Assembly: GCF_019797845.1 (NCBI RefSeq)
Contig: NZ_CP081864.1
Location: forward strand, 3,162,001 to 3,226,000
Source: Symbiopectobacterium purcellii
Lineage (GTDB): Bacteria; Pseudomonadota; Gammaproteobacteria; Enterobacterales; Enterobacteriaceae
DNA: 64,000 bases
Reading direction: 5' to 3'
The position numbers were made by a program, and so were the translations under genes. Below, piece after piece: positions 1 to 64,000 of the stretch. The notes below the pieces were generated by a model, which saw nothing but the letters and a program-made list of their open reading frames with translations, was not told where the DNA came from and ran no database searches. Within the stretch, counting starts at the first letter, position 1; every line of letters starts with the position of its first letter.

Positions 1-1018
1 CCCCCTGCGGCGTCAGGGTGGCAAATACCCGACGCGAGGCTTCCGGCACCAGTTGCATGCCTGGTGTTTCGCGCTGCGGGAAATCTCGAATCTCGGTCAG
101 GCGCAGGCCATCCGCGCCAGGCACATCAAACCACTGAAATATTTTGCCACCCTCGCTGTACACCAACAGCGAATAGCCGCCAGACAGCAACGCCAGCCGC
201 CACGGCCCGGCAGTGGGCAGCGTCGCGGTACCAGAAAGTGTCACTGCCTCACCACGGATGCGCCAGGTAGTCAGTTGGTTACCGCTTACGCTGTAGATAA
301 CATCGCCACGGGGGGTCAGCGCCAGGTCGTCAACCGGCGTATCGCCGAGTGCCACACTGGCGACGCGTTGCACACCGTCAGCAGAAATGCGGCCTATGGT
401 CAAACGGTTATCCTGCGTCACCCACACGGCGGCTACGTCCACCACCGTGGCGGCAGCGTTATCGGCCATCGGCGGTGCGGTTTCGCGCAGCGCCAGCGCC
501 AGATGGCGAAGCGGTGTGCCATCTGTCGTCAACGGCAGGGGCATCTTGCCAAACGGATAACGCCAGGCTGGCTGAGCATTACCGGCAAGCGGAATAAAGG
601 GGGCGACAATCGTGATGTGACCCGTGGCAGAAAGCAGCGCGTAATGCGGCCGCCCTTCGCCGAAGGCAACGGCACGGGTAATGGGCGTGACGCTCAGTGC
701 GGTGCGCGGCAGAGATTGCCCGCCAGCAAACACCATAAATTCGCCAAAACCCTGTTGATCAATGCGATACCCTAAGGAACCGTCATCGCTGATCCCGACT
801 GCCGCGGACGATTCCGATGCCACGCGCGGCGACGCGGCGTACTGTGTCACCGAGGGGGAAACAAACAGCGGTGCAACCACGTACAGCAGGTAGAAAAAAA
901 TCAGCACCAGCGCCATCATCACCAGCAGGCCACTGCCTACTACGATGTGCTGCGTTATGCGATCCAGACGCCGCCGTCGGGCATCCTGATAGGCAAATCT
1001 GCTGTCTGTTTCTGCCAT
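1..1018 (-). CDS. PstC-like phosphate ABC transporter permease (3' end outside window)
   Basis: Reading the minus strand from an ATG at 1016-1018 gives an open frame that runs off the window start, so only about the first 339 residues are visible. The start follows an AGGG ribosome site. Residues 1-24 are basic and cytosolic, residues about 25-52 form one strong membrane helix (LLVMMALVLIFFYLLYV), and the rest is a long soluble, presumably periplasmic, segment with beta-propeller-like repeats. This matches the enlarged PstC-type permeases that I know lie divergent from ppk in Yersinia, Serratia and Pectobacterium. The membrane permease domain itself would lie beyond the window. Placement next to ppk-ppx supports a role in phosphate uptake, but substrate specificity is inferred. 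Confidence 0.75.
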   Translation of the reverse strand, partial: MAETDSRFAYQDARRRRLDRITQHIVVGSGLLVMMALVLIFFYLLYVVAPLFVSPSVTQYAASPRVASESSAAVGISDDGSLGYRIDQQGFGEFMVFAGGQSLPRTALSVTPITRAVAFGEGRPHYALLSATGHITIVAPFIPLAGNAQPAWRYPFGKMPLPLTTDGTPLRHLALALRETAPPMADNAAATVVDVAAVWVTQDNRLTIGRISADGVQRVASVALGDTPVDDLALTPRGDVIYSVSGNQLTTWRIRGEAVTLSGTATLPTAGPWRLALLSGGYSLLVYSEGGKIFQWFDVPGADGLRLTEIRDFPQRETPGMQLVPEASRRVFATLTPQG

Positions 1019-1406
1019 TATCCCTACACCGCCCATCAGGTTCTGTTAGTGAATGGCGAACAAAAAGCCCTGCGTCGCCCATCCCGCACGATGGAGATTA
1101 CCTCAAGCACCGCGGCGGATTGCTTTTCTCATCCCCATGATGAAATCGGGGTAGCATATGTTGCCTTTACGCTCATAATATGACAATGGTAAGACGTTCT
1201 GTAAGAACGATTTTAATGCGCCTCCCCACCGGGCGCGACATTCAGGTCATTTTGTGAACGAAATAACCGTAATGCTTCAGCAATGCGACGGCGCCGCATA
1301 AAAAATGGTTTGCAAAGAACAATATAGCGCCACGCCGTCATAAATCCGCCATCATTGGCGTGTAGAGAGTGGGTGCACCGTCAGTAAACGATTTAACGGA
1401 GTCACA
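1019..1406. promoter_or_regulatory. Divergent intergenic region between pstC-like gene and ppk
   Basis: About 390 bases without a gene. It must hold the promoters of the two divergent phosphate genes. I looked for a Pho box (two CTGTCAT-type halves 11 bases apart) and saw only single half-site resemblances, for example near 1170 and 1236, which are not convincing. The ppk ribosome site is the GGAG just before 1407. Confidence 0.4.
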
Positions 1407-3470
1407 ATGAGTCAGGACAAGCTCTTTATCGAGAAAGAACTAAGTTGGTTATCCTTCAACGAACGCGTGTTGCAAGAGGCAGCGGATCAGAGTAATCCGT
1501 TGATTGAGCGCATGCGCTTTTTGGGCATCTACTCCAACAACCTCGATGAATTTTACAAAGTGCGCTTCGCCGATCTTAAAAGACGGATTCTGATCAATGA
1601 GGAACAAGGCTCCGCCGGTGGTTTACGCCATTTGCTGGGTAAAATTCAGGCACGCGTTATGAAAACCGATCAGGTGTTCGATAATCTGTATAACGAACTG
1701 CTGTTGGAAATGGCGCGCAATCACATTTTTCTGGTGAATGAGCGTCAGGTCTCCCCGCTCCAGCAGGAGTGGCTGCGCGACTATTTCCGCCAGAACCTGC
1801 GCAAGCACATCACGCCGATTCTTATTCTACCAGAAACCGATCTGGTGGAGTTTTTAAAAGATGATTACACCTATCTGGCGGTAGAGATTATTCGCGGCAA
1901 TGAGATCCGCTATGCGCTGCTGGAGATCCCGTCCGACAAGGTACCGCGTTTCATTAACCTGCCATCAGAATCATCGCGCAGAAAAAAAACCATGATTTTG
2001 CTGGATAACATTCTGCGCTACTGCCTGGATGATATCTTCAGAGGTTTCTTTGACTACGACGCGCTCAACGCCTATTCCATGAAAATGACGCGTGATGCGG
2101 AGTACGATCTGGTCACGGAAATGGAATCCAGCCTGCTGGAATTGATGTCTTCCAGCCTGAAACAGCGACTGACCGCCGAGCCAGTGCGCTTCGTCTATCA
2201 GCGCGACATGCCGGATGCGATGGTGGATATGCTGATGCAAAAATTGGGGATCTCATCCTACGATTCCATCATTCCCGGCGGACGTTACCACAACTTTAAA
2301 GACTTTATCAGTTTCCCCAACGTGGGCCGCCCGAACCTGGAAAACAAAGCGTTGCCACGACTGCGCCATACCCGTTTTAGCCATTTCCGTAACGGGTTTG
2401 ATGCCATTCGCGAGCGCGATGTGTTGCTTTACTACCCCTATCACACCTTCGAGCACGTGCTGGAACTGCTGCGTCAGGCCTCGTTCGACCCCAGCGTGCT
2501 GTCGATCAAAATCAATATTTACCGCGTGGCAAAAGATTCGCGCATCATTAATGCGATGATTCACGCGGCACATAACGGTAAAAAAGTGACCGTGGTGGTG
2601 GAATTGCAGGCGCGCTTTGATGAAGAGGCGAATATCCAGTGGGCCAAGCGTCTGACGGAAGCCGGTGTGCACGTGATTTTCTCGGTGCCGGGGCTGAAAA
2701 TTCACGCCAAGCTGTTCCTGATTTCCCGCCGTGAAGGGGAAAACATCGTGCGTTACGCCCACATCGGTACCGGCAACTTTAACGAAAAAACCGCCCGGCT
2801 TTATACCGATTACTCACTGTTGACCGCCGATGAGCGTATCACCAATGAAGTGCGCAGCGTGTTTAACTTTATCGAGAACCCTTACCGCCCGGTCAGCTTC
2901 GAGTATTTACTGGTGTCGCCGCAGAACTCACGCGCCCGTTTGCACAAACTGATCGATCGCGAAATCACCCACGCGCAAAACAACCTTCCTGCGGTGATTA
3001 CCCTTAAGGTCAACAATCTGGTTGATAAAGATCTGGCCGAAAAACTGTACGAAGCCTCCGCCGCAGGGGTGAAGATCAACCTGTTGGTGCGCGGTATGTG
3101 TTCGCTGATCCCTTCGCTGCCCGGCATCAGCGACAATATTCAAGTCATTAGCATTTTAGATCGCTATCTTGAGCACGATCGGGTGTATGTGTTCCATAAT
3201 GGAGGAGACTGCAAGGTGTATATCTCTTCTGCGGACTGGATGACACGTAATATCGATTATCGAATCGAGGTGGCCGCAGAAATCCTCGACCCGGCGCTGA
3301 AAAAGCAGATATTGGACACGTTGGATTTGCTGTTCAGCGATACGGTTAAAGCACGTATTATTGATAAAGAGCTGAGTAATCGCTATGTTGCACGCGGCAA
3401 CCGGCGTAAAGTCCGCGCGCAGACGGCCATTTACGAGTACCTCAAGGCCCTTGAGCAACCCGACGAATAG
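1407..3470 (+). CDS. ppk: Polyphosphate kinase 1
   Basis: Catalyses reversible transfer of the terminal phosphate of ATP to polyphosphate; membrane-associated in enterobacteria. The 687-residue length equals that of E. coli PPK1 (688). The order is N-terminal domain (starts [20 protein letters not shown]), head domain, then two phospholipase-D-like C-terminal domains. His433 in the [11 protein letters not shown] segment corresponds to the phosphorylated His435 of E. coli, and His590 (EHDR) to His592. The [13 protein letters not shown] motif is intact. It starts with ATG after a GGAG site and is followed nine bases later by ppx, as in the classical ppk-ppx operon. Confidence 0.97.
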
Positions 3471-3479
3471 GCAAGAAAA

Positions 3480-5012
3480 ATGCCCCTGATACAAACCGAT
3501 ACCGATAAAGAAACACCGCAGGAATTCGCCGCGGTTGACCTTGGCTCCAACAGTTTCCATATGGTGGTTGCCCGTGTGGTCAACGGTGCATTGCAAGTGT
3601 TAAGCCGCCTAAAACAGCGGGTACACCTGGCTGATGGCCTTGACAGCAACAACATGCTGAGCGAAGAGGCGATGGAGCGCGGCTTAAGCTGCCTGGCACT
3701 GTTTGCTGAGCGACTGCAAGGCTTTTCGCCTGACAATGTTTCCATCGTAGGCACCCATGCGCTACGTGAAGCCGCCAACGCGCAGACCTTCTTGCGCCGC
3801 GCGGCCGACATTATTCCTTATCCCATCGAGATCATTTCCGGCCATGAAGAAGCGCGCCTGATATTTATGGGCGTGGAGCACACTCAGCCAGAGAAAGGGC
3901 GCAAGCTGGTGATCGACATCGGCGGCGGCTCCACCGAGTTGGTTATCGGGGAAAATTTTGAGCCAATACTGGTCGAAAGCCGCCGGATGGGCTGTGTCAG
4001 CTTTGCACAGCAATTTTTCCCGAACGGTGAAATAAGCGAACAGAATTTCCGGCGCGCACGTCTGGCGGCGGTACAAAAGCTGGAAACGCTCTCCTGGGAA
4101 TACCGCATTTATGGCTGGGACTATGCGCTGGGTGCCTCCGGCACCATCAAATCCGCCCATGAAATTCTGGTAGAAATGGGTGAGAAAGACGGTCTGATCA
4201 CCCTGGACCGGCTCAATATGCTACGCGATCAGATTTTGCAGTTTAAAACCTTCAAATCCCTGAGTTTACCGGGCATGTCGGAAGACCGGCAATCCGTGTT
4301 GGTCCCCGGACTGGCGATTCTGTGCGGGGTTTTCGATGCACTGGCGATCAAATCGCTGCGCCTGTCGGACGGTGCCCTGCGCGAAGGGGTGCTGTATGAA
4401 ATGGAAGGCCGTTTCCGCCATCAGGATATTCGTATCCGCACCGCGCTCAGTCTGGCCAGCCACTACAATATCGACAGGGAACAAGCACGTCGGGTACGGG
4501 AAACCACCGAGCTGTTGTTTACTCAGTGGGCAGCGCAAAACCCGTCGTTGGTACATCCACAGTTAGAAGCCATCCTGAAATGGGCGGCCATGCTGCACGA
4601 GGTGGGCCTGAGCATCAACCACGCGGGCATGCAGCGCCATTCCGCCTATATTCTGCAAAATACCAACCTGCCCGGCTTTAATCAGGAGCAGCAGTTGATG
4701 CTGTCATTGATGGTGCGTTTGCAGCGCAAGGCCATCAAGCTGGAAGAACTGCCGCGTTTTAACCTGTTCAAGAAAAAGCAGTATTTGCCGATGGTGCATA
4801 TTCTGCGACTGGCAAGCCTGCTCAATAACCAGCGTCAGGCAACTACCCCGCCAGATTCGCTGCGCTTGAGCACCGATGACAACCACTGGACGCTCACCTT
4901 TCCACAGGGCTATTTCGCCCAAAACGCCTTGGTACAGCTCGATCTGGAAGCAGAGCAGGCGTATTGGCTGGACGTGACTGGCTGGAAATTGCTGATAGAA
5001 GAAGCGAACTAA
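3480..5012 (+). CDS. ppx: Exopolyphosphatase / guanosine pentaphosphatase
   Basis: Hydrolyses terminal phosphates from polyphosphate and belongs to the Ppx/GppA branch of the actin-like ATPase fold. At 510 residues it is family-typical. Visible motifs are the N-terminal phosphate-1 loop [11 protein letters not shown], the [10 protein letters not shown] segment, the phosphate-2 loop [13 protein letters not shown], and a C-terminal HD-like helical domain with [12 protein letters not shown]. The gene is co-directional with and nine bases behind ppk, and a strong terminator follows directly, so the two form one transcription unit. Confidence 0.97.
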
Positions 5013-5015
5013 CCC

Positions 5016-5046
5016 CATGCGCTCCCTTTAGGAGCGCATGTTTTTT
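5016..5046 (+). terminator. Rho-independent terminator of ppk-ppx
   Basis: A perfect 10-bp stem (CATGCGCTCC / GGAGCGCATG) with a five-base loop is followed by six T residues, starting four bases after the ppx stop codon. On the other strand it lies just downstream of the chemoreceptor gene. Confidence 0.9.
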
Positions 5047-5053
5047 CCCAACA

Positions 5054-7006
5054 CTAGGCGTCTGCCAGCAGAAACGGCGTATTTTTAACAACCGGTTCGG
5101 AAGGTTCTACGCGAAAACGCCCGACCAACTCCGTCATGCCCGCCACTTGTCCATCCAGCATCTGACTCGCCGTCGAGGCTTCAGCCACCAACGTGGCATT
5201 CTGCTGTGTGACCTGCTCCAACTGGCTCAATGCTACGTTGATCTGGGCGATCCCCAGCGATTGCTCACCCGCCGCGATGGCGATGTCCCCCACCAGCGCT
5301 TTTACTTTGCTGGTGCCATCGATAATCTCATTTAACCCGCGATGAGATTGTGATACCAGCGCACTGCCCTCCTCCACGCTGGAAAGGCTGTCAGCAATCA
5401 GTGCACGAATTTTATTGGCTTCATCGACGCTACGCTGCGACAGTTGGCGCACCTCCGTTGCCACCACCGCAAAGCCGCGCCCGTGCTCTCCCGCGCGGGC
5501 CGCTTCCACCGCCGCATTGAGCGCCAGCAGGTTGGTTTGAAACGCGATAGCATCGATACCGGTGACAATCTCGGTCACCCGTTGGCTGGTTTGCTGGATC
5601 TTGCTCATGGCGTCGCGGGCAGACGAGGTAATATCACCAATATTGCGCACCCGATCATCAACCGTGGTGGTCAGTTCCCGCGCCTGGGCTGCGAAATCGG
5701 CGGTCTGCTGCACGGTGGCGGTGATTTGCTCCATGCTGCTGGCAGTTTCCACCAGCGATGCCGCCTGCTGCTCCGTGCGTTGCGCCAGATTGTGATTGCC
5801 GTAGGCAATCTCATTGCTCGCCCTTCCGATGGTCGTGGCGCTGTTTTTGATTTTCGTCACCAGATTCGCGATGCTCTCCAGCGATTGGTTATAGGCACTG
5901 TTAAGCCGTGACAGTTCATCTGTTCCTGGCACCGATAGGCGCTGCGTCAAGTCACCACCCATTTCGGCGATGGTGGTTAAGGTATCCTGCAACTGCCGAT
6001 TGATGCTACGCATGATCATCGCCGCCAGCGCCAGCGCCAGCCCGATCGCCAGTAGCGTGCCGCTCAGGTAGATAATCCAAGCCCGCATTGCGCTCGCAGA
6101 CAAGCGCTGGACATCGCTCAACAGCGTTGTCACCGCCTGTTCTTCGATACTTTTAAGCTGTTCGATTTTCTGTGTTTGCAACGAAAACCATTGCGCACCA
6201 TCGATATTCCATTCTCCTTGCGGTGCGCCAATCGCCCGTTGGCGCAGTGCCTGCGCGTCTTGCGCTTGACTGGAACTTATCGCACGGTCAAACGCCTGAC
6301 GCAGTGTTGCTGATGCCAGGGTTCTGAAGCTGGCAATATAGGCATCGCCGCGTCCCACCAATTGGTTCAGGCGCACAAACATCCCCTCGCCAAAACGATT
6401 GGCAGAAAATACGTTAGCCAACACCGCGCGCTCAATCCCAGCCTGTTCCTTGGCATTCAGCAGGCTGTAATACGCGGTAATTTGCTGGGTGATCCCTGCA
6501 TCGCGCACCAACTGCGCCATCAGTCCAATCCCTTCCAACAGCGCCGTCACTTTTTCGGTATAGGCACTCAGCGCAGTATTTACCGGTATCGACATGCTGT
6601 TTACCTGACCTCTGAGCGAGTCCAGCGTCTTGAGCGAATCGGCCACCTGGGTGAAGTTTTTAGCCACTTCGCCGCCGAGCCAGGTGGTATCTATGTCGCG
6701 ATAACGTTGCTGAAAAGCGGTAGCAGCTTTATCCGTTTCCTGGCGCTGCGTCTGCAACTCGGGGCCAAAAGCGTTGCCCTGGCTGCCAAAATAACCGGCG
6801 CTCATCCCGCGCTCCCGTTGCAGTTGGTGCACTAACTCTCCCGCATCTCGCGCTAACTGGATCTGCTTTTCCATCCGGTTCATTTCACGTTCTGTCTGAC
6901 GGCGCTCATTCATTCCCAATGCGCTGAGCCACAGCAATGCCAGCACCATAGGTAACAGCGCGAGGAGGAATTTATTACGTATCGAAATGCGGTGAAGTAT
7001 CTGCAT
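5054..7006 (-). CDS. Methyl-accepting chemotaxis protein with NIT sensor domain
   Basis: Inner-membrane chemoreceptor of 650 residues. One membrane helix lies near residues 12-30. The periplasmic part of about 280 residues carries a [15 protein letters not shown] segment typical of the NIT (nitrate/nitrite sensing) helical domain. A second helix near 312-335 is followed by a HAMP region and the signalling hairpin, whose tip motif includes [20 protein letters not shown] and [12 protein letters not shown]. The C-terminus ends LLADA and has no NWETF-type CheR docking pentapeptide, so adaptation would need help from other receptors or a tether-independent route. It points at ppx tail to tail. Ligand assignment rests only on the domain family. 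Confidence 0.93.
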
Positions 7007-7288
7007 TGGAAGCCGCTCCGTATTCCATTTAAGGGCTGGTTTACTGTGTCAAACGACCAACATCACGTCCGCCCATCTGCGTCGATAAGCAAGGCTTATT
7101 CTTAGTGTCGGTATCAATGACCGGCGTTGCGCCGATTTATTATGTATGGCACAGAAACCCCAAATGTTCACCACGCCGCGCTCGGCGAAATCCATCAGGA
7201 TCACAAAAGTAAGTCGAAGGATTGACCAACTTCATCAATTATGAATAAATAGAAACAGCGCATAAGCGCGGATACGAGAGTGATAATA

Positions 7289-7543
7289 ATGGCTACCCTG
7301 ATACACAAGCGACGAACCACCCTGGCAACCTTATCCCACAAGCGACGATCGTCCCGAGAGAGACGAAGCGGTTCGCGAATTGCGCAAGCGATTCTCCTGA
7401 TCAGTTTCTTTATCCTTGTAGGCCGTTTCGCTTACTCCTCCGTCAGTGCCTTTTTCCATCATCAAGATAAACAACAACGTATCGAACAAACGCTGAAATC
7501 ATCACCGGTCAACCCTACGCTTCCCTTCGTTAAAAAAGAGTAG
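7289..7543 (+). CDS. yfgG: YfgG-like small membrane protein (DUF2633)
   Basis: An 84-residue protein with a basic N-terminus (many Arg/Lys), one membrane helix (AQAILLISFFILVGRFAYSS) and a short polar tail. The segment from the helix into SSVSAFFHHQDK closely resembles E. coli YfgG, which also lies near ppx. I chose the ATG at 7289 because GAGAG sits eight bases before it; a GTG nine bases upstream is also in frame. YfgG has been linked in E. coli to nickel/cobalt tolerance, but nothing here shows function directly. Confidence 0.8.
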   Translation: MATLIHKRRTTLATLSHKRRSSRERRSGSRIAQAILLISFFILVGRFAYSSVSAFFHHQDKQQRIEQTLKSSPVNPTLPFVKKE

Positions 7544-7615
7544 CGCTCGCGCGTTAATAAAAAGTATCGCACACCTCTTTTAACACTTCAGTGTCATAAC
7601 TTCCGCGATCCCTTA

Positions 7616-7743
<128 letters not shown>

Positions 7744-7785
7744 TCTCCAACAATAAATAAAACGAATGGCGAGAATAAACCGGTA

Positions 7786-8250
7786 ATGATGAACAATGAT
7801 GTCCTGCGCAGCGTGCGCTATATGCTGAATTTCAATAATGACCACCTGCTAAAGATTCTGGCGCTGGTGGAAATGACCGTCCCTCCCCAGCAGTTGACGA
7901 GCTACGTCAAAAAAGAGGGAGAGGAAGGCTACCAGCCTTGCCCGGACATCGTGATGAGTTATTTCCTGACTGGGCTGATTCTGCAAAAACGCGGTCAAGA
8001 TGAAAAACAGCCTGCGCCGCAGTTTGAACGCAAAGTGACCAATAACATTATCCTGAAAAAACTGCGTGTCGCTTTCTCTCTAAAAACGGATGATATTCAG
8101 GCAATTTTGCTGACACAAAATTTTCGCATTTCACTGCCGGAAATTACCGCAATGATGCGCGCACCTGACCACAAAAACTATCGCACCTGCGGCGATCAGG
8201 TTATACGCTATTTTCTGAAAGGGCTGGCTGCACGGGTACGCAAAGGATAA
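7786..8250 (+). CDS. yehS: DUF1456 family protein (YehS-like)
   Basis: A 154-residue cytosolic protein made of two copies of the DUF1456 repeat: residues about 1-65 (NNDVLRSVRYMLNFNND, CPDIVMSYFLTGLI) and about 80-150 (LKKLRVAFSLKTDDI, CGDQVIRYFLKGLAA). It is very like E. coli YehS, whose function is unknown. The frame stays open upstream through the ERIC element, but family alignment puts the start at the ATG-ATG pair at 7786/7789 (MMNNDVLRS). Confidence 0.9.
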   Translation: MMNNDVLRSVRYMLNFNNDHLLKILALVEMTVPPQQLTSYVKKEGEEGYQPCPDIVMSYFLTGLILQKRGQDEKQPAPQFERKVTNNIILKKLRVAFSLKTDDIQAILLTQNFRISLPEITAMMRAPDHKNYRTCGDQVIRYFLKGLAARVRKG

Positions 8251-8362
8251 GGGCGCCCCCCCCACGAAAAGGCATTAGCGTTGTCTGACTATCCACCGTA
8301 AAAGACACTGACAACGCTCGATTTCTAGCACGTGAACGTGATAATCACTGAGAAAAACGATC

Positions 8363-9787
8363 ATGCCAAGCGTCAAAAAGCTCTCGGCCATTCGCCGCCG
8401 CATTTCCTTGTTGTTGCTGGACGATCCACCGCTGGTGGAAAGCATCATTACCCAGCAGCCCCCGGTTGCTGAGGATGAAAAAAAGCGGCTTCTCGATCAC
8501 ACCGCCGAGATCTGTACGCTGCTTACCGAATTGCATGCTGCTGACCTTGCCGATCTGCTGGAATCGCTGCCGCCCGAAGCGCGACAGGCGCTGTGGTGCC
8601 TGACACCGCTCGATAAGCGTGGCTTTGTGCTGTATGAGGCTTCTGACAGCATTTCTGATGGCCTTATCGCCCAGATGAGTGACAAAGATATCCTGCGCGC
8701 CATTCGCCCGCTGGATATCGATGAGCAGGCGCAGTTAGCGCGACGTCTGCCGCGCCACCTGCTAGGCCGTATTCTTACCGCACTGGAACCGCGCCAACGG
8801 GCGCAACTGCGCGAAACCATCCAGTACGATGAAGATTCTGTCGGTTATCTGGTTGATTTCAATCTGCTGACGGTACGACCGGACGTTACGCTGGCCGTAG
8901 TACAACGTTTTCTGCGTTGGCATAAGGTGATCCCCGACGCTACCGACAAACAGTTTGTCACCGATCGTAAAAACCGCCTGCTGGGTGAGCTCACGCTGAC
9001 CAATATTCTGCTACACAAGCCAAACACACGGGTTGAGCAGGCCATGGATCCTGAACCGATCCTGTTCGAACCGGAAACGGAAACTGATGATGTCGCCAGC
9101 GCATTCGAACGCTACGATCTGATTTCCGCCGCCGTTGTCGACAGCAAAGGCAAGCTGTTGGGACGCGTCACCGTGGAAGATATTCTGGACCGGGTCAACC
9201 GTACCAGCGATCACCATCTGCGCCGCTCCGGTGGGTTGACGGCGTCAGAAGATGTCTATGCGCCGGTAGCCACCGCGGTAAAAAACCGCTCGGGCTGGCT
9301 GGCTATCAACCTCTGCACCGCCTTGATCGCATCGAGGGTGATTGGCTTGTTCGAAGACACGCTGGCGCATCTGGTGGCGTTGGCAACGTTGATGCCGATT
9401 GTCGCGGGTATCGGCGGCAATACCGGCAACCAAACCATCACCATGATCGTGCGCGCGCTGGCGCTGCATCAGTTGGATCACGGCAAAAAATCGACCTTGC
9501 TGTTCAAAGAGTTGGGCGTTGCCGTTGTCAATGGTCTGGTGTGGGGTGCCGCGCTCGCCGTCATCACCGTGCTGCTCTATGGCAACATCGCCATGGGCGG
9601 TGTCATGATGTTGGCTATCATGCTTAACCTGCTGCTGGCCGCCACCATGGGGGTAACTATCCCGTTGGCGATGGTAAAACTGGGCCGCGATCCCGCCATC
9701 GGCTCCAGCGTGATGATTACTGCAATCACCGATACCGGCGGCTTTTTTATCTTCCTCGGGCTGGCGACCCTATTTTTACTGCCCTGA
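8363..9787 (+). CDS. mgtE: Magnesium transporter MgtE
   Basis: Mg2+ (and possibly Co2+) channel/transporter of the inner membrane, 474 residues. The order is an N-terminal superhelical MgtE_N domain (about 40-150), a pair of CBS domains (about 155-280) that gate the channel by binding Mg2+, then five membrane helices (about 300-474). The conserved pore motif GIGGNTGNQ and the TDTGGFF segment in the last helix are present. The upstream ribosome site is weak. Its last 12 bases overlap the end of galK on the opposite strand. Confidence 0.95.
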
Positions 9788-10909
9788 TGCAAGCAACACC
9801 CCTGCCCCTGCCGACGGCTGGCAGATGTGAAGCGTAGGCGGCAAGCCGGTGCGGGCCGGATATTCCCGCGCCACCCGCTCACACACCTCTGCCGTTAACG
9901 CGGAGGGCAACAAGGCGACGACACAGCCGCCGAAACCGCCGCCGGTCATCCGTACCCCGCCGCGCTCACCGATATAGTCGTCAATCAGCGCAACCAGCGT
10001 GTCGATGGGCGGCACCGTAATGGCAAAATCGTCCCGCATTGAGTGGTGCGATTCCGCCATCAGACGGGAAAGACGCGGGATATCGCCCGCCGTAAGCGCC
10101 GCAGCGGCTTCCAGCGTGCGCTGGTTTTCGGTAACGATGTGGCGTGCGCGCTGCGCCACGACCGGATCCAGCCCCGCACGGTTGGCTTCAAACTGTGTCA
10201 GTGAGACATCACGTAGCGCTTTCACACCAAAATGCCGTGCGGCCGCCTCACACTGCGCGCGCCGGGTGTTGTATTCGCTGTCCACCAGCCCGCGCCGCAC
10301 GTTAGAGTTAATGATCAGCACATCCAAGCCCTGAGGGATCGGCACCGCCGTGCCTTGCAATGAACGACAGTCAATCAGCAACGCATGACCCGCAACGCCC
10401 TGCGCGGAAATAAACTGATCCATGATGCCGCAGTTACAGCCGACAAAGTGGTTTTCTGCCTGCTGGCCGTTCAGCGCCAGATCCAACGGGCTGAGCGGTA
10501 ACGCATAGAGCGTTTTAAACACCTGCCCGACCGCCACTTCCAGCGAGGCTGAGGAACTGAGCCCAGCACCGGTTGGCACGTTTCCGGCAATGACCATATC
10601 CACGCCGCGAATATAGTTCGGCCAGAGATACTGTGGATGCGGTTCAATCGTCTGCATTAAGTCAAAGCTGTCCTGCTGCTCTTCCATGTTGACGGCCACC
10701 ACCCGAACCAGGCTGTCGGCACGCGGGGCGGCAGCAATTACCGTGTGGTAATCGATGGCGCAGGGCAACACAAACCCATCGTTGTAATCCGTGTGCTCAC
10801 CGATCAGATTGACGCGCCCGGGCGCCTGCACCTGCACCGCAGGCGCATAGCCAAAGGTGGCGTTGAACACGGCATCCACCTGTTGCCGCACGCTGTTAAT
10901 TCGTCCCAT
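9776..10909 (-). CDS. galK: Galactokinase
   Basis: Phosphorylates alpha-D-galactose to galactose-1-phosphate in the Leloir pathway; GHMP kinase fold, 377 residues. Visible motifs are the galactose signature [16 protein letters not shown], the ATP-binding [12 protein letters not shown] and the C-terminal [12 protein letters not shown]. Its start overlaps the end of galT by 14 bases and has a GAGGTG ribosome site inside galT, so the pair is translationally coupled. It ends 12 bases inside mgtE on the other strand. Confidence 0.97.
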
Positions 10910-11957
10910 CGTTCACCTCATGCTGTTGCCGAAAATGAATATCGCTTACGCTGCGCAAGCGCTCCGCCGCCTGTTCCGGCGTCAAATCACGCTGTGGCTC
11001 CGCCAGCATCTCGTAGCCCACCATAAATTTCCGTACGCTGGCCGAACGTAACAGCGGCGGGTAGAAATGCGCATGCAGTTGCCAGTGGGCGTTATCGCCT
11101 TCAATAAACGGCGCACCGTGCCAGCCCATGGAATAGGGAAACGCGCACTGAAACAGATTATCGTAACGGCTGGTCAGCTTTTTCAGTGCCAGACACAAAT
11201 CACTACGCTGTGCGGCAGTCAGTTGCGGCAACTGCTGCACCGCACAGCGCGGCAGCAGCAGCGTTTCAAACGGCCAGGCGGCCCAATAGGGTACGACCGC
11301 CAGCCAGTGTTCCGTTTCCACCACACAGCGCACCTGCTCGGCCTGTTCGCGTTGGGCATAATCCAGCAATAATGGCGTGCCATGACGGTCGAAATAGGCG
11401 CGCTGCTGCCCGTCTTCTTTGGCGATATCGGTGGGTAAAAAACTGTTGGCCCACACTTGCCCATGCGGATGCGGGTTAGAACATCCCATCATCGCGCCTT
11501 TGTTTTCAAACACCTGAACCCACGGATACGCTTTTCCCAGTAGGTTTGTTTGTTCGCACCAGGCCGTAACCACGTGCGCCAACGCAGCCAGCGAGAGTTC
11601 CGGCAACGTTTTGCTGTGGTCAGGGGAGAAGCAGATAACGCGACTGGTGCCTTGCACGCTTTGCGTTTGAAACAACGGATCATCGCTTGCCGCCAACGCG
11701 GGGGTTTGCTCCATCAGCGCTGAAAAATCGTTGCGAAACACATGGGTGTGGGTGTAATTCGGGTTCACCTCGCCGGTAACGGGGCGATTACCTGCACAGA
11801 GAAAACAATCCGGATCGTGAGCCGGTAGCAGACGCCTGTCCGGCTCATCCTGCTGGCCTTGCCAGGGGCGTTTTGCGCGATGGGGAGAAACCAACACCCA
11901 TTCATCGCTCAGCGGGTTGTAACGACGATGTGGGTGCTCTGTGGGATCGAATGACAT
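10896..11957 (-). CDS. galT: Galactose-1-phosphate uridylyltransferase
   Basis: Exchanges UDP between glucose-1-phosphate and galactose-1-phosphate; HIT superfamily, 353 residues. Visible are the N-terminal HPHRRYNPL and [12 protein letters not shown] segments, the metal-binding pair in DCFLCAGN, and the active-site HPH in [11 protein letters not shown] chose the ATG at 11957 ([13 protein letters not shown]) because AAGGAG lies eight bases upstream; an in-frame GTG nine bases earlier is unlikely. First gene of a galT-galK unit. galE, which heads the operon in E. coli, is not here. Confidence 0.96.
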
Positions 11958-12013
11958 TCCTGACACTCCTTAAACAGCAGCGATATCTTTGATGCGTTGA
12001 CGGGCGCATGGGG

Positions 12014-12030
12014 GTGTAATACGTTTTCAC
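12014..12030. promoter_or_regulatory. Possible second gal operator
   Basis: GTGTAATACGTTTTCAC resembles the gal operator consensus GTGNAANCGNTTNCAC but is one base longer. It lies 56 bases upstream of galT, about 58 bases (six helical turns) from the better site at 12072. This is a call by eye. Confidence 0.4.
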
Positions 12031-12071
12031 AGGTCGCGATAAAGACCGCAAAAAAGCCAGTTGCAAAGGCT

Positions 12072-12087
12072 GTGTAAACGATTACCC
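12072..12087. promoter_or_regulatory. gal operator (GalR/GalS site)
   Basis: GTGTAAACGATTACCC matches the E. coli external gal operator at nearly every position and lies in the divergent region between galT and galR. It fits direct control of galTK, and perhaps of galR itself, by the adjacent repressor. Confidence 0.75.
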
Positions 12088-12193
12088 TTATTGTAGGCAG
12101 TAAGCGTGATAAATGAGAATAGCGACGCACGCGATTGATATTGATACCGATCACATAAACCAATCACCATCAACACACACAGGGAAACCACCG

Positions 12194-13204
12194 ATGGCAA
12201 CCATAAAGGATGTTGCACGCCTGGCCGGCGTCTCCGTGGCAACGGTTTCACGGGTCATCAATGACGCGCCGAAAGCCAGCCAGGCATCGCGGAACGCGGT
12301 GCATAACGCCATGGCCGAATTGCGCTACCATCCCAACGCCAATGCACGCGCACTGGCGCATCAACATGCGGAAACCCTGGGGCTGGTGGTGGCAGATGTG
12401 TCCGATCCCTTTTTTGGGGCGATGGTCAAAGCGGTTGATAGCACCGCCAGAACGACGGGCAATTTTTTACTGATCAGCAACGGCTACCATGACGCGGAAA
12501 TGGAGCGTCAGGCTATCGAACAGTTGCTGCGCCACTGCTGCTCGGCGCTGGTGGTACACGCGAAAATGTTGCCCGATGCAGAACTGAGCGCGTTTATGCG
12601 CCACGTCCCCGGCATGGTGCTGATCAACCGTATTTTACCCGGTTTTGAGTCACGCTGCGTGGCGCTGGACGATCGCCACGGCGGCTGGCTGGCAACCCGG
12701 CATATGATTCAGGAAGGGCATCGCTCCATTGCCTTTCTCTGTTCCGATCACCCGATTTCTGACGCCGACGATCGCTTCCAGGGCTACAGCGCCGCCCTGC
12801 ACGACCAAGGCATTGCGCTGGATAGCCGGCTGATCGCCCGCGCCGCACCGGATGAAACTGGCGGCGAGGCGGCGATGCGCGAACTGCTGAGTCGCGGCGT
12901 GCCTTTCAGCGCCGTGGTGTGTTACAACGATTCGATGGCGGCGGGCGCATTGGCAGTATTAAGCGACAACGGCATTGAGGTGCCACAAACCGTATCCCTG
13001 ATAGGTTTTGACGACGTGCTTATCGCGCGCTACTTGCGCCCACGTTTGACCACCATCCGCTATCAGGTGATAGCCATGTCGACGCAAGCCGCCGAGTTGG
13101 CGATTGCGCTGGCACAAGGTCAAGCGCTGACGGCAGTCACCAACACCTTTACGCCGACGCTGGTGCGTCGCCATTCGGTACAGTCCCTCACCCAGATACG
13201 TTAA
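12194..13204 (+). CDS. galR: Galactose operon repressor (LacI family)
   Basis: DNA-binding repressor of galactose genes. The N-terminal helix-turn-helix reads [21 protein letters not shown], followed by the hinge ([11 protein letters not shown]) and a periplasmic-binding-protein-like effector domain (residues about 60-336). It is much closer to E. coli GalR than to GalS in the first 60 residues and in the [13 protein letters not shown] segment. The ATG at 12194 has AGGGA upstream and gives the canonical N-terminus; an 81-base in-frame extension upstream is not coding. It is divergent from the galTK genes it presumably controls, an arrangement different from E. coli, where galR is unlinked. 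Confidence 0.93.
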
Positions 13205-13424
13205 CGCCCGTCAGCCGGCGATACGGGCATCCCCAAACCGGGTTGCCCATGCTCTTATTGGTTACGTTTGCTTACCATCCCCCCCAACACCCTGCGATAA
13301 GCTATTCAACTTAGCGCTATTCCCGCGATATAATTATACTTTTGCGTGTTTTATCGCATTTTTAGCTTTTTCGTTACCTAGAATGGCGTGGGAAACGTTA
13401 CCCCGCCTACTATTCGGAGCTCTC

Positions 13425-14615
13425 ATGACCCATATTGCGCAATTTGCGTTGGCATTGCTTGTCGTTGCCGGTTTAGCGCTGCTTGTCTGCCGCGACCGTA
13501 AAAGCATTCGTATCCGTTTTATTATTCAGCTGTTAGTGATTGAAATTCTGCTCGCCTGGTTCTTTTTGTATTCCAACGTGGGCCTGGGCTTCGTGAAAGG
13601 GTTTGCCGCCGTTTTTGATAAATTACTGGGGTTTGCCGGACAAGGAACCGATTTCGTGTTTGGCGATATGGTCAACCACGAAAAGAACCTGATTTCCTTC
13701 TTCTTCAAAGTGTTGTGCCCTATTGTGTTCATCTCGGCATTGATCGGGATCCTGCAACACATCAAGGTGCTGCCTATCGTGATTCGTGCCATCGGTACGG
13801 TGCTGTCCAAGGTCAACGGCATGGGGAAACTGGAGTCGTTTAACGCGGTCAGCTCGCTGATTCTGGGGCAATCGGAAAACTTCATCGCCTATAAAGATAT
13901 TCTGGGCAAGATGTCGGAAAAACGCATGTACACCATGGCAGCCACCGCGATGTCGACGGTGTCGATGTCTATTGTCGGTGCCTACATGACCATGCTGGAT
14001 TCCAAATACGTGGTGGCGGCGCTGATTCTGAATATGTTCAGCACCTTTATCGTGTTGTCATTGATCAACCCGTATAAAGTGGATGCCGAACCCGAGCTGC
14101 AACTGCGCGATCTGCACGAAAACCAAAGCTTCTTTGAAATGCTGGGGGAATATATTCTTGCCGGTTTCAAAGTGGCCTGTATCGTCGCCGCCATGTTGAT
14201 CGGCTTTATCGCGCTGATTGCCATGGTAAACGCCATTTTCAGCGCCATTTTTGGTATCAGCTTCCAGGAAATGTTGGGCTATGTGTTCTTCCCCTTCGCC
14301 TGGATCATGGGAATTCCTGCCAGTGAAGCGTTGCAAGTCGGCAGCATCATGGCGACCAAGCTGGTGTCTAACGAATTCGTGGCGATGCTGGAACTGCAAA
14401 AAGTGGCAAGCCAGTTGTCACCGCGCAGCGTCGGGATCCTTTCTGTGTTCCTGGTGTCGTTCGCCAATTTCTCTTCTATCGGCATCATTGCTGGTGCTAT
14501 CAAAGGGTTGAACGAGAATCAGGGTAACGTGGTGTCTCGCTTCGGCCTGAAGTTGGTCTACGGCTCTACTTTGGTCAGCATTCTCTCTGCCTCAATCGCC
14601 GGGCTGGTGCTGTAA
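13425..14615 (+). CDS. nupC: Nucleoside:proton symporter NupC
   Basis: Concentrative nucleoside transporter of the inner membrane, 396 residues with about nine to ten helices. It follows E. coli NupC closely, including [59 protein letters not shown] and [17 protein letters not shown] use the ATG at 13425 ([11 protein letters not shown]) with CGGAG upstream; an in-frame ATG at 13383 would add 14 non-conserved residues. It stands alone between galR and the mdt operon. Confidence 0.95.
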
Positions 14616-14687
14616 TTTGCCATGACGATCGTCGGGCGGCCATCCGGTCGCCCGCTATCCGCTACAAACCCTGACATTTCTTCCACA

Positions 14688-14704
14688 TTTCCTTCATTAT
14701 TATT
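14688..14704 (+). promoter_or_regulatory. Candidate BaeR box upstream of mdtA
   Basis: TTTCCTTCATTATTATT agrees with about 12 of 17 positions of the published BaeR site TTTTTCTCCATDATTGGC. It sits about 65 bases before mdtA, and the operon ends with baeSR, so autoregulation is expected. Not proven from sequence. Confidence 0.35.
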
Positions 14705-14767
14705 TGAGTAAAACACAGTAGACTACGCTCATTGTGTTAATACTGGCTGCCACTCGATTCGTAAACC

Positions 14768-16018
14768 ATGATGAATACCACTCGTCTTTTTCGTCTGCTG
14801 TTGCTTGCGTTGGCGGTTATCGCCGCCGTTGTCATCTGGCGTTACTTACGCCCCGCCGAGGCGCCGACGGCGACCCCTTCAGCCCGTCAGGAAGCCAGTA
14901 ATAACAGTTCTCCCGCGCGCAGTGCGGGCGGTGGGCGGCGTTCCGCCATGCGCACATTGCCGCCCGTGCAGGCAGCGACCACGCGCGTCGCCGCGGTGCC
15001 GTATTACCTTTCGGGGTTGGGCACCATTACCGCTGCCAAGACCGTGACGGTGCGCAGCCGGGTTAACGGCGAACTGATGGCACTGCATTTTCAGGAAGGA
15101 CAACAGGTCAAGGCGGGCGATCTGCTGGCAGAAATTGACCCACGACCCTATCAGGTGGCGCTGACCCAGGCGCAAGGGCAATTGGCGAAAGATCAGGCCG
15201 CGCTGGCCAATGCGCGTCAGGATCTGGCGCGTTACCAACAACTGATTAAAACCAATCTGATTTCCCGTCAGGAACTGGATGCGCAGGCAGCACAGGTGCA
15301 CCAGGCTGAAGGCACGGTCAAGGCCGATGAAGGCTCGGTCGCCAGCGCCGAATTGCAACTTACCTATAGCCGTATCACCTCGCCGATCAATGGCCGTGTG
15401 GGACTTAAACAGGTGGATGTGGGCAACTACATCACCAGCGGCGACAGCACCGGTATTGTGGTATTGACCCAAACACACCCGATCGATGTCATCTTCACGT
15501 TACCGGAAGGTGATATCGCCACGGTGCTGAGCGCACAGAAATCGGGCCAACCGGTACCGGTTGAGGCCTGGGATCGCGCCAACCAGCACCAGCTGTCGCA
15601 AGGCAGCCTGCTCAGCATGGATAACCAGATTGATGCCACCACCGGCACCATCAAGCTAAAAGCCCGCTTTGAAAATCGCGATGACGCCCTGTTTCCCAAC
15701 CAGTTTGTCAATGTGCGCATGCAAGTCACTACCTTGCAAAACGCGCTGCTGGTGCCCCTGTCCGCCATTCAGATGGGCAGCGAAGGACGTTTTGTCTGGG
15801 TACTGAATGAGAAAAGTCAGGTCAGTAAACACAGCGTGACCGTCGGCATTCAATACGGTCAAGAAATGGTGGTGACGGCGGGGCTGAATGAGGGCGATCG
15901 CGTGGTTACCGACGGTATCGACCGTTTAACCGAAGGGGCACAGGTGGAAGTGATTAGCGCCGCTAACACCACCACCACACCGCCGTCCAAACACGCCACA
16001 CGCTGGGAGAAACCCTGA
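14768..16018 (+). CDS. mdtA: MdtA periplasmic adaptor of the MdtABC efflux pump
   Basis: Membrane-fusion protein linking the MdtBC RND transporter to TolC, 416 residues. It has one N-terminal anchor helix ([18 protein letters not shown]), a Pro/Ser-rich linker, the lipoyl half-motifs ([24 protein letters not shown] and [12 protein letters not shown] regions), a coiled-coil hairpin at about residues 130-200, and beta-barrel and membrane-proximal domains. The stop codon overlaps the mdtB start (ATGA), indicating coupled translation. First gene of mdtABCD-baeSR. Confidence 0.96.
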
Positions 16019-19000
16019 TGCAAGGGGAGATTCCGGCAGGCGGTGGCCCATCCCGCCTGTTTATCCTGCGCCCTATCGCCACAACATTGTTGATGCTGGC
16101 GATCCTGCTGGCGGGGATTATTGGCTATCGGGCATTACCGGTCTCTGCGCTGCCTGAAGTGGATTACCCAACTATTCAGGTGGTGACGCTCTACCCCGGA
16201 GCCAGTCCCGATGTGATTGCATCGGCGATCACCGCCCCCCTTGAGCGTCAGTTTGGGCAAATGTCCGGGCTGAAACAGATGTCGACGCAAAGTTCGGGCG
16301 GCGCATCGGTGATCACCCTGCAATTCCAGCTGACCCTGCCGTTAGATGTCGCAGAGCAGGACGTGCAGGCCGCTATCAACGCCGCCAACAATTTGTTGCC
16401 CAGCGATCTGCCCTACCCGCCGATTTACAGCAAGGTCAATCCGGCCGATCCACCGGTCATGACGCTGGCGGTAACATCCAGCGCCATGCCGATGACGCAA
16501 GTGCAGGATATGGTGGAAACGCGTATCGCGCAGAAAATGGCACAGGTCTCGGGCGTCGGGCGTGTCTCGCTAGCCGGCGGACAGCGGCCGTCGGTGCGGG
16601 TCAATTTCAACGCCAACGCGCTGGCTTCTTACGGGCTGGATAGCGAAACCCTGCGCAGCGCCATCACCAGCGCCAACGTCAACTCCGCCAAAGGCAGCCT
16701 GGACGGCCCAACGCGCGCGGTGACGCTGTCAGCCAACGACCAGATGAAATCCGCCGAGGATTATCGCCAGTTGATCGTTGCCTGGCGCAATGGTGCACCA
16801 GTACGGCTGCGCGATGTCGCCACCGTAGAGCAAGCGCCGGAAAACACCGCATTGGGTGCCTGGGCCAACCGTGAACAAGCGATCATCATCAATATCCAGC
16901 GCCAGCCGGGTGCCAACGTGATCACCACCACGGACAGCCTGCGTAACCTGCTGCCGACGTTAACCGCCAGTCTGCCGAAATCGGTGGCCGTCACCACGCT
17001 GACCGATCGCACCGCCAGTATCCGCGCATCCGTGAAGGATGTGCAGTTTGAACTGATGCTGGCGATTGCGCTGGTGATTATGGTTATCTACCTGTTTTTG
17101 CGCAATGCCATCGCCACGCTGATCCCAAGTATCGTGGTACCTCTGTCGCTGGTCGGCACCTTCGCCGCGATGTATTTCCTTGGTTTTTCGATCAACAACC
17201 TGACGCTGATGGCCCTCACCATTGCCACCGGTTTTGTGGTGGATGATGCCATCGTGGTGATCGAGAATATTTCGCGCTACATCGAAAAAGGAGAGAAACC
17301 GCTACATGCGGCATTAAAAGGCGCGGGAGAAATTGGTTTTACTATAATCTCACTGACGTTCTCGCTGATTGCGGTGCTGATCCCGTTGCTGTTTATGGGC
17401 GATATTATTGGCCGTCTGTTCCGCGAGTTTGCCATTACGCTGGCGATCGCGATTCTGATCTCCGGCATCGTTTCGCTCACGCTGACCCCAATGATGTGCG
17501 CCCGGTTGCTCACCCACCAGAGCCTGAATCGACAAAATGCCGTTACGCGCGCCAGCGAACGCTTTTTCTCACGGCTGGTTGCCCTGTATGGCAAAGGCTT
17601 ACGTCGGGTACTGAACCACCCGTGGATTACGCTCAGCGTGGCAATCGGTACGCTGGTGCTTACCGTTCTGCTCTACCTGTGGATCCCCAAGGGTTTTTTC
17701 CCGGTTCAGGATAACAGCATGATTCAGGGCACGTTACAGGCACCGCAAAGCGTCTCCTATGCCGATATAGCACAGCGCCAGCAGCAGGCGGTATCGCTGA
17801 TCATGCAAGATCCGGCGGTGCTAAACGTCTCTTCGTTTGTCGGCGTGGATGGCACCAACGCGGCGCTGAACAGTGCGCGTTTGCAGATCAACCTGAAACC
17901 GCTCAGTGAACGGCGCGATCGCCTGACCGATATCATCCCCGCTTGCAGGAGAAAACCGCGCAGCTCACCGGTATCACGCTCTATCTGCAACCGGTACAGG
18001 ATCTTACCATCGATACCCAGGTCAGCCGCACCCAGTATCAGTTCACGTTGCAGGCGATGTCGCTGGAGGATTTGAGCCACTGGGTACCGCCGCTGATGCG
18101 CGAACTGCAGCAACTGCCGCAGCTACAGGATGTGAGCAGCGACTGGCAGGATGATGCGGCGGTGGCTTATGTCAATGTCAACCGCGATGCGGCCAGCCGC
18201 CTTGGGCTGACCATGTCAGCCATCGACAATGCGCTGTATAACGCCTTTGGGCAGCGTCTGGTCTCAACGGTCTACACCCAGTCGAATCAATACCGTGTGG
18301 TGCTGGCACAGCAGACGGCGCACACAACCGGGGTCGGTGCGCTGAATGAAGTGCACATTAAAAACAGTGATGGCAACAGCGTGCCGCTGAATGCCGTTGC
18401 CACGCTGGAAGAGCGACGTGGTCCGCTGGCCTTGAACCGTATCGATCAGTTCCCGGCCACCACCATTTCGTTCAACGTTACCCCCGGTTATTCCCTTGGG
18501 GAAGCCGTGCAGGCGATTACGGCAGCGGAGCAACAGTTGCAGATGCCGACGGATATCGTCACCCACTTTCAAGGCAGTGCGCTGGCGTTTCAAGCGGCGC
18601 TGAGCAGCACCGTGTGGCTTATCGTTGCGGCGATTGTGGCGATGTACATCGTGCTCGGCGTGCTGTACGAAAGTTTTATTCACCCGATCACCATTCTTTC
18701 CACGCTGCCGACCGCCGGTGTCGGTGCACTACTGGCACTGATGGCGGCGGGCAACGAACTGGATGTGATTGCGATTATCGGCATCATTTTGCTGATCGGC
18801 ATCGTGAAGAAGAACGCCATCATGATGATCGATTTCGCGCTGGCCGCTGAACGCGAGCAAGGCATGACCCCTTACGATGCCATTTATCAGGCCTGTCTGC
18901 TGCGTTTTCGTCCGATCCTGATGACCACCCTGGCGGCGCTGCTGAGCGCCGTGCCGCTGATGCTCAGCAACGGCGTCGGTGCTGAACTGCGCCAACCGCT

Positions 19001-19136
19001 CGGTATCTGTATGGTGGGGGGATTGATCATGAGCCAGATTCTGACGCTGTTCACCACGCCGGTGATTTACCTGCTGTTTGACCGACTGGCACACCGTTTG
19101 CGTCGCGCCGAGCAGCCCGAGGAAGACATACAGTGA
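16018..19136 (+). pseudogene. mdtB: MdtB RND transporter subunit, interrupted by a one-base frameshift
   Basis: Inner-membrane RND subunit that pairs with MdtC. Frame one runs 16018-18075, but homology to MdtB leaves it at about 17940 and continues in another frame to 19136. At 17937-17940 there are four C residues; a fifth would restore [12 protein letters not shown] and give about 1039 residues, the length of E. coli MdtB (1040). Everything else is intact, including the twelve-helix pattern, the [12 protein letters not shown] segment in the first half and the [17 protein letters not shown] segment in the second. A C-run sequencing error or a recent real mutation are both possible. The frameshift falls in the second periplasmic domain, so the truncated product would lack the last membrane half. 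Confidence 0.9.
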
Positions 19137-22100
19137 AGTTTTTCGCGCTGTTTATCCACCGACCGGTCGCCACCGCGTTACTGACGCTGGCGATTGCGCT
19201 GTGCGGCGTGCTCGGCTTTCGCCTGCTGCCGGTCGCCCCGCTGCCGCAGGTGGATTTCCCGGCGATTGTGGTTTCCGCCTCGCTCTCCGGAGCCTCGCCG
19301 GAAACCATGGCGACCTCCGTCGCCATGCCGTTGGAACGTTCGCTCGGGCGCATCGCCGGGGTGACCGAGATGACCTCGACCAGTTCGCTGGGCCGAACCC
19401 GTATCATACTGGTGTTCGATTTCTCGCGTGATATCAACGGCGCGGCGCGCGACGTACAGTCGGCGATCAACGCGGCACAGAACCTGCTGCCCTCCGGCAT
19501 GTCAAGCCGTCCGACCTATCGCAAGGTCAACCCGGCCGACGCGCCGATTCTGGTGCTGACATTAACGTCCGATACCTACAATTCAGGTCAGCTATACGAT
19601 TTTGCCACCAATCAACTGTCGCAGCGCATCTCCCAAATGGACGGCGTGGGCGATGTGACGGTCAGCGGTGCCTCACAGCCCGCCGTGCGCGTTGAGTTGA
19701 ACCCTCAGGCGCTGTTTAATCAAGGGATCGCATTAGATGCGGTGCGCCAGGCGATTGCCAAAGCCAACGTAAAGCAACCCCTGGGCAATATCGATAACGG
19801 ACAAGCGCGCTGGCAGGTGCAAACCAACGATGCGCTGAAAACGGCGGCGGATTACGCACCGATCGTGGTTCATTATAACAAGGGTGCGCCGGTACGATTG
19901 AGCGACGTGGCGCAGGTCAAAGACGGCGTGCAAGACACGCGTAACGCCGGGATGGCAAACGGCAAAACCGCCGTACTGGTGGTGGTGCAACGCGCCCCGG
20001 ATGCCAATATCATCGCCACCGTGGATAACGTTCGCGCCGCGCTGCCAGAACTGCGTGCCAGCCTGCCCGCCGCCATTCAACTGAATATCGCGCAAGATCG
20101 CTCGCCCACCATTCGGGCCTCACTGGCCGAGGTGGAACAGTCACTGGTGATTGCCGTGGCGCTGGTGATATTGGTCGTGTTCTTGTTCCTGCGCTCCGGC
20201 CGCGCCACGCTGATCCCAGCCATCGCCGTGCCGGTGTCACTGATTGGCACCTTTGCGGCTATGTATCTGTGCGGTTTCAGCCTGAATAACCTCTCGCTGA
20301 TGGCACTGACGATTGCCACCGGATTTGTGGTGGACGATGCCATCGTGGTGCTGGAGAACATTTCGCGCCATATTGAAGCAGGCATGAAACCGATGCAGGC
20401 TGCGCTGAAAGGGGTGCGCGAGGTTGGCTTTACCGTGCTGGCGATGAGCCTGTCGCTGGTGGCAGTGTTCCTGCCGCTGCTGCTGATGGGGGGATTGCCG
20501 GGACGCTACTTTCGCGAATTTACCGTCACGCTGTCTGCGGCGATAGCCATTTCGCTGATCATTTCCGTCACCCTGACGCCGATGATGTGCGCGCGCCTGC
20601 TGCGCAGCCATGAAACGCACAGCCAGCCGCGCAAGCGCGGTTTTGGTCGCCTGCTAGTTGCGTTGCAACAGCAGTATGGCCGTTCGCTACGCTGGGTGTT
20701 GCAACATGCACGCTGGGTGCTGCTCATTCTGATTGGCACCATTGGGCTTAACGTCTGGCTCTATATCTCGACTCCCAAAACTTTTTTCCCAGAACAGGAT
20801 ACCGGCCGCGTGATGGGCTTTATTCAGGCCGATCAGAGCATTTCATTTCAGGCCATGCGCAACAAGCTGCATGATTTCATGGTGATCGTCAGCGACGATC
20901 CGGCGGTGGATAACGTGACGGGCTTTACCGGCGGCTCACGCACCAACGCAGGTTCAATGTTTATTACGCTCAAACCATTGGCAGAACGCAAGATGAGCGC
21001 TCAACAGGTGATTGCCCGCCTGCGCGGCAAGCTGGCGCAGGAGCCGGGGGCCAACCTGTTTCTGATGCCCGTGCAGGATATTCGTATCGGCGGACGAGAA
21101 TCTAATGCGGGCTACCAGTTTACCCTGCTGTCCGACGATCTGAACGAACTGCGCACCTGGGAACCGAAGATTCGCCTCGCGCTCAGCCAGCTACCCGAAC
21201 TGGCTGACGTCAACTCCGATCAGCAGGATAAAGGCTCGGAAATGGCGCTGACCTACGACCGGGATACCCTCGCTCGCCTCGGTATCGGCGTTTCCAGCGT
21301 CAACGCTCTGTTAAACAATGCGTTCGGGCAACGTCAAATTTCCACCATCTATCAACCGCTTAATCAGTACAAAGTGGTGATGGAGGTAGAATCAAAATAT
21401 ACTCAGGATGTGAGTGCGCTGGATCAGATGTTTGTGCTCAACAGTGCCGGAGAGCCGATACCCCTTTCCGCATTCGCCAGTTGGCGCCCGATTAACGCCC
21501 CGCTGTCCGTCAATCACCAGGGGCTGTCGGCCGCTTCCACCGTTTCGTTTAATTTGCCGGAAGGGGTGTCACTTTCAGATGCTACGGCAGCCATTGAACG
21601 CAGTATGACTGCATTGGGGGTGCCCGCTTCGGTGCGCGGGCAATTTGCCGGGACGGCACAAGCGTTCCAACAGTCACAAAGTGCGCAGGTGCTGCTAATC
21701 ATTGCTGCGATTGTTACCGTCTACATCGTGTTGGGGATCCTGTACGAAAGCTATGTGCATCCGCTGACCATTCTGTCGACGCTGCCGTCTGCCGGGGTGG
21801 GCGCGCTGCTGGCGCTGAAAGGGTTTGGCGCTCCTTTTAGCCTGATTGCCCTGATCGGCATCTTGTTGCTGATCGGTATTGTGAAGAAAAATGCCATCAT
21901 GATGGTGGATTTCGCGCTGGAAGCACAGCGCGGTGGGCGGTTAAGCGCACAGGAGGCGATTTTTCAGGCCTGCTTGTTGCGCTTCCGCCCTATTCTGATG
22001 ACGACACTGGCCGCAATTTTTGGCGCGCTACCGCTGGTATTGACCAGCGGCGACGGCGCTGAACTGCGCCAACCGCTCGGCATCACTATCGTCGGAGGAT

Positions 22101-22216
22101 TGGTGATGAGCCAACTGCTCACGCTCTACACCACACCGGTGGTGTACCTCTATTTCGATCGTCTGCGCGGCTGGCTGGCTCAGCGGCGCAAGCAGACCAG
22201 CGTCACGTCGTCTTGA
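19133..22216 (+). CDS. mdtC: MdtC RND transporter subunit
   Basis: RND transporter of 1027 residues that forms a heteromultimer with MdtB and exports bile salts, novobiocin and related compounds in E. coli. It starts at a GTG that overlaps the mdtB stop (GTGA) and gives the family N-terminus [17 protein letters not shown]. It shows helix 1, two large periplasmic loops, [19 protein letters not shown] in the first half and [18 protein letters not shown] in the second. Intact, unlike mdtB. Confidence 0.96.
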
Positions 22217-22267
22217 CGCGGAGCGAGTAAACAAGAACAACCCTGATTTCGTGAGGCCCGTTATTTC

Positions 22268-23695
22268 ATGCGTTTTTCGTCCACCCCGTCAACGACTCAA
22301 CCGGCCTCCGTGCGCTGGCAGCTTTGGATTGTCGCCTTTGGCTTCTTTATGCAAATGCTCGATACCACCATTGTCAACACCGCACTGCCGACAATGGCGC
22401 TCAGCCTGAATGAAAACCCGTTGCGCATGCACTCCGTCGTGGTGGCTTATGTGCTTACCGTAGCGGTGATGCTGCCAGCCAGCGGTTGGCTGGCGGACAA
22501 ACTGGGGGTGAAACGGGTCTTTTTTGCAGCCATCATCATTTTCACGCTGGGCTCGCTGCTGTGCGCGCGCTCAGAAACTTTGAATGCGCTCCTGATGTCG
22601 CGCGTGATCCAGGGCGTAGGTGGTGCCATGATGGTGCCGGTCGGTCGTCTGACGGTCATGAAGATTGTGCCGCGTGACCAGTTTATGGCGGCCATGACTT
22701 TTGTCACTATCCCCGGCCAAATCGGGCCGTTGCTCGGCCCAACGCTGGGCGGGCTGCTGGTGCAATACGCCAGTTGGCACTGGATTTTCCTGATTAACCT
22801 GCCAGTAGGGATTATTGGCGCTATCGCTACCTGGCTGATTATGCCGAACTACACCACCGAAACCTCGCGCTTCGATCTTAGCGGTTTTCTCTGGCTCGCC
22901 ATCGGCATGGCAACATTGACCTTGGCCCTGGACGGGCACAAAAGTCTGGCGCTACCGCCGATTGCCATCGTCGGGTTGATTGCCGTCGGGATTATTGCGC
23001 TGCTGAGCTACTGGCTGCATGCGCGTCAAAATGAAAATGCCCTGTTCAACCTGAATCTGTTCAATACGCCCACCTTTTCCATTGGGCTCAGCGCCGGTTT
23101 TCTGGCCCGTATCGGCAGCGGCATGCTGCCTTTTACCACACCGCTGTTTTTACAACTGGGCATGGGATTCTCGCCGTTCCATGCCGGATTGATGATGATC
23201 CCAATGATTCTCGGCAGCATGGGCACCAAGCGCATCGTCGTCAGCATCGTTAACCGCTTGGGCTACCGCTTGGCCCTGATTGTTTCTACGCTGGCACTCT
23301 CGCTCAGCACCCTGCTGTTTGCCACCGTCGCACTGCTGAACTGGCTGTGGCTGCTGCCGCTGGTGTTGATTCTGGTGGGCGTTGCCAATTCGGTTCGTTT
23401 TTCAACCATGAATACCCTGACACTGAAAGATCTGCCGGACAACATCGCCAGCGGAGGCAACAGCCTGCTGTCGATGACCATGCAGCTTTCCATGAGTCTC
23501 GGCGTAAGTCTGGCAGGTATTTTGCTCGGTATTTTCGCCCAACAGGGGACGCTGGACATCGCCAGCCCGGCAACGGCCGAGGTATTCCGCTATACCTATC
23601 TGAGCATGGCCGTCATATTGGCGCTGCCCGCCCTGCTGTTCCTGCGCGTGCCGCCGGACCACATCAAGCAGAACGTGTTGCCGGGAAAAAGGTGA
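22268..23695 (+). CDS. mdtD: MdtD major facilitator superfamily transporter
   Basis: Fourteen-helix DHA2-type MFS permease, 475 residues. It follows E. coli MdtD (reported there as a citrate-type exporter) closely, for example [50 protein letters not shown] and [13 protein letters not shown]. It lies 51 bases after mdtC and seven before baeS, inside the operon. It is not a component of the MdtABC pump itself. Confidence 0.94.
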
Positions 23696-23702
23696 GGATA
23701 CG

Positions 23703-25073
23703 ATGAGATTCGGCATTACCGCTAAACTGTTTCTCGCCATTTTTGCCACCTGCATGCTGGTGTTGATCACCATGCATTGGGGCGTGCGAATGAGCTTCGA
23801 ACGCGGCTTTGTTGATTACATCAAGCAAGGCAATGCGCAGCGCGTCGAGCAACTGCGTGATGCATTACAGGAGCAGTACGCGCAGTACGGCGACTGGACG
23901 TTCCTGCGCAACAATGAACGCTTGGTGTTCAAACTGCTGCACACCATGGATCAGAATGAAGATGACGGCAACAGCATGCGCGGCTGGCGAGTCCGGCTCT
24001 GGGTGCTGGATGCCCAGCGTAACCGACTGTTTGGTTCGCCCGCCCCGATTGCCGCCGATAGCACCTGGCAAGCCATTCGCCATCAGGGCAGGGTCGTTGG
24101 TTGGGTAGTGGCATCGCCCAGTGAACGCCTGACGCGCGATGCGGATATCAATTTCGATCGGCAGCAACAGCGCACCAGTTGGTTTATTGTCGGGCTGTCA
24201 ACGCTGCTCGCCATCATCGTGACCTGGCTGATGGCGCGCGGCCTGCTGGCACCGGTAAAACGACTAATGAAAGGGATCCACCGTCTGGCTGCCGGGGAGT
24301 TCACCGCACGCGTGCCCGTCAATACCCGCGATGAGTTGGGCCGGCTGGCGCAAGATTTTAACCAGCTCGCCACCGCATTGGAAAAAAACGAGCAGTCACG
24401 CCGCGCCTTTATGGCCGATATTTCCCATGAGCTGCGCACGCCGTTGGCGGTACTGCGCGGCGAACTGGAAGCCATACAGGATGGCGTGCGCAAAGCGGAT
24501 TCAGGCTCCCTGCTTTCGTTGCAAAATGAAGTCTCCACGCTGACCAAACTGGTGGATGACCTGCACCAGTTGTCACTCTCCGATGTCGGCGCGCTCGCCT
24601 ATCGCCGGGTTTCGGTGGATTTAATCCAACTGCTGCATATCAGCGTCGCGTCCTTCAACGAGCGTTTTCAGAAAAAACACATCAAGGTCATCACGCAGTT
24701 GCCAGAGCGCGCCAGCGCCTTTGGCGATCCGGACCGACTCAGCCAGCTGTTTAACAATCTGTTGGAAAACAGCCTGCGCTACACCGACAACGGTGGGCAG
24801 TTACAGATCCGGGCCCATACTGAAAATGGCGTGTGCACCCTGATATGGGAAGACAGCGCACCGGGCGTCGACGCCGAGCAACTGGCTCGGATTTTCGATC
24901 GCTTCTATCGCGCAGAACGGTCACGCAATCGCGCCAGCGGCGGTTCAGGGCTGGGATTGGCTATCTGCAAGAATATCGTTGAGGCCCACGGGGGACGATT
25001 GTATGCTAGCGCTTCCTTACTCGGTGGTTTGCAGATGACCGCCGAATTCCCGCTTCATCCACCGGAATCCTGA
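23703..25073 (+). CDS. baeS: Envelope-stress sensor histidine kinase BaeS
   Basis: Inner-membrane sensor kinase, 456 residues. It has helix 1 (about 8-28), a periplasmic sensor of about 130 residues, helix 2 (about 160-182), HAMP, and a HisKA box with the phospho-accepting His in [20 protein letters not shown]. The HATPase domain shows the N box [14 protein letters not shown], the DSAPGV loop and [13 protein letters not shown]. It responds to envelope stress (indole, tannin, zinc in E. coli) and activates mdtABCD through BaeR. GAGG precedes the ATG. Confidence 0.95.
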
Positions 25074-25080
25074 AACGTCG

Positions 25081-25809
25081 ATGACTGAAACCTTATCGAA
25101 CGAGACGCTGCCAGAGCAGGTGCTGATTGTTGAAGATGAGCCCAAGCTCGGCCAACTTTTGGTGGACTACCTTCAGGCCGCAGAGTACCACACACACTGG
25201 ATCACCCATGGCGATGCGGTGTTGCCTTGGGTACGTGAGCATTCACCGTCGTTGATTCTGCTGGATTTGATGCTGCCAGGCACCGATGGCCTGACGCTAT
25301 GCCGCATCATCCGTCAGTTTTCCAATGTGCCGATTATTATGGTAACCGCGCGCAGCGAGGAGATTGATCGGCTGCTGGGATTGGAAATTGGTGCAGACGA
25401 TTATATCTGCAAACCCTACAGTCCACGGGAAGTAGTGGTGCGGGTAAAAACCCTGCTGCGCCGCTGCCGTTGGCAATCTGCACCGCCGCCCGAGACAGGA
25501 CTGGAAGCCGCCTTGCAGATCGATAATAGCCGGTTTCAGGCCAGCTACCTCGGACAACCACTCGATCTGACGCCGGCAGAGTTTCGCCTGCTGAAAACCC
25601 TTTCGACAGAGCCCGGTAAGGTGTTTTCGCGCGAAGCGCTGCTGGATAAGCTCTACGATGACTACCGCGTCGTGACCGATCGCACCATCGACAGCCATAT
25701 CAAAAATCTGCGACGCAAGCTGGAGCAACTGGACGAACAGACATCGTTTATCCGCACCGTTTATGGCATGGGATACCGCTGGGAAGCCGGATCCTGTGAA
25801 GTGATCTAA
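25081..25809 (+). CDS. baeR: Response regulator BaeR
   Basis: OmpR/PhoB-family regulator of 242 residues. The receiver domain carries acidic residues at VEDEP and the phosphorylated Asp in [14 protein letters not shown], with the conserved Lys in [12 protein letters not shown]. The C-terminal winged helix shows [12 protein letters not shown] and [16 protein letters not shown]. Last gene of the operon; seven bases separate it from baeS. Confidence 0.95.
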
Positions 25810-26051
25810 CGTACTCAGGTTCCCACCCCCCCTTTCGGTAGGTCCGTGTTTCCCGGCGAATCGCGACGAGGGGCCATTATGGAACACATCCCTGTGCCCC
25901 ACCTTACGGGCCAGCGCAAGCGCTGTTCCAATTTGCTCCGGGCAAATTTGTCGGCGACTTACGCCGCTACGACCCCATCGCCGCACTTCGCCTAACAACA
26001 GGCTTTGTCATCAGCCTGGGTTCCCGACAGGTGGGCCCCCCTGATAACCGC
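25810..26051. other. Intergenic spacer with inverted-repeat motifs
   Basis: No supportable gene. The stretch contains palindromic pieces such as GCGCAAGCGC and CAAATTTGCTCCGGGCAAATTTG-like halves around 25915-25955, which look like a dispersed repeat rather than coding DNA. It marks where the baeR-trhP synteny known from E. coli is broken by the next four genes. Confidence 0.35.
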
Positions 26052-26879
26052 TTACTTCACCACACCAAACGGATCTGGCACCGTGTGTTTGTTGGCGTTG
26101 TTCCAGTAGTTCTGCAAGATCCAACCGTATTCCGGCAGCCCGTCGATAAAGGGTTTCAACATGGCATCGGCGGAGGGTTTCTTCCAGTCGGCTTGAAGTT
26201 CTGCCCCTAACGCGTAGACCGTTTCCAACTGCGCGCCCGCTGCCGTCATGCGTTGCATCGCCGCATCCGCTTCATACTTACTCCAGGCACCGGAGGCATC
26301 CACCACGGGATAAACCTGATAGCCGTCATTTAACATGGCAAGCGTCGGGAAGGCAACGCAGGTCCCCAACGTGACCCCGGAAATAATGATATGCGTACGA
26401 CCGGTCTTTTTCACCAGATCTTCCAACGCCTTACGGAATGAAGGATCTTCATAGGCATTGATGATCCCAGTGCGGCGATAAATGGGTTCATCTTTAAAGA
26501 TTTCTTTCAGTTCCGGCAGAGTGTCGCCGTTTTGCCATTGCGCATTCGACGAGGTGATCAACACCGGAATCTTTAACGCTTTCGCCATTTCGGCCAACGC
26601 GACCACGTTGGCTTTATAGCCGGATGCCTGATTGAAATCACGCGTACTGGCCATCAACCCCACCTGCTGATCGATAAACAACATAATGGTGTTTTCGGGC
26701 GTTGGCTTGTCGTAGGCTACGCGTCCGGCTTTACGCGCATCGGCAGCGCTGACTTTGTTCGGCAGAATCTGATCGGCTATCGGGCTGATGATGTCGGCCG
26801 GACGATCCTGAGCAAACGACGGCGCGCAAACCCCAGCCATCAACAGCGATGCGATGGCGACGCTAAGTACTTTTTTCAT
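26052..26879 (-). CDS. Periplasmic isochorismatase-like hydrolase
   Basis: A 275-residue protein with a clear Sec signal peptide (MKKVLSVAIASLLMAG, cleavage after APSFA). The mature part is an isochorismatase-fold hydrolase of the YcaC type: the Asp in MLFIDQQVGL and the nucleophilic Cys in SGVTLGTCVAFPTLAM are visible. Most family members are cytosolic, so export is notable. I placed the start at the ATG at 26877-26879 because it follows AGGAGAATGG and begins the signal peptide. It lies 37 bases downstream of the oxidoreductase gene and probably shares its transcript. The substrate is unknown. Confidence 0.85.
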   Translation of the reverse strand: MKKVLSVAIASLLMAGVCAPSFAQDRPADIISPIADQILPNKVSAADARKAGRVAYDKPTPENTIMLFIDQQVGLMASTRDFNQASGYKANVVALAEMAKALKIPVLITSSNAQWQNGDTLPELKEIFKDEPIYRRTGIINAYEDPSFRKALEDLVKKTGRTHIIISGVTLGTCVAFPTLAMLNDGYQVYPVVDASGAWSKYEADAAMQRMTAAGAQLETVYALGAELQADWKKPSADAMLKPFIDGLPEYGWILQNYWNNANKHTVPDPFGVVK

Positions 26880-26916
26880 TCCATTCTCCTGTTTCGTCAA
26901 AATAGTCATTTGTTAT

Positions 26917-27549
26917 TTATGCGCGGCTCAGCCAGGCCGGAACGATATCGGTGCCTAATCCAGCGCCGTAGCCAAAATAGATATTCAAACCGGCTAACGG
27001 TTCGAGGTAACGGGCATTGCGCAGCGTGCCTGCATCGACCGGTTTGAAACCCGTACTGGCAATCAAGGTCTGAACCGTCGCTTTGGCCTCAACGTCATCT
27101 CCGGCATAGAACACGGGTGCAACCTGTCCTGCGGCAAAGGCTGGGCCTTCTGCTATCACCTGTGCAAACGTGGTGTTAAACGCTTTGACGATGCGTACCG
27201 CCGGAAAAGCGTTGGCAATCTCTTCCGCGGCTGACGTGCTGTGACCAAGCGTCAGGCTCATGTAATCCGCAGACAGCGGGTTAGTAATATCAATCACCAC
27301 TTTGCCGCTGATATCCCCCAGCGAAGAGAGTGCGCTAACCGCGTCACCGTAAGCGGTCGCCAACACAATCACCTGCGCACCTTGCGCGGCAACGGCGGCA
27401 GGCTCGGCCTGTGCACCGCTAAACTGCGCGGCTAATGCTTGTGCTTTGTTAAGGTCACGCCCTGTCACGCGAACCTGATGCCCTGCCAGCGTAAAACGCT
27501 TAACAAAACTGGACCCCATATTGCCGGTACCTACAACGGTGATAATCAT
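26917..27549 (-). CDS. NADPH-dependent F420 reductase-like oxidoreductase
   Basis: Cytosolic Rossmann protein of 210 residues with the dinucleotide motif TVVGTGNMGSSFVKRF at the N-terminus, belonging to the NADP oxidoreductase (coenzyme F420-dependent-like) family. Enterobacteria lack F420, so NADP(H) and a different small substrate are likely. It is the first gene of a two-gene unit with the exported hydrolase and is divergent from the LysR gene at 27710, the usual layout for LysR-controlled targets. Confidence 0.85.
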   Translation of the reverse strand: MIITVVGTGNMGSSFVKRFTLAGHQVRVTGRDLNKAQALAAQFSGAQAEPAAVAAQGAQVIVLATAYGDAVSALSSLGDISGKVVIDITNPLSADYMSLTLGHSTSAAEEIANAFPAVRIVKAFNTTFAQVIAEGPAFAAGQVAPVFYAGDDVEAKATVQTLIASTGFKPVDAGTLRNARYLEPLAGLNIYFGYGAGLGTDIVPAWLSRA

Positions 27550-27709
27550 GATGGAACTCCTGGTTAATTAGCTGATATGTATATAGTTAGTGAATGAAAC
27601 ACAGGTTTCGCTTCATGGTTTGGGAGTTTACAAGTCTTATATTTAGAGATATATAGGGTGATTAGAGACTAATTATCTCTAATATAGAAACAATCATGCG
27701 GAGTGCAGG

Positions 27710-28642
27710 ATGGACAAGTTTCAGGCCATGAATACCTTTGTGGCGGTCGTTGAGGCAGGCAGTTTTGTCGGTGCTATGGACACGGTGGCGTTATCTAAGC
27801 CGGTGGTGTCACGCCACGTTGCCGAGTTAGAGGAGTATCTCGGTGTGCGTCTGTTGCAACGCACAACGCGTCGATTATCGTTGACGGAGGAAGGCCAGAA
27901 CTACTATTTGCGCTGCAAAGAGTTGCTGGCATCGGTAAAAGAAGCCGAATCAGAAATTACCGCCTGCTCGGCGGAGGTACATGGGCGATTACGCGTGGGT
28001 GCACCGCAAACCTTCGGCGTGAAATACCTCGCGCCGCTGTGGGGTAAATTTGTGGAAGAAAACCCGCAGGTGAAACTCGATATCATTCTGTCAGACCGCG
28101 TGGTGGATCTGGTGGAAGAAGGTTACGACGTGGTGATTCGCATCGCGCAATTGCCTAACTCCATGTTGGTGTGTCGTCCGCTCGCCAAAACACGCATGGT
28201 GCTGTGTGCCTCACCGGCCTATCTGGCGCAGCAGGGTACACCGCTACATCCGCAGGCGCTGCGCGATCATCGCGTTATCTCTTACAGCTACTGGGCACCG
28301 GGCAATGAGTGGCACTTCTCTCCCAACGATGGCGGTGAGACTATCGCGGTGAAAACCCAGCCGCATATTCATGCCAACAACGGAGATACCTGCCGTTATG
28401 CCGCGCTGGCGCATCAAGGCATTATTCTGCAACCGGATTTTCTGGTAGGTGAGGATTTACGCGCAGGCACACTGGTCGAAGTGCTACCTGATTACAGATC
28501 GCTGGCGCTGAATATTTACGCCGTCTACCCGACGCGCAAATTGCTGCCACTGAAGGTAAGACGCTTTATCGATTTTCTGGCCGAACAGCTTAGCACTCCC
28601 CCCTGGTACGGCTGCACGGGTACGCCGGGAAATCGGCGTTAA
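27710..28642 (+). CDS. LysR-family transcriptional regulator
   Basis: 310 residues with an N-terminal winged helix-turn-helix (MDKFQAMNTFVAVVEAGSF, SKPVVSRHVAELEEYLGVRL) and a LysR substrate-binding domain of the CrgA-like class (RLRVGAPQTFGVKYLAPL). GGAGTGCAGG precedes the ATG. The 160-base divergent spacer to the oxidoreductase gene is AT-rich, with a TAGAGATATATAGG / TTAGAGACTAATTATCTCTAA region near 27640-27685 that contains an imperfect palindrome and could be its operator. Confidence 0.92.
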   Translation: MDKFQAMNTFVAVVEAGSFVGAMDTVALSKPVVSRHVAELEEYLGVRLLQRTTRRLSLTEEGQNYYLRCKELLASVKEAESEITACSAEVHGRLRVGAPQTFGVKYLAPLWGKFVEENPQVKLDIILSDRVVDLVEEGYDVVIRIAQLPNSMLVCRPLAKTRMVLCASPAYLAQQGTPLHPQALRDHRVISYSYWAPGNEWHFSPNDGGETIAVKTQPHIHANNGDTCRYAALAHQGIILQPDFLVGEDLRAGTLVEVLPDYRSLALNIYAVYPTRKLLPLKVRRFIDFLAEQLSTPPWYGCTGTPGNRR

Positions 28643-28794
28643 GGCCTGCTCGTCAAAAAAACTGTTCGACTTGATGAAAAATCTGCCCTGTTACGCTTTC
28701 TCCCGGCTGTTAACATGGATAACGTCACAACAATAACTATGATTATTTTTACGTTTATCTCACCGACAACAGGCAAGACGGGGAACGCTATATC

Positions 28795-29736
28795 ATGTCA
28801 GGTTTAGTTAACGGCCAATGGGTCAATGGCGATGTCGCCGCAGAAGAGATCAAAAACGGGGCCTTTCAGCGTCAGGAAACGCTGTTTCGCCAAACTACGC
28901 TGATCCCAGAAGCAGGGCGCTATCAACTTTTTGTTTCTTATCTCTGCCCGTGGGCATCACGCACCTTGATGTTCCGCAAGCTCAAGGGACTAGAAAATAT
29001 TGTTTCCCTGTCCATTGCACAACCGGTGATTGCAGATAACGGCTGGGCGTTTACCACCCCGCAAGAGGCCGGCGAACACGTTGCTCCCGTGCGCTATCTC
29101 CATCAGTTGTATACCGCCAGAGATGCCCATTACACCGGTAAGGTTTCTGTACCGGTGCTGTGGGATCGTATCGAAGGGCGTATCGTCAATAACGAATCGG
29201 CCGATATCATCCGTCTGTTCAACAGCCAGTTTGATTCCTTGACCGGGAACCATGAGGATTATTACCCCCTCGCGCTGCGCCCCACCATTGACGAATGGAA
29301 CGAGCTGATTTACCACAACATCAACAACGGCGTATACAAAACCGGCTTTGCCAAAACCCAAGAACACTACGAAAACGCCGTGACGACGCTGTTCGATACG
29401 TTGGATCGCGTTGAGACACATCTGGCGACGAATCGCTATATCGCGGGTGATACCATTACCGAGGCTGACTGGCGGCTGTTTGTCACCCTGGTACGTTTCG
29501 ATGTGGCTTATCACGGTGCATTCAAATGCAATATCCGCCGCATAGAAGATTACCCTCACCTGTCGAATTACTTGCGTGAGCTTTACCAGTGGCCTGGCAT
29601 CAAAGAGACGGTCAATATCGACCATATCAAAGCGGGTTATTACGGTATCCGCTGGCTGAATCCGACCGGCATTGTGCCGCTCGGCCCGCAGGTTGATTTA
29701 CAACGCGCGCACAACCGCGCCACCCTCGGGAACTAA
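28795..29736 (+). CDS. yqjG: Glutathionyl-hydroquinone reductase (YqjG-like)
   Basis: Xi-class glutathione transferase that reduces glutathionyl-hydroquinones; 313 residues. The N-terminal thioredoxin-like domain has the catalytic Cys in the YLCPWASRTL motif and VPVLWDRIEGRIVNNESADI; the C-terminal helical domain shows NNGVYKTGFA and WRLFVTLVRFD. The end, NPTGIVPLGPQVDL, matches the family. Such enzymes would fit handling of plant quinones. Not obviously in an operon with the LysR gene. Confidence 0.92.
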   Translation: MSGLVNGQWVNGDVAAEEIKNGAFQRQETLFRQTTLIPEAGRYQLFVSYLCPWASRTLMFRKLKGLENIVSLSIAQPVIADNGWAFTTPQEAGEHVAPVRYLHQLYTARDAHYTGKVSVPVLWDRIEGRIVNNESADIIRLFNSQFDSLTGNHEDYYPLALRPTIDEWNELIYHNINNGVYKTGFAKTQEHYENAVTTLFDTLDRVETHLATNRYIAGDTITEADWRLFVTLVRFDVAYHGAFKCNIRRIEDYPHLSNYLRELYQWPGIKETVNIDHIKAGYYGIRWLNPTGIVPLGPQVDLQRAHNRATLGN

Positions 29737-29744
29737 TCCTCGTG

Positions 29745-29768
29745 GCCCACGCCAGTGTGCGCGTGGGC
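29745..29768 (+). terminator. Hairpin after yqjG-like gene
   Basis: GCCCACGC / GCGTGGGC stem with an eight-base loop nine bases after the stop codon. The T-run comes only about 12 bases later, so termination strength is uncertain. Confidence 0.45.
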
Positions 29769-29886
29769 AATAGCCACACTTTTTCTGCGTCGTTAGCTGA
29801 TTTTTACCAACATTAGCGCTAGAATCCCCCTCCTTTACTGTTCCCTTGGGGAACAGCCTGACTTGTGATCAGACCAGAGAGACACC

Positions 29887-31251
29887 ATGTTTAAACCGGA
29901 ACTGCTTTCTCCGGCCGGTACGCTAAAAAATATGCGCTACGCCTTCGCGTATGGCGCTGATGCGATTTATGCCGGTCAACCCCGTTACAGCCTGCGCGTG
30001 CGTAATAACGAATTCAACCACCAGACGCTGGCGCTCGCGATCAACGAAGCCCACGAACTGGGGAAAAAATTCTACGTGGTGGTGAACATCGCCCCGCACA
30101 ACGCCAAACTGAAAACCTTCCTGCGCGATCTTCAACCGGTGATTGATATGGGGCCGGATGCGTTGATCATGTCCGATCCCGGCCTGATCATGCTGGTCAG
30201 AGAACACTTCCCGCAGATGCAGGTTCATCTTTCGGTGCAAGCCAACGCGGTGAACTGGGCAACGGTGAAATTCTGGCAGCAAATGGGGCTGAGCCGCGTG
30301 ATCCTGTCTCGCGAACTGTCACTGGAAGAGATTGCCGAAATCCGCCAGCAGGTACCGGACATGGAGCTGGAAATTTTCGTGCACGGTGCATTATGCATGG
30401 CCTACTCTGGCCGCTGTCTGCTTTCCGGCTATATCAATAAGCGTGACCCCAATCAGGGTACCTGCACCAACGCCTGCCGTTGGGAATACAAAGTGCAGGA
30501 AGGGAAAGAAGACGATACCGGCAATATCGTTCACCTGCATGAACCGATTCCGGTACAGAATGTAGAACCCACGCTGGGTATTGGTGAGCCGACCGACAAA
30601 GTGTTTATGCTGGAAGAGAACCTGCGCCCCGGTGAGTACATGAGTGCATTCGAAGATGAGCACGGCACCTACATCATGAACTCGCGCGATCTGCGCGCCA
30701 TTCAGCACGTTGAACGTTTAACCCAGATGCATGTGCATTCGCTCAAGATCGAAGGCCGCACCAAATCCTTCTATTACTGTGCACGCACAGCACAGGTTTA
30801 CCGTCAGGCGATCGACGATGCTGCCGCAGGCAAGCCCTTCGATCCGACACTGCTGCAAACGCTGGAAGGTCTGGCGCACCGCGGTTATACCGAAGGTTTC
30901 CTGCGTCGCCACGTTCATGAAGATTACCAAAACTACGAATACGGCTATTCGGTATCAGACCGTCAGCAGTTTGTCGGTGAATTTACCGGCGAGCGGCGTA
31001 ACGGATTGGCTGAAGTGGCAGTGAAAAACAAGTTCTCACTCGGTGACAGCGTGGAGATGATGACGCCGAACGGCAACATTCAATTCACACTCGATGCGCT
31101 GCAAAACGCCAAAGGTGAAGCCATCGATGTCGCCCCGGGGAACGGGCATATCGTTTACCTGCCAGTGCCCGATGACGTGGCGCTGGAGTTTGCGTTACTG
31201 CTGCGTAACCTGCCGAGTGACGTGACCACCCGTAACCCCAATGCAGCGTAA
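29887..31251 (+). CDS. trhP: tRNA 5-hydroxyuridine synthesis protein (U32 peptidase family)
   Basis: Formerly YegQ. Required with prephenate for 5-hydroxyuridine at tRNA position 34. 454 residues, starting MFKPELLSPAGTLKNMRYA; the U32 signature is EIFVHGALCMAYSGRCLLS, and the cysteines that would bind an iron-sulfur cluster (GTCTNACRW and nearby) are present. It follows baeR in E. coli; here four genes lie between. A short perfect hairpin (CTGTTCCC/GGGAACAG, 29838-29856) lies in its leader. Its original downstream terminator is now separated from it by an IS element. Confidence 0.93.
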   Translation: MFKPELLSPAGTLKNMRYAFAYGADAIYAGQPRYSLRVRNNEFNHQTLALAINEAHELGKKFYVVVNIAPHNAKLKTFLRDLQPVIDMGPDALIMSDPGLIMLVREHFPQMQVHLSVQANAVNWATVKFWQQMGLSRVILSRELSLEEIAEIRQQVPDMELEIFVHGALCMAYSGRCLLSGYINKRDPNQGTCTNACRWEYKVQEGKEDDTGNIVHLHEPIPVQNVEPTLGIGEPTDKVFMLEENLRPGEYMSAFEDEHGTYIMNSRDLRAIQHVERLTQMHVHSLKIEGRTKSFYYCARTAQVYRQAIDDAAAGKPFDPTLLQTLEGLAHRGYTEGFLRRHVHEDYQNYEYGYSVSDRQQFVGEFTGERRNGLAEVAVKNKFSLGDSVEMMTPNGNIQFTLDALQNAKGEAIDVAPGNGHIVYLPVPDDVALEFALLLRNLPSDVTTRNPNAA

Positions 31252-31310
31252 GGCAGCACAATCCTCTTGTGTGTCGTCCTCGGCGAAAGCCGGGGACCTC
31301 TGGGGTTAGT

Positions 31311-31348
31311 CTCTGAGTCATTCCCGTCAGCGTGGGAATGACTCAGAG
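31311..31348. repeat. Long perfect intergenic hairpin
   Basis: A 15-bp perfect inverted repeat (CTCTGAGTCATTCCC / GGGAATGACTCAGAG) with an eight-base loop, about 60 bases downstream of trhP and without a T-run. It looks like a small palindromic repeat unit or an mRNA 3' stabilising structure. Confidence 0.6.
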
Positions 31349-31467
31349 GCACAATCTGCGACTTTTCGCAAATTTTAGAAACAGATCACATCAATACCCT
31401 TACTATCTGGTTAGTATTGCGTCGCTGAGAAAATCTAGAACGAAAAATAAGCGTAGTGATACTACTA

Positions 31468-32314
31468 GGGCCTGTTGACAATCATCGCCAAGAACCTGTT
31501 TTTTTGTAAAAGAATCTGTTTACATTCTGTCTTTTTTGGAAAAGCAGAATGCCAAGATTGATGCTCAGTGATGACCAATACGAACGGATTAGCCCGTTTT
31601 TGCCGGGAAAGGATTCGGATCCGGGACGAACAGCAGCAGATAATCGGCTTTTTGTCGAAGCGGTTTTATGGATCGCCCGAACTGGAAGCCCATGGAGAGA
31701 TTTACCACCCGATTTCGGACTCTGGAACTGTGTGTACAAACGCTTTGCCAGATGGTCACGGGCAGAAATATGGCATTCCGTTTTTGCTGAACTTGCGGGC
31801 GATGCCGATTTCGAGGAAATCTTCATCGACAGCACTATCGTACGGGTTCATCAGCATGCAGCGGGCGCTCCCAAAAAAACGGTGACCAGTCGATTGGTCG
31901 TTCTCGCGGGGGATTGACAACCAAGATTCACGCTCTGGTTGATGGGCTGGGCATGCTTGCCCGTTTTAGTTTGACTGGTGGTCAAAAGAGCGACACCAGA
32001 GAAGCATTGCCTTTACTTGGTGAATTGAAACCTTCAAGCTTGGCTGCAGACAAAGCCTACGATACGAATGTGATTCTACAATATCTGGAGTCGGTAGGCA
32101 TTCAGGCTGTCATCCCCAGCAAAGAGAATCGCCGTGAGCAACGCCCACTGGACAAACATCTTTACGTTTCACGCAATTTGATCGAACGTTTCTTTTGCCG
32201 TATCAAGCAATTTCGACGCGTAGCTACACGCTTCGACAAACTCTCAAAACGCTTCGCATCATTCGTTGCGCTCGCTGCTGCATTCGTCTGGCTGTGTTAA
32301 TTGTCAACAGCCCC
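31468..32314 (+). mobile_element. IS5-family insertion sequence, IS427-like group (complete)
   Basis: 847 bases bounded by imperfect terminal inverted repeats (GGGCCTGTTGACAATCA on the left, GGGGCTGTTGACAATTA read inward from the right) and flanked by TA on both sides, the target duplication typical of this group. It carries two overlapping transposase frames. It inserted between trhP and the hairpin terminator at 32332. The left end of an apparently identical copy is seen at 63980-64000 in the same orientation. Confidence 0.9.
31549..32300 (+). CDS. IS427-type transposase, expressed by programmed -1 frameshift
   Basis: Two frames, 31549-31917 and 31914-32300, encode the N- and C-terminal halves of a DDE transposase. 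A run of seven A residues at 31873-31879 is the expected slippery site: slipping back one base joins PKK to NGDQSIGRSRGGLTTKI, the usual fusion sequence of this group. The DDE residues are visible as Asp in FIDSTIVRVHQH, Asp in AADKAYDT and Glu in LIERFFCRIKQFRR. No other damage is seen, so the element is likely active. Confidence 0.88.
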
Positions 32315-32331
32315 TAGGAACCACCTCCTTG

Positions 32332-32362
32332 GCCAGCTCAATCTCCCTTGGGCTGGCTTTTT
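32332..32362 (+). terminator. Rho-independent terminator, originally of trhP
   Basis: GCCAGCTCAA / TTGGGCTGGC stem (one wobble pair) with a six-base loop and TTTTT. It lies directly after the IS and before yegS. By position it was the terminator for trhP before the IS inserted. Confidence 0.75.
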
Positions 32363-32472
32363 CTTTGCCTTTTTTCCTGCTTTATCCCTTGTTCTGATAC
32401 CGCTCTCGGCCATTTCTGGCTACGCTGTGTATACCTGTCATTGCCGCTTTTCAGCGCCAAAAGGAGCACGCC

Positions 32473-33375
32473 ATGAGCCAACATCATCCCGTATCCCTGC
32501 TGATTCTCAAAGGTAAAAACACCGATAACGACGTATTGCGCAGCGCAGTGCAAGAGTACATAAAAGCCGGATTTACGCTGCATGTACGCGTGACCTGGGA
32601 ACACGGCGATGCCAAACGCTATGTCGAGGAAGCCGTGCAGCTTACGGTGGATAATGTGATTGCCGCCGGAGGGGATGGCACCATCAATGAGGTCGCCAGC
32701 GCACTGGTGCAATGTGTACCAGCCCAGCGTCCAACGCTTGGCATCATCCCACTCGGCACTGCGAATGATTTTGCCACCAGTTGCCAGATCCCGCTTGATG
32801 TTGAACATGCATTAGCGCTGGCGGTAAAAGGTCACGCGACGCCTGTCGATGTCGCCTGCGTCAACGACAGCCACTATTTTATCAATATGGCTACCGGCGG
32901 TTTTGCCACTCGCATCACCACAGAAACACCCTCGAAAATGAAATCCGCACTGGGAGGCGCGTCTTACGTGCTGCACGCCTTGCTGCGTATGGATATGCTG
33001 ACCGCTGAGCGCTGTGAGATTCGCGGCCCCGATTTTCAATGGTCCGGCGATACGCTGGTGATCGCCATCGGTAACGGGCGGCAGGCGGGCGGCGGCCAAC
33101 CACTGTGCCCGGAAGCACTGATCAACGATGGGCAATTGCAACTGCGCGTACTCTCAGCCCAGGAGTTGTTGCCTAACATGCTTCAGGCGCTGTTCACGGG
33201 CAGCGAGAACCCGAATGTGATCGCCGCGACCTTGCCCTGGCTGGAGATCGTTGCGCCCGACGACATCACCTTTAACCTGGATGGCGAGCCGTTAAGCGCC
33301 AACCGATTCCGCATCGACATCGTGCCCGCCGCCTTGAGCTGCCGGTTGCCGCCGCAGTGTCCACTGTTAGTCTGA
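32473..33375 (+). CDS. yegS: Lipid kinase YegS
   Basis: Diacylglycerol-kinase-like lipid kinase of 300 residues; E. coli YegS phosphorylates phosphatidylglycerol in vitro. The nucleotide-binding motif [15 protein letters not shown] and the [10 protein letters not shown] segment are intact, as is the C-terminal beta-sandwich ([12 protein letters not shown]). AAGGAG lies eight bases before the ATG. It points at psiE tail to tail with eight bases between. Confidence 0.94.
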
Positions 33376-33383
33376 ATGACAGG

Positions 33384-33809
33384 TTACTCGCGTTTAAGCC
33401 GTTTGCTGTTCGCCAGATAGAGCGTCACCACCAGCACCAGAATAGCGGCGGCATACGCCAAGGTATCCAGCGGATCTTTGTGGTCCACGATGATCAGGCG
33501 AATAATCGCGGTAATGCCGATATAGACAAAATAGCGTAGCGGAAAATGATAGCCCGATTGAAAATACTTCACGATGAGCGCGATAAACTCAAAATAGAGA
33601 AAGTAGATAACAATCCCTTCAATAAGCTGAAAAGAAGAGTCTTGTTCACTGCTGATCAGCAACACCTGCGCCAGATGAAAGGTCTCTTTCATCAGGAAAA
33701 TCACCAGAATGGTCGCCAGCAGCAATAACCCAATATTGAGTATCGTCTGAAGCATTTTCGCCACTTTGAGCCCGCGCGCAGAACCCGGCATGTGCAGTCC
33801 TTCTTCCAT
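33384..33809 (-). CDS. psiE: Phosphate-starvation-inducible membrane protein PsiE
   Basis: Inner-membrane protein of about 141 residues with four helices ([66 protein letters not shown]). The middle and end ([38 protein letters not shown]) are nearly identical to E. coli PsiE. The start is uncertain: a second in-frame ATG six codons later has a better GAAGGA site. The function is unknown; expression is Pho-dependent in E. coli. Confidence 0.92.
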
Positions 33810-33932
33810 AGATATTTACCTTACATCATCATCAACGCACCATGCCCCACAGTGGCATGGCTCCTGCAAGGGTACGGCAGGCAGATGTCGTTATTATGTC
33901 GCTGAGGCTTATGCTGTCAGTCGTTGTCATGC

Positions 33933-34121
<189 letters not shown>

Positions 34122-34264
34122 AGCGGTTTTGTACCACACTCCGCCACGTTTTTACTCATAACGTTTTGGCATTATTTTATTACACCACTGATACCACGGG
34201 AAGAAATAACATAGCCAGGCAGCACGCTACCTGGCTATGAAAATAGGCAGAATTGTCAGCGTCC

Positions 34265-37200
34265 TCAGGAGGCGACGGATACTGCTTTCTCGTCCTTATT
34301 CATACAACTGTAAATCACGGGCAATACCAGTAGTGTCAACACGGTGGCAAAACCCAGACCAAACATGATAACCACCGCCATGCTTTGGAAGAAGGCATCG
34401 CTCAGTAACGGGGCTAACCCCAACACCGTGGTAAACGCGGTGAGCAGGATAGGACGCAAACGGGAGGTCGATGCATCAATGATGGCATCACGCATCGGTT
34501 TTTGCTCCCGTTGCAGACCAATCTCTTCCACCAATACAATACCGTTACGAATCAACATTCCGCTCAGGCTAAGCAGGCCAATCAACGCCATGAAGCCGAG
34601 CGGAATCCCGGTAAGCAGGAACCCGACGGTGACACCGATTAACGCCAGCGGCACGGTAAGCCAAATGGCGATGGCATGCTTCACCGAGCTAAACATCAAT
34701 ACGGTGATGATAAACATCACGATAAAGGCAATGGGTAGACTGGTGAGCAGCCCTTCCTGCGCCTCTTTGGTACTTTGATAGTCACCGCCCCACTCGAGAC
34801 GATAGCCATGCGGCAGCGCCATATCATCGATAGCAGGCTTAATACGCCCCAACAGCTCGGCAGAGGTTTCACCACTTTGCGACGAGGGATCGGCCTGTAC
34901 CGTCAGCGTACGCATACGATCGCGACGCATAATCAGCGGATCTTCCCATTCGGTCGTGAAGCGGTTAACCACATTATCGATCGGAATGAATGCTTGTCGC
35001 GCCTGACTCCAGATCATGACGTCATTGAGCCGGTCGGCATTTAACCGCTCCGCATCCGGCGTACGCAACACGATAGGCATCAAGCGTGTTCCGTCACGGT
35101 AAAGCCCCACATTGATGCCGCCAAAGCTCATCCGCAACGCATTGTCGATCTCACGCTTGTCAACACCCAACTCACGCCCGAGGTAATCAGAGAACTGCGG
35201 ACGAATGACTTTGGTGCTTTCCTGCCAGTCGTGCATCACCCCATCGGAATCCGGATCAGCTCTCGCTATCTGCTCCGCCGTGGCCGCTAACGAAGGCAGT
35301 ATCATGGGATCGTTACCAATAAATCGCGCTTCGATCGAACTGCTATTGGACGGGCCAAACATAATGCGCTTCGCCTGACCTTTCACCGCCGGGTAGTTAT
35401 CACGCATATAGGCTTCAATATCCCGAATCAACGTCGGGATCTGATTCAGCGCGTCCGTACGCACCAATATCTGCGCATAGTTGGCGTATTGTCGCTGGGA
35501 GTTGTAGGTCAGCATAAACCGTAACGCCCCCTGTCCTACCGTCACCATGGTATTGTCGACACCGGGTTGCTCGCTGATGTGCTTTTCGATTTCCGCCGCG
35601 ATCTTCTCGGTATAAGCAATATCGGTGCTATGTGGCAGCCAGAGATCGACAAAGAAGATAGGCGTATTCGACGGCGGGAAAAAGCTTTGCCGCACACTGC
35701 CAAACCCCACTACCGCTGCGACGAGCAAGCCTACCAACAGCGTTAACGTCAAGGTGCGCTGGTTGAGCAAGGTACCCAACAGGGAACGATAGACGCGAAA
35801 TAGCCAACCATCGTAGGGATTTCTCGCCGGTTCATCCGGGTTCTGCGGTGCCATTTTCTGCTTTTCAAACGCCCACTTGGTGAAAGCGGGTGTGAGTGTC
35901 AGTGCAGTAAACCAACTCAGCATCAGCGAGATAAGCAGTACCTGAAACAGTGATTTACAATACTCACCGGTGGAGTCGTTAGACAAACCAATAGGCGCAA
36001 ACGCCAGCACGGCAATAATCGTCGCCCCCAACAGCGGGAACATAGTCTGCTTCACCACGCGGTTGATCGCATCCATCGCCGTAGCACCGCGCTGCCTACC
36101 AACCAATACGCCTTCAACGATCACAATCGCGTTATCGACCAGCATGCTGAGCGCTATCACCAATGCCCCAAGAGAAACACGCTGCAATTCGATATTCAGC
36201 AACTTCATGATCAGCAGCGTGCCCAACACGTTCAGCGCCAAAGAAGCAGCAATCACCAGTCCACTGCGAACGCCCATAAAAATCAGCAACGTACCAATGA
36301 CAATCGCCAACGCCATCAGGAAGTTCATGATAAAACCATTCACCGCCCCCTCAACTTCATGGGACTGGTCGTAAAACACATTCAACGCCATGCCTGCAGG
36401 TCGTTCGGCTTCCAACTGCGCCAACCGTGCTTTGATGGCATTGCCCACCACAATCACGTTTACGCTGGGAGCAAAAGAGACACCAACGGAGAGCGCAGCC
36501 TGCGTATTGGCGCGATAGATATTGTTCGGCGAATGCGTTACACCCTGGCTGATGGTGGCAATATCTCGCAGATAGACGCTGCGCGGACTGCCAGGTTCGC
36601 TGATCAACAGGTTACCCAGTTCTTGTACGTTGTCGAACTCACCGGTGGGGTGCAAACGGATCGATTCGCTGCCGACCAAGAGTTCACCGGCATTGGACAC
36701 GACATTTTGCCGACTGAGCAAATCATACAAGCGCTGCGGCACAATATTGGCAGCGGTCATCTGAGCTCGGGAGATTTCTATTTGCACCTCTTCCGGCAAC
36801 ACCCCGACGATCGCCACTTTTCCTACCCCCGGCACGACCACCAGTTCGCGGCGCAGTACCTCAGCAAAATTACGCAACTCCTGATTGGAATAGCCATCGC
36901 CATAGAGGGAAAAGAAGTAGCCATACACATCGCCAAAATCATCGTTGACGAAAGGCGGACTCGCACCGGGTGGCAGTTGGCGTGCCGCATCACCAATACG
37001 GCGCCGTAGTACGTCCCAGATCTGTGGTAAATCATCCGGTCCATACTGCGCTTTGATATTGATGGTGATTTGCGACAGCCCCACGCTGGAAATCGAGGAA
37101 ATACTATCGATGTAGGGCAGTTGCTGAATGGCATTCTCCAGCGGTAAGGTCACCTCTTCCTCGACCTGCTGCGCGGTAGCGCCGTCATAACGGGTAATGA

Positions 37201-37339
37201 CCACCGCCGTTTTGATGGTAAACGCAGGATCTTCCAATCGGCCAATATTCAGAAAGGCAATGACGCCACCCAGACCCAACAATAAAATCGACAGCCAGAT
37301 GCGAGTGCCGTTGTTGATAAAGTTCTCTGTCAGTTTCAT
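34265..37339 (-). CDS. RND-family multidrug efflux permease
   Basis: Inner-membrane proton-driven pump of 1024 residues. It has the RND twelve-helix layout: helix 1 near the N-terminus (WLSILLLGLGGVIAFL), two large periplasmic domains, the proton-relay helix with MLVDNAIVIVEGVLVG, and the second-half motif GMLIRNGIVLVEEIGLQ. The N-terminal GRLEDPAFTIKTAVV segment places it in the HAE-1-like branch distinct from AcrB and MdtBC. Its ATG overlaps the adaptor stop by one base (TAATG), so translation is coupled. No outer-membrane channel gene is nearby, so TolC is presumed. The substrate is unknown. Confidence 0.92.
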   Translation of the reverse strand: MKLTENFINNGTRIWLSILLLGLGGVIAFLNIGRLEDPAFTIKTAVVITRYDGATAQQVEEEVTLPLENAIQQLPYIDSISSISSVGLSQITINIKAQYGPDDLPQIWDVLRRRIGDAARQLPPGASPPFVNDDFGDVYGYFFSLYGDGYSNQELRNFAEVLRRELVVVPGVGKVAIVGVLPEEVQIEISRAQMTAANIVPQRLYDLLSRQNVVSNAGELLVGSESIRLHPTGEFDNVQELGNLLISEPGSPRSVYLRDIATISQGVTHSPNNIYRANTQAALSVGVSFAPSVNVIVVGNAIKARLAQLEAERPAGMALNVFYDQSHEVEGAVNGFIMNFLMALAIVIGTLLIFMGVRSGLVIAASLALNVLGTLLIMKLLNIELQRVSLGALVIALSMLVDNAIVIVEGVLVGRQRGATAMDAINRVVKQTMFPLLGATIIAVLAFAPIGLSNDSTGEYCKSLFQVLLISLMLSWFTALTLTPAFTKWAFEKQKMAPQNPDEPARNPYDGWLFRVYRSLLGTLLNQRTLTLTLLVGLLVAAVVGFGSVRQSFFPPSNTPIFFVDLWLPHSTDIAYTEKIAAEIEKHISEQPGVDNTMVTVGQGALRFMLTYNSQRQYANYAQILVRTDALNQIPTLIRDIEAYMRDNYPAVKGQAKRIMFGPSNSSSIEARFIGNDPMILPSLAATAEQIARADPDSDGVMHDWQESTKVIRPQFSDYLGRELGVDKREIDNALRMSFGGINVGLYRDGTRLMPIVLRTPDAERLNADRLNDVMIWSQARQAFIPIDNVVNRFTTEWEDPLIMRRDRMRTLTVQADPSSQSGETSAELLGRIKPAIDDMALPHGYRLEWGGDYQSTKEAQEGLLTSLPIAFIVMFIITVLMFSSVKHAIAIWLTVPLALIGVTVGFLLTGIPLGFMALIGLLSLSGMLIRNGIVLVEEIGLQREQKPMRDAIIDASTSRLRPILLTAFTTVLGLAPLLSDAFFQSMAVVIMFGLGFATVLTLLVLPVIYSCMNKDEKAVSVAS

Positions 37340-38424
37340 TAGAGACCTCGCTCACGAACCCATGCTCTCACTTCCTGGTCTGGCTTAAGCTCACGGGTGC
37401 CGGCTGCCACTATGCGCTCCCCTTGAGACAACCCGGAAACGACCTGAATACCATTCGCCGTCAGTTGACCCAGTTCAACCTGACGCGACGTGACAAACAG
37501 CTTGCCATCATGATCATTAACCACCCACACATGCGGTTTATGCTCGGCGCTGGTATCCGGATTGAATACCGCCTCAACAGGCACAACCACCGCCATCGCA
37601 GCCACACTGCCGGGCAGATTCCCCAGATTGATCTTCACCCTGCCGCTCATGCCCGACAACAACGGGATATCTTGCGGACGCGGCATGGTCAGCACCATAC
37701 GATAGGTCAGCGCACCCGACACCGTTTGTGCGGTGTGCTCTTTGTAGCTGGCGATAAACTCTCGTCCTGGCAAGTTGTTCAATTCAACCACGGGTTGATA
37801 TTTAACATTATTGGCATCAATGAGAATAAAAAGGCTTTCGGGAATGCTGAATTCCACGTCCAGCAACTCCAGCGCGTTTAACGTGGCAATAGATTGTCCT
37901 GCTGCAACAATTTGATAATTGCGAGCGTTGACCATGGCGATAACACCGGGAAACGGAGCCCGGATTATCGTATCGTCCAACTCTTCTTTCGCCAGTTTCA
38001 ACGCGGCCTGGGCCGAGTCACGCGCGGCGCGCTGCACGTCCAGTTCAGCACGCGCCACAATATGACGCTCGCTTAACGCCGCGTAACGGCTGAATTGGGT
38101 TTGAGACAGGTTGAAAGTGGCCTGGCGATCCTGTAGGCGCAGTCGAGCATCATTGCTGTTAAGCTCCGCGATCACCTGCCCTTGTGTAACGGGTTCCCCT
38201 TCACGCACCAGCAACCGTTCTAATTGACCGGGACGTTTAAACGCCAACTCGGTTCTATCACCCGCAATAATTCTGGCGGGAAAGATACGCACGCCTTGCT
38301 GCGCGCTGTTGCTCACTTCCAGAATACTCACAGGCCGTACCGTAATGCGTTGTTCGGTCGCCTCCCTGTCACAGGCAGAAATAAAAAACGCGATAAACGT
38401 AATAACAATAAATTTTATTTTCAC
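37339..38424 (-). CDS. RND efflux periplasmic adaptor lipoprotein
   Basis: Membrane-fusion protein of about 361 residues, first gene of a two-gene pump operon. The N-terminus (KIKFIVITFIAFFISAC) is a lipoprotein signal with a SAC lipobox, so it is probably anchored in the inner membrane by lipid. Lipoyl half-motifs (ERLLVREGEPVTQGQVIAEL, DDTIIRAPFPGVIA) flank a short coiled coil at about residues 100-150. I prefer the GTG at 38424, which has AAGAGA upstream and gives a proper signal peptide; another GTG lies 27 bases further upstream. Confidence 0.88.
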   Translation of the reverse strand: MKIKFIVITFIAFFISACDREATEQRITVRPVSILEVSNSAQQGVRIFPARIIAGDRTELAFKRPGQLERLLVREGEPVTQGQVIAELNSNDARLRLQDRQATFNLSQTQFSRYAALSERHIVARAELDVQRAARDSAQAALKLAKEELDDTIIRAPFPGVIAMVNARNYQIVAAGQSIATLNALELLDVEFSIPESLFILIDANNVKYQPVVELNNLPGREFIASYKEHTAQTVSGALTYRMVLTMPRPQDIPLLSGMSGRVKINLGNLPGSVAAMAVVVPVEAVFNPDTSAEHKPHVWVVNDHDGKLFVTSRQVELGQLTANGIQVVSGLSQGERIVAAGTRELKPDQEVRAWVRERGL

Positions 38425-38599
38425 GATGCAATCTCTTCGGATCAGATTCACGCGCCGCTACGTCATCGCCATAACCATTACAGCGGTAAACGCTATCGCA
38501 GAAAGGTGAATCAGGCCTGGCACCTGGTTAGCATAACTATCTCGTGCACTGACAGTGCGTGTTCATCAGGCGCTCGGTAGGAGCGCCTGATGGGGGACA

Positions 38600-39874
38600 T
38601 TAATAATCCACAGGCTCACGAATGATTGGACACGTCATACAGTGACCGCCGCCGCGTCCACGCCCCAGTTCACTGCCGACGATCTCGATAACCTCCACCC
38701 CTTCCTTGCGCAATTGGGTATTGGTCTTCGTATTACGATCGTAAGCCAGTACCACACCAGGAGAGAGGGCGACCATGTTGTTACCGCTATCCCACTGCTG
38801 GCGTTCGGTGTCGTAATCGTTACCGGCCGTTTCCACCACGCGCAGTTTCTTGAGGTTCAATGCACCGGCGATCGCTTCGGTAAAGGTGCCCTTATCGCGA
38901 TACAGTTTCATCCCGGTTGGGCCATCATCAGGGCGCAACGAGAAGGTGCGAATCTGGTTCACAATGGCAGGGTAAAGGGTCACCACATCGCGATCGCAGA
39001 AGGTAAACACCGTGTCCAGGTGCATGGCAGCCCGCAATCTCGGCATCGCTGCAATCATCACCCGCTCAACGCCGGAGGCTTTGTTAGCAAACAGGGAGGC
39101 TGCCAGTTGCGTGATGGCCTGATGCGACGTGCGCTCACTCATACCAATCAATACGGTTTTATTACCAATCGGCATTACATCGCCGCCTTCCAGTGTGGCA
39201 GTGCCGTGGTGTTTGGTGGGGTCGCCATACCAGATATTGATGTTTGCGTTAGCAAAATCAGGGTGGAATTTGTAGATGGCGGTCGTCAGGATGGTTTCTT
39301 CATGACGAGCAGGCCAGTAGAGTGGGTTTAACGTTACCCCACCGTAAATCCAGCAGGTGGTGTCGCGGGTATACAGCGTGTTGGGCAGCGGCGGCAGCAA
39401 ATATTCAGTAATGCCTGCCGCATCGCGTATCAGATTGAGTTCTTCGTGATCGGCATAGCCTTCTTTCGCCAGTTCGGTGGTCGACAAACCGCCAATTAAC
39501 ACTTCAGCCAGCGCGCGCGGTGCCAACCCATCCAGAAAGCTGCGAGTTTCGTTCAAAATGCCCAGAGAGACTTCATCCGGCACAATCTGCTGATCCAGAA
39601 TCCACTTTCTCGCTTCCGGCAGTGCCACCGTTTCCGCCAGCAGGTTATGCATTTCCACCACCTCAACACCGTGCTCGCGCATTTTGGTCATAAAATCAAA
39701 ATGGTCGCGCTTGGCACGTTCAACCCACAACACATCATCAAATAACAGTTCATCACAGTTGCTCGGCGTCAACCGATTGTGTGCTTTGCCTGGTGCGCAC
39801 ACCATAACCTTATGTAATTTAACGACTTCCGAATGCACGCCATATTTCTTCTCAGACTTCTTTTTTGTCGACAT
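38600..39874 (-). CDS. arcA: Arginine deiminase
   Basis: Hydrolyses L-arginine to citrulline and ammonia, the first step of the arginine deiminase pathway; 424 residues. Guanidine-binding and catalytic elements are visible: [20 protein letters not shown] and the C-terminal nucleophile Cys in [11 protein letters not shown]. The start is the ATG at 39874 ([12 protein letters not shown]), with GAGG upstream, 15 bases after the arcD stop. arcB (ornithine carbamoyltransferase) and arcC (carbamate kinase) are not in the window. Confidence 0.95.
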
Positions 39875-39889
39875 AATAAGCAGCCTCAC

Positions 39890-41401
39890 TTAGATAGTAA
39901 TAATGCCTGTCGCAATGCTGTAGATTGCAGCAATGGCGGCGACCATAACGATAGCGAAAATCCCAAGTTCAGTTTTATTGAACAGCGCAACCCGCTGTTC
40001 GCGTTTAGCCATGATGTACAACACGGTGCCCGGCCCATAAATCACAGCCGAAAGCAGCAGGTATTTCATCCCTCCGGCGTACAGCATCAGCAGGGCATAC
40101 AGTGTGGCAAGGAGCGCAAACGTGAGATCTTTGCGGTGATCGCGCTTGTCGGTTTCGTACGTTTCCCCCGTCCAGGCCAGTTTCAACCCGTACGCGGCCA
40201 CCAATAAATAGGGGATAAGGGTCAATGAACTGGTCAACTCGATCGCCAGTTGGAAGGCATACTGGCTGAACAGCATCAGGATCAAAAACACCTGAATGGT
40301 GATATTGGTGAGCCAAACAGCAGCAGAGGGCACGTCATGTTTGTTCTCGGTCATAAAGACTTTCGGCATGCTTTTGTGCTTGGCCGCGGAAAACAGCACT
40401 TCGGCAGCCAGCAATGACCAGGAGAGGTAGGCGCCCAATACTGAAACGATCAAACCAACGCTGATAAAGACGCGGCCCCATGGCCCCACAACGGCCTCCA
40501 ACACGCCCGCCATGGACGGTTGTCGCAGGCCAGCCAATTCCGGGCGCAGCAACACGCCGTAAGAGAGCAACGTCACCAGCACCAACAGCCCTAATACGCC
40601 GATGAACCCCATTACGCTGGCAATCCCCACATGACGACGCTCTTTGGCATAGCGGGAATAAACGCTGGCCCCTTCAATCCCCAGAAACACAAACACGGTC
40701 ACCAGCATGGTGCTACGGATCTGGCTGAACAGAGACTCAGGTTCCTGCGCTGGCATAATCGCTGCCGCCGCATGACCGGCATAGCCATAATCGTTGAGGT
40801 GCTCAAGATCGGGCGTCACGGGCACCGCCGCCGGTGAACCCCAGAAATTTAGCATGAAGATGTCACTTTGGAAGGCAAAAATCAGTACCCCGACAAACGC
40901 AATAATCGGGACAATTTTTGCCACCGTGGCAATGGTATTGATGGTGGCAGCGTTTTTGACGCCGTTGAGTACCAGGAAATGGAACCCCCACAGGATGATT
41001 GACGACACCACCAACGCAGAGATCGTGTTGCCATCACCAAAGACCGGGAAAAAAGCCCCCAACGTGGATTTGAGCAGTACGAAATAGGAAACGTTACCGA
41101 TACAGGTTCCCGCCCAGAAACCTAATGCGGAGGCAAACCCCAGATAATCCCCAAATCCCTCCTTCGCATAGATAAAGACCCCAGAATCAAGATCGGGTTT
41201 ACGTTGTGCCAGAGATTGAAAAACAAAAGCCAGCATTAACATACCGCCACCCGCGATACACCATGCGATAATGGCACCAAATCCCCCGGTTGCGCGTCCA
41301 AAAGTCGCCGGTAACGAAAATATTCCAGCGCCAATCATGGATCCCACGACCAACGCCGTGAGAGACCATAAGGACAGCTTATTTACTGATGAGCTCGCCA
41401 T
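39890..41401 (-). CDS. arcD: Arginine/ornithine antiporter (APC family)
   Basis: Basic amino-acid antiporter of about 503 residues with 12-13 helices. The first helix has the APC substrate-binding motif GSMIGAGIFSLPATFG. It precedes arcA by 15 bases on the same strand, which points to arginine uptake against ornithine or citrulline. I chose the ATG at 41401 (MASSSVNKLSLW), which follows AGGAAGGA; an upstream in-frame start is weaker. Confidence 0.92.
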   Translation of the reverse strand: MASSSVNKLSLWSLTALVVGSMIGAGIFSLPATFGRATGGFGAIIAWCIAGGGMLMLAFVFQSLAQRKPDLDSGVFIYAKEGFGDYLGFASALGFWAGTCIGNVSYFVLLKSTLGAFFPVFGDGNTISALVVSSIILWGFHFLVLNGVKNAATINTIATVAKIVPIIAFVGVLIFAFQSDIFMLNFWGSPAAVPVTPDLEHLNDYGYAGHAAAAIMPAQEPESLFSQIRSTMLVTVFVFLGIEGASVYSRYAKERRHVGIASVMGFIGVLGLLVLVTLLSYGVLLRPELAGLRQPSMAGVLEAVVGPWGRVFISVGLIVSVLGAYLSWSLLAAEVLFSAAKHKSMPKVFMTENKHDVPSAAVWLTNITIQVFLILMLFSQYAFQLAIELTSSLTLIPYLLVAAYGLKLAWTGETYETDKRDHRKDLTFALLATLYALLMLYAGGMKYLLLSAVIYGPGTVLYIMAKREQRVALFNKTELGIFAIVMVAAIAAIYSIATGIITI

Positions 41402-41821
41402 GGTATTCCTTCCTGACACAAGGCCATTGATGTGATGGACTATTGAAGAGTATTAATTTTCTGACCTACTCTTTTTCTGTAAGGACACAAACAACAAGAT
41501 TTCGTAAAGGGAAATATCTGATTTGAGAGTAGTGAGAGGTACTCACTCCTATTTATTATGGCTATCACTTCAATAATATTATAAAAAGTCGCAATATCCA
41601 GACGACCCCCATCAATCGTAAAGAATTAGGATATTGATTACGCTGCACTGTTAAAAACATTAAAAATCATGAAGTAAAATAGGGGAAACACAGAAATAAA
41701 TGCAGTGGCAACGCGCTGCACTCAGATGCCTCACTAGGCGTAGAACTGTTTTAACACTACGCTTATCTTCATGAAAAACAGGGATATGACCATAGGACTT
41801 ACGGCTAAAGGTGAATGAGCC
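41402..41821. promoter_or_regulatory. AT-rich divergent region between arcD and the acyltransferase-like gene
   Basis: About 420 bases holding the arcDA promoter. I looked for FNR (TTGATNNNNATCAA) and ArgR boxes and saw only partial matches. A short hairpin AGTGAG-AGGTA-CTCACT lies at 41531-41547. No small gene is convincing. Confidence 0.4.
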
Positions 41822-42790
41822 ATGATCAGAGATGTCAGCCAACACGCCTTAAAAAGTTTGAGTTGTTTTGCCGCCGTCACATTTTACTCAGCCAGTCAAC
41901 TTTGCGTTAATGAATGTTTTATTAATGCTAACGCTATGAGTGTTCTTTACTTTCTCTCAACAATTTCTAAACCATTGTTTTTCATCCTTATTGGTTATTT
42001 TGACAATATCGATAACCTGACCAAAAAAGAGGTCAGGATAAAAATCAAAAACGTGGTATTTATCATCTTATTTTGGAATATTATCCTGTCACTGATTACA
42101 TTCCAATATATTCAGCAGGGATACATACTGCAAAATGGAATAATGTTAACCATTGGCATAATTTACATCATCTACCCACTTATCATTAAGGCAATACATA
42201 ATGTAAAAATGACATTGGCTTTTTTTTCGATCTTACTCGCCATTATTCTTTTATTCGATATATTCAGCCCATTAGATATGCGCGATGATCCACTCTTTAT
42301 ACACAGCTATTCATTTATCTGGGTATGGGGAGGGTACTATATTGTGGGAAGAATGTTGGGAACCGCCGCAGGCAGGCGGTTTACCCACCAAACCGGTATC
42401 ATCTGGCTGGCTCGCATGATGGTGATACCCGTAGGCATCTCGATGTTCTTTTACGAACGCTTTCTATCCACCCACACGCAGAATATTGTCACCCCCTGGC
42501 TGCTTCTTGAACATCTGCATCTGCTGACCATGTGTTTGGCATTATTCATTGTGTTTGAAAATATCACCATAAAAAACAAAATTATAACTTACGTCGTCGA
42601 GTTTATTGGCCCGGCAATGATCGGCGTTTATATTGTGCATTACAGCGTGTTTTATTTCATTAGCACGCTATATGACTTTAACTATGTCAACCTGAAATTT
42701 GTTCTGCTGGTATCGGTGTTTATTGCGTCAGTGCTGTTGTGCCGTTTACTATTGCTAAACAGGTTTACCGCCAGGATCATCACTTTCTGA
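41822..42790 (+). CDS. Acyltransferase-3-like membrane protein lacking the catalytic His
   Basis: A 322-residue protein with about ten hydrophobic helices and the general look of acyltransferase family 3 (WecH/OafA type): KPLFFILIGYF in helix 2-3, the IIYIIYPLI segment, and a late GPAMIGVYIVHYSVFYF helix. The family's first helix normally carries an Arg and a His essential for acyl transfer; the equivalent stretch here reads ALKSLSCFAAVTFYSASQL, with neither. It is AT-richer than its neighbours, suggesting acquisition. It may be inactive, a different subfamily, or only a fold relative. Confidence 0.6.
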   Translation: MIRDVSQHALKSLSCFAAVTFYSASQLCVNECFINANAMSVLYFLSTISKPLFFILIGYFDNIDNLTKKEVRIKIKNVVFIILFWNIILSLITFQYIQQGYILQNGIMLTIGIIYIIYPLIIKAIHNVKMTLAFFSILLAIILLFDIFSPLDMRDDPLFIHSYSFIWVWGGYYIVGRMLGTAAGRRFTHQTGIIWLARMMVIPVGISMFFYERFLSTHTQNIVTPWLLLEHLHLLTMCLALFIVFENITIKNKIITYVVEFIGPAMIGVYIVHYSVFYFISTLYDFNYVNLKFVLLVSVFIASVLLCRLLLLNRFTARIITF

Positions 42791-42815
42791 AACCACTGAC
42801 ATCAAACCACAATGT

Positions 42816-42834
42816 CGGCGGCTTATCGCCGCCG
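42816..42834 (-). terminator. Hairpin between the acyltransferase-like gene and thiD
   Basis: CGGCGGC / GCCGCCG stem with a five-base loop between two convergent genes. There is no good T-run on either side, so it is a possible weak bidirectional terminator. Confidence 0.4.
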
Positions 42835-42840
42835 AGCGTT

Positions 42841-43665
42841 TCACCACCATTGATGAAAATGATGCACGGGCCCAATACCCTGCCCCACCGCCAATGAATC
42901 TGCCGCCAGTAATGCATGCTGAAGATAATGCTTCGCCGCTTGCACCGTAGTTTCCCAATCGTGGTGCCGGGGACGCAACGCCGCCAGCGCCGCAGACAAC
43001 GTGCATCCTGTGCCATGCGTGTGCCGGGTGTTTACCCGTGGCGCGCAGAAACGTTGCGGTGCATGCCCACGCTGAAACAGCCAGTCCGGACTCTCCGAGT
43101 CACTCAAATGGCCCCCCTTGATCAATACGGCTTGGCACCCCATTTCCAGCAGCCCTTGCCCTTGTGCTTTCATCTCACTTTCTGTCGTCGCCGCATTGCA
43201 CGCCAACAACGCCGCCGCCTCAGGCAGATTGGGGGTTATCAGTGACACACGCGGCAGCAGCGTCTCTCGAATCGCGGCGACTGCTTCAGGTGCCAGTAGA
43301 GGATCGCCACTTTTCGCCAGCATCACCGTATCCAGCACAATATAAGGGACAGCATAGCGTTGCAGGCGCTCAGCAACGGCTTCTACAATATCACTTTGCG
43401 CCAGCATGCCGATCTTCGCGCTGTCGATACGCACATCGCTCAGCACTGAATCCAGTTGAGCCGCCACAAAATCAGGTTCAATACGATAAACCGACTGCAC
43501 TCCCTGCGTATTTTGCGCCACCAGCGCCGTGATCACACTGGTGCCATAGGCGCGTAGGGCAGAAAAAGTTTTCAGATCGGCCTGGATCCCTGCGCCACCG
43601 CTAGGATCGGTGCCTGCTATCGTTAATGCATTTATTCGGGGAGCGTTGTCTTTTATCAGGCACAT
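42841..43665 (-). CDS. thiD: Hydroxymethylpyrimidine / phosphomethylpyrimidine kinase
   Basis: Phosphorylates HMP and HMP-P in thiamine biosynthesis; ribokinase fold, 274 residues. Visible are [22 protein letters not shown] at the N-terminus, [25 protein letters not shown] and the anion-hole motif [13 protein letters not shown] with the catalytic neighbourhood intact. Its ATG overlaps the end of thiM by ten bases, so it is coupled to thiM and shares its riboswitch. Confidence 0.96.
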
Positions 43666-44456
43666 ATCTGTGCCTCCTGGCGCAACCGTGCAAGCGCATC
43701 CAAAAATGCAGGTGTAAAACTGCCCGGCCCACTAGCCTGTGCGGCGGCTTGTTCTCCTGCCCGCGCCATGACGGCACACGCGGTCGCAACCTGAGACAAC
43801 CGGTCTTCACCGCGAGCACAGAATGCCGCAACGACGGCGGAGAGTGCGCACCCAGTGCCCACTACACGCGTCATCACCGGATGGCCGCCGTTTACTGCCC
43901 AGAGGCGCACACCGTCCGTAACGTAATCCACTTCTCCCGTCACCGCTACCACGGTTGACCAGCGCGCCGCCAGTTCGCGCGCGGCCGGAATGGCAGTAAT
44001 GGAGGCATCCAGGCTGTCAACACCTCGCCCCTGAGAAGCAAGGCCTGTCAGCGCGATAACTTCCGAGGCATTGCCACGAATCGCCGCCGGTTTGCAAGGC
44101 AGCAATTCACGCACAAAGTCAGTGCGAAAGCGCAACCCACCGACGGCGACGGGGTCCAGAACCCAAGGTTTTCCCGCTTGATTCGCGCTATGCACTGCGG
44201 CCAACATCGCATCAGCGCGCGTTGATTCTAAGGTCCCTACGTTGATCAGTAGTGCATCGGCCAACGCAGCAAACTGTGCCGCCTCGCCCGGATCCACCAC
44301 CATCGCGGGAGAGGCACCGAGCGCCAGCAACACATTGGCAGTGAAAGACTGGACCACATCGTTGGTCAGGCAATGGACTAACGGCGAAGCCGTTGAGAAA
44401 TCGTGAAAAACTGCCGCCGCGTGGGCAGCAGAAAAATCGGTGGGAAGGTCGTTCAT
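43656..44456 (-). CDS. thiM: Hydroxyethylthiazole kinase
   Basis: Salvage kinase for 4-methyl-5-hydroxyethylthiazole, 266 residues. It shows [44 protein letters not shown] and the [17 protein letters not shown] motif containing the catalytic Cys region. I use the ATG at 44456 ([10 protein letters not shown]), four codons inside the longest frame. First gene of thiM-thiD; a TPP riboswitch sits in its leader. Confidence 0.94.
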
Positions 44457-44502
44457 TATCACTCCCAACCGGCGTGCAAGAAGACGGTAGCCGATCGGAA
44501 TA

Positions 44503-44583
44503 CCGAGACTTCCCTACGCTGGCATTATCCAGATCAGGTGGTACGGGTATTTCTCAGCCTTCACAAAGAAGGGCACCCCGAGT
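44503..44583 (-). promoter_or_regulatory. TPP riboswitch (THI element) of thiMD
   Basis: On the minus strand the leader begins ACTCGGGGTGCCC, continues with the conserved GGCTGAGAAATACCC and ACCTGATCTGGATAATGCC segments, and ends GCGTAGGGAAGTCTC, which together form the thi-box of the thiamine pyrophosphate riboswitch. It ends about 45 bases before thiM. By analogy with E. coli thiM it would block translation when TPP is bound. Confidence 0.96.
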
Positions 44584-45157
44584 CATCGCAACATCAATTT
44601 ACTGTGGGACTGCCACAGCAAAGCCTATTCAGGATAATCATCAAACCAGAGTGTGTAAATTGATTTGTATTTGCCGACCGTCAAAGGCCGACGGCCTGGC
44701 TAGGCATTCATTCCCACGGAGTAAAAGGAAAGCAACCTGTTACGTTTTTTCACACTTACCCCCCAGTTTTCCTTCCGCTCTGCGTATGCCACGCTGGCAT
44801 TATATTCTTCCCCGTTGCGCTTATACCCTTAAATAATTAGTGTTACGCACCGGGGAAAATGAGATCGCCCCGATAAGTTGACACCGGTGAGGGATTAGGG
44901 ATGCCAATGCCGTGAACAGACAACCCAGCTTAACTATGGATGGTTGAGTGATGAATTAATAAAGAGAGGCAACCGCAAGGCGTTGTGTTATTAACCAGCT
45001 AACGATTAACGCTCCTGCTTTACCTGCGTCTCGTGTTACGCATTTTTTTACATAAGACGCTATAAAAAAATATTTCATGTCGGCGTATCTGGTGTATATT
45101 GGAAAATCAAAAAATATCTTGTAAGCTAATAATGTCTCTTCTTTTTAAAGGAACACC
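44584..45157. other. Long intergenic region between thiM leader and hns-like gene
   Basis: About 570 bases without a convincing gene. Around 44818-44840, TTATACCCTTAAATAATTAGTG resembles one terminus of an ERIC element and may be a fragment. The last 120 bases before the hns-like gene are very AT-rich with A-tracts, as expected for an H-NS-type autoregulated promoter. Confidence 0.4.
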
Positions 45158-45556
45158 ATGATGAGTTTTGACGTGCTAAGTAATATTCGTTCTCTTCGCG
45201 CTCAGGCCCGAGATACCGATCTTGAAACCCTGGAAGAGCTGTTAAGCAAATTCACTGCAATTGTGGAAGAGCGTCGCGAAGAAGACAGCAAAATTCAGAA
45301 AGAGCAGGCAGAACGTTTGGCAAAACTGGATGCCATTCGTGCTCAGCTTCTTGAAGACGGTATTGATCCGTCTGAACTGCTGGAGAGCGTGAAATCCAAA
45401 CCGGCCAAGGCCAAACGCGATCCTCGTCCGGCAAAATATAAATATATTGATGAGAATGGCACCGAGCAAACCTGGACCGGCCAAGGCCGCACGCCTAAAG
45501 CGATCCGTGAAGCCATTGATGGCGGAAGCAAAACGCTGGAAGATTTCGAGATTTAA
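45158..45556 (+). CDS. H-NS/StpA family nucleoid protein
   Basis: A 132-residue nucleoid-associated silencer. The N-terminal oligomerisation helix reads SNIRSLRAQARDTDLETLEELL, then a coiled coil with ERREEDSKIQKEQAERLAKL and a charged linker. The C-terminal DNA-binding domain holds the conserved TWTGQGRTPKAI AT-hook-like loop. It matches H-NS in architecture, but the divergent N-terminus (MMSFDVLSNIR) makes it more likely a paralogue (StpA or a second hns) than the main hns. The promoter region is AT-rich. H-NS paralogues often silence acquired DNA such as that at the right end of this window. Confidence 0.9.
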   Translation: MMSFDVLSNIRSLRAQARDTDLETLEELLSKFTAIVEERREEDSKIQKEQAERLAKLDAIRAQLLEDGIDPSELLESVKSKPAKAKRDPRPAKYKYIDENGTEQTWTGQGRTPKAIREAIDGGSKTLEDFEI

Positions 45557-45600
45557 TTTGTTCTCTTCCTTGCCGTATTAGCGCGCATCACTTGTCTTGT

Positions 45601-45640
45601 TATGCATGGAGCAACGTTGTACTCCATGCATATCTTTTCT
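45601..45640 (+). terminator. Terminator of the hns-like gene
   Basis: TATGCATGGAG / CTCCATGCATA perfect 11-bp stem with a ten-base loop, followed by a T-rich tail (TCTTTTCTC), 45 bases after the stop codon. Confidence 0.7.
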
Positions 45641-45814
45641 CATCTGCAATCGTTATCACCCCTCGGCGTCTAGCCTTCCTTGACGAAAAGTTTTTATCCG
45701 CCAAAGACTCGATTAAAATGGCGGAAAAATTAATACCGCTGGTGTATTAGCATGCATATCAATCAGGATCCGACTTTCTTTGATCGTTTGCAGCCAACAA
45801 AAGAAGTGATATCC

Positions 45815-46213
45815 CTAAGACGCAATAGCGCGATGAAAGACAGCCTCGATGTTATATCCATCAGGATCGCGGACGAATGCCGCATAATAATGGGCATGAT
45901 ACAGCGCTCGAATTCCCGGCTTGCCATTATCTTGTCCGCCAGCCTCGATTGCCGCATGATAAAATGCATCAACCACATCACGCGTCTCAGCACTAAATGC
46001 AAAATGCGTCGCCGGACAAGGTAATGCTTTTCCCTGATAGATCCAAAATTCACCGCCAGGATCGCTGGACTTTCCATATCCTTCCAACACGCCAAAACTT
46101 ATCGCATGATCAAAATTTTTAATCAGACGATAACCTAACGGTGCCAGCGCGCTTTCATAAAACTGCCGACTGCGATCAATATCTGTCACCGGAACACTTA
46201 AATGATCGAGCAT
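45815..46213 (-). CDS. VOC-family (glyoxalase-like) protein
   Basis: A 132-residue vicinal-oxygen-chelate fold protein: LDHLSVPVTDIDRSRQFYESAL at the N-terminus, the central HFAFSAETRDVVDAFY, and the C-terminal AFVRDPDGYNIEAVFH with the metal-binding Glu. The ATG at 46213 has GGGGGA seven bases upstream, better than the upstream in-frame start. Members of this group are usually annotated as glyoxalase or bleomycin-resistance-like; the substrate is unknown. Confidence 0.88.
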   Translation of the reverse strand: MLDHLSVPVTDIDRSRQFYESALAPLGYRLIKNFDHAISFGVLEGYGKSSDPGGEFWIYQGKALPCPATHFAFSAETRDVVDAFYHAAIEAGGQDNGKPGIRALYHAHYYAAFVRDPDGYNIEAVFHRAIAS

Positions 46214-46290
46214 TGAACGTCCCCCTGTTATAAACACGAAACCGCCTACGCATTGTTGCCCCCTGTTTTCATCCTGAAAACCGATCCTTT

Positions 46291-46387
46291 ATCCCCTAAA
46301 TAATTCGCGTTGCAGGACAACGCGTTTAGGTTTTGAACAGCGCTTGCCGCAGCCAACACACCTGCAACTTGAAGTATGATGGGCATA
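46291..46387 (+). repeat. Shortened ERIC element
   Basis: Begins ATCCCCTAAATAATTCGCG and ends TGCAACTTGAAGTATGATGG, the two ERIC termini, but is only about 97 bases because the palindromic core is missing. It retains part of the insert seen in the copy at 33933 (CGTTTAGGTTTTGAACAGC). It is in the opposite orientation to the other two copies. Confidence 0.82.
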
Positions 46388-46482
46388 GCGAAAAAAATAT
46401 CGGAACGGAACCGCATCGTAGCCTGAACCCGCCCTAATGAATGCTGACCCTGGTCAACATTCATGCAGACCAGCATAACGCG

Positions 46483-47397
46483 TTAATGAGGCGGATTAGC
46501 GCGGTTGCCTTTGGGGGAAAAACGCCACCGGACATTAATGCCAGCAACCGCTGCCAGAACGATCAGTGCGCCTGTCAACTGCCCCCCATTTAATGGCCGA
46601 TGCAACACCCAGGCATCGACCAAAATAGCCACGACGGGATAGATAAACGCCAGCCCAGCGACCAATATTGTCGGAATTTTTTGTACCGCGCTGTAAAGCA
46701 GCGCAGACATCAGGCCAGTGTGTACAAAGCCAATCACCATCAGCAGTTCCCAGACGTAGCTGACAGAGGATGTCGTGGGCAGCGAGACAACAGGCAGTAG
46801 TATCACGCAGCCCACCGTTAACTGAATAAACACCATCAGGCAAGGAGACACATCGCGCAATCCTTTGGTAATCGCTGCTGTGATGGCGTAAAAAAAAGCG
46901 GCAGCCAATGCAAACCCTACCCCATAGACGTATTGACCAGAATCCTGATTCTGTTGCTGGCCTCCCAACATAATCAGCGCCACACCGGAGAAGGCCATCA
47001 CCATCCACCCGAGCTTATACCGCGTCAGTGTTTCATTGAACAACACCGCGCCTAGCGCAACCAAAATAAACGGCTGTACGTGGTAGGTGATGGTGGCAAC
47101 GGCAATAGAGGTTTTCGCATACGCGATAAACAGACAAACCCAGTTGAGCGTCAGAGTGACGCCGCCTAGCATAACCCAGTACAACTGCCTGCGCGTCAGC
47201 ATGCCACGGCGTAAAAGTCCTTGCGCAGCACAGACCAGCGCCATCGCTAACGCGCCGAAGGCACAGCGCCAAAAGACCACCGTTAATGCAGGTAAGTCTG
47301 TGGCTAACACAAACCATCCCACCGTTCCTGAAATGATCATGGCTATCGCCATCTTCAGCGATCCTGCTCCCCACTCGGCGCGTTGATCGGATGCCAT
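46483..47397 (-). CDS. DMT-family (EamA) transporter
   Basis: Inner-membrane drug/metabolite exporter of about 304 residues with ten helices and two EamA halves: SGTVGWFVLATDLPALTVVFWRC in the first and AAAFFYAITAAITKGL in the second. I prefer the ATG at 47397 (MASDQRAEWGAG), which has GAGG upstream and sits next to the divergent regulator promoter; the frame is open for 31 more codons upstream but crosses the operator. Probably controlled by the adjacent XRE-cupin regulator. Confidence 0.88.
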   Translation of the reverse strand: MASDQRAEWGAGSLKMAIAMIISGTVGWFVLATDLPALTVVFWRCAFGALAMALVCAAQGLLRRGMLTRRQLYWVMLGGVTLTLNWVCLFIAYAKTSIAVATITYHVQPFILVALGAVLFNETLTRYKLGWMVMAFSGVALIMLGGQQQNQDSGQYVYGVGFALAAAFFYAITAAITKGLRDVSPCLMVFIQLTVGCVILLPVVSLPTTSSVSYVWELLMVIGFVHTGLMSALLYSAVQKIPTILVAGLAFIYPVVAILVDAWVLHRPLNGGQLTGALIVLAAVAGINVRWRFSPKGNRANPPH

Positions 47398-47429
47398 ACC
47401 TAGTACCTCGCATACAGTAAATAACATAA

Positions 47430-47466
47430 CGAACGATTGTTCGTCAAAAAGAACGCGTGGTATAAT
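47430..47466 (+). promoter_or_regulatory. Promoter and operator of the XRE-cupin regulator
   Basis: A -35-like TTGTTC (47437-47442) and a perfect -10 TATAAT (47461-47466) lie 18 bases apart. The palindrome CGAACGATTGTTCG (47430-47443) overlaps the -35, and a related AAAGAACGATCGCTTT element lies at 47491-47506, after the likely start of transcription. The repeated AGAACG/CGTTC units suggest autorepression and joint control of the divergent exporter. Confidence 0.6.
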
Positions 47467-47520
47467 GGCGGTCGCAATATCGACTGTCAAAAAGAACGAT
47501 CGCTTTTTATGGAGAACAAC

Positions 47521-48078
47521 ATGCCGCTTTCATCAACGCCGATAGGTATTCTCGCCGTAGCGGTAAAACGTGAACGCGAGCGGATCGGGATTTCCGTGAG
47601 TGAACTGGCCAAACGCGCCGGTATCGCAAAATCGACGCTATCCCAATTGGAATCAGGCAGCGGCAATCCCAGTCTGGAGACGCTGTGGGCGTTGGCGATG
47701 GCATTGGATGTGCAGGTAACACAGCTGATTGCAGCACCGCAGCCCCGCGTGCAGGTGATCCGTGCGCATGAAGGCGAAATCGTAGCCGCTGAACAGGCAC
47801 ATTATTTTGTGACACTGCTCGCCGTCTGTCCGAGAGGAATGCAACGCGATATCTACCGCGTGACAGCGCAGCCGGGGAGTGTACGCCGCTCTGTCCCCCA
47901 TCAACCCGGCACACTGGAACATGTCATGCTCAGCCGTGGGCGTGCCGTGCTGGGTCCTGAAGGGCATGAGATTACACTTAACGCCGGCGATTACGTCAGC
48001 TATGCCGCAGATGGGCCACACACCTTTGAAGCATTGGAAGAAGATACCTGCGCGGTAATGGTTATTGAGCACCCGTAG
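47521..48078 (+). CDS. XRE-family regulator with C-terminal cupin domain
   Basis: About 185 residues. The N-terminal helix-turn-helix reads ERIGISVSELAKRAGIAKST and SQLESGSGNPSLETLWALAMAL. The C-terminal cupin (about 105-185) has HQPGTLEHVMLSRGRAVLGPEG and LNAGDYVSYAADGPHTFEAL, which would bind a small effector or metal. I chose the ATG at 47521 because GGAG lies six bases upstream; an ATG at 47509 is possible. Divergent from the EamA exporter, the usual pairing for this regulator class. Confidence 0.9.
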   Translation: MPLSSTPIGILAVAVKRERERIGISVSELAKRAGIAKSTLSQLESGSGNPSLETLWALAMALDVQVTQLIAAPQPRVQVIRAHEGEIVAAEQAHYFVTLLAVCPRGMQRDIYRVTAQPGSVRRSVPHQPGTLEHVMLSRGRAVLGPEGHEITLNAGDYVSYAADGPHTFEALEEDTCAVMVIEHP

Positions 48079-48128
48079 CGGAGTGCTCTTCACAGGACGT
48101 ATCGGTTATCGCGCCATACCTTTTATCG

Positions 48129-48905
48129 TCAGCGTTCTTGCTGCTGATCGACATTGTCAAAACCTAATCGACCAATGAAAGGCAGACGCAACGCTGGTGG
48201 ATTCACATCTATGCCCAGGTTCATCCCCAGTAGGTTCACCTCCAGGCCTTCTTCCAGCGCCAGTGTTACGCCCAGCGCCCCCAGAACCGAAACCTGAACG
48301 CCGCTACCTGAGGGAGCCAGCCCCACCGGATTTGCGATGGAGCGGTAATCTTTACCAATAGCGTTGGCAGGCATATCCAGCTTTAAGGCAGGCACTTCAC
48401 GACCAATGTGCGCGAGAAAGGTATTACTGTTCGGCCCAGGCCAGGCACGATAGGTCTGCGGCCAGGGATAGCTTTTGATCGCGGCATCGATCTGCGGGAT
48501 CATCACCTGTGCCGCTTCACCGCGATGTTCAACCAGCAGTTTCGGTGTGGCGCCGTACCAGAATCCGTCCGGTAGCGTGTAATTCAGGCGTATCACATTG
48601 TCGCTTCCCCAACTGATCACCTCATAACGCCGGTAGCGTGTTTCACCCTTGGCCTTCAGGATAATCCAAGGATGAACCGCCACCAGACCGCGCCAGCCAT
48701 AGGTCGGCGCGGCATACACTTGAACAATAGCCGTATCGCGCCAACGCACGGGATCGGGCGCGACGCCCGCTGAGTCACGCCGAGCGGACCACCATCCCTG
48801 GCCGCTCAGCGCTTCACCACCGCGCGTCGAGTGCGCCCAGCTTTGCCAAAATGACAACAGCAACACGCTGACGATGGTCACACCCACGATCTTGGTAAAC
48901 TTCAT
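48129..48905 (-). CDS. DUF3750 family protein
   Basis: About 258 residues with an N-terminal hydrophobic helix (IVGVTIVSVLLLSFWQSWAH) that anchors or exports it; the rest is soluble and probably periplasmic. Segments such as VQVYAAPTYGWRGLVAVHPWIILK, WYGATPKLLVEHRG and WPGPNSNTFLAHIGREVP match the DUF3750 family, whose function is unknown. The Asn/Ser/Asn/Thr motif followed by a conserved His suggests an enzyme-like active site. I prefer the second ATG (48905), where AGGA is correctly spaced. Confidence 0.85.
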   Translation of the reverse strand: MKFTKIVGVTIVSVLLLSFWQSWAHSTRGGEALSGQGWWSARRDSAGVAPDPVRWRDTAIVQVYAAPTYGWRGLVAVHPWIILKAKGETRYRRYEVISWGSDNVIRLNYTLPDGFWYGATPKLLVEHRGEAAQVMIPQIDAAIKSYPWPQTYRAWPGPNSNTFLAHIGREVPALKLDMPANAIGKDYRSIANPVGLAPSGSGVQVSVLGALGVTLALEEGLEVNLLGMNLGIDVNPPALRLPFIGRLGFDNVDQQQER

Positions 48906-49089
48906 CAGCCTCATCCTGTTAATGCCAGCAACAAATAACGCTTCATTGTTGCATCATCAAAGAAATCAAGGCTGTCAGCAATACCTTTCGCTGTAAAAAC
49001 GTGCAGAGCGACCATGATACCAAGCCTGTACCAAACAGCAGGCCATCGCAGCCACCCGCGTAGGGCGGATGGCTACTTAGCCTCCCCGC

Positions 49090-49308
49090 TCAGCGACGAT
49101 TTTTCAGGTAGCGTGAAGGCCAGATCTCTTCCGGACTCACTTTTATCGCTTGTGCGATAAGCCGCTCCCCCTTAGGCCACCGTCGCGTCAGGGCATTCGC
49201 CAGTGTTGATGATGCTAATCCAGATGCCCGAGACAACGCCGCCAGCGACGTCCCCTTCCTTTTTATGGCAGCAATGATATCTGCTGGGTGCCAGTCCTGC
49301 TTTTCCAT
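49090..49308 (-). CDS. Ner-like / Nlp-type DNA-binding protein
   Basis: A 72-residue helix-turn-helix protein: WHPADIIAAIKRKGTSLAAL, then SRASGLASSTLANALTRRWPKGERLIA, and a C-terminal EEIWPSRY motif. This is the Mu Ner / Nlp (SfsB) family found in prophages and as stand-alone enterobacterial regulators. It is divergent from the C-protein gene at 49415, and the space between holds the C-box operators, so the pair may form a small switch. Confidence 0.9.
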   Translation of the reverse strand: MEKQDWHPADIIAAIKRKGTSLAALSRASGLASSTLANALTRRWPKGERLIAQAIKVSPEEIWPSRYLKNRR

Positions 49309-49326
49309 TTACACCTCCGTTTCGTT

Positions 49327-49337
49327 GACTATAAGTC
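49327..49337. promoter_or_regulatory. C-box operator 1 (GACT-ATA-AGTC)
   Basis: GACTATAAGTC fits the restriction-controller operator pattern GACTNNNAGTC exactly. It lies 18 bases upstream of the Ner-like gene start, where binding could repress that gene. Confidence 0.65.
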
Positions 49338-49366
49338 ACTACGTTACCACAAAATCTTACCATTGT

Positions 49367-49392
49367 GACTAATAGTCCGTGGACTGATAAGC
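49367..49392. promoter_or_regulatory. Tandem C-box operators 2 and 3
   Basis: GACTAATAGTC, then CGTG, then a second, weaker half-conserved site GACTGATAAGC. Strong and weak sites joined by a GTG-type spacer are the classical OL-OR layout by which C proteins first activate and then repress their own gene. The array ends 22 bases before the start codon at 49415. Confidence 0.65.
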
Positions 49393-49414
49393 ATCAAAAA
49401 ACAATGCTTACTCC

Positions 49415-49669
49415 ATGAAAACACCCCATTCCATCAAAGCCCGTCTGGGTCAGCGCGTAAGATCACTCAGGTTGCAGGCGAATCTGTCGCAAGAAGCTTT
49501 TGCTGAAAAATGTGGGTTGGACCGCACATATCTCAGTGGTGTCGAGCGCGGCGTGCGTAATCCTACGCTGGAAGTGCTCTATATCATCGCCGTGGGATTA
49601 CACATCGATCTGGTTACCCTGTTTGCTTTTGAAGATGATGCACAGGCTGCACCATCGGTAGATCAATAG
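49415..49669 (+). CDS. Orphan restriction-controller-like (C protein) XRE regulator
   Basis: An 84-residue single-domain helix-turn-helix protein (KARLGQRVRSLRLQANLSQE, KCGLDRTYLSGVERGVRNPT, LEVLYIIAVGLHIDLVTLF). The sequence is very like the C proteins that time restriction-modification expression (C.AhdI type), and the upstream DNA has matching C-boxes. There is no clear Shine-Dalgarno before the ATG, in keeping with the leaderless transcripts of many C genes. No restriction or methyltransferase gene is adjacent: the neighbours are a Ner-like regulator and a SHOCT protein. Confidence 0.85.
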   Translation: MKTPHSIKARLGQRVRSLRLQANLSQEAFAEKCGLDRTYLSGVERGVRNPTLEVLYIIAVGLHIDLVTLFAFEDDAQAAPSVDQ

Positions 49670-49840
49670 CGCGCGATGTCTTTGGCGGTTATTCCTCACC
49701 GCTTATTCATCAATTCGCTGCCACAGCCCCCCTCGTGTCTGTATTTCCCTGCTGTGTGGAAAAAATAAATCTGTGCTATACCTTTATTATGTCCATCGCG
49801 ATGCCTGATTTAATTCATTAAATCCTGAGGAAACACAAAA

Positions 49841-50230
49841 ATGGCAACACACCTACTGACGCTGTGGGATATATTGGTCTCGGTATTTTCACTGTTCTTT
49901 TTTATTGCCTATCTTTTTATTCTCTTCCAGGTGGTATCCGATCTGTTTCGCGACCAAGAAGCCAGCGACCTTTACAAAGCGGCGTGGATTGTTTTCCTAC
50001 TGTTTATTCCGCTCCTTACCTCTCTCATTTACCTTATCGTACGCGGCAAGCGCATGGCAGAACGGCATCGCGCGCAGGTGCAAAAATCCGTCTCAGCAAC
50101 TAACGAGTATATTCGAGAGGTAGCTGGAAAATCGCCCACGGAGCAGATATCAGAGGCCAAAAAGTTGTTAGACGATGGCACCATTACTGAAGATGAATAC
50201 CAAACGCTGAAAGCCAAAGCTCTGTCTTGA
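49841..50230 (+). CDS. Membrane protein with PLDc_N and SHOCT domains
   Basis: A 129-residue protein. Two membrane helices (about 8-32 and 44-66) resemble the phospholipase-D N-terminal anchor domain, followed by a charged linker and a C-terminal SHOCT motif (ISEAKKLLDDGTITEDEYQTLKAKAL). SHOCT domains mediate oligomerisation in many small bacterial membrane proteins. A good TGAGGA site precedes the ATG. Function unknown. Confidence 0.85.
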   Translation: MATHLLTLWDILVSVFSLFFFIAYLFILFQVVSDLFRDQEASDLYKAAWIVFLLFIPLLTSLIYLIVRGKRMAERHRAQVQKSVSATNEYIREVAGKSPTEQISEAKKLLDDGTITEDEYQTLKAKALS

Positions 50231-50428
50231 TTGAAAGATACTGTCTACGCGCTGATATTTATTCTGCAGCGACAGTATAAAAGGGGCAGCGATAGCGATA
50301 AAACGACGTATAACTTTGTGACACTTTCTTACGTGGCAACGAGAGAGCCGCGTCTGCGGTTTTGTTTTAATTATCATCTGGAAGAAAACAACGAATTTAC
50401 CTTGGATGATGGTTAACAGGCTACGCCG

Positions 50429-51739
50429 ATGAAAGCAAAAACACTCACAACGTTACTGTCGCTTTGCCCCGCATTTTTATTGAGCATCGCGCACGCCGCC
50501 GATCGCCGCCAGGTGCAGGAACCCACCTACCCCCAGCATATTTGTACCACCCTGACGCCCGAACCGGGAAATAATCAGCAGCGGATTCAACAGGCCATCG
50601 ATCGCTGCCCTGCGGGTAACGCGGTGAAATTAATCGCCGCCAGCGGCCAAACTACCTTTTTAAGCGGTCCTCTGAGTATGCGTTCCGACACGTGGCTATG
50701 GGTGGATAAAGGTGCCGTGCTCGCAGCCTCTGCCAACCCCAGCGATTACGATAAAGGCCATGGCATTTGCGGCACGCTCAGCAATCAGAAGGGACACTGT
50801 CAGCCTTTTATTCATTTTGATAACGTACAGGGCGGCGGCCTGCTCGGCGAAGGCACGATTGATGGACGTGGCAACCAGATCATGGCGGGTAAGACTGAAA
50901 CCTGGTGGCAGTTGGCGCGGCGCGCGCAAAAGGAAGGGGGCAACCAGAACGTGCCTCGTCTTATCCAGGTGGATAACGCCAAAAACCTGACTTTTTATCA
51001 GATCCATTTAATCAACTCACCTAACTTTCATCTGGTGCTGAATAAGGTACAAGGGGTCACGGTGTGGGGAATTGTTATTGATACCCCAGCGGATGCGCGT
51101 AATACCGACGGTATCGATCCGGGAGCGGCAACCGATGTGACGATAGCAAAAAGCGTTATTCGCACCGGTGATGACAATATTGCGATAAAAGCAGGCAACA
51201 GTGGGCCAACGCGCTTTATCTCTATTCTGGATAACCACTTCTATGCCGGTCACGGCATGTCTATCGGCAGTGAGACCAACAGCGGTATCAGTAATATTCT
51301 GATTAAAGATCTGACCCTGGATGGCACAACGTCAGGCATCAGAATTAAAAGTGATTCCAGCCGCGGCGGAATCGTTGAAAACGTCAAGTTTGAGAATATC
51401 TGTTTACGCAATAACAAATGGCCGATTACGCTGGATACGGCCTATGAAGGCAAAAAAGGCAACCTTATTCCCTGGTACCACTCTATTTTGCTCAAAAATG
51501 TATCCGGTAGCGGCGGCCAAGTGGTACTTAACGGCTATGACAGCGATCACCCTCTTGATGTCACCTTTGACGCTGTGAAAATCGATAATCTTCAAGGCTG
51601 GTATCAACAGAACGCCATTGTTCATGTGGCCGAAGGCGGTTTAACCCCAGCGCCCTCGACCATCGCCAACGCAACAGCGGTGAAAACAGCGTATGCCTGT
51701 GAAGACAAATGGCGGCCTTTCCCGGCAACACGCCAATAG
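50429..51739 (+). CDS. Secreted endo-polygalacturonase (GH28)
   Basis: Hydrolyses the alpha-1,4-galacturonan backbone of plant pectin. 436 residues with a signal peptide (MKAKTLTTLLSLCPAFLLS, cleavage near AHA-AD). The mature right-handed beta-helix carries the GH28 catalytic motifs in order: NTDGIDPG, TGDDNIAIK, GHGMSIGSE and IRIKSD, so the three catalytic Asp, the His and the Arg-Lys pair are all present. It is probably exported to the medium by the Out type II system, as for Pectobacterium PehA and PehN. No KdgR box was evident upstream. This is the clearest plant-pathogen gene in the window; it stands alone. Confidence 0.94.
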   Translation: MKAKTLTTLLSLCPAFLLSIAHAADRRQVQEPTYPQHICTTLTPEPGNNQQRIQQAIDRCPAGNAVKLIAASGQTTFLSGPLSMRSDTWLWVDKGAVLAASANPSDYDKGHGICGTLSNQKGHCQPFIHFDNVQGGGLLGEGTIDGRGNQIMAGKTETWWQLARRAQKEGGNQNVPRLIQVDNAKNLTFYQIHLINSPNFHLVLNKVQGVTVWGIVIDTPADARNTDGIDPGAATDVTIAKSVIRTGDDNIAIKAGNSGPTRFISILDNHFYAGHGMSIGSETNSGISNILIKDLTLDGTTSGIRIKSDSSRGGIVENVKFENICLRNNKWPITLDTAYEGKKGNLIPWYHSILLKNVSGSGGQVVLNGYDSDHPLDVTFDAVKIDNLQGWYQQNAIVHVAEGGLTPAPSTIANATAVKTAYACEDKWRPFPATRQ

Positions 51740-51796
51740 TACCCACAACCAAATCTGATAGCCGGAATCTGTCGTCGGTACGGCCCGACGGCAGGT

Positions 51797-52567
51797 TTAT
51801 CTGATGCTCACCACCAGTTCGTCGTTTTCAGTAAGCCGTCGCCAGGCGTTTTCCACCGCATCAGGAATAGCAACATGGCCGATAAAACCAGCCCCTGCCG
51901 GCCCGTAGCCTGTCTCATCATCGCGCAGGCGCTTGACCTCACCGAATATCATGGAAATATAGCGTTCAAGCGTCCATATGCCCGCACGCTGTCCACCGGT
52001 AATCACCAGGGAATCGTTCACGTTGACGACATGTGGCACAAATACCGGCCAGTTGATAAATCGGCTGGTTATCGTTTTCTGCCGCCAACTGTACTGAAAA
52101 GATTCAAAGGTTCTACGCTGCATGAGCGGATCCTGAACCAGCACGATCGTCGCGGGGATCGATGACAGGGCCAGCAGCCTGTCTCTGCTGAAATCCGCAT
52201 TTTGCCCACAGTTGTTCGAGCGATTTTCTATCTCTATTTTTTCCCGGGGGATCGCAAAAACCTGATGCGCTATCTCGGCGAGAATATCTGCTTCCCCCTT
52301 CCATGCGGTCTCAATAGCAGCCGTGAGTGGGTCCTGTTTTACCGCCTGCTGTAACAGCGTGGTTGAATGGCCGATCCCCCCGCTCAGCAACACAGGGACG
52401 CCAGTTCGTGCGGCAAAGTCAAGCGCGCCAATAATGTTCGGCATGATGGCGTGCCCCGCCAAAATCAGCAGCTCCGGGTTCAGATTTTCATGGGTACCAA
52501 GATCGTCAAGGGCTAACCACCCGGACAGCGTATTCAAATCGCGGATGGCTTCATCAGAAATGTGCAT
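51797..52567 (-). CDS. ydcF: YdcF family protein (DUF218)
   Basis: 256 residues with a DUF218 Rossmann-like fold: the LLILAGHAIMPNIIGAL segment, SGGIGHSTTLL, the ENRSNNCGQNADFS motif (Asn and Cys conserved) and VQDPLMQRRTFESF. It resembles E. coli YdcF, which binds S-adenosylmethionine in its crystal structure; the role is unknown. I start at the ATG at 52567 (MHISDEAIRDL), where GGGAGAACAGG precedes it. Confidence 0.9.
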   Translation of the reverse strand: MHISDEAIRDLNTLSGWLALDDLGTHENLNPELLILAGHAIMPNIIGALDFAARTGVPVLLSGGIGHSTTLLQQAVKQDPLTAAIETAWKGEADILAEIAHQVFAIPREKIEIENRSNNCGQNADFSRDRLLALSSIPATIVLVQDPLMQRRTFESFQYSWRQKTITSRFINWPVFVPHVVNVNDSLVITGGQRAGIWTLERYISMIFGEVKRLRDDETGYGPAGAGFIGHVAIPDAVENAWRRLTENDELVVSIR

Positions 52568-52710
52568 CCTGTTCTCCCTTATCAAACGGCCCATCAATCA
52601 CAAGATGATACCTTAAGGCAGAGGAGGGAGTAGAATTTACCGGCACTTTTGAATTTTCATCCTGCTCTCATACACTGTTATGTTTCATAAAACGGAGGGG
52701 AAGTAACACG

Positions 52711-53100
52711 ATGGACGACAAAAAATCGGTGGCAACCGTTTTTTATCACGCTTTTAATGCTAACAACGGTGCCATATTCGACCGAATCCTGGCTGCCAAC
52801 TGGATTAACCACCCTGCCGATCCCGGTCAGCCAAACACCCCTGAAGGGTTCAAATGCGCGGTGCGGCAAACACACGCAGCGCTGGAGGGTTTTCACATTA
52901 AGATTGAGGCCATGGTTGCGGAAGGTGATCTGGTGGTGTGCCGGATTGCCATGCAAGGGCGTCACGTTGGTGATATTGCGCATCGAAAAGCATCAGGCCG
53001 TCAGGTAAGTTTCACCGGAATGGACATGCACCACATTGTTAACGGACAAATCCTTGAGACCTGGCATTTCGAAAATTATGATGGGCTCAATCCTGAGTGA
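52711..53100 (+). CDS. SnoaL-like / ester cyclase-type protein
   Basis: A 129-residue NTF2-like alpha+beta barrel protein. YHAFNANNGAIFDRILAANWINHPAD at the N-terminus, the GFHIKIEAMVAEGDLVVCRI strand pair, and MDMHHIVNGQILETWHFEN at the end are typical of the SnoaL-like polyketide-cyclase family, frequent as orphan genes. A strong GGAGGGG site precedes the ATG. The substrate is unknown. Confidence 0.87.
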   Translation: MDDKKSVATVFYHAFNANNGAIFDRILAANWINHPADPGQPNTPEGFKCAVRQTHAALEGFHIKIEAMVAEGDLVVCRIAMQGRHVGDIAHRKASGRQVSFTGMDMHHIVNGQILETWHFENYDGLNPE

Positions 53101-53363
53101 CGGTTGAATAGCCACCAGCCCCCCTTAGTGCAATATCGGCAATCACAAATACTTTTTCCCAGCTGCGTATTCGCTTATGTTCAGCTGCCCTAGCGGGGTC
53201 TTAAAAATACCGTGGCAATATTATCCGATGGTTTACCAACTGTTTAATTAAATACTCTCTTTGTGTTGTCCAAAAATGAGGTGTCATTACCTGAACAGGG
53301 TAGCGCCTTATCGTTTTGACACCTAAAGGACTATTATTCAAGCACAAAAAGAGAGGAATGATT

Positions 53364-53999
53364 ATGAACAACAACGTTATTGCCATCTCCAGATTCCAGG
53401 GAACCATTGAATGGGATAAAGTAAAAGAAGACGGTGTCAGCATGGCGTTTTCTCGCTTGGGAGAAGGTGAGACTTATATTGACCCGACGTTTTCTGAAAA
53501 TTTCCGAAAATCCAGAGTGGCAGGTATCCCTTCCGGGGCCTGGCACATTTTTCGAGCCAAATCCAGCACGCCAGAAGCACAGGCCAGAACCATAGTGAAC
53601 ACGCTGAAAGAAGCGGGTTTTACCAACAAAGATGCTTTTGCCTTTGAAGTCAACAATAAGGTCGGAAGTAATAAAACTGCCACCAAAAATGAAATGGCGA
53701 ATAACCTTTATCATCTGATACAGCATATTATTGATTCAGACCTTCCCATCTGCACCAATAATTTGTACATCAAAACCAATATTGATACCTGGAAGAACAG
53801 CGTTGCATGGGAATTGCATGATGATTTCTTTCGGAAAATAAAAATCTGGCCCGAACACTGGAGAACACAGCCTGACTCCCCTGATACCTTATATCCCTGG
53901 GGAAAAGGAAACTGGAGTTTCTGGGAATACTCATCTCACGGGACGGTAAATGGCATTAATGGCAACGTATTGATCAGTAAAATCAATCCGCTTCTCTAA
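53364..53999 (+). CDS. GH25-like (lysozyme-fold) protein with altered active site
   Basis: 211 residues. The sequence follows the GH25 muramidase pattern: N-terminal strand with RFQGTIEWDKVKEDGVSMAF, IDPTFSENFRKSRVAGIPSGAWHIF, a central AFEVNN, and the C-terminal FWEYSSHGTVNGINGN. In active enzymes the N-terminal strand reads GIDVSHYQ-like, with a catalytic Asp; here it reads VIAISRFQG, so the Asp is Ala. The usual DxE pair of strand 4 is FEV, keeping only the Glu. No signal peptide is seen. It is probably not a normal lysozyme; it may be a degenerate phage or secretion-effector relative. Confidence 0.7.
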   Translation: MNNNVIAISRFQGTIEWDKVKEDGVSMAFSRLGEGETYIDPTFSENFRKSRVAGIPSGAWHIFRAKSSTPEAQARTIVNTLKEAGFTNKDAFAFEVNNKVGSNKTATKNEMANNLYHLIQHIIDSDLPICTNNLYIKTNIDTWKNSVAWELHDDFFRKIKIWPEHWRTQPDSPDTLYPWGKGNWSFWEYSSHGTVNGINGNVLISKINPLL

Positions 54000-54465
54000 G
54001 GTTTGAGTCGCGAAATGCGCTAAAACCAGCGGAGAATATCGCAGGATATTCTCCGCTGAAATCGATGTAGAGGATGTCATCGGGCTTAGCGCCACAACCC
54101 GGAGTGTAAGCATCCCGCTAAACAGTAGATAAAGTCATAAAGGGGCTGTAGCAGCATAAATAGTCCGTAGAACACTGGGCAAGGCACATACATACATGCC
54201 TAGCGTGCGGTCGTGACGACAAGGCAAGGACAGCGAGCATTCCTTTATAGCACCACCTACAAGCCGATATAAAAGCGTAGCTAGGGTACTTTCATCAGTG
54301 CTTCGCTTTTTAGATGCCTTAGTAAAATAAAAAGAAGCGATATTTGCAATTAAAATAAAATACTGACTATTTACTATTTGATGTGCTGGTCTATTTTCAT
54401 AGAGACAATCGAATATTGCAGAAATTCATGCAAAAATTTCTACTCAAAAGCGCGGGAGTACTCTC
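54000..54465. other. Intergenic region upstream of the FIST operon
   Basis: About 465 bases without a supportable gene. The last 150 bases are AT-rich and should contain the promoter of the four-gene signalling operon. GGGAG precedes the first start codon. I saw no NsrR, NorR or FNR consensus I would trust. Confidence 0.4.
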
Positions 54466-55575
54466 ATGAATTTCCAACTTAAATATGCAAATAGCACATC
54501 ACCAGATCCCGTCCAGGCTGTTGCCGATTTTGCCAGTAAGATTAGTCATGAAGATATCAATACGGTCATTTTTTTCTGTTCTCCTGACTACGATTTAAAC
54601 ATTTTAGGCAGAGAACTAAAAAAATCCTTTTCCTGCACCTGCATAGGTTGCACAACTTCACGGCAAATTGGTGCACAAGGGTTTCAACGTACAGGCTTAG
54701 TGGGGTTGGGCTTAAACAAAAATTTTAGCGCTCACACATTTACGATCCACCCTTTGGAGAACTATGCAGAAATAGCCGCTGAAATTGCTGAAGCTATTCA
54801 CCATGATAGTAAAGATAGACCCGCACTTAACCGTTTTAGTCTGTTACTGGTCGATGGCCTCTCAATGATTGAAGAGCGTCTGGTCGCAAGCCTTTATCAA
54901 CAAATAGGTAATATTCCGATTATTGGCGGTTCTGCTGGCGATGACTTACGTTTTGAAAAAGCGCATGTCTATGATGGGGATGGTCATTTTATCTCTAACG
55001 CAGCTATATTTGCGGTCATTGAGACCAAATCGACGGTCGTCACGTTTAAAGTTCAGCATTTCAATCACAGCGAGATCGAATTGGTTATTACTGAGGCCGA
55101 TCCAGAGAAACGACTTATCTTTGAGATAAACGGTGAACCAGCGGCACTTGCTTACGCGGAAGCCTTGGGGTTAACCGTATCTGAATTAACCCCAACCATC
55201 TTTTCCAGTAACCCGCTTGTGCTCTCCTTGGGCGACGATCCCTACGTTCGAGCCATCCAAAAATGGAATGCCGATTTTTCTCTTACCTGTTATTGCGCTA
55301 TTGAAGAAGGGCTTATCGTTTCTATCGCTAAAGCGGAGGATCCAGTCCAAACGCTAGAACGGGCCTTCAACAAGGTTAGAGAGACTCTAGCGGACCCCGT
55401 AATTATCGGTTGTGATTGCATCCTGCGTCGCCTCCAATTTGAACAAGACGGACTCGACCAACAGATTGCCGACATCATGGTGAAAAACCGCGTCGTAGGG
55501 TTTTCCACTTACGGTGAGCAATATAACGGATTGCATGTGAATCACACCTTCACCGGCATAGCCATTGGGGGATAG
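54466..55575 (+). CDS. FIST-domain sensor protein (NosP-like)
   Basis: Cytosolic 369-residue protein consisting only of FIST_N (about 30-225) and FIST_C (about 225-350). Recognisable segments are the GCTTSRQIG core of FIST_N, the IPIIGGSAGDDLRF loop, the VHPLE-like strand, and the C-terminal VVGFSTYGEQYNGLHVNHT. Stand-alone FIST proteins next to histidine kinases include the NosP nitric-oxide haemoproteins of Pseudomonas, Vibrio and Legionella. First gene of the operon; the kinase start overlaps or abuts its stop codon. The ligand is inferred, and a haem-binding residue was not verified. Confidence 0.85.
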   Translation: MNFQLKYANSTSPDPVQAVADFASKISHEDINTVIFFCSPDYDLNILGRELKKSFSCTCIGCTTSRQIGAQGFQRTGLVGLGLNKNFSAHTFTIHPLENYAEIAAEIAEAIHHDSKDRPALNRFSLLLVDGLSMIEERLVASLYQQIGNIPIIGGSAGDDLRFEKAHVYDGDGHFISNAAIFAVIETKSTVVTFKVQHFNHSEIELVITEADPEKRLIFEINGEPAALAYAEALGLTVSELTPTIFSSNPLVLSLGDDPYVRAIQKWNADFSLTCYCAIEEGLIVSIAKAEDPVQTLERAFNKVRETLADPVIIGCDCILRRLQFEQDGLDQQIADIMVKNRVVGFSTYGEQYNGLHVNHTFTGIAIGG

Positions 55576-55576
55576 T

Positions 55577-56694
55577 GTGTTGAACGAAAGAACCCATTCC
55601 ACGCCCACGGTATCAGGCATGTCCAACGCTGAGTACCAACGTAAGCTGGCGGCCAGAGATAAAACGATCGATGTATTAAAGCGCCGTATTATTCGAGAGA
55701 AGGCACAAGAGCATGCAACACCTTTCGCTATTCTCAAACAAAACGTGCGCTTGGAAAAAGTCGTCTCTCATAAAACCTTGGCATTAGAAAATGAACGCGG
55801 TGAGTTGGAAAAAGCACTTAAGGAGCTACGCTTGACTCAAGCACAACTCCTTCAAGCACAAAAGATGGAATCCATTGGTCAACTCGCCGCAGGCATCGCC
55901 CACGAGATAAACACGCCTACGCAATATGTCTGCGATAATGTGGGCTTTGTGAAAACTGCAGCGTCGTCGCTTATTAGCCTACTGGAAACGGCGCAAATAC
56001 TGTTCGACGCCATACGAGAGAAATGTGCTGGAGAGCCCGCCGTGGCCGCATTCGACACTGCGCGTAAACAGTTGAAAGTGGATTTCTTGTGTCGGCAAAT
56101 CCCTGGGGCGTTAGACGAATCACTTGAAGGTCTTGCTCATATCGCAAAAATCGTCGCCGCCATGAAAGAATTTTCTTACCCTTCTCACAACGAAAAAGCG
56201 CAGGTGGATGTACGCGATATTATCAACACAACAGTTACCGTCGCACGCAACGAGTGGAAATACGTTGCTGAACTTGAGACTCATTTTGAGGATAACCTAC
56301 CCCCCTTCCCTGCCTTAGGGATGCCATTGGCCAGGCAATTTTAAATCTGGTCGTCAATGCCGCTCATGCCATTACTGACACAATCCAGCAAACCGTTAAA
56401 GAAAAAGGCCATATCGCTATCTCTGCTGCTCGATGCGGTGAATACATGAAAATCCGTGTGCAAGACGATGGTATTGGTATTCCTGCCAGTATTCGTGACC
56501 GCATCTTCGACCCCTTTTTTACGACGAAACCCATAGGTAAAGGGACAGGCCAGGGCCTTGCGATTGTTTATTCAATTATTGTGGATAAACATCAAGGACA
56601 GATCCGGTGCGAGTCAGAAGAAGGCGTGGGTACAACATTTATCTTACTGCTGCCGCTTAATGCTCTCCCTGAGGAGCCTCCTGCATGCAAGTGA
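55577..56694 (+). pseudogene. Cytosolic histidine kinase, interrupted by a one-base frameshift
   Basis: Soluble kinase with an N-terminal coiled coil (about 20-100), a HisKA box with the phospho-accepting His in GQLAAGIAHEINTPTQYV, and a HATPase domain. The first frame stops at 56344 just after LPPFPALG. Continuing one frame over gives [18 protein letters not shown] (the N box), then [19 protein letters not shown] and [13 protein letters not shown] to 56694. One base is missing at the GGG of 56318-56320; restoring it yields about 373 residues. The start is a GTG with GGGGG upstream. It would receive the FIST signal and phosphorylate the two downstream receivers. Confidence 0.85.
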
Positions 56695-57783
56695 TGTTCG
56701 TTGACGATGAAAGCAGAGTGCTCTCCGGCATTGAACGAGCGCTGATAATGCAAAACATCGAATGGGAATGTCGATTTGCCAACAGTGGGCAAAAGGCACT
56801 CTCCATGCTGGAAGAACAACCGGCAGACGTCGTGATATCCGACATGCGCATGCCCTTTATGGATGGCGCTGAATTACTCTCACAAATACGTACACACTGG
56901 CCTGGTACAATACGCGTCATCCTGTCTGGCTATTCTGACCCGGATGCCACTGAACGTATGCTGGACGTCGCTCACCGCTTTGTCTCTAAACCCTGTGAAA
57001 GCAATGTGCTGATAGGCATGGTAAAAAAACACCTTGTTACTGCGCGATATGCTTCAGGATCCCGCTGTGGTCAATATCATAGGTCATGCGAGTCACTTGC
57101 CAACAGCCTCAAACGTGTTTGTCGAAATAGGTCAGCTTCTCGCGCATTCTGACAGCGATACACGACACATTACACGACTGCTAAGCAGTGACCCTGCTTT
57201 AAGCGCAAAAATTTTACAACTTGCCAACTCGACCTATTTCTCCAGAGGCAGCCACATAACGAATATTGCAAATGCCATCGGTCATTTGGGGTTGGATCAC
57301 GTTAAGATTCTCATCCTTGCATCGCAAGTATTTTCAGACGCCAAAACAGATCCCTATATAGCGCAATTACAGCAAAGCGCCCTGCTAGCCTCAACGCTAG
57401 CAGCCCAAATATCGGGTCATCAAAGTACGGCACAAGTCGCCGCACTGCTTGCCAATATCGCACAACTGATACCTGAAATCAGACAACACCATGGTCTGAC
57501 AGCACCAACACGCAGTAACACCACCGTTAACGCAGCTGTAAGCGCATATCTCCTGTCATTATGGGGATTGCCCCTAGATATTGTGGAAGCCGTTGCGTAC
57601 CACGAGCAGCCCTCTCTCATCACAGACACTGAATTCGGTGTAGTTGGTGCCGTGCATGTTGCTGTTGCTCTCGCGAATAGCCCCCCCCTTGACATGGATT
57701 ATCTTGAACAGACCGACATGCTTGGCAAGCAACCGTTATGGCAAAACATGCTCGCCCATATACAGGAATGCAATCATGACTGA
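56685..57783 (+). pseudogene. Receiver-HDOD response regulator, interrupted by a one-base frameshift
   Basis: The N-terminal receiver (residues 1-120) has the acidic pair in MFVDDES, the phospho-Asp in DVVISDMRMPFMDG and the Lys in RFVSKPCE. The C-terminal HDOD domain has LPTASNVFVEIGQLLA, LSSDPALSAKILQLANSTYF and AIGHLGLDHVKILIL. They lie in different frames, joined at a run of seven A residues (57023-57029). With six A residues the sequence reads MVKNTLLLRDMLQDPAV, giving one protein of about 365 residues. The start overlaps the kinase end by ten bases. HDOD proteins regulate signalling or c-di-GMP outputs without known enzymatic activity. Confidence 0.85.
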
Positions 57784-58918
57784 AATAGCGCATCCCCGCG
57801 TGCTCTGTGTAGACGATGAACCCAATGTACTCTCAGCGATGGAACGCAATCTTTTTGGTGAGTTTGACGTTACAACCGCACGCAGTGGTGAGGCCGGACT
57901 GGATGCCGTTCGTTGGGGGACACCGTTTGCCGTGATCATGTCAGATATGCGAATGCCAGGTATGGATGGCGCAACCTTCCTCGAAAAAACACGAGAAATC
58001 GCCCCCGACAGTGTACGCATCCTCCTGACGGGTCAAGCTGATATTGAATCGTCTATCGCGGCAATCAACAAAGGCGCAATCTTTCGTTACCTTTGTAAAC
58101 CTTGCTCGAAAGAAGAACTGGTTTTGGCACTCAACGATGCCGTTGGGCAGTATCAGCTGGTTCGTCTGGAAAAAGAATTATTAGAAACCACACTCAGCGC
58201 ATCTGTAAAAACGATGACAGAAGTACTCGCTATGGTGGCCCCCTGGGCCTTCCAGCGCTCAGCCTTTGCCCAATCCGGCGTGCAACATGCGCTGAAAAAA
58301 CTCGCTTGGCCTGATGAATGGATATACACCATCGCAGCGGCATTGAGCCAGATCGGCTGTGTTGGCATTCCGATCGATATCGTTCAAGCTGATGCAGCGC
58401 AGCGCCCGCTTTCTGAAGAAGAAAAAAAACTGCTAGAGGAACATCCTAATGTTGCCGCTCGGCTAGTGACAAACATCCCGCGGCTTGAGAAGGTCGCCGA
58501 TATTATCCGTTACCAAATGACAGCGGCTCCCGTCGATGCGCCTGTTGAAGTCATCAGGGGCGCACAACTGTTACACGCAACCCTACTGTTAGAACGCCAT
58601 GCAGCCAGAGGGTTAAGTCTGGATCATCCGAGAGAAATTCTGCGTGGTGCACACCCCGCCATTCCTGAATACATCATTAAAAGTCTGACAGATTTTCGCG
58701 CTAATCTGGCGGGTATCCGCACGGTACGGATTGGTGAATTAAAAACCGGTTGGATAATTGATGAGGATATCCGTACCAACAACGATTTGATGGTGTTGAC
58801 CAAAGGGCATGAACTCACCGATACCGAAATATCCGCATTGCAACGGCTCCTCAGTCTGGGCGCTATCGAAGAGCCTATTCAAGTTTGTGTCACCCGTGAG
58901 GCTGAAACGCACTCGTGA
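57776..58918 (+). CDS. Response regulator with degenerate HD-GYP domain
   Basis: 380 residues. The receiver domain shows CVDDEP, the phospho-Asp in AVIMSDMRMPGMDG, and YLCKPCSKEE. A coiled linker leads to a C-terminal domain that keeps the HD-GYP scaffold (GIPIDIV, LSEEEKKLLEEHPNVAARLVTNIPRLEKVADIIRYQ) but not its metal ligands: the HD(I)GK site reads SQIGCVG, the HH pair reads YQM, and no GYP is present. It cannot be a c-di-GMP phosphodiesterase of the normal kind and is more likely an allosteric partner, as described for HnoD in Shewanella. The ATG overlaps the HDOD stop by eight bases; a terminator follows. Confidence 0.88.
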   Translation: MTEIAHPRVLCVDDEPNVLSAMERNLFGEFDVTTARSGEAGLDAVRWGTPFAVIMSDMRMPGMDGATFLEKTREIAPDSVRILLTGQADIESSIAAINKGAIFRYLCKPCSKEELVLALNDAVGQYQLVRLEKELLETTLSASVKTMTEVLAMVAPWAFQRSAFAQSGVQHALKKLAWPDEWIYTIAAALSQIGCVGIPIDIVQADAAQRPLSEEEKKLLEEHPNVAARLVTNIPRLEKVADIIRYQMTAAPVDAPVEVIRGAQLLHATLLLERHAARGLSLDHPREILRGAHPAIPEYIIKSLTDFRANLAGIRTVRIGELKTGWIIDEDIRTNNDLMVLTKGHELTDTEISALQRLLSLGAIEEPIQVCVTREAETHS

Positions 58919-58942
58919 TGCGTTGAGGTAGTGTAGATAAGA

Positions 58943-58964
58943 GCGCTTAAAGCGCCCTTTTTTT
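58943..58964 (+). terminator. Terminator of the FIST operon
   Basis: GCGCTT-A-AAGCGC stem followed by CC and seven T residues, about 25 bases after the last stop codon. The same DNA on the minus strand encodes the last residues and stop codon of the DUF6896-like gene. Confidence 0.85.
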
Positions 58965-59936
58965 ACGACGGAGGCGTTGATGCCTTAAATCACTCTCTCC
59001 TTTGCGTCCATTCATCAGGTAGTGTACCTCGCAGAGTACACGGTATCGGGAAAAGAATGCGGCAAGCGCGCCATGTAACTCATGAGCCCAAGTAAGGCGA
59101 TCCATGCCAAGTTCAAAGAACTGACGTACTGCTGAGGCATCTTCACGGCGGTGGAAAACATCATTTCGCAACTCTCGGAGAGGATCGGCATGTTTCTTCA
59201 TCATCCTTCCTAGATTATCCGACATTGGGATGAGCGCTTTGAACGTTGCAGGCCGATCTTCTCCAAGCAAAAGGCGCATTTTAAGATCCCCAAATCCCTC
59301 GCAAGTGGCTCTTAAAAAACCAAGCCACGTCGAAAGATAGATCCGGTGATCGACCTTTTCTCGTTGACTAAGGTAATTGTTTTTATCCCCCTTTTTACTG
59401 AGCGCCCTATAATTTTCAAGCATAAGATCTGCTGCCTGGAAAGTATGAGCGTACAGTGTGAAGACAGGATCTTGGTTACGACTCGGAAGCACATCACCGG
59501 GAAGACGTGAATCAATATCAATAGCAAACATACTAGGCTTGTTTGCCAGGTAACACAGGTCAAGCCCTACACAAACTAACGCCCCCGTAGAGAGAGCGTT
59601 CTCGAGACTCTCGGCAAGCTCAGTTTCACTATCAAAGCCATACGTTGCGAGTTCATTGCCGGCAAATTGGTAAAGCCACCATAAATTGAACTCCCCAATT
59701 TCCCCGTGTTCACCAAAATCGAAATCAATGCATCCTTCTTCAAAGCTCACTGCACACCCGGCACCGTGTTTATAATATTCTCCACCGCCGTCGAGCGTTC
59801 CACGAACAGGAATATCCATTTTAATCCAGTTATAACAACTGGATGGCAAAGGAATGCCTGACCGATACATTAATTGAACTGCAGCCATAACGTTTTTTTG
59901 AAAATCAGAAATTAAATGCGCGAGTCCATCATCCAT
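58947..59936 (-). CDS. DUF6896-like protein with C-terminal HEPN-type motif
   Basis: 329 residues. The first about 110 (LISDFQKNVMAAVQLMYRSGIPLP, YKHGAGCAVSFEEGCIDFDFGEHGE, FNLWWLYQF) resemble DUF6896, as I recall it. The C-terminal half is helical and contains LRELRNDVFHRRED, an Rx4H motif of the kind used by HEPN ribonucleases. Whether this is a real HEPN active site is inference. The start has GGAG five bases upstream. The end (RRKKRAL, then TAA) is encoded inside the terminator of the convergent operon, which suggests the reading frame was extended or truncated by a junction there. Confidence 0.65.
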   Translation of the reverse strand: MDDGLAHLISDFQKNVMAAVQLMYRSGIPLPSSCYNWIKMDIPVRGTLDGGGEYYKHGAGCAVSFEEGCIDFDFGEHGEIGEFNLWWLYQFAGNELATYGFDSETELAESLENALSTGALVCVGLDLCYLANKPSMFAIDIDSRLPGDVLPSRNQDPVFTLYAHTFQAADLMLENYRALSKKGDKNNYLSQREKVDHRIYLSTWLGFLRATCEGFGDLKMRLLLGEDRPATFKALIPMSDNLGRMMKKHADPLRELRNDVFHRREDASAVRQFFELGMDRLTWAHELHGALAAFFSRYRVLCEVHYLMNGRKGESDLRHQRLRRKKRAL

Positions 59937-60033
59937 ATTTTCTCCGGCTATGTCATAACGGTGTCACACCATAAATTTATTTCTGCATTAATGTGATTAT
60001 TAAGAATTATGCGATGACAAACCATGATAAAAA

Positions 60034-60060
60034 TAAAAAAGCCCTCAATGATGAGGGCTT
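60034..60060 (-). terminator. Minus-strand terminator, in the position of a guaA terminator
   Basis: GCCCTCA-TCAT-TGAGGGC stem followed on the minus strand by TTTTTTATTTTTA. No complete gene on that strand lies directly upstream in this window, only the guaA-like 3' end at 60108, so it reads as the original guaA terminator left behind. Confidence 0.75.
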
Positions 60061-60107
60061 AGCGATGTTTTACTGCTTATACGTGCCGGCTGTTGCCAGA
60101 CGCGAAA

Positions 60108-60122
60108 TCACTCCCACTCGAT
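60108..60122 (-). other. Possible duplicated guaA 3' end (island attachment site)
   Basis: On the minus strand ATCGAGTGGGAGTGA encodes IEWE and a stop, the C-terminus of enterobacterial GMP synthase as I know it. The match stops abruptly upstream, where AT-rich DNA begins, and a terminator follows downstream. The 3' end of guaA is a known integration site, so this looks like one att copy of an island extending to the right, with intact guaA expected beyond the window. Confidence 0.5.
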
Positions 60123-60136
60123 CATAAACAAAACAA

Positions 60137-60361
60137 TTAATCTATTATAAAACATACAGTTAAAATATGGTGAAATAGAAAAACCATGAAAAGTACCATG
60201 TAGCGTAAAAATGTTAAAGAAGTTGGATTATCTTTATCATCCAAAATGGCCAACTCATCCCTATTACTATAATGAACAACCTCTACCAGCAACTCCATCG
60301 CATAAGACGAATCAGCTTGGAAAAGCTCTGCCATCGCCTCATAATCACCACGGTCTTTCAT
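60137..60361 (-). pseudogene. Fragment resembling an addiction-module antidote / regulator
   Basis: About 75 residues. The first half (DYEAMAELFQADSSYAMELL and NRDELAIL) resembles the N-terminus of small HTH antidote proteins of the HI1420 type; the second half turns into hydrophobic, AT-rich translation without homology (YMVLFMVFLFHHIL). I read it as the start of a gene whose helix-turn-helix part was lost at a recombination junction. The 300 bases to its right (60362-60669) hold no convincing gene. Confidence 0.35.
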
Positions 60362-60669
60362 CAATCGAACCCTAGTTCGAAGATACCCTCAGCCGCAAGA
60401 AAGAACAGCATACTCAGGCCACTACAAATCCGTCCGCTTCTGGCCGGTACTGCTTGTTACAACTGACAGAAATCCTCCAGAAGCAGCTATTCGCCCAGCA
60501 TCTATAAGCATCGTGGTCAGCGATTATGATCGTTAGGTCTACTTTTAATCGCAACTCTCATTACTTTGAGGTATCTTTGCTAAAAAGAATATAATCTGTC
60601 AGTTGGGAACCACTATCAGATTTGTTCCAAATGCCTATAAAAATCAAGAGAAGCTAAGGATCAACTGCA

Positions 60670-61475
60670 ATGTCACTAATGAGGATTAACCATGTACGAA
60701 ATGAGATTAAAAAACTTGAAGCAGTTATTAGTAATCTAACAAAAAACTACCACGTCAACTTTAAGGAATACGATTCACAGCTTCAAAGTGTTGAAGTCTT
60801 TTTCAATGAAAAAATAAAAGAGGCACAAAATTCTCAAAACTGGGACACATTATATGACATCAACACACAAAAACGCATATATACCCAGCCTCTCGAGCAC
60901 CTAGAGTCGCTAGCAAAATTCCAAAACGAATTGATGCTGGTAAAACATACTGCACTGATTGAAAATATGATAGTTAAGATTTTTTGGTGCTTGACCTGCC
61001 TGTTAAAAAAAGAAGAGTACAAAAATAAATATTTCATTGAGATTAATAATTTCTCTGATAGCTTTGAAGCAGCCAGTAAGATTTCAGAATTAACAGACGG
61101 AACGATAAATCTAAAAAAAAATTCTGGTACTTATATGAAACACTAAAAACAATAAGGAACAGTATTGCCCATGGAGATCCACTTTTTGAGATGAGCTACA
61201 GAAGATCCACGAAATTCAACGCTGAAATAGACATTATCTATCTTTCGTCCGAGAAGAACAGATGCGAGCATACTAAAGATATATACCCAAGCTTATTACA
61301 CCCGACTAAAGATAAAAAATCAATTTGGTTTTGCTGCCTGAAAAGTGACCTAAGCGGTTTAAATAAACTAAACAGTAGATGCTTGATTTTTGTAGAGGAA
61401 GTGAGAAATATCTATCTGGAGTATGGGGTCCAAAATGGATTTTCAACACATCAACTTTATGGTTGCCGACCATAG
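60670..61475 (+). pseudogene. HEPN-motif protein, interrupted by a one-base frameshift
   Basis: The first frame (60670-61146) encodes a helical, Lys-rich N-terminus (ISNLTKNYHVNFKEYDSQLQ, LVKHTALIENMIVKIFWCLT). At nine A residues (61112-61120) the frame shifts. With ten A residues it continues as KKKFWYLYETLKTIRNSIAHGDPLFEMS and runs to 61475, about 268 residues in total. RNSIAH is an Rx4H motif typical of HEPN ribonucleases in toxin-antitoxin and defence loci. AAGGA lies nine bases before the ATG. AT-rich like the rest of the island. The family beyond HEPN is not identified. Confidence 0.65.
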
Positions 61476-61537
61476 ATTTTTATTTTAACGAATTAAAAAT
61501 GGATGGAAATAATATTATTATACTAATAAAGGGAGCT

Positions 61538-61568
61538 AGTTCAGGATGGGAAATAACCATCCTGAACT
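61538..61568. terminator. Bidirectional hairpin between the HEPN gene and the type ISP gene
   Basis: AGTTCAGGATGG / CCATCCTGAACT perfect 12-bp stem with a seven-base loop, located between two convergent genes. T-runs are weak on both sides. Confidence 0.55.
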
Positions 61569-61894
61569 ATTGTTACGCTATATTTCGAGCTTAGGTAGAT
61601 TATTAATAATCTTTTGCGTTTCAAGACTGACAGTGATGATCCGCAGGAACAGCTCTAACGGGTATCGAGGGTTGTCCATTGTTTCAATTGCCCAATCATT
61701 AGCATCATTAACAATCCCGCTATCCTTGTGTTTCGAAACGCTTTGGCGCTCCATAACCCACTCAAGAGCAGGTTTACCATTCACAATGTAGTCATAGGCT
61801 TCAACGGGAATGTTTTTTATGCGAATCTTATTATTATAGATGACAGTGCTTTTTTCATCTTTTTTGGCAAATTTCATTTTTTCAACATAAAAAT

Positions 61895-62948
61895 GGCTTT
61901 GTTGAATAAATAGAACTTTTAGGTGAGCATCTGCTCAGATCACTACCGTCATTTCAACATCTGCACCCCATGGCAAAGCAAAAATTTAAAATCACCAACT
62001 GGTCTACGTACAACAAAGCTCTCAAGCTGCGCGGGTCTCTGACAATATGGCTGGATGAGTCGTCCGTTTCTGCATGGACGGAGAAAACAACGCCTGAACG
62101 GCGTGGCCGGCCGCGTCACTACTCAGATATGGCTATCACCACTGTTCTGATGATGAAACGCGTGTTTGGCCTTTCGCTAAGGGCTTTACAGGGCTTCGTT
62201 GACTCCATTTTTAAACTGATGGGGCTGCCGCTAAGATGCCCAGACTACTCGCTGCTCAGCAAGCGAGCAAAGACCGTTAAAATCAGCATAAAAACGCCGA
62301 CCCGTGGTGAAATCTCCCATCTGGTCATTGACGCAACCGGCCTGAAGGTCTTTGGCGAAGGCGAATGGAAAGTCCGGCAGCATGGTGCAGAAAGACGGCG
62401 GGTGTGGCGTAAGCTGCATCTGGCCACAGACAGTGTGACGCATGAAATTATCTGTGCTGATTTGTCACTCAGCGGCACGACTGATGCTCAGGCTCTACCG
62501 GGCCTGATAAACCAGACCCACCGGAAAATCAGGGAAGCGTCGGCTGACGGCGCTTACGATACCCGCTACTGTCATGATGTGCTGCTGAGGAAGAGGATAA
62601 AGCCTCTTATTCCTCCACGACGTGGTGCGCAATATTGGCCAGACCGATACCATGAGCGTAATCACGCGGTTGCGGATCAGCGTCTAAGCGGCAGTAACGA
62701 TGTCTGGAAAAAGAAAGTGGGCTATCATAGACGCTCAGTGGCTGAAACAGCGATATTCCGGTTCAAAACGCTTCTGGGCGATCATCTAAGTCTACGTGAC
62801 TATGATGCGCAGGTAGGTGAGGCAATGGCGATGGTCAAAGCGCTTAACAAAATGACGCTGTTAGGCATGCCGAACAGCATCCGGATCGCATAACAATCGA
62901 TCTGCTAGGGGAGCTGTAGTCACAAGTTCTGATTTATTCAACAAAGCC
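61895..62948 (+). mobile_element. IS903-like insertion sequence (IS5 family)
   Basis: 1054 bases with terminal inverted repeats GGCTTTGTTGAATAAAT on the left and the same sequence read inward from the right. An exact 9-bp target duplication, CATAAAAAT, flanks it at 61886-61894 and 62949-62957. It carries one intact transposase gene and lies in the type ISP gene. The intact duplication means it transposed here directly and has not recombined since. Confidence 0.95.
61970..62893 (+). CDS. IS903-type transposase
   Basis: DDE transposase of 307 residues, the standard IS903 length. Acidic catalytic positions are visible as Asp in HLVIDATGLKVFG, Asp in EASADGAYDTR and Glu in SVAETAIFRFKTLLG. No stop codons or frameshifts, so probably functional. 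It is the only large gene of the element. Confidence 0.95.
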   Translation: MAKQKFKITNWSTYNKALKLRGSLTIWLDESSVSAWTEKTTPERRGRPRHYSDMAITTVLMMKRVFGLSLRALQGFVDSIFKLMGLPLRCPDYSLLSKRAKTVKISIKTPTRGEISHLVIDATGLKVFGEGEWKVRQHGAERRRVWRKLHLATDSVTHEIICADLSLSGTTDAQALPGLINQTHRKIREASADGAYDTRYCHDVLLRKRIKPLIPPRRGAQYWPDRYHERNHAVADQRLSGSNDVWKKKVGYHRRSVAETAIFRFKTLLGDHLSLRDYDAQVGEAMAMVKALNKMTLLGMPNSIRIA

Positions 62949-63979
62949 CATAAAAATCATCTTTACCTCATTGAGAGTAAAGTAAAGAACCAGTATCAAT
63001 AGTCGCTTTATATGGCTCAACTGTTTCGTAGTTTAAATGTAAGTCAGCCAGATCACGACCAGCTTTAGCGTAGCTCAAAAAATCCTCATATTTCTTCACA
63101 CATGGAATACGCGGAAGCTCTTTAGATAAATTATCAATATATCGATCAATGTAATTTTTATTATTCAATAGTGCATGTGTATAATAAAAAACATCCAATT
63201 TGCTAATAGATTTTTCATTATAAAAATTGCAAAAATGCATCAATCCAAAATCAGAAATGGCATCCCTTCTAGATACTTTATTAAAAGATTTACTGCATTG
63301 ACTCTTATAAAAAAGGTCTTCAGTCTTACTAGAGGGCTCCGAATCGTCGTAGATATATAGTGGAAAACATTGTCCTTTAGATATCATCTCATAGTCTGGT
63401 ATTGTATTTACAATAATAGCACTGAATTTTTTGGTCGCACCTCTACCTATAACACAAATTACAAGATTATCTGAATCTTTCTCAGGAAATATTTGAGGGA
63501 TCTGATAAACCCTCTCATTTAATTGGCGATTAAAATAAAGCCAAGATTTCGTATATGGTCTATACATCGACATTCTTATGTTGTCTGGGTTTAAATCTAT
63601 AACCTTACCTTTTCTTAAGCTTTCTTTTAAGTTTGCCGTCCAACTAATATTCTCTGGATTATTGTCAATAAAACCAGACAAATCCTTATCATTTATATTT
63701 GACAAGCCTGTCAATCGACCTCTATCACGATTGTACGTCGCAATTAGCTTCATGATGTTTGTCTCTAGAGATTTTTTTGAATACTGATAACACCATGAGT
63801 CTCTGGTCGTTAGAATCCCTTGAGAAAAATTCACAAAAATCGAAACTGAACTTTTGTCTTTTTTATTACCTATCTCAATAAAGTCACTAAAACTATCATC
63901 ACGCTGATTAAGCCAGTCATTATTAGAATCAGGTGTAATGACCTGCCACCCATGAACTTTTTCAATACCATTGATACTA

Positions 63980-64000
63980 GGGCCTGTTGACAATCATCGC
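63980..64000 (+). mobile_element. Left end of a second IS427-like element
   Basis: GGGCCTGTTGACAATCATCG, identical to the first 20 bases of the IS at 31468, preceded by CTA with TA as target. The element continues past the window edge. It truncates the type ISP gene and lies in the same orientation as the first copy, 32.5 kb away. Confidence 0.85.

Follow-up and report, generated by a model that had tools for sequence, protein, structure and literature searches.

Positions 54466-58918 of the window (the whole stretch of 64,000 nucleotides analysed) carry, in order on the + strand, the genes of a FIST protein, a soluble histidine kinase, a regulator joining a receiver to an HDOD domain (REC-HDOD) and a regulator joining a receiver to a degenerate HD-GYP domain. 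On balance, this operon is considered to belong, as a variant, to the NosP-NosK-NosR kind of two-component switch, distinguished by an additional regulator that bears HDOD, and to work by the mechanism proposed below; the copy here is probably dead or dying. The window lies within a single contig of 4.94 Mb, estimated to be 100% complete. In what follows, G and L numbers denote genomes and loci, respectively.

The features of the operon are listed in Table 1. Pfam recognizes FIST, HATPase_c, receiver, HDOD and HD_5 domains in the four proteins, and no GGDEF, EAL or H-NOX domain; the FIST protein scores 132.4 bits for PF08495 and 74.5 bits for PF10442. Together with the motif alignment, these assignments agree with the original prediction of a stand-alone FIST protein, a kinase without a sensory domain and two receivers with HDOD and degenerate HD-GYP outputs, in an operon without EAL or GGDEF. 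The four overlapping genes which it described are borne out in their order, domains and coordinates and by the intact relative L030, where neighbouring genes overlap by 11, 10 and 8 bases; the window differs in that its kinase and REC-HDOD genes are both split. For the last gene, the most likely start is the conserved ATG given in the table and not the mechanical ORF start, 57644. A hairpin followed by a T run lies directly 3' of the operon; the terminator scan overall gave 6 sites against 5.8 in shuffled sequences, which is no excess. A scan of four neighbours for defence families picked up a restriction-modification gene at the end of the window, and the single weak hit obtained with a receiver piece was taken as chance.

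Table 1. Features of the FIST-kinase operon, in window coordinates.
Feature	Position	Strand	Description
FIST sensor gene	54466..55575	+	369 aa, intact; FIST_N + FIST_C, stand-alone; NosP-like auxiliary sensor
Histidine kinase, part 1	55565..56344	+	Phospho-acceptor region GIAHEINTPTQ; frame ends in a stop; relatives align to ~56317
Histidine kinase, part 2	56302..56694	+	HATPase_c domain, 82.3 bits; different frame
REC part of REC-HDOD regulator	56685..57152	+	Relatives align to ~57038; beyond, the frame departs from the gene
HDOD part of REC-HDOD regulator	57025..57783 (approx.)	+	HDOD, 104.4 bits; different frame
REC + degenerate HD-GYP regulator	57776..58918	+	380 aa, intact; NosR-like
Terminator-like hairpin + T run	58943..58965	+	Directly 3' of operon

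The first frame of the kinase gene stops ahead of the ATPase domain and the gene continues in another frame; similarly, the receiver and HDOD parts of the REC-HDOD gene are in different frames. A comparison with the relative Candidatus Symbiopectobacterium sp. NZEC151 (G004) traces each break to a single-base indel, one near 56304 and the other near 57029, next to homopolymer runs of 6 and 7. The nine orthologs opened (L030-L038) all carry each gene as one uninterrupted frame. With the kinase and REC-HDOD genes each frameshifted, four intact continuous genes in the window are ruled out. The combination that defines a NosK-type kinase, both halves in one protein with no recognized sensor domain, is found in L030 and not in the window. 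A crude estimate of dN/dS between the window and L030 yields 0.12-0.28 across all segments, whether broken or intact, and these low values indicate that any loss is recent. Since the kinase frame ends without the ATPase half and the HDOD regulator is truncated behind the receiver, the circuit here is probably dead or dying, and this copy of the operon is probably inactive.

The nature of the two frameshifts was assessed against the relatives. Among four other genomes of the genus, FIST was found in two, at 99% (NZEC151) and 93% identity (a genome labelled Serratia marcescens), with no match in the other two. In the window, 43 genes of G004 have a counterpart, 36 of them intact and seven flagged. 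Three of the flagged genes are frame splits, namely an efflux-pump gene (16018-19136) besides those of the kinase and the REC-HDOD regulator. The remaining four carry stops and resemble overlapping or start-extended frames. A wider comparison, of 464 kb of the genome with G004, gave 257 genes with a counterpart, with frameshifts in 17 and in-frame stops in 17; the reciprocal comparison gave 275, with eight frameshift flags and two stops, and six of these eight overlap genes of the first list by coordinates. Pfam identified five of ten flagged genes (type II secretion F protein, EamA, the large and small subunits of NiFe hydrogenase, and secretin); the other five had no Pfam match and may be spurious frames. 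The flagged genes group in two pathways, type II secretion and NiFe hydrogenase. Moreover, genome erosion has been described for Symbiopectobacterium (PMC10019282).

It is therefore likely, short of proof at these two sites, that the frameshifts are real loss: five of the 17 frameshifts are indels of 11, 11, 16, 50 and 80 bases, and these long indels, the clustering in pathways and the erosion described for the genus make decay likelier than sequencing error. The alternative, that both are sequencing or assembly errors and that the operon functions in this strain, has a lesser but appreciable chance. Seven of the 17 frameshifts, both operon breaks included, are indels of one or two bases beside runs of at least 6, the class in which error is favoured, and the low dN/dS of the broken segments and the completeness estimate are also in keeping with error. 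However, such errors explain neither the indels of 11-80 bases nor the grouping of flagged genes by pathway, and a single operon contains two breaks. Slippage in the cell, bridging the frames at the homopolymer runs and yielding some full-length protein, is very improbable: there are runs at both breaks and conserved codons persist downstream, but the runs are short and the nine orthologs are in frame without it.

How close the FIST protein is to NosP was examined with curated models, residue conservation, structure and phylogeny. It matches the NosP model of NCBIfam (NF041558) along its length with 384.8 bits, under the equivalog cut-off of 450, and it has the stand-alone FIST_N + FIST_C architecture expected of NosP. 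Scores below the cut-off were also obtained for L030, L033, L037, L184 and L183 (378-404), L186 (309.7) and L189 (433.2); L188 (471.5), an Azospirillum protein (500.7) and L122 (593.3) exceed it. By this model-score test, the FIST group of the window is placed as a sister group of the curated NosP set. In a midpoint-rooted tree of 51 sequences (47 NosP-type and four chemoreceptor-type), the window protein falls among the NosP-type FISTs, and nine sequences of its family are joined with five Xanthomonadaceae-like ones with support 99/98. The NosP-like character proposed originally is thus sustained by the tree, the His and Cys positions, the linkage to the kinase and the counterparts in nosRPK of three of the four parts; strict membership is denied by the score.

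Cys62, Cys318 and Tyr349 are kept in all 40 FIST proteins aligned (nine close and 31 distant). His198 is present in all nine close and in 28 of the 31 distant sequences and is also missing in L187; for His357 the corresponding figures are 9/9 and 30/31. In the long FIST proteins of the family, eight of which carry a chemoreceptor signature by a pattern test, the two positions are Asn and Pro, respectively (13/13). A further 13 distant FISTs keep His357 in four cases and His198 in none, so His357 is not exclusive to the NosP type. Among the seven proteins L060-L066, six have His357 and four have His198; in L183-L187, His357 occurs in five of five and His198 in four of five, and position 349 is His in L185-L187. 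The two histidines are candidate haem ligands only; the literature searched, as far as its text was available, names no haem-ligating residue for NosP-type FISTs. The structure model of the protein has a mean pLDDT of 91.0. No solved structure was credibly matched by sequence, and the only PDB matches of a fold search at E < 0.001 were three chains of FBXO22 (8ua3_C, 2.5e-7, TM ~0.5). FBXO22 is the protein behind the F in FIST.

The kinase has no Pfam sensor domain, and HATPase_c is the only domain of its intact counterpart in L030. Its motif HEINT fits the pattern H-E/D-x-x-T/N, named as a kinase/phosphatase motif in the available text of PMC12570481. The last protein of the operon has lost all three HD-GYP motifs, both in the window and in 11/11 relatives, as judged against one canonical REC-HD-GYP protein from L138: Ser-Gln or Ser-His stands in place of His-Asp, the His-His pair is altered and there is no GYP loop. 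Its best NCBIfam model is NosR (NF053512), with 205.1 bits, under the cut-off of 400; the NosR arrangement of a receiver and an HD-GYP-related domain with an altered catalytic motif is present. NosR models exceed the cut-off in 14 of 299 genomes. Fifteen NosR-type loci were opened, 14 above the cut-off and one at 325 bits. Ten of them have a kinase of this type (>150 bits) nearby with no FIST found in flanks of ~1.5 kb, and one (L157) has a weak FIST match within flanks of the same size. The ten loci suggest that FIST is not a constant requirement of the kinase-regulator pair. The pair is thus common, and FIST is one possible input.

A FIST match was found in 20 of 198 genomes of the family. 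In nine of these, including that of the window, it is of full length with at least 70% identity, and ten others have matches of 26-34% identity only. In the remaining genome, G031 (49% complete), the match is fragmented and pieces of all four genes are each spread across several frames. The original prediction proposed a search for the four-gene order as a check. FIST, kinase, REC-HDOD and REC-HD genes occur in the same order and strand in all nine orthologs opened besides the window, Phytobacter diazotrophicus (L032) included, and the full order also occurs, at ~50% identity, in L184. FIST is linked to the kinase, broken as the latter is in the window, at all ten of these loci, the window and the nine orthologs; the consistent absence or unlinking of FIST in homologous loci, named in advance as contrary evidence, was not encountered. 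In L037, a CHASE4-GGDEF-EAL gene lies 1.8 kb upstream of FIST. A loose EAL pattern given by a motif scan inside the kinases of L037 and L038 was taken as chance.

Beyond the family, FIST at E 1e-60 or better occurs in five of 119 genomes of the family of G211. The FIST protein of L184 is 90% identical to a Xanthomonas translucens protein and that of L183 is 91% identical to a Luteimonas protein; this family was therefore taken as Xanthomonadaceae. In L183 the FIST, kinase and REC-HD genes are found without HDOD, and L185-L187 contain FIST, kinase, REC-HDOD and a bare receiver (Pfam was run on two of the three receivers). Across the 14 operons joined in the tree, HDOD is present in 13 and the degenerate HD gene in 11. 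Two of 220 genomes of the family of G306 pass E 1e-70, each with FIST beside this kinase type, and an HDOD or HD match was absent from the short flanking stretches examined. None of the 78 genomes of the family of G566 passes E 1e-60, and no DNA similar to a 3,935-base query was found in E. coli genomes. Forty stretches around more distant FISTs were counted by tblastn only, as a simple gene caller missed several FIST genes: HDOD and HD were matched in none of them at E 1e-6, and kinase matches over 200 residues were limited to two (L121, L126). The FISTs of plasmids (167 records) all have <60% identity; of three contexts opened, two are Azospirillum nosP genes beside a NahK/ErcS kinase and one is an unannotated record.

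The mechanism proposed concerns the intact relatives. There, FIST would be a haem protein that binds NO or a related ligand by way of its haem. It would contact the sensorless soluble kinase and shift the balance between its kinase and phosphatase activities, with a sign of control that we infer. Phosphate would then go from the kinase to both regulators, at their receivers. The regulators themselves lack c-di-GMP chemistry, one having an HDOD domain and the other an HD-GYP domain without catalytic residues, which suggests that the output would run through protein binding, as had reasonably been predicted from the missing GGDEF and EAL domains and the lost HD catalytic motifs. Putative partners include GGDEF and EAL enzymes encoded outside the operon; 17 GGDEF and 11 EAL matches were counted in the genome.

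It is conceivable, if rather unlikely, that the same architecture serves a FIST protein that senses an input other than NO, such as haem availability, redox state via the conserved cysteines or another small ligand. Haem inhibits the FIST protein CdpA of V. cholerae, according to the available text of PMC8846402; the FIST group scores under the NosP cut-off, and Cys62 and Cys318 are invariant in the alignment. On the other hand, the adjoining kinase and regulator types match a published NO circuit (PMC12570481, in the text available), and the histidine positions of NosP-type FISTs are retained. The NosP-type switch responding to NO or a related ligand is preferred.

Tentatively, enterobacteria and Xanthomonadaceae may share a distinct conserved NosP-type branch: a single kinase would serve two regulators, an HDOD one included, neither of which is a c-di-GMP enzyme, and the signal would leave the usual c-di-GMP route via protein contacts. 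Symbiont lineages would be in the process of losing this branch, with a broken copy here and a shredded one in G031. If the intact relatives work as proposed, NosP-type sensing gains an HDOD output beyond the usual enzymes and HDOD regulators acquire a testable role; the broken copy, together with the shredded one in a second genome, would represent a circuit being lost. The role in a plant pathogen originally envisaged is doubtful, as the genome, judged from its matches, belongs with Symbiopectobacterium, which sits in an insect-endosymbiont clade according to the NCBI placement. Its relative NZEC151 was obtained from potato tubers and gave small or no lesions in potato assays (PMC10019282).

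Among published circuits, NosRPK of Burkholderia pseudomallei and B. thailandensis comes closest (PMC12570481). In the sections available, that report describes three matching components, a FIST protein standing alone, a soluble kinase with no recognized sensor domain and a degenerate HD-GYP regulator, and these sections do not describe a c-di-GMP enzyme in the Burkholderia operon. They also report that NosP of B. pseudomallei inhibits the kinase, that an NO donor strengthens this inhibition, that the regulator is phosphorylated by the kinase in phosphorylation assays and that the sign of the NO effect varies among species (PMC12570481). The Burkholderia operon differs, as far as described there, in having three genes in another order without REC-HDOD and in a regulator motif altered to HG-GTP, whereas the window protein lacks the HD pair as well as the GYP loop (PMC12570481 for Burkholderia). 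In addition, two genes are broken in the window copy. The REC-HDOD regulator is a new element relative to nosRPK, and the variant is apparently undescribed: no description of a FIST/NosP system with an HDOD regulator was found in the open-access literature, which does not imply its absence from print.

The NosP-NahK systems of Pseudomonas, Legionella, Azospirillum and others share the juxtaposition of a FIST protein and a histidine kinase (for Legionella, the available text of PMC8846402). The NosP of Azospirillum, unlike the window protein, adjoins a hybrid NahK/ErcS kinase, and the output in Legionella is, in the material available, a DGC-PDE. The HnoX-HnoK-HnoB-HnoD system of Shewanella and Vibrio likewise serves more than one regulator with one kinase, according to the available text of PMC8846402 and PMC8738867. 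Its sensor, by contrast, is H-NOX rather than FIST and it includes the phosphodiesterase HnoB; neither an H-NOX sensor nor an EAL enzyme, by which Hno systems are recognized, is found among the four proteins of the window. HnoD is a degenerate HD-GYP protein. The same sources, in the parts available, describe it as an inhibitor without activity of its own (PMC8846402, PMC8738867), and one of them as carrying an inactive DGC domain (PMC8738867).

The stretch at 54116-60126 of the window, which includes the operon, is 97% identical to the close relative G004 (Candidatus Symbiopectobacterium sp. NZEC151), with adjacent aligned blocks at about 89-94%. This high identity may reflect recent exchange or stronger constraint. 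Comparison with the same reference shows that, within the window, an AcrB-type efflux pump gene occupies two frames, whereas it is a single frame in G004. Elsewhere in the window's genome, the type II secretion genes carry a frameshift (secretin), an 80-base deletion (the gene adjoining it) and a stop (the T2SS F gene), and those of NiFe hydrogenase a stop in the large subunit gene and a frameshift in that of the small subunit.

Features of the window and broken genes elsewhere on its contig, G000:C1 (L195 and L200-L201 are stretches of this contig)
Feature	Location	Strand	Basis
Type II secretion genes, broken	L195 about 3870-8515 = G000:C1 3045870-3050515		comparison with G004
NiFe hydrogenase genes, broken	G000:C1 2937554-2942512 (L200-L201)		comparison with G004
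AcrB-type efflux pump gene, split	window 16018-19136		comparison with G004
CyaR sRNA match	window 32314-32363	+	
TPP riboswitch	window 44494-44590	-	
Glycosyl hydrolase family 28 (polygalacturonase-type) gene, frame open	window 50429-51739		
DDE transposase	window 61970-62893	+	
Frame at window end, with a match to type IIG restriction-methylation proteins	window 62968-63993	-	

A second type of FIST protein, of 587-792 aa, occurs in the window's family (L012-L020, L023-L026). These proteins are without both His positions (His198 and His357 of the window FIST), and a chemoreceptor signature is found in 8 of the 13.

One intact operon ortholog, L031 (JADMXW010000017.1), is labelled Serratia marcescens in its record, yet the genome that it matches, G002, is assigned to the same genus as the window; the record name may be wrong.
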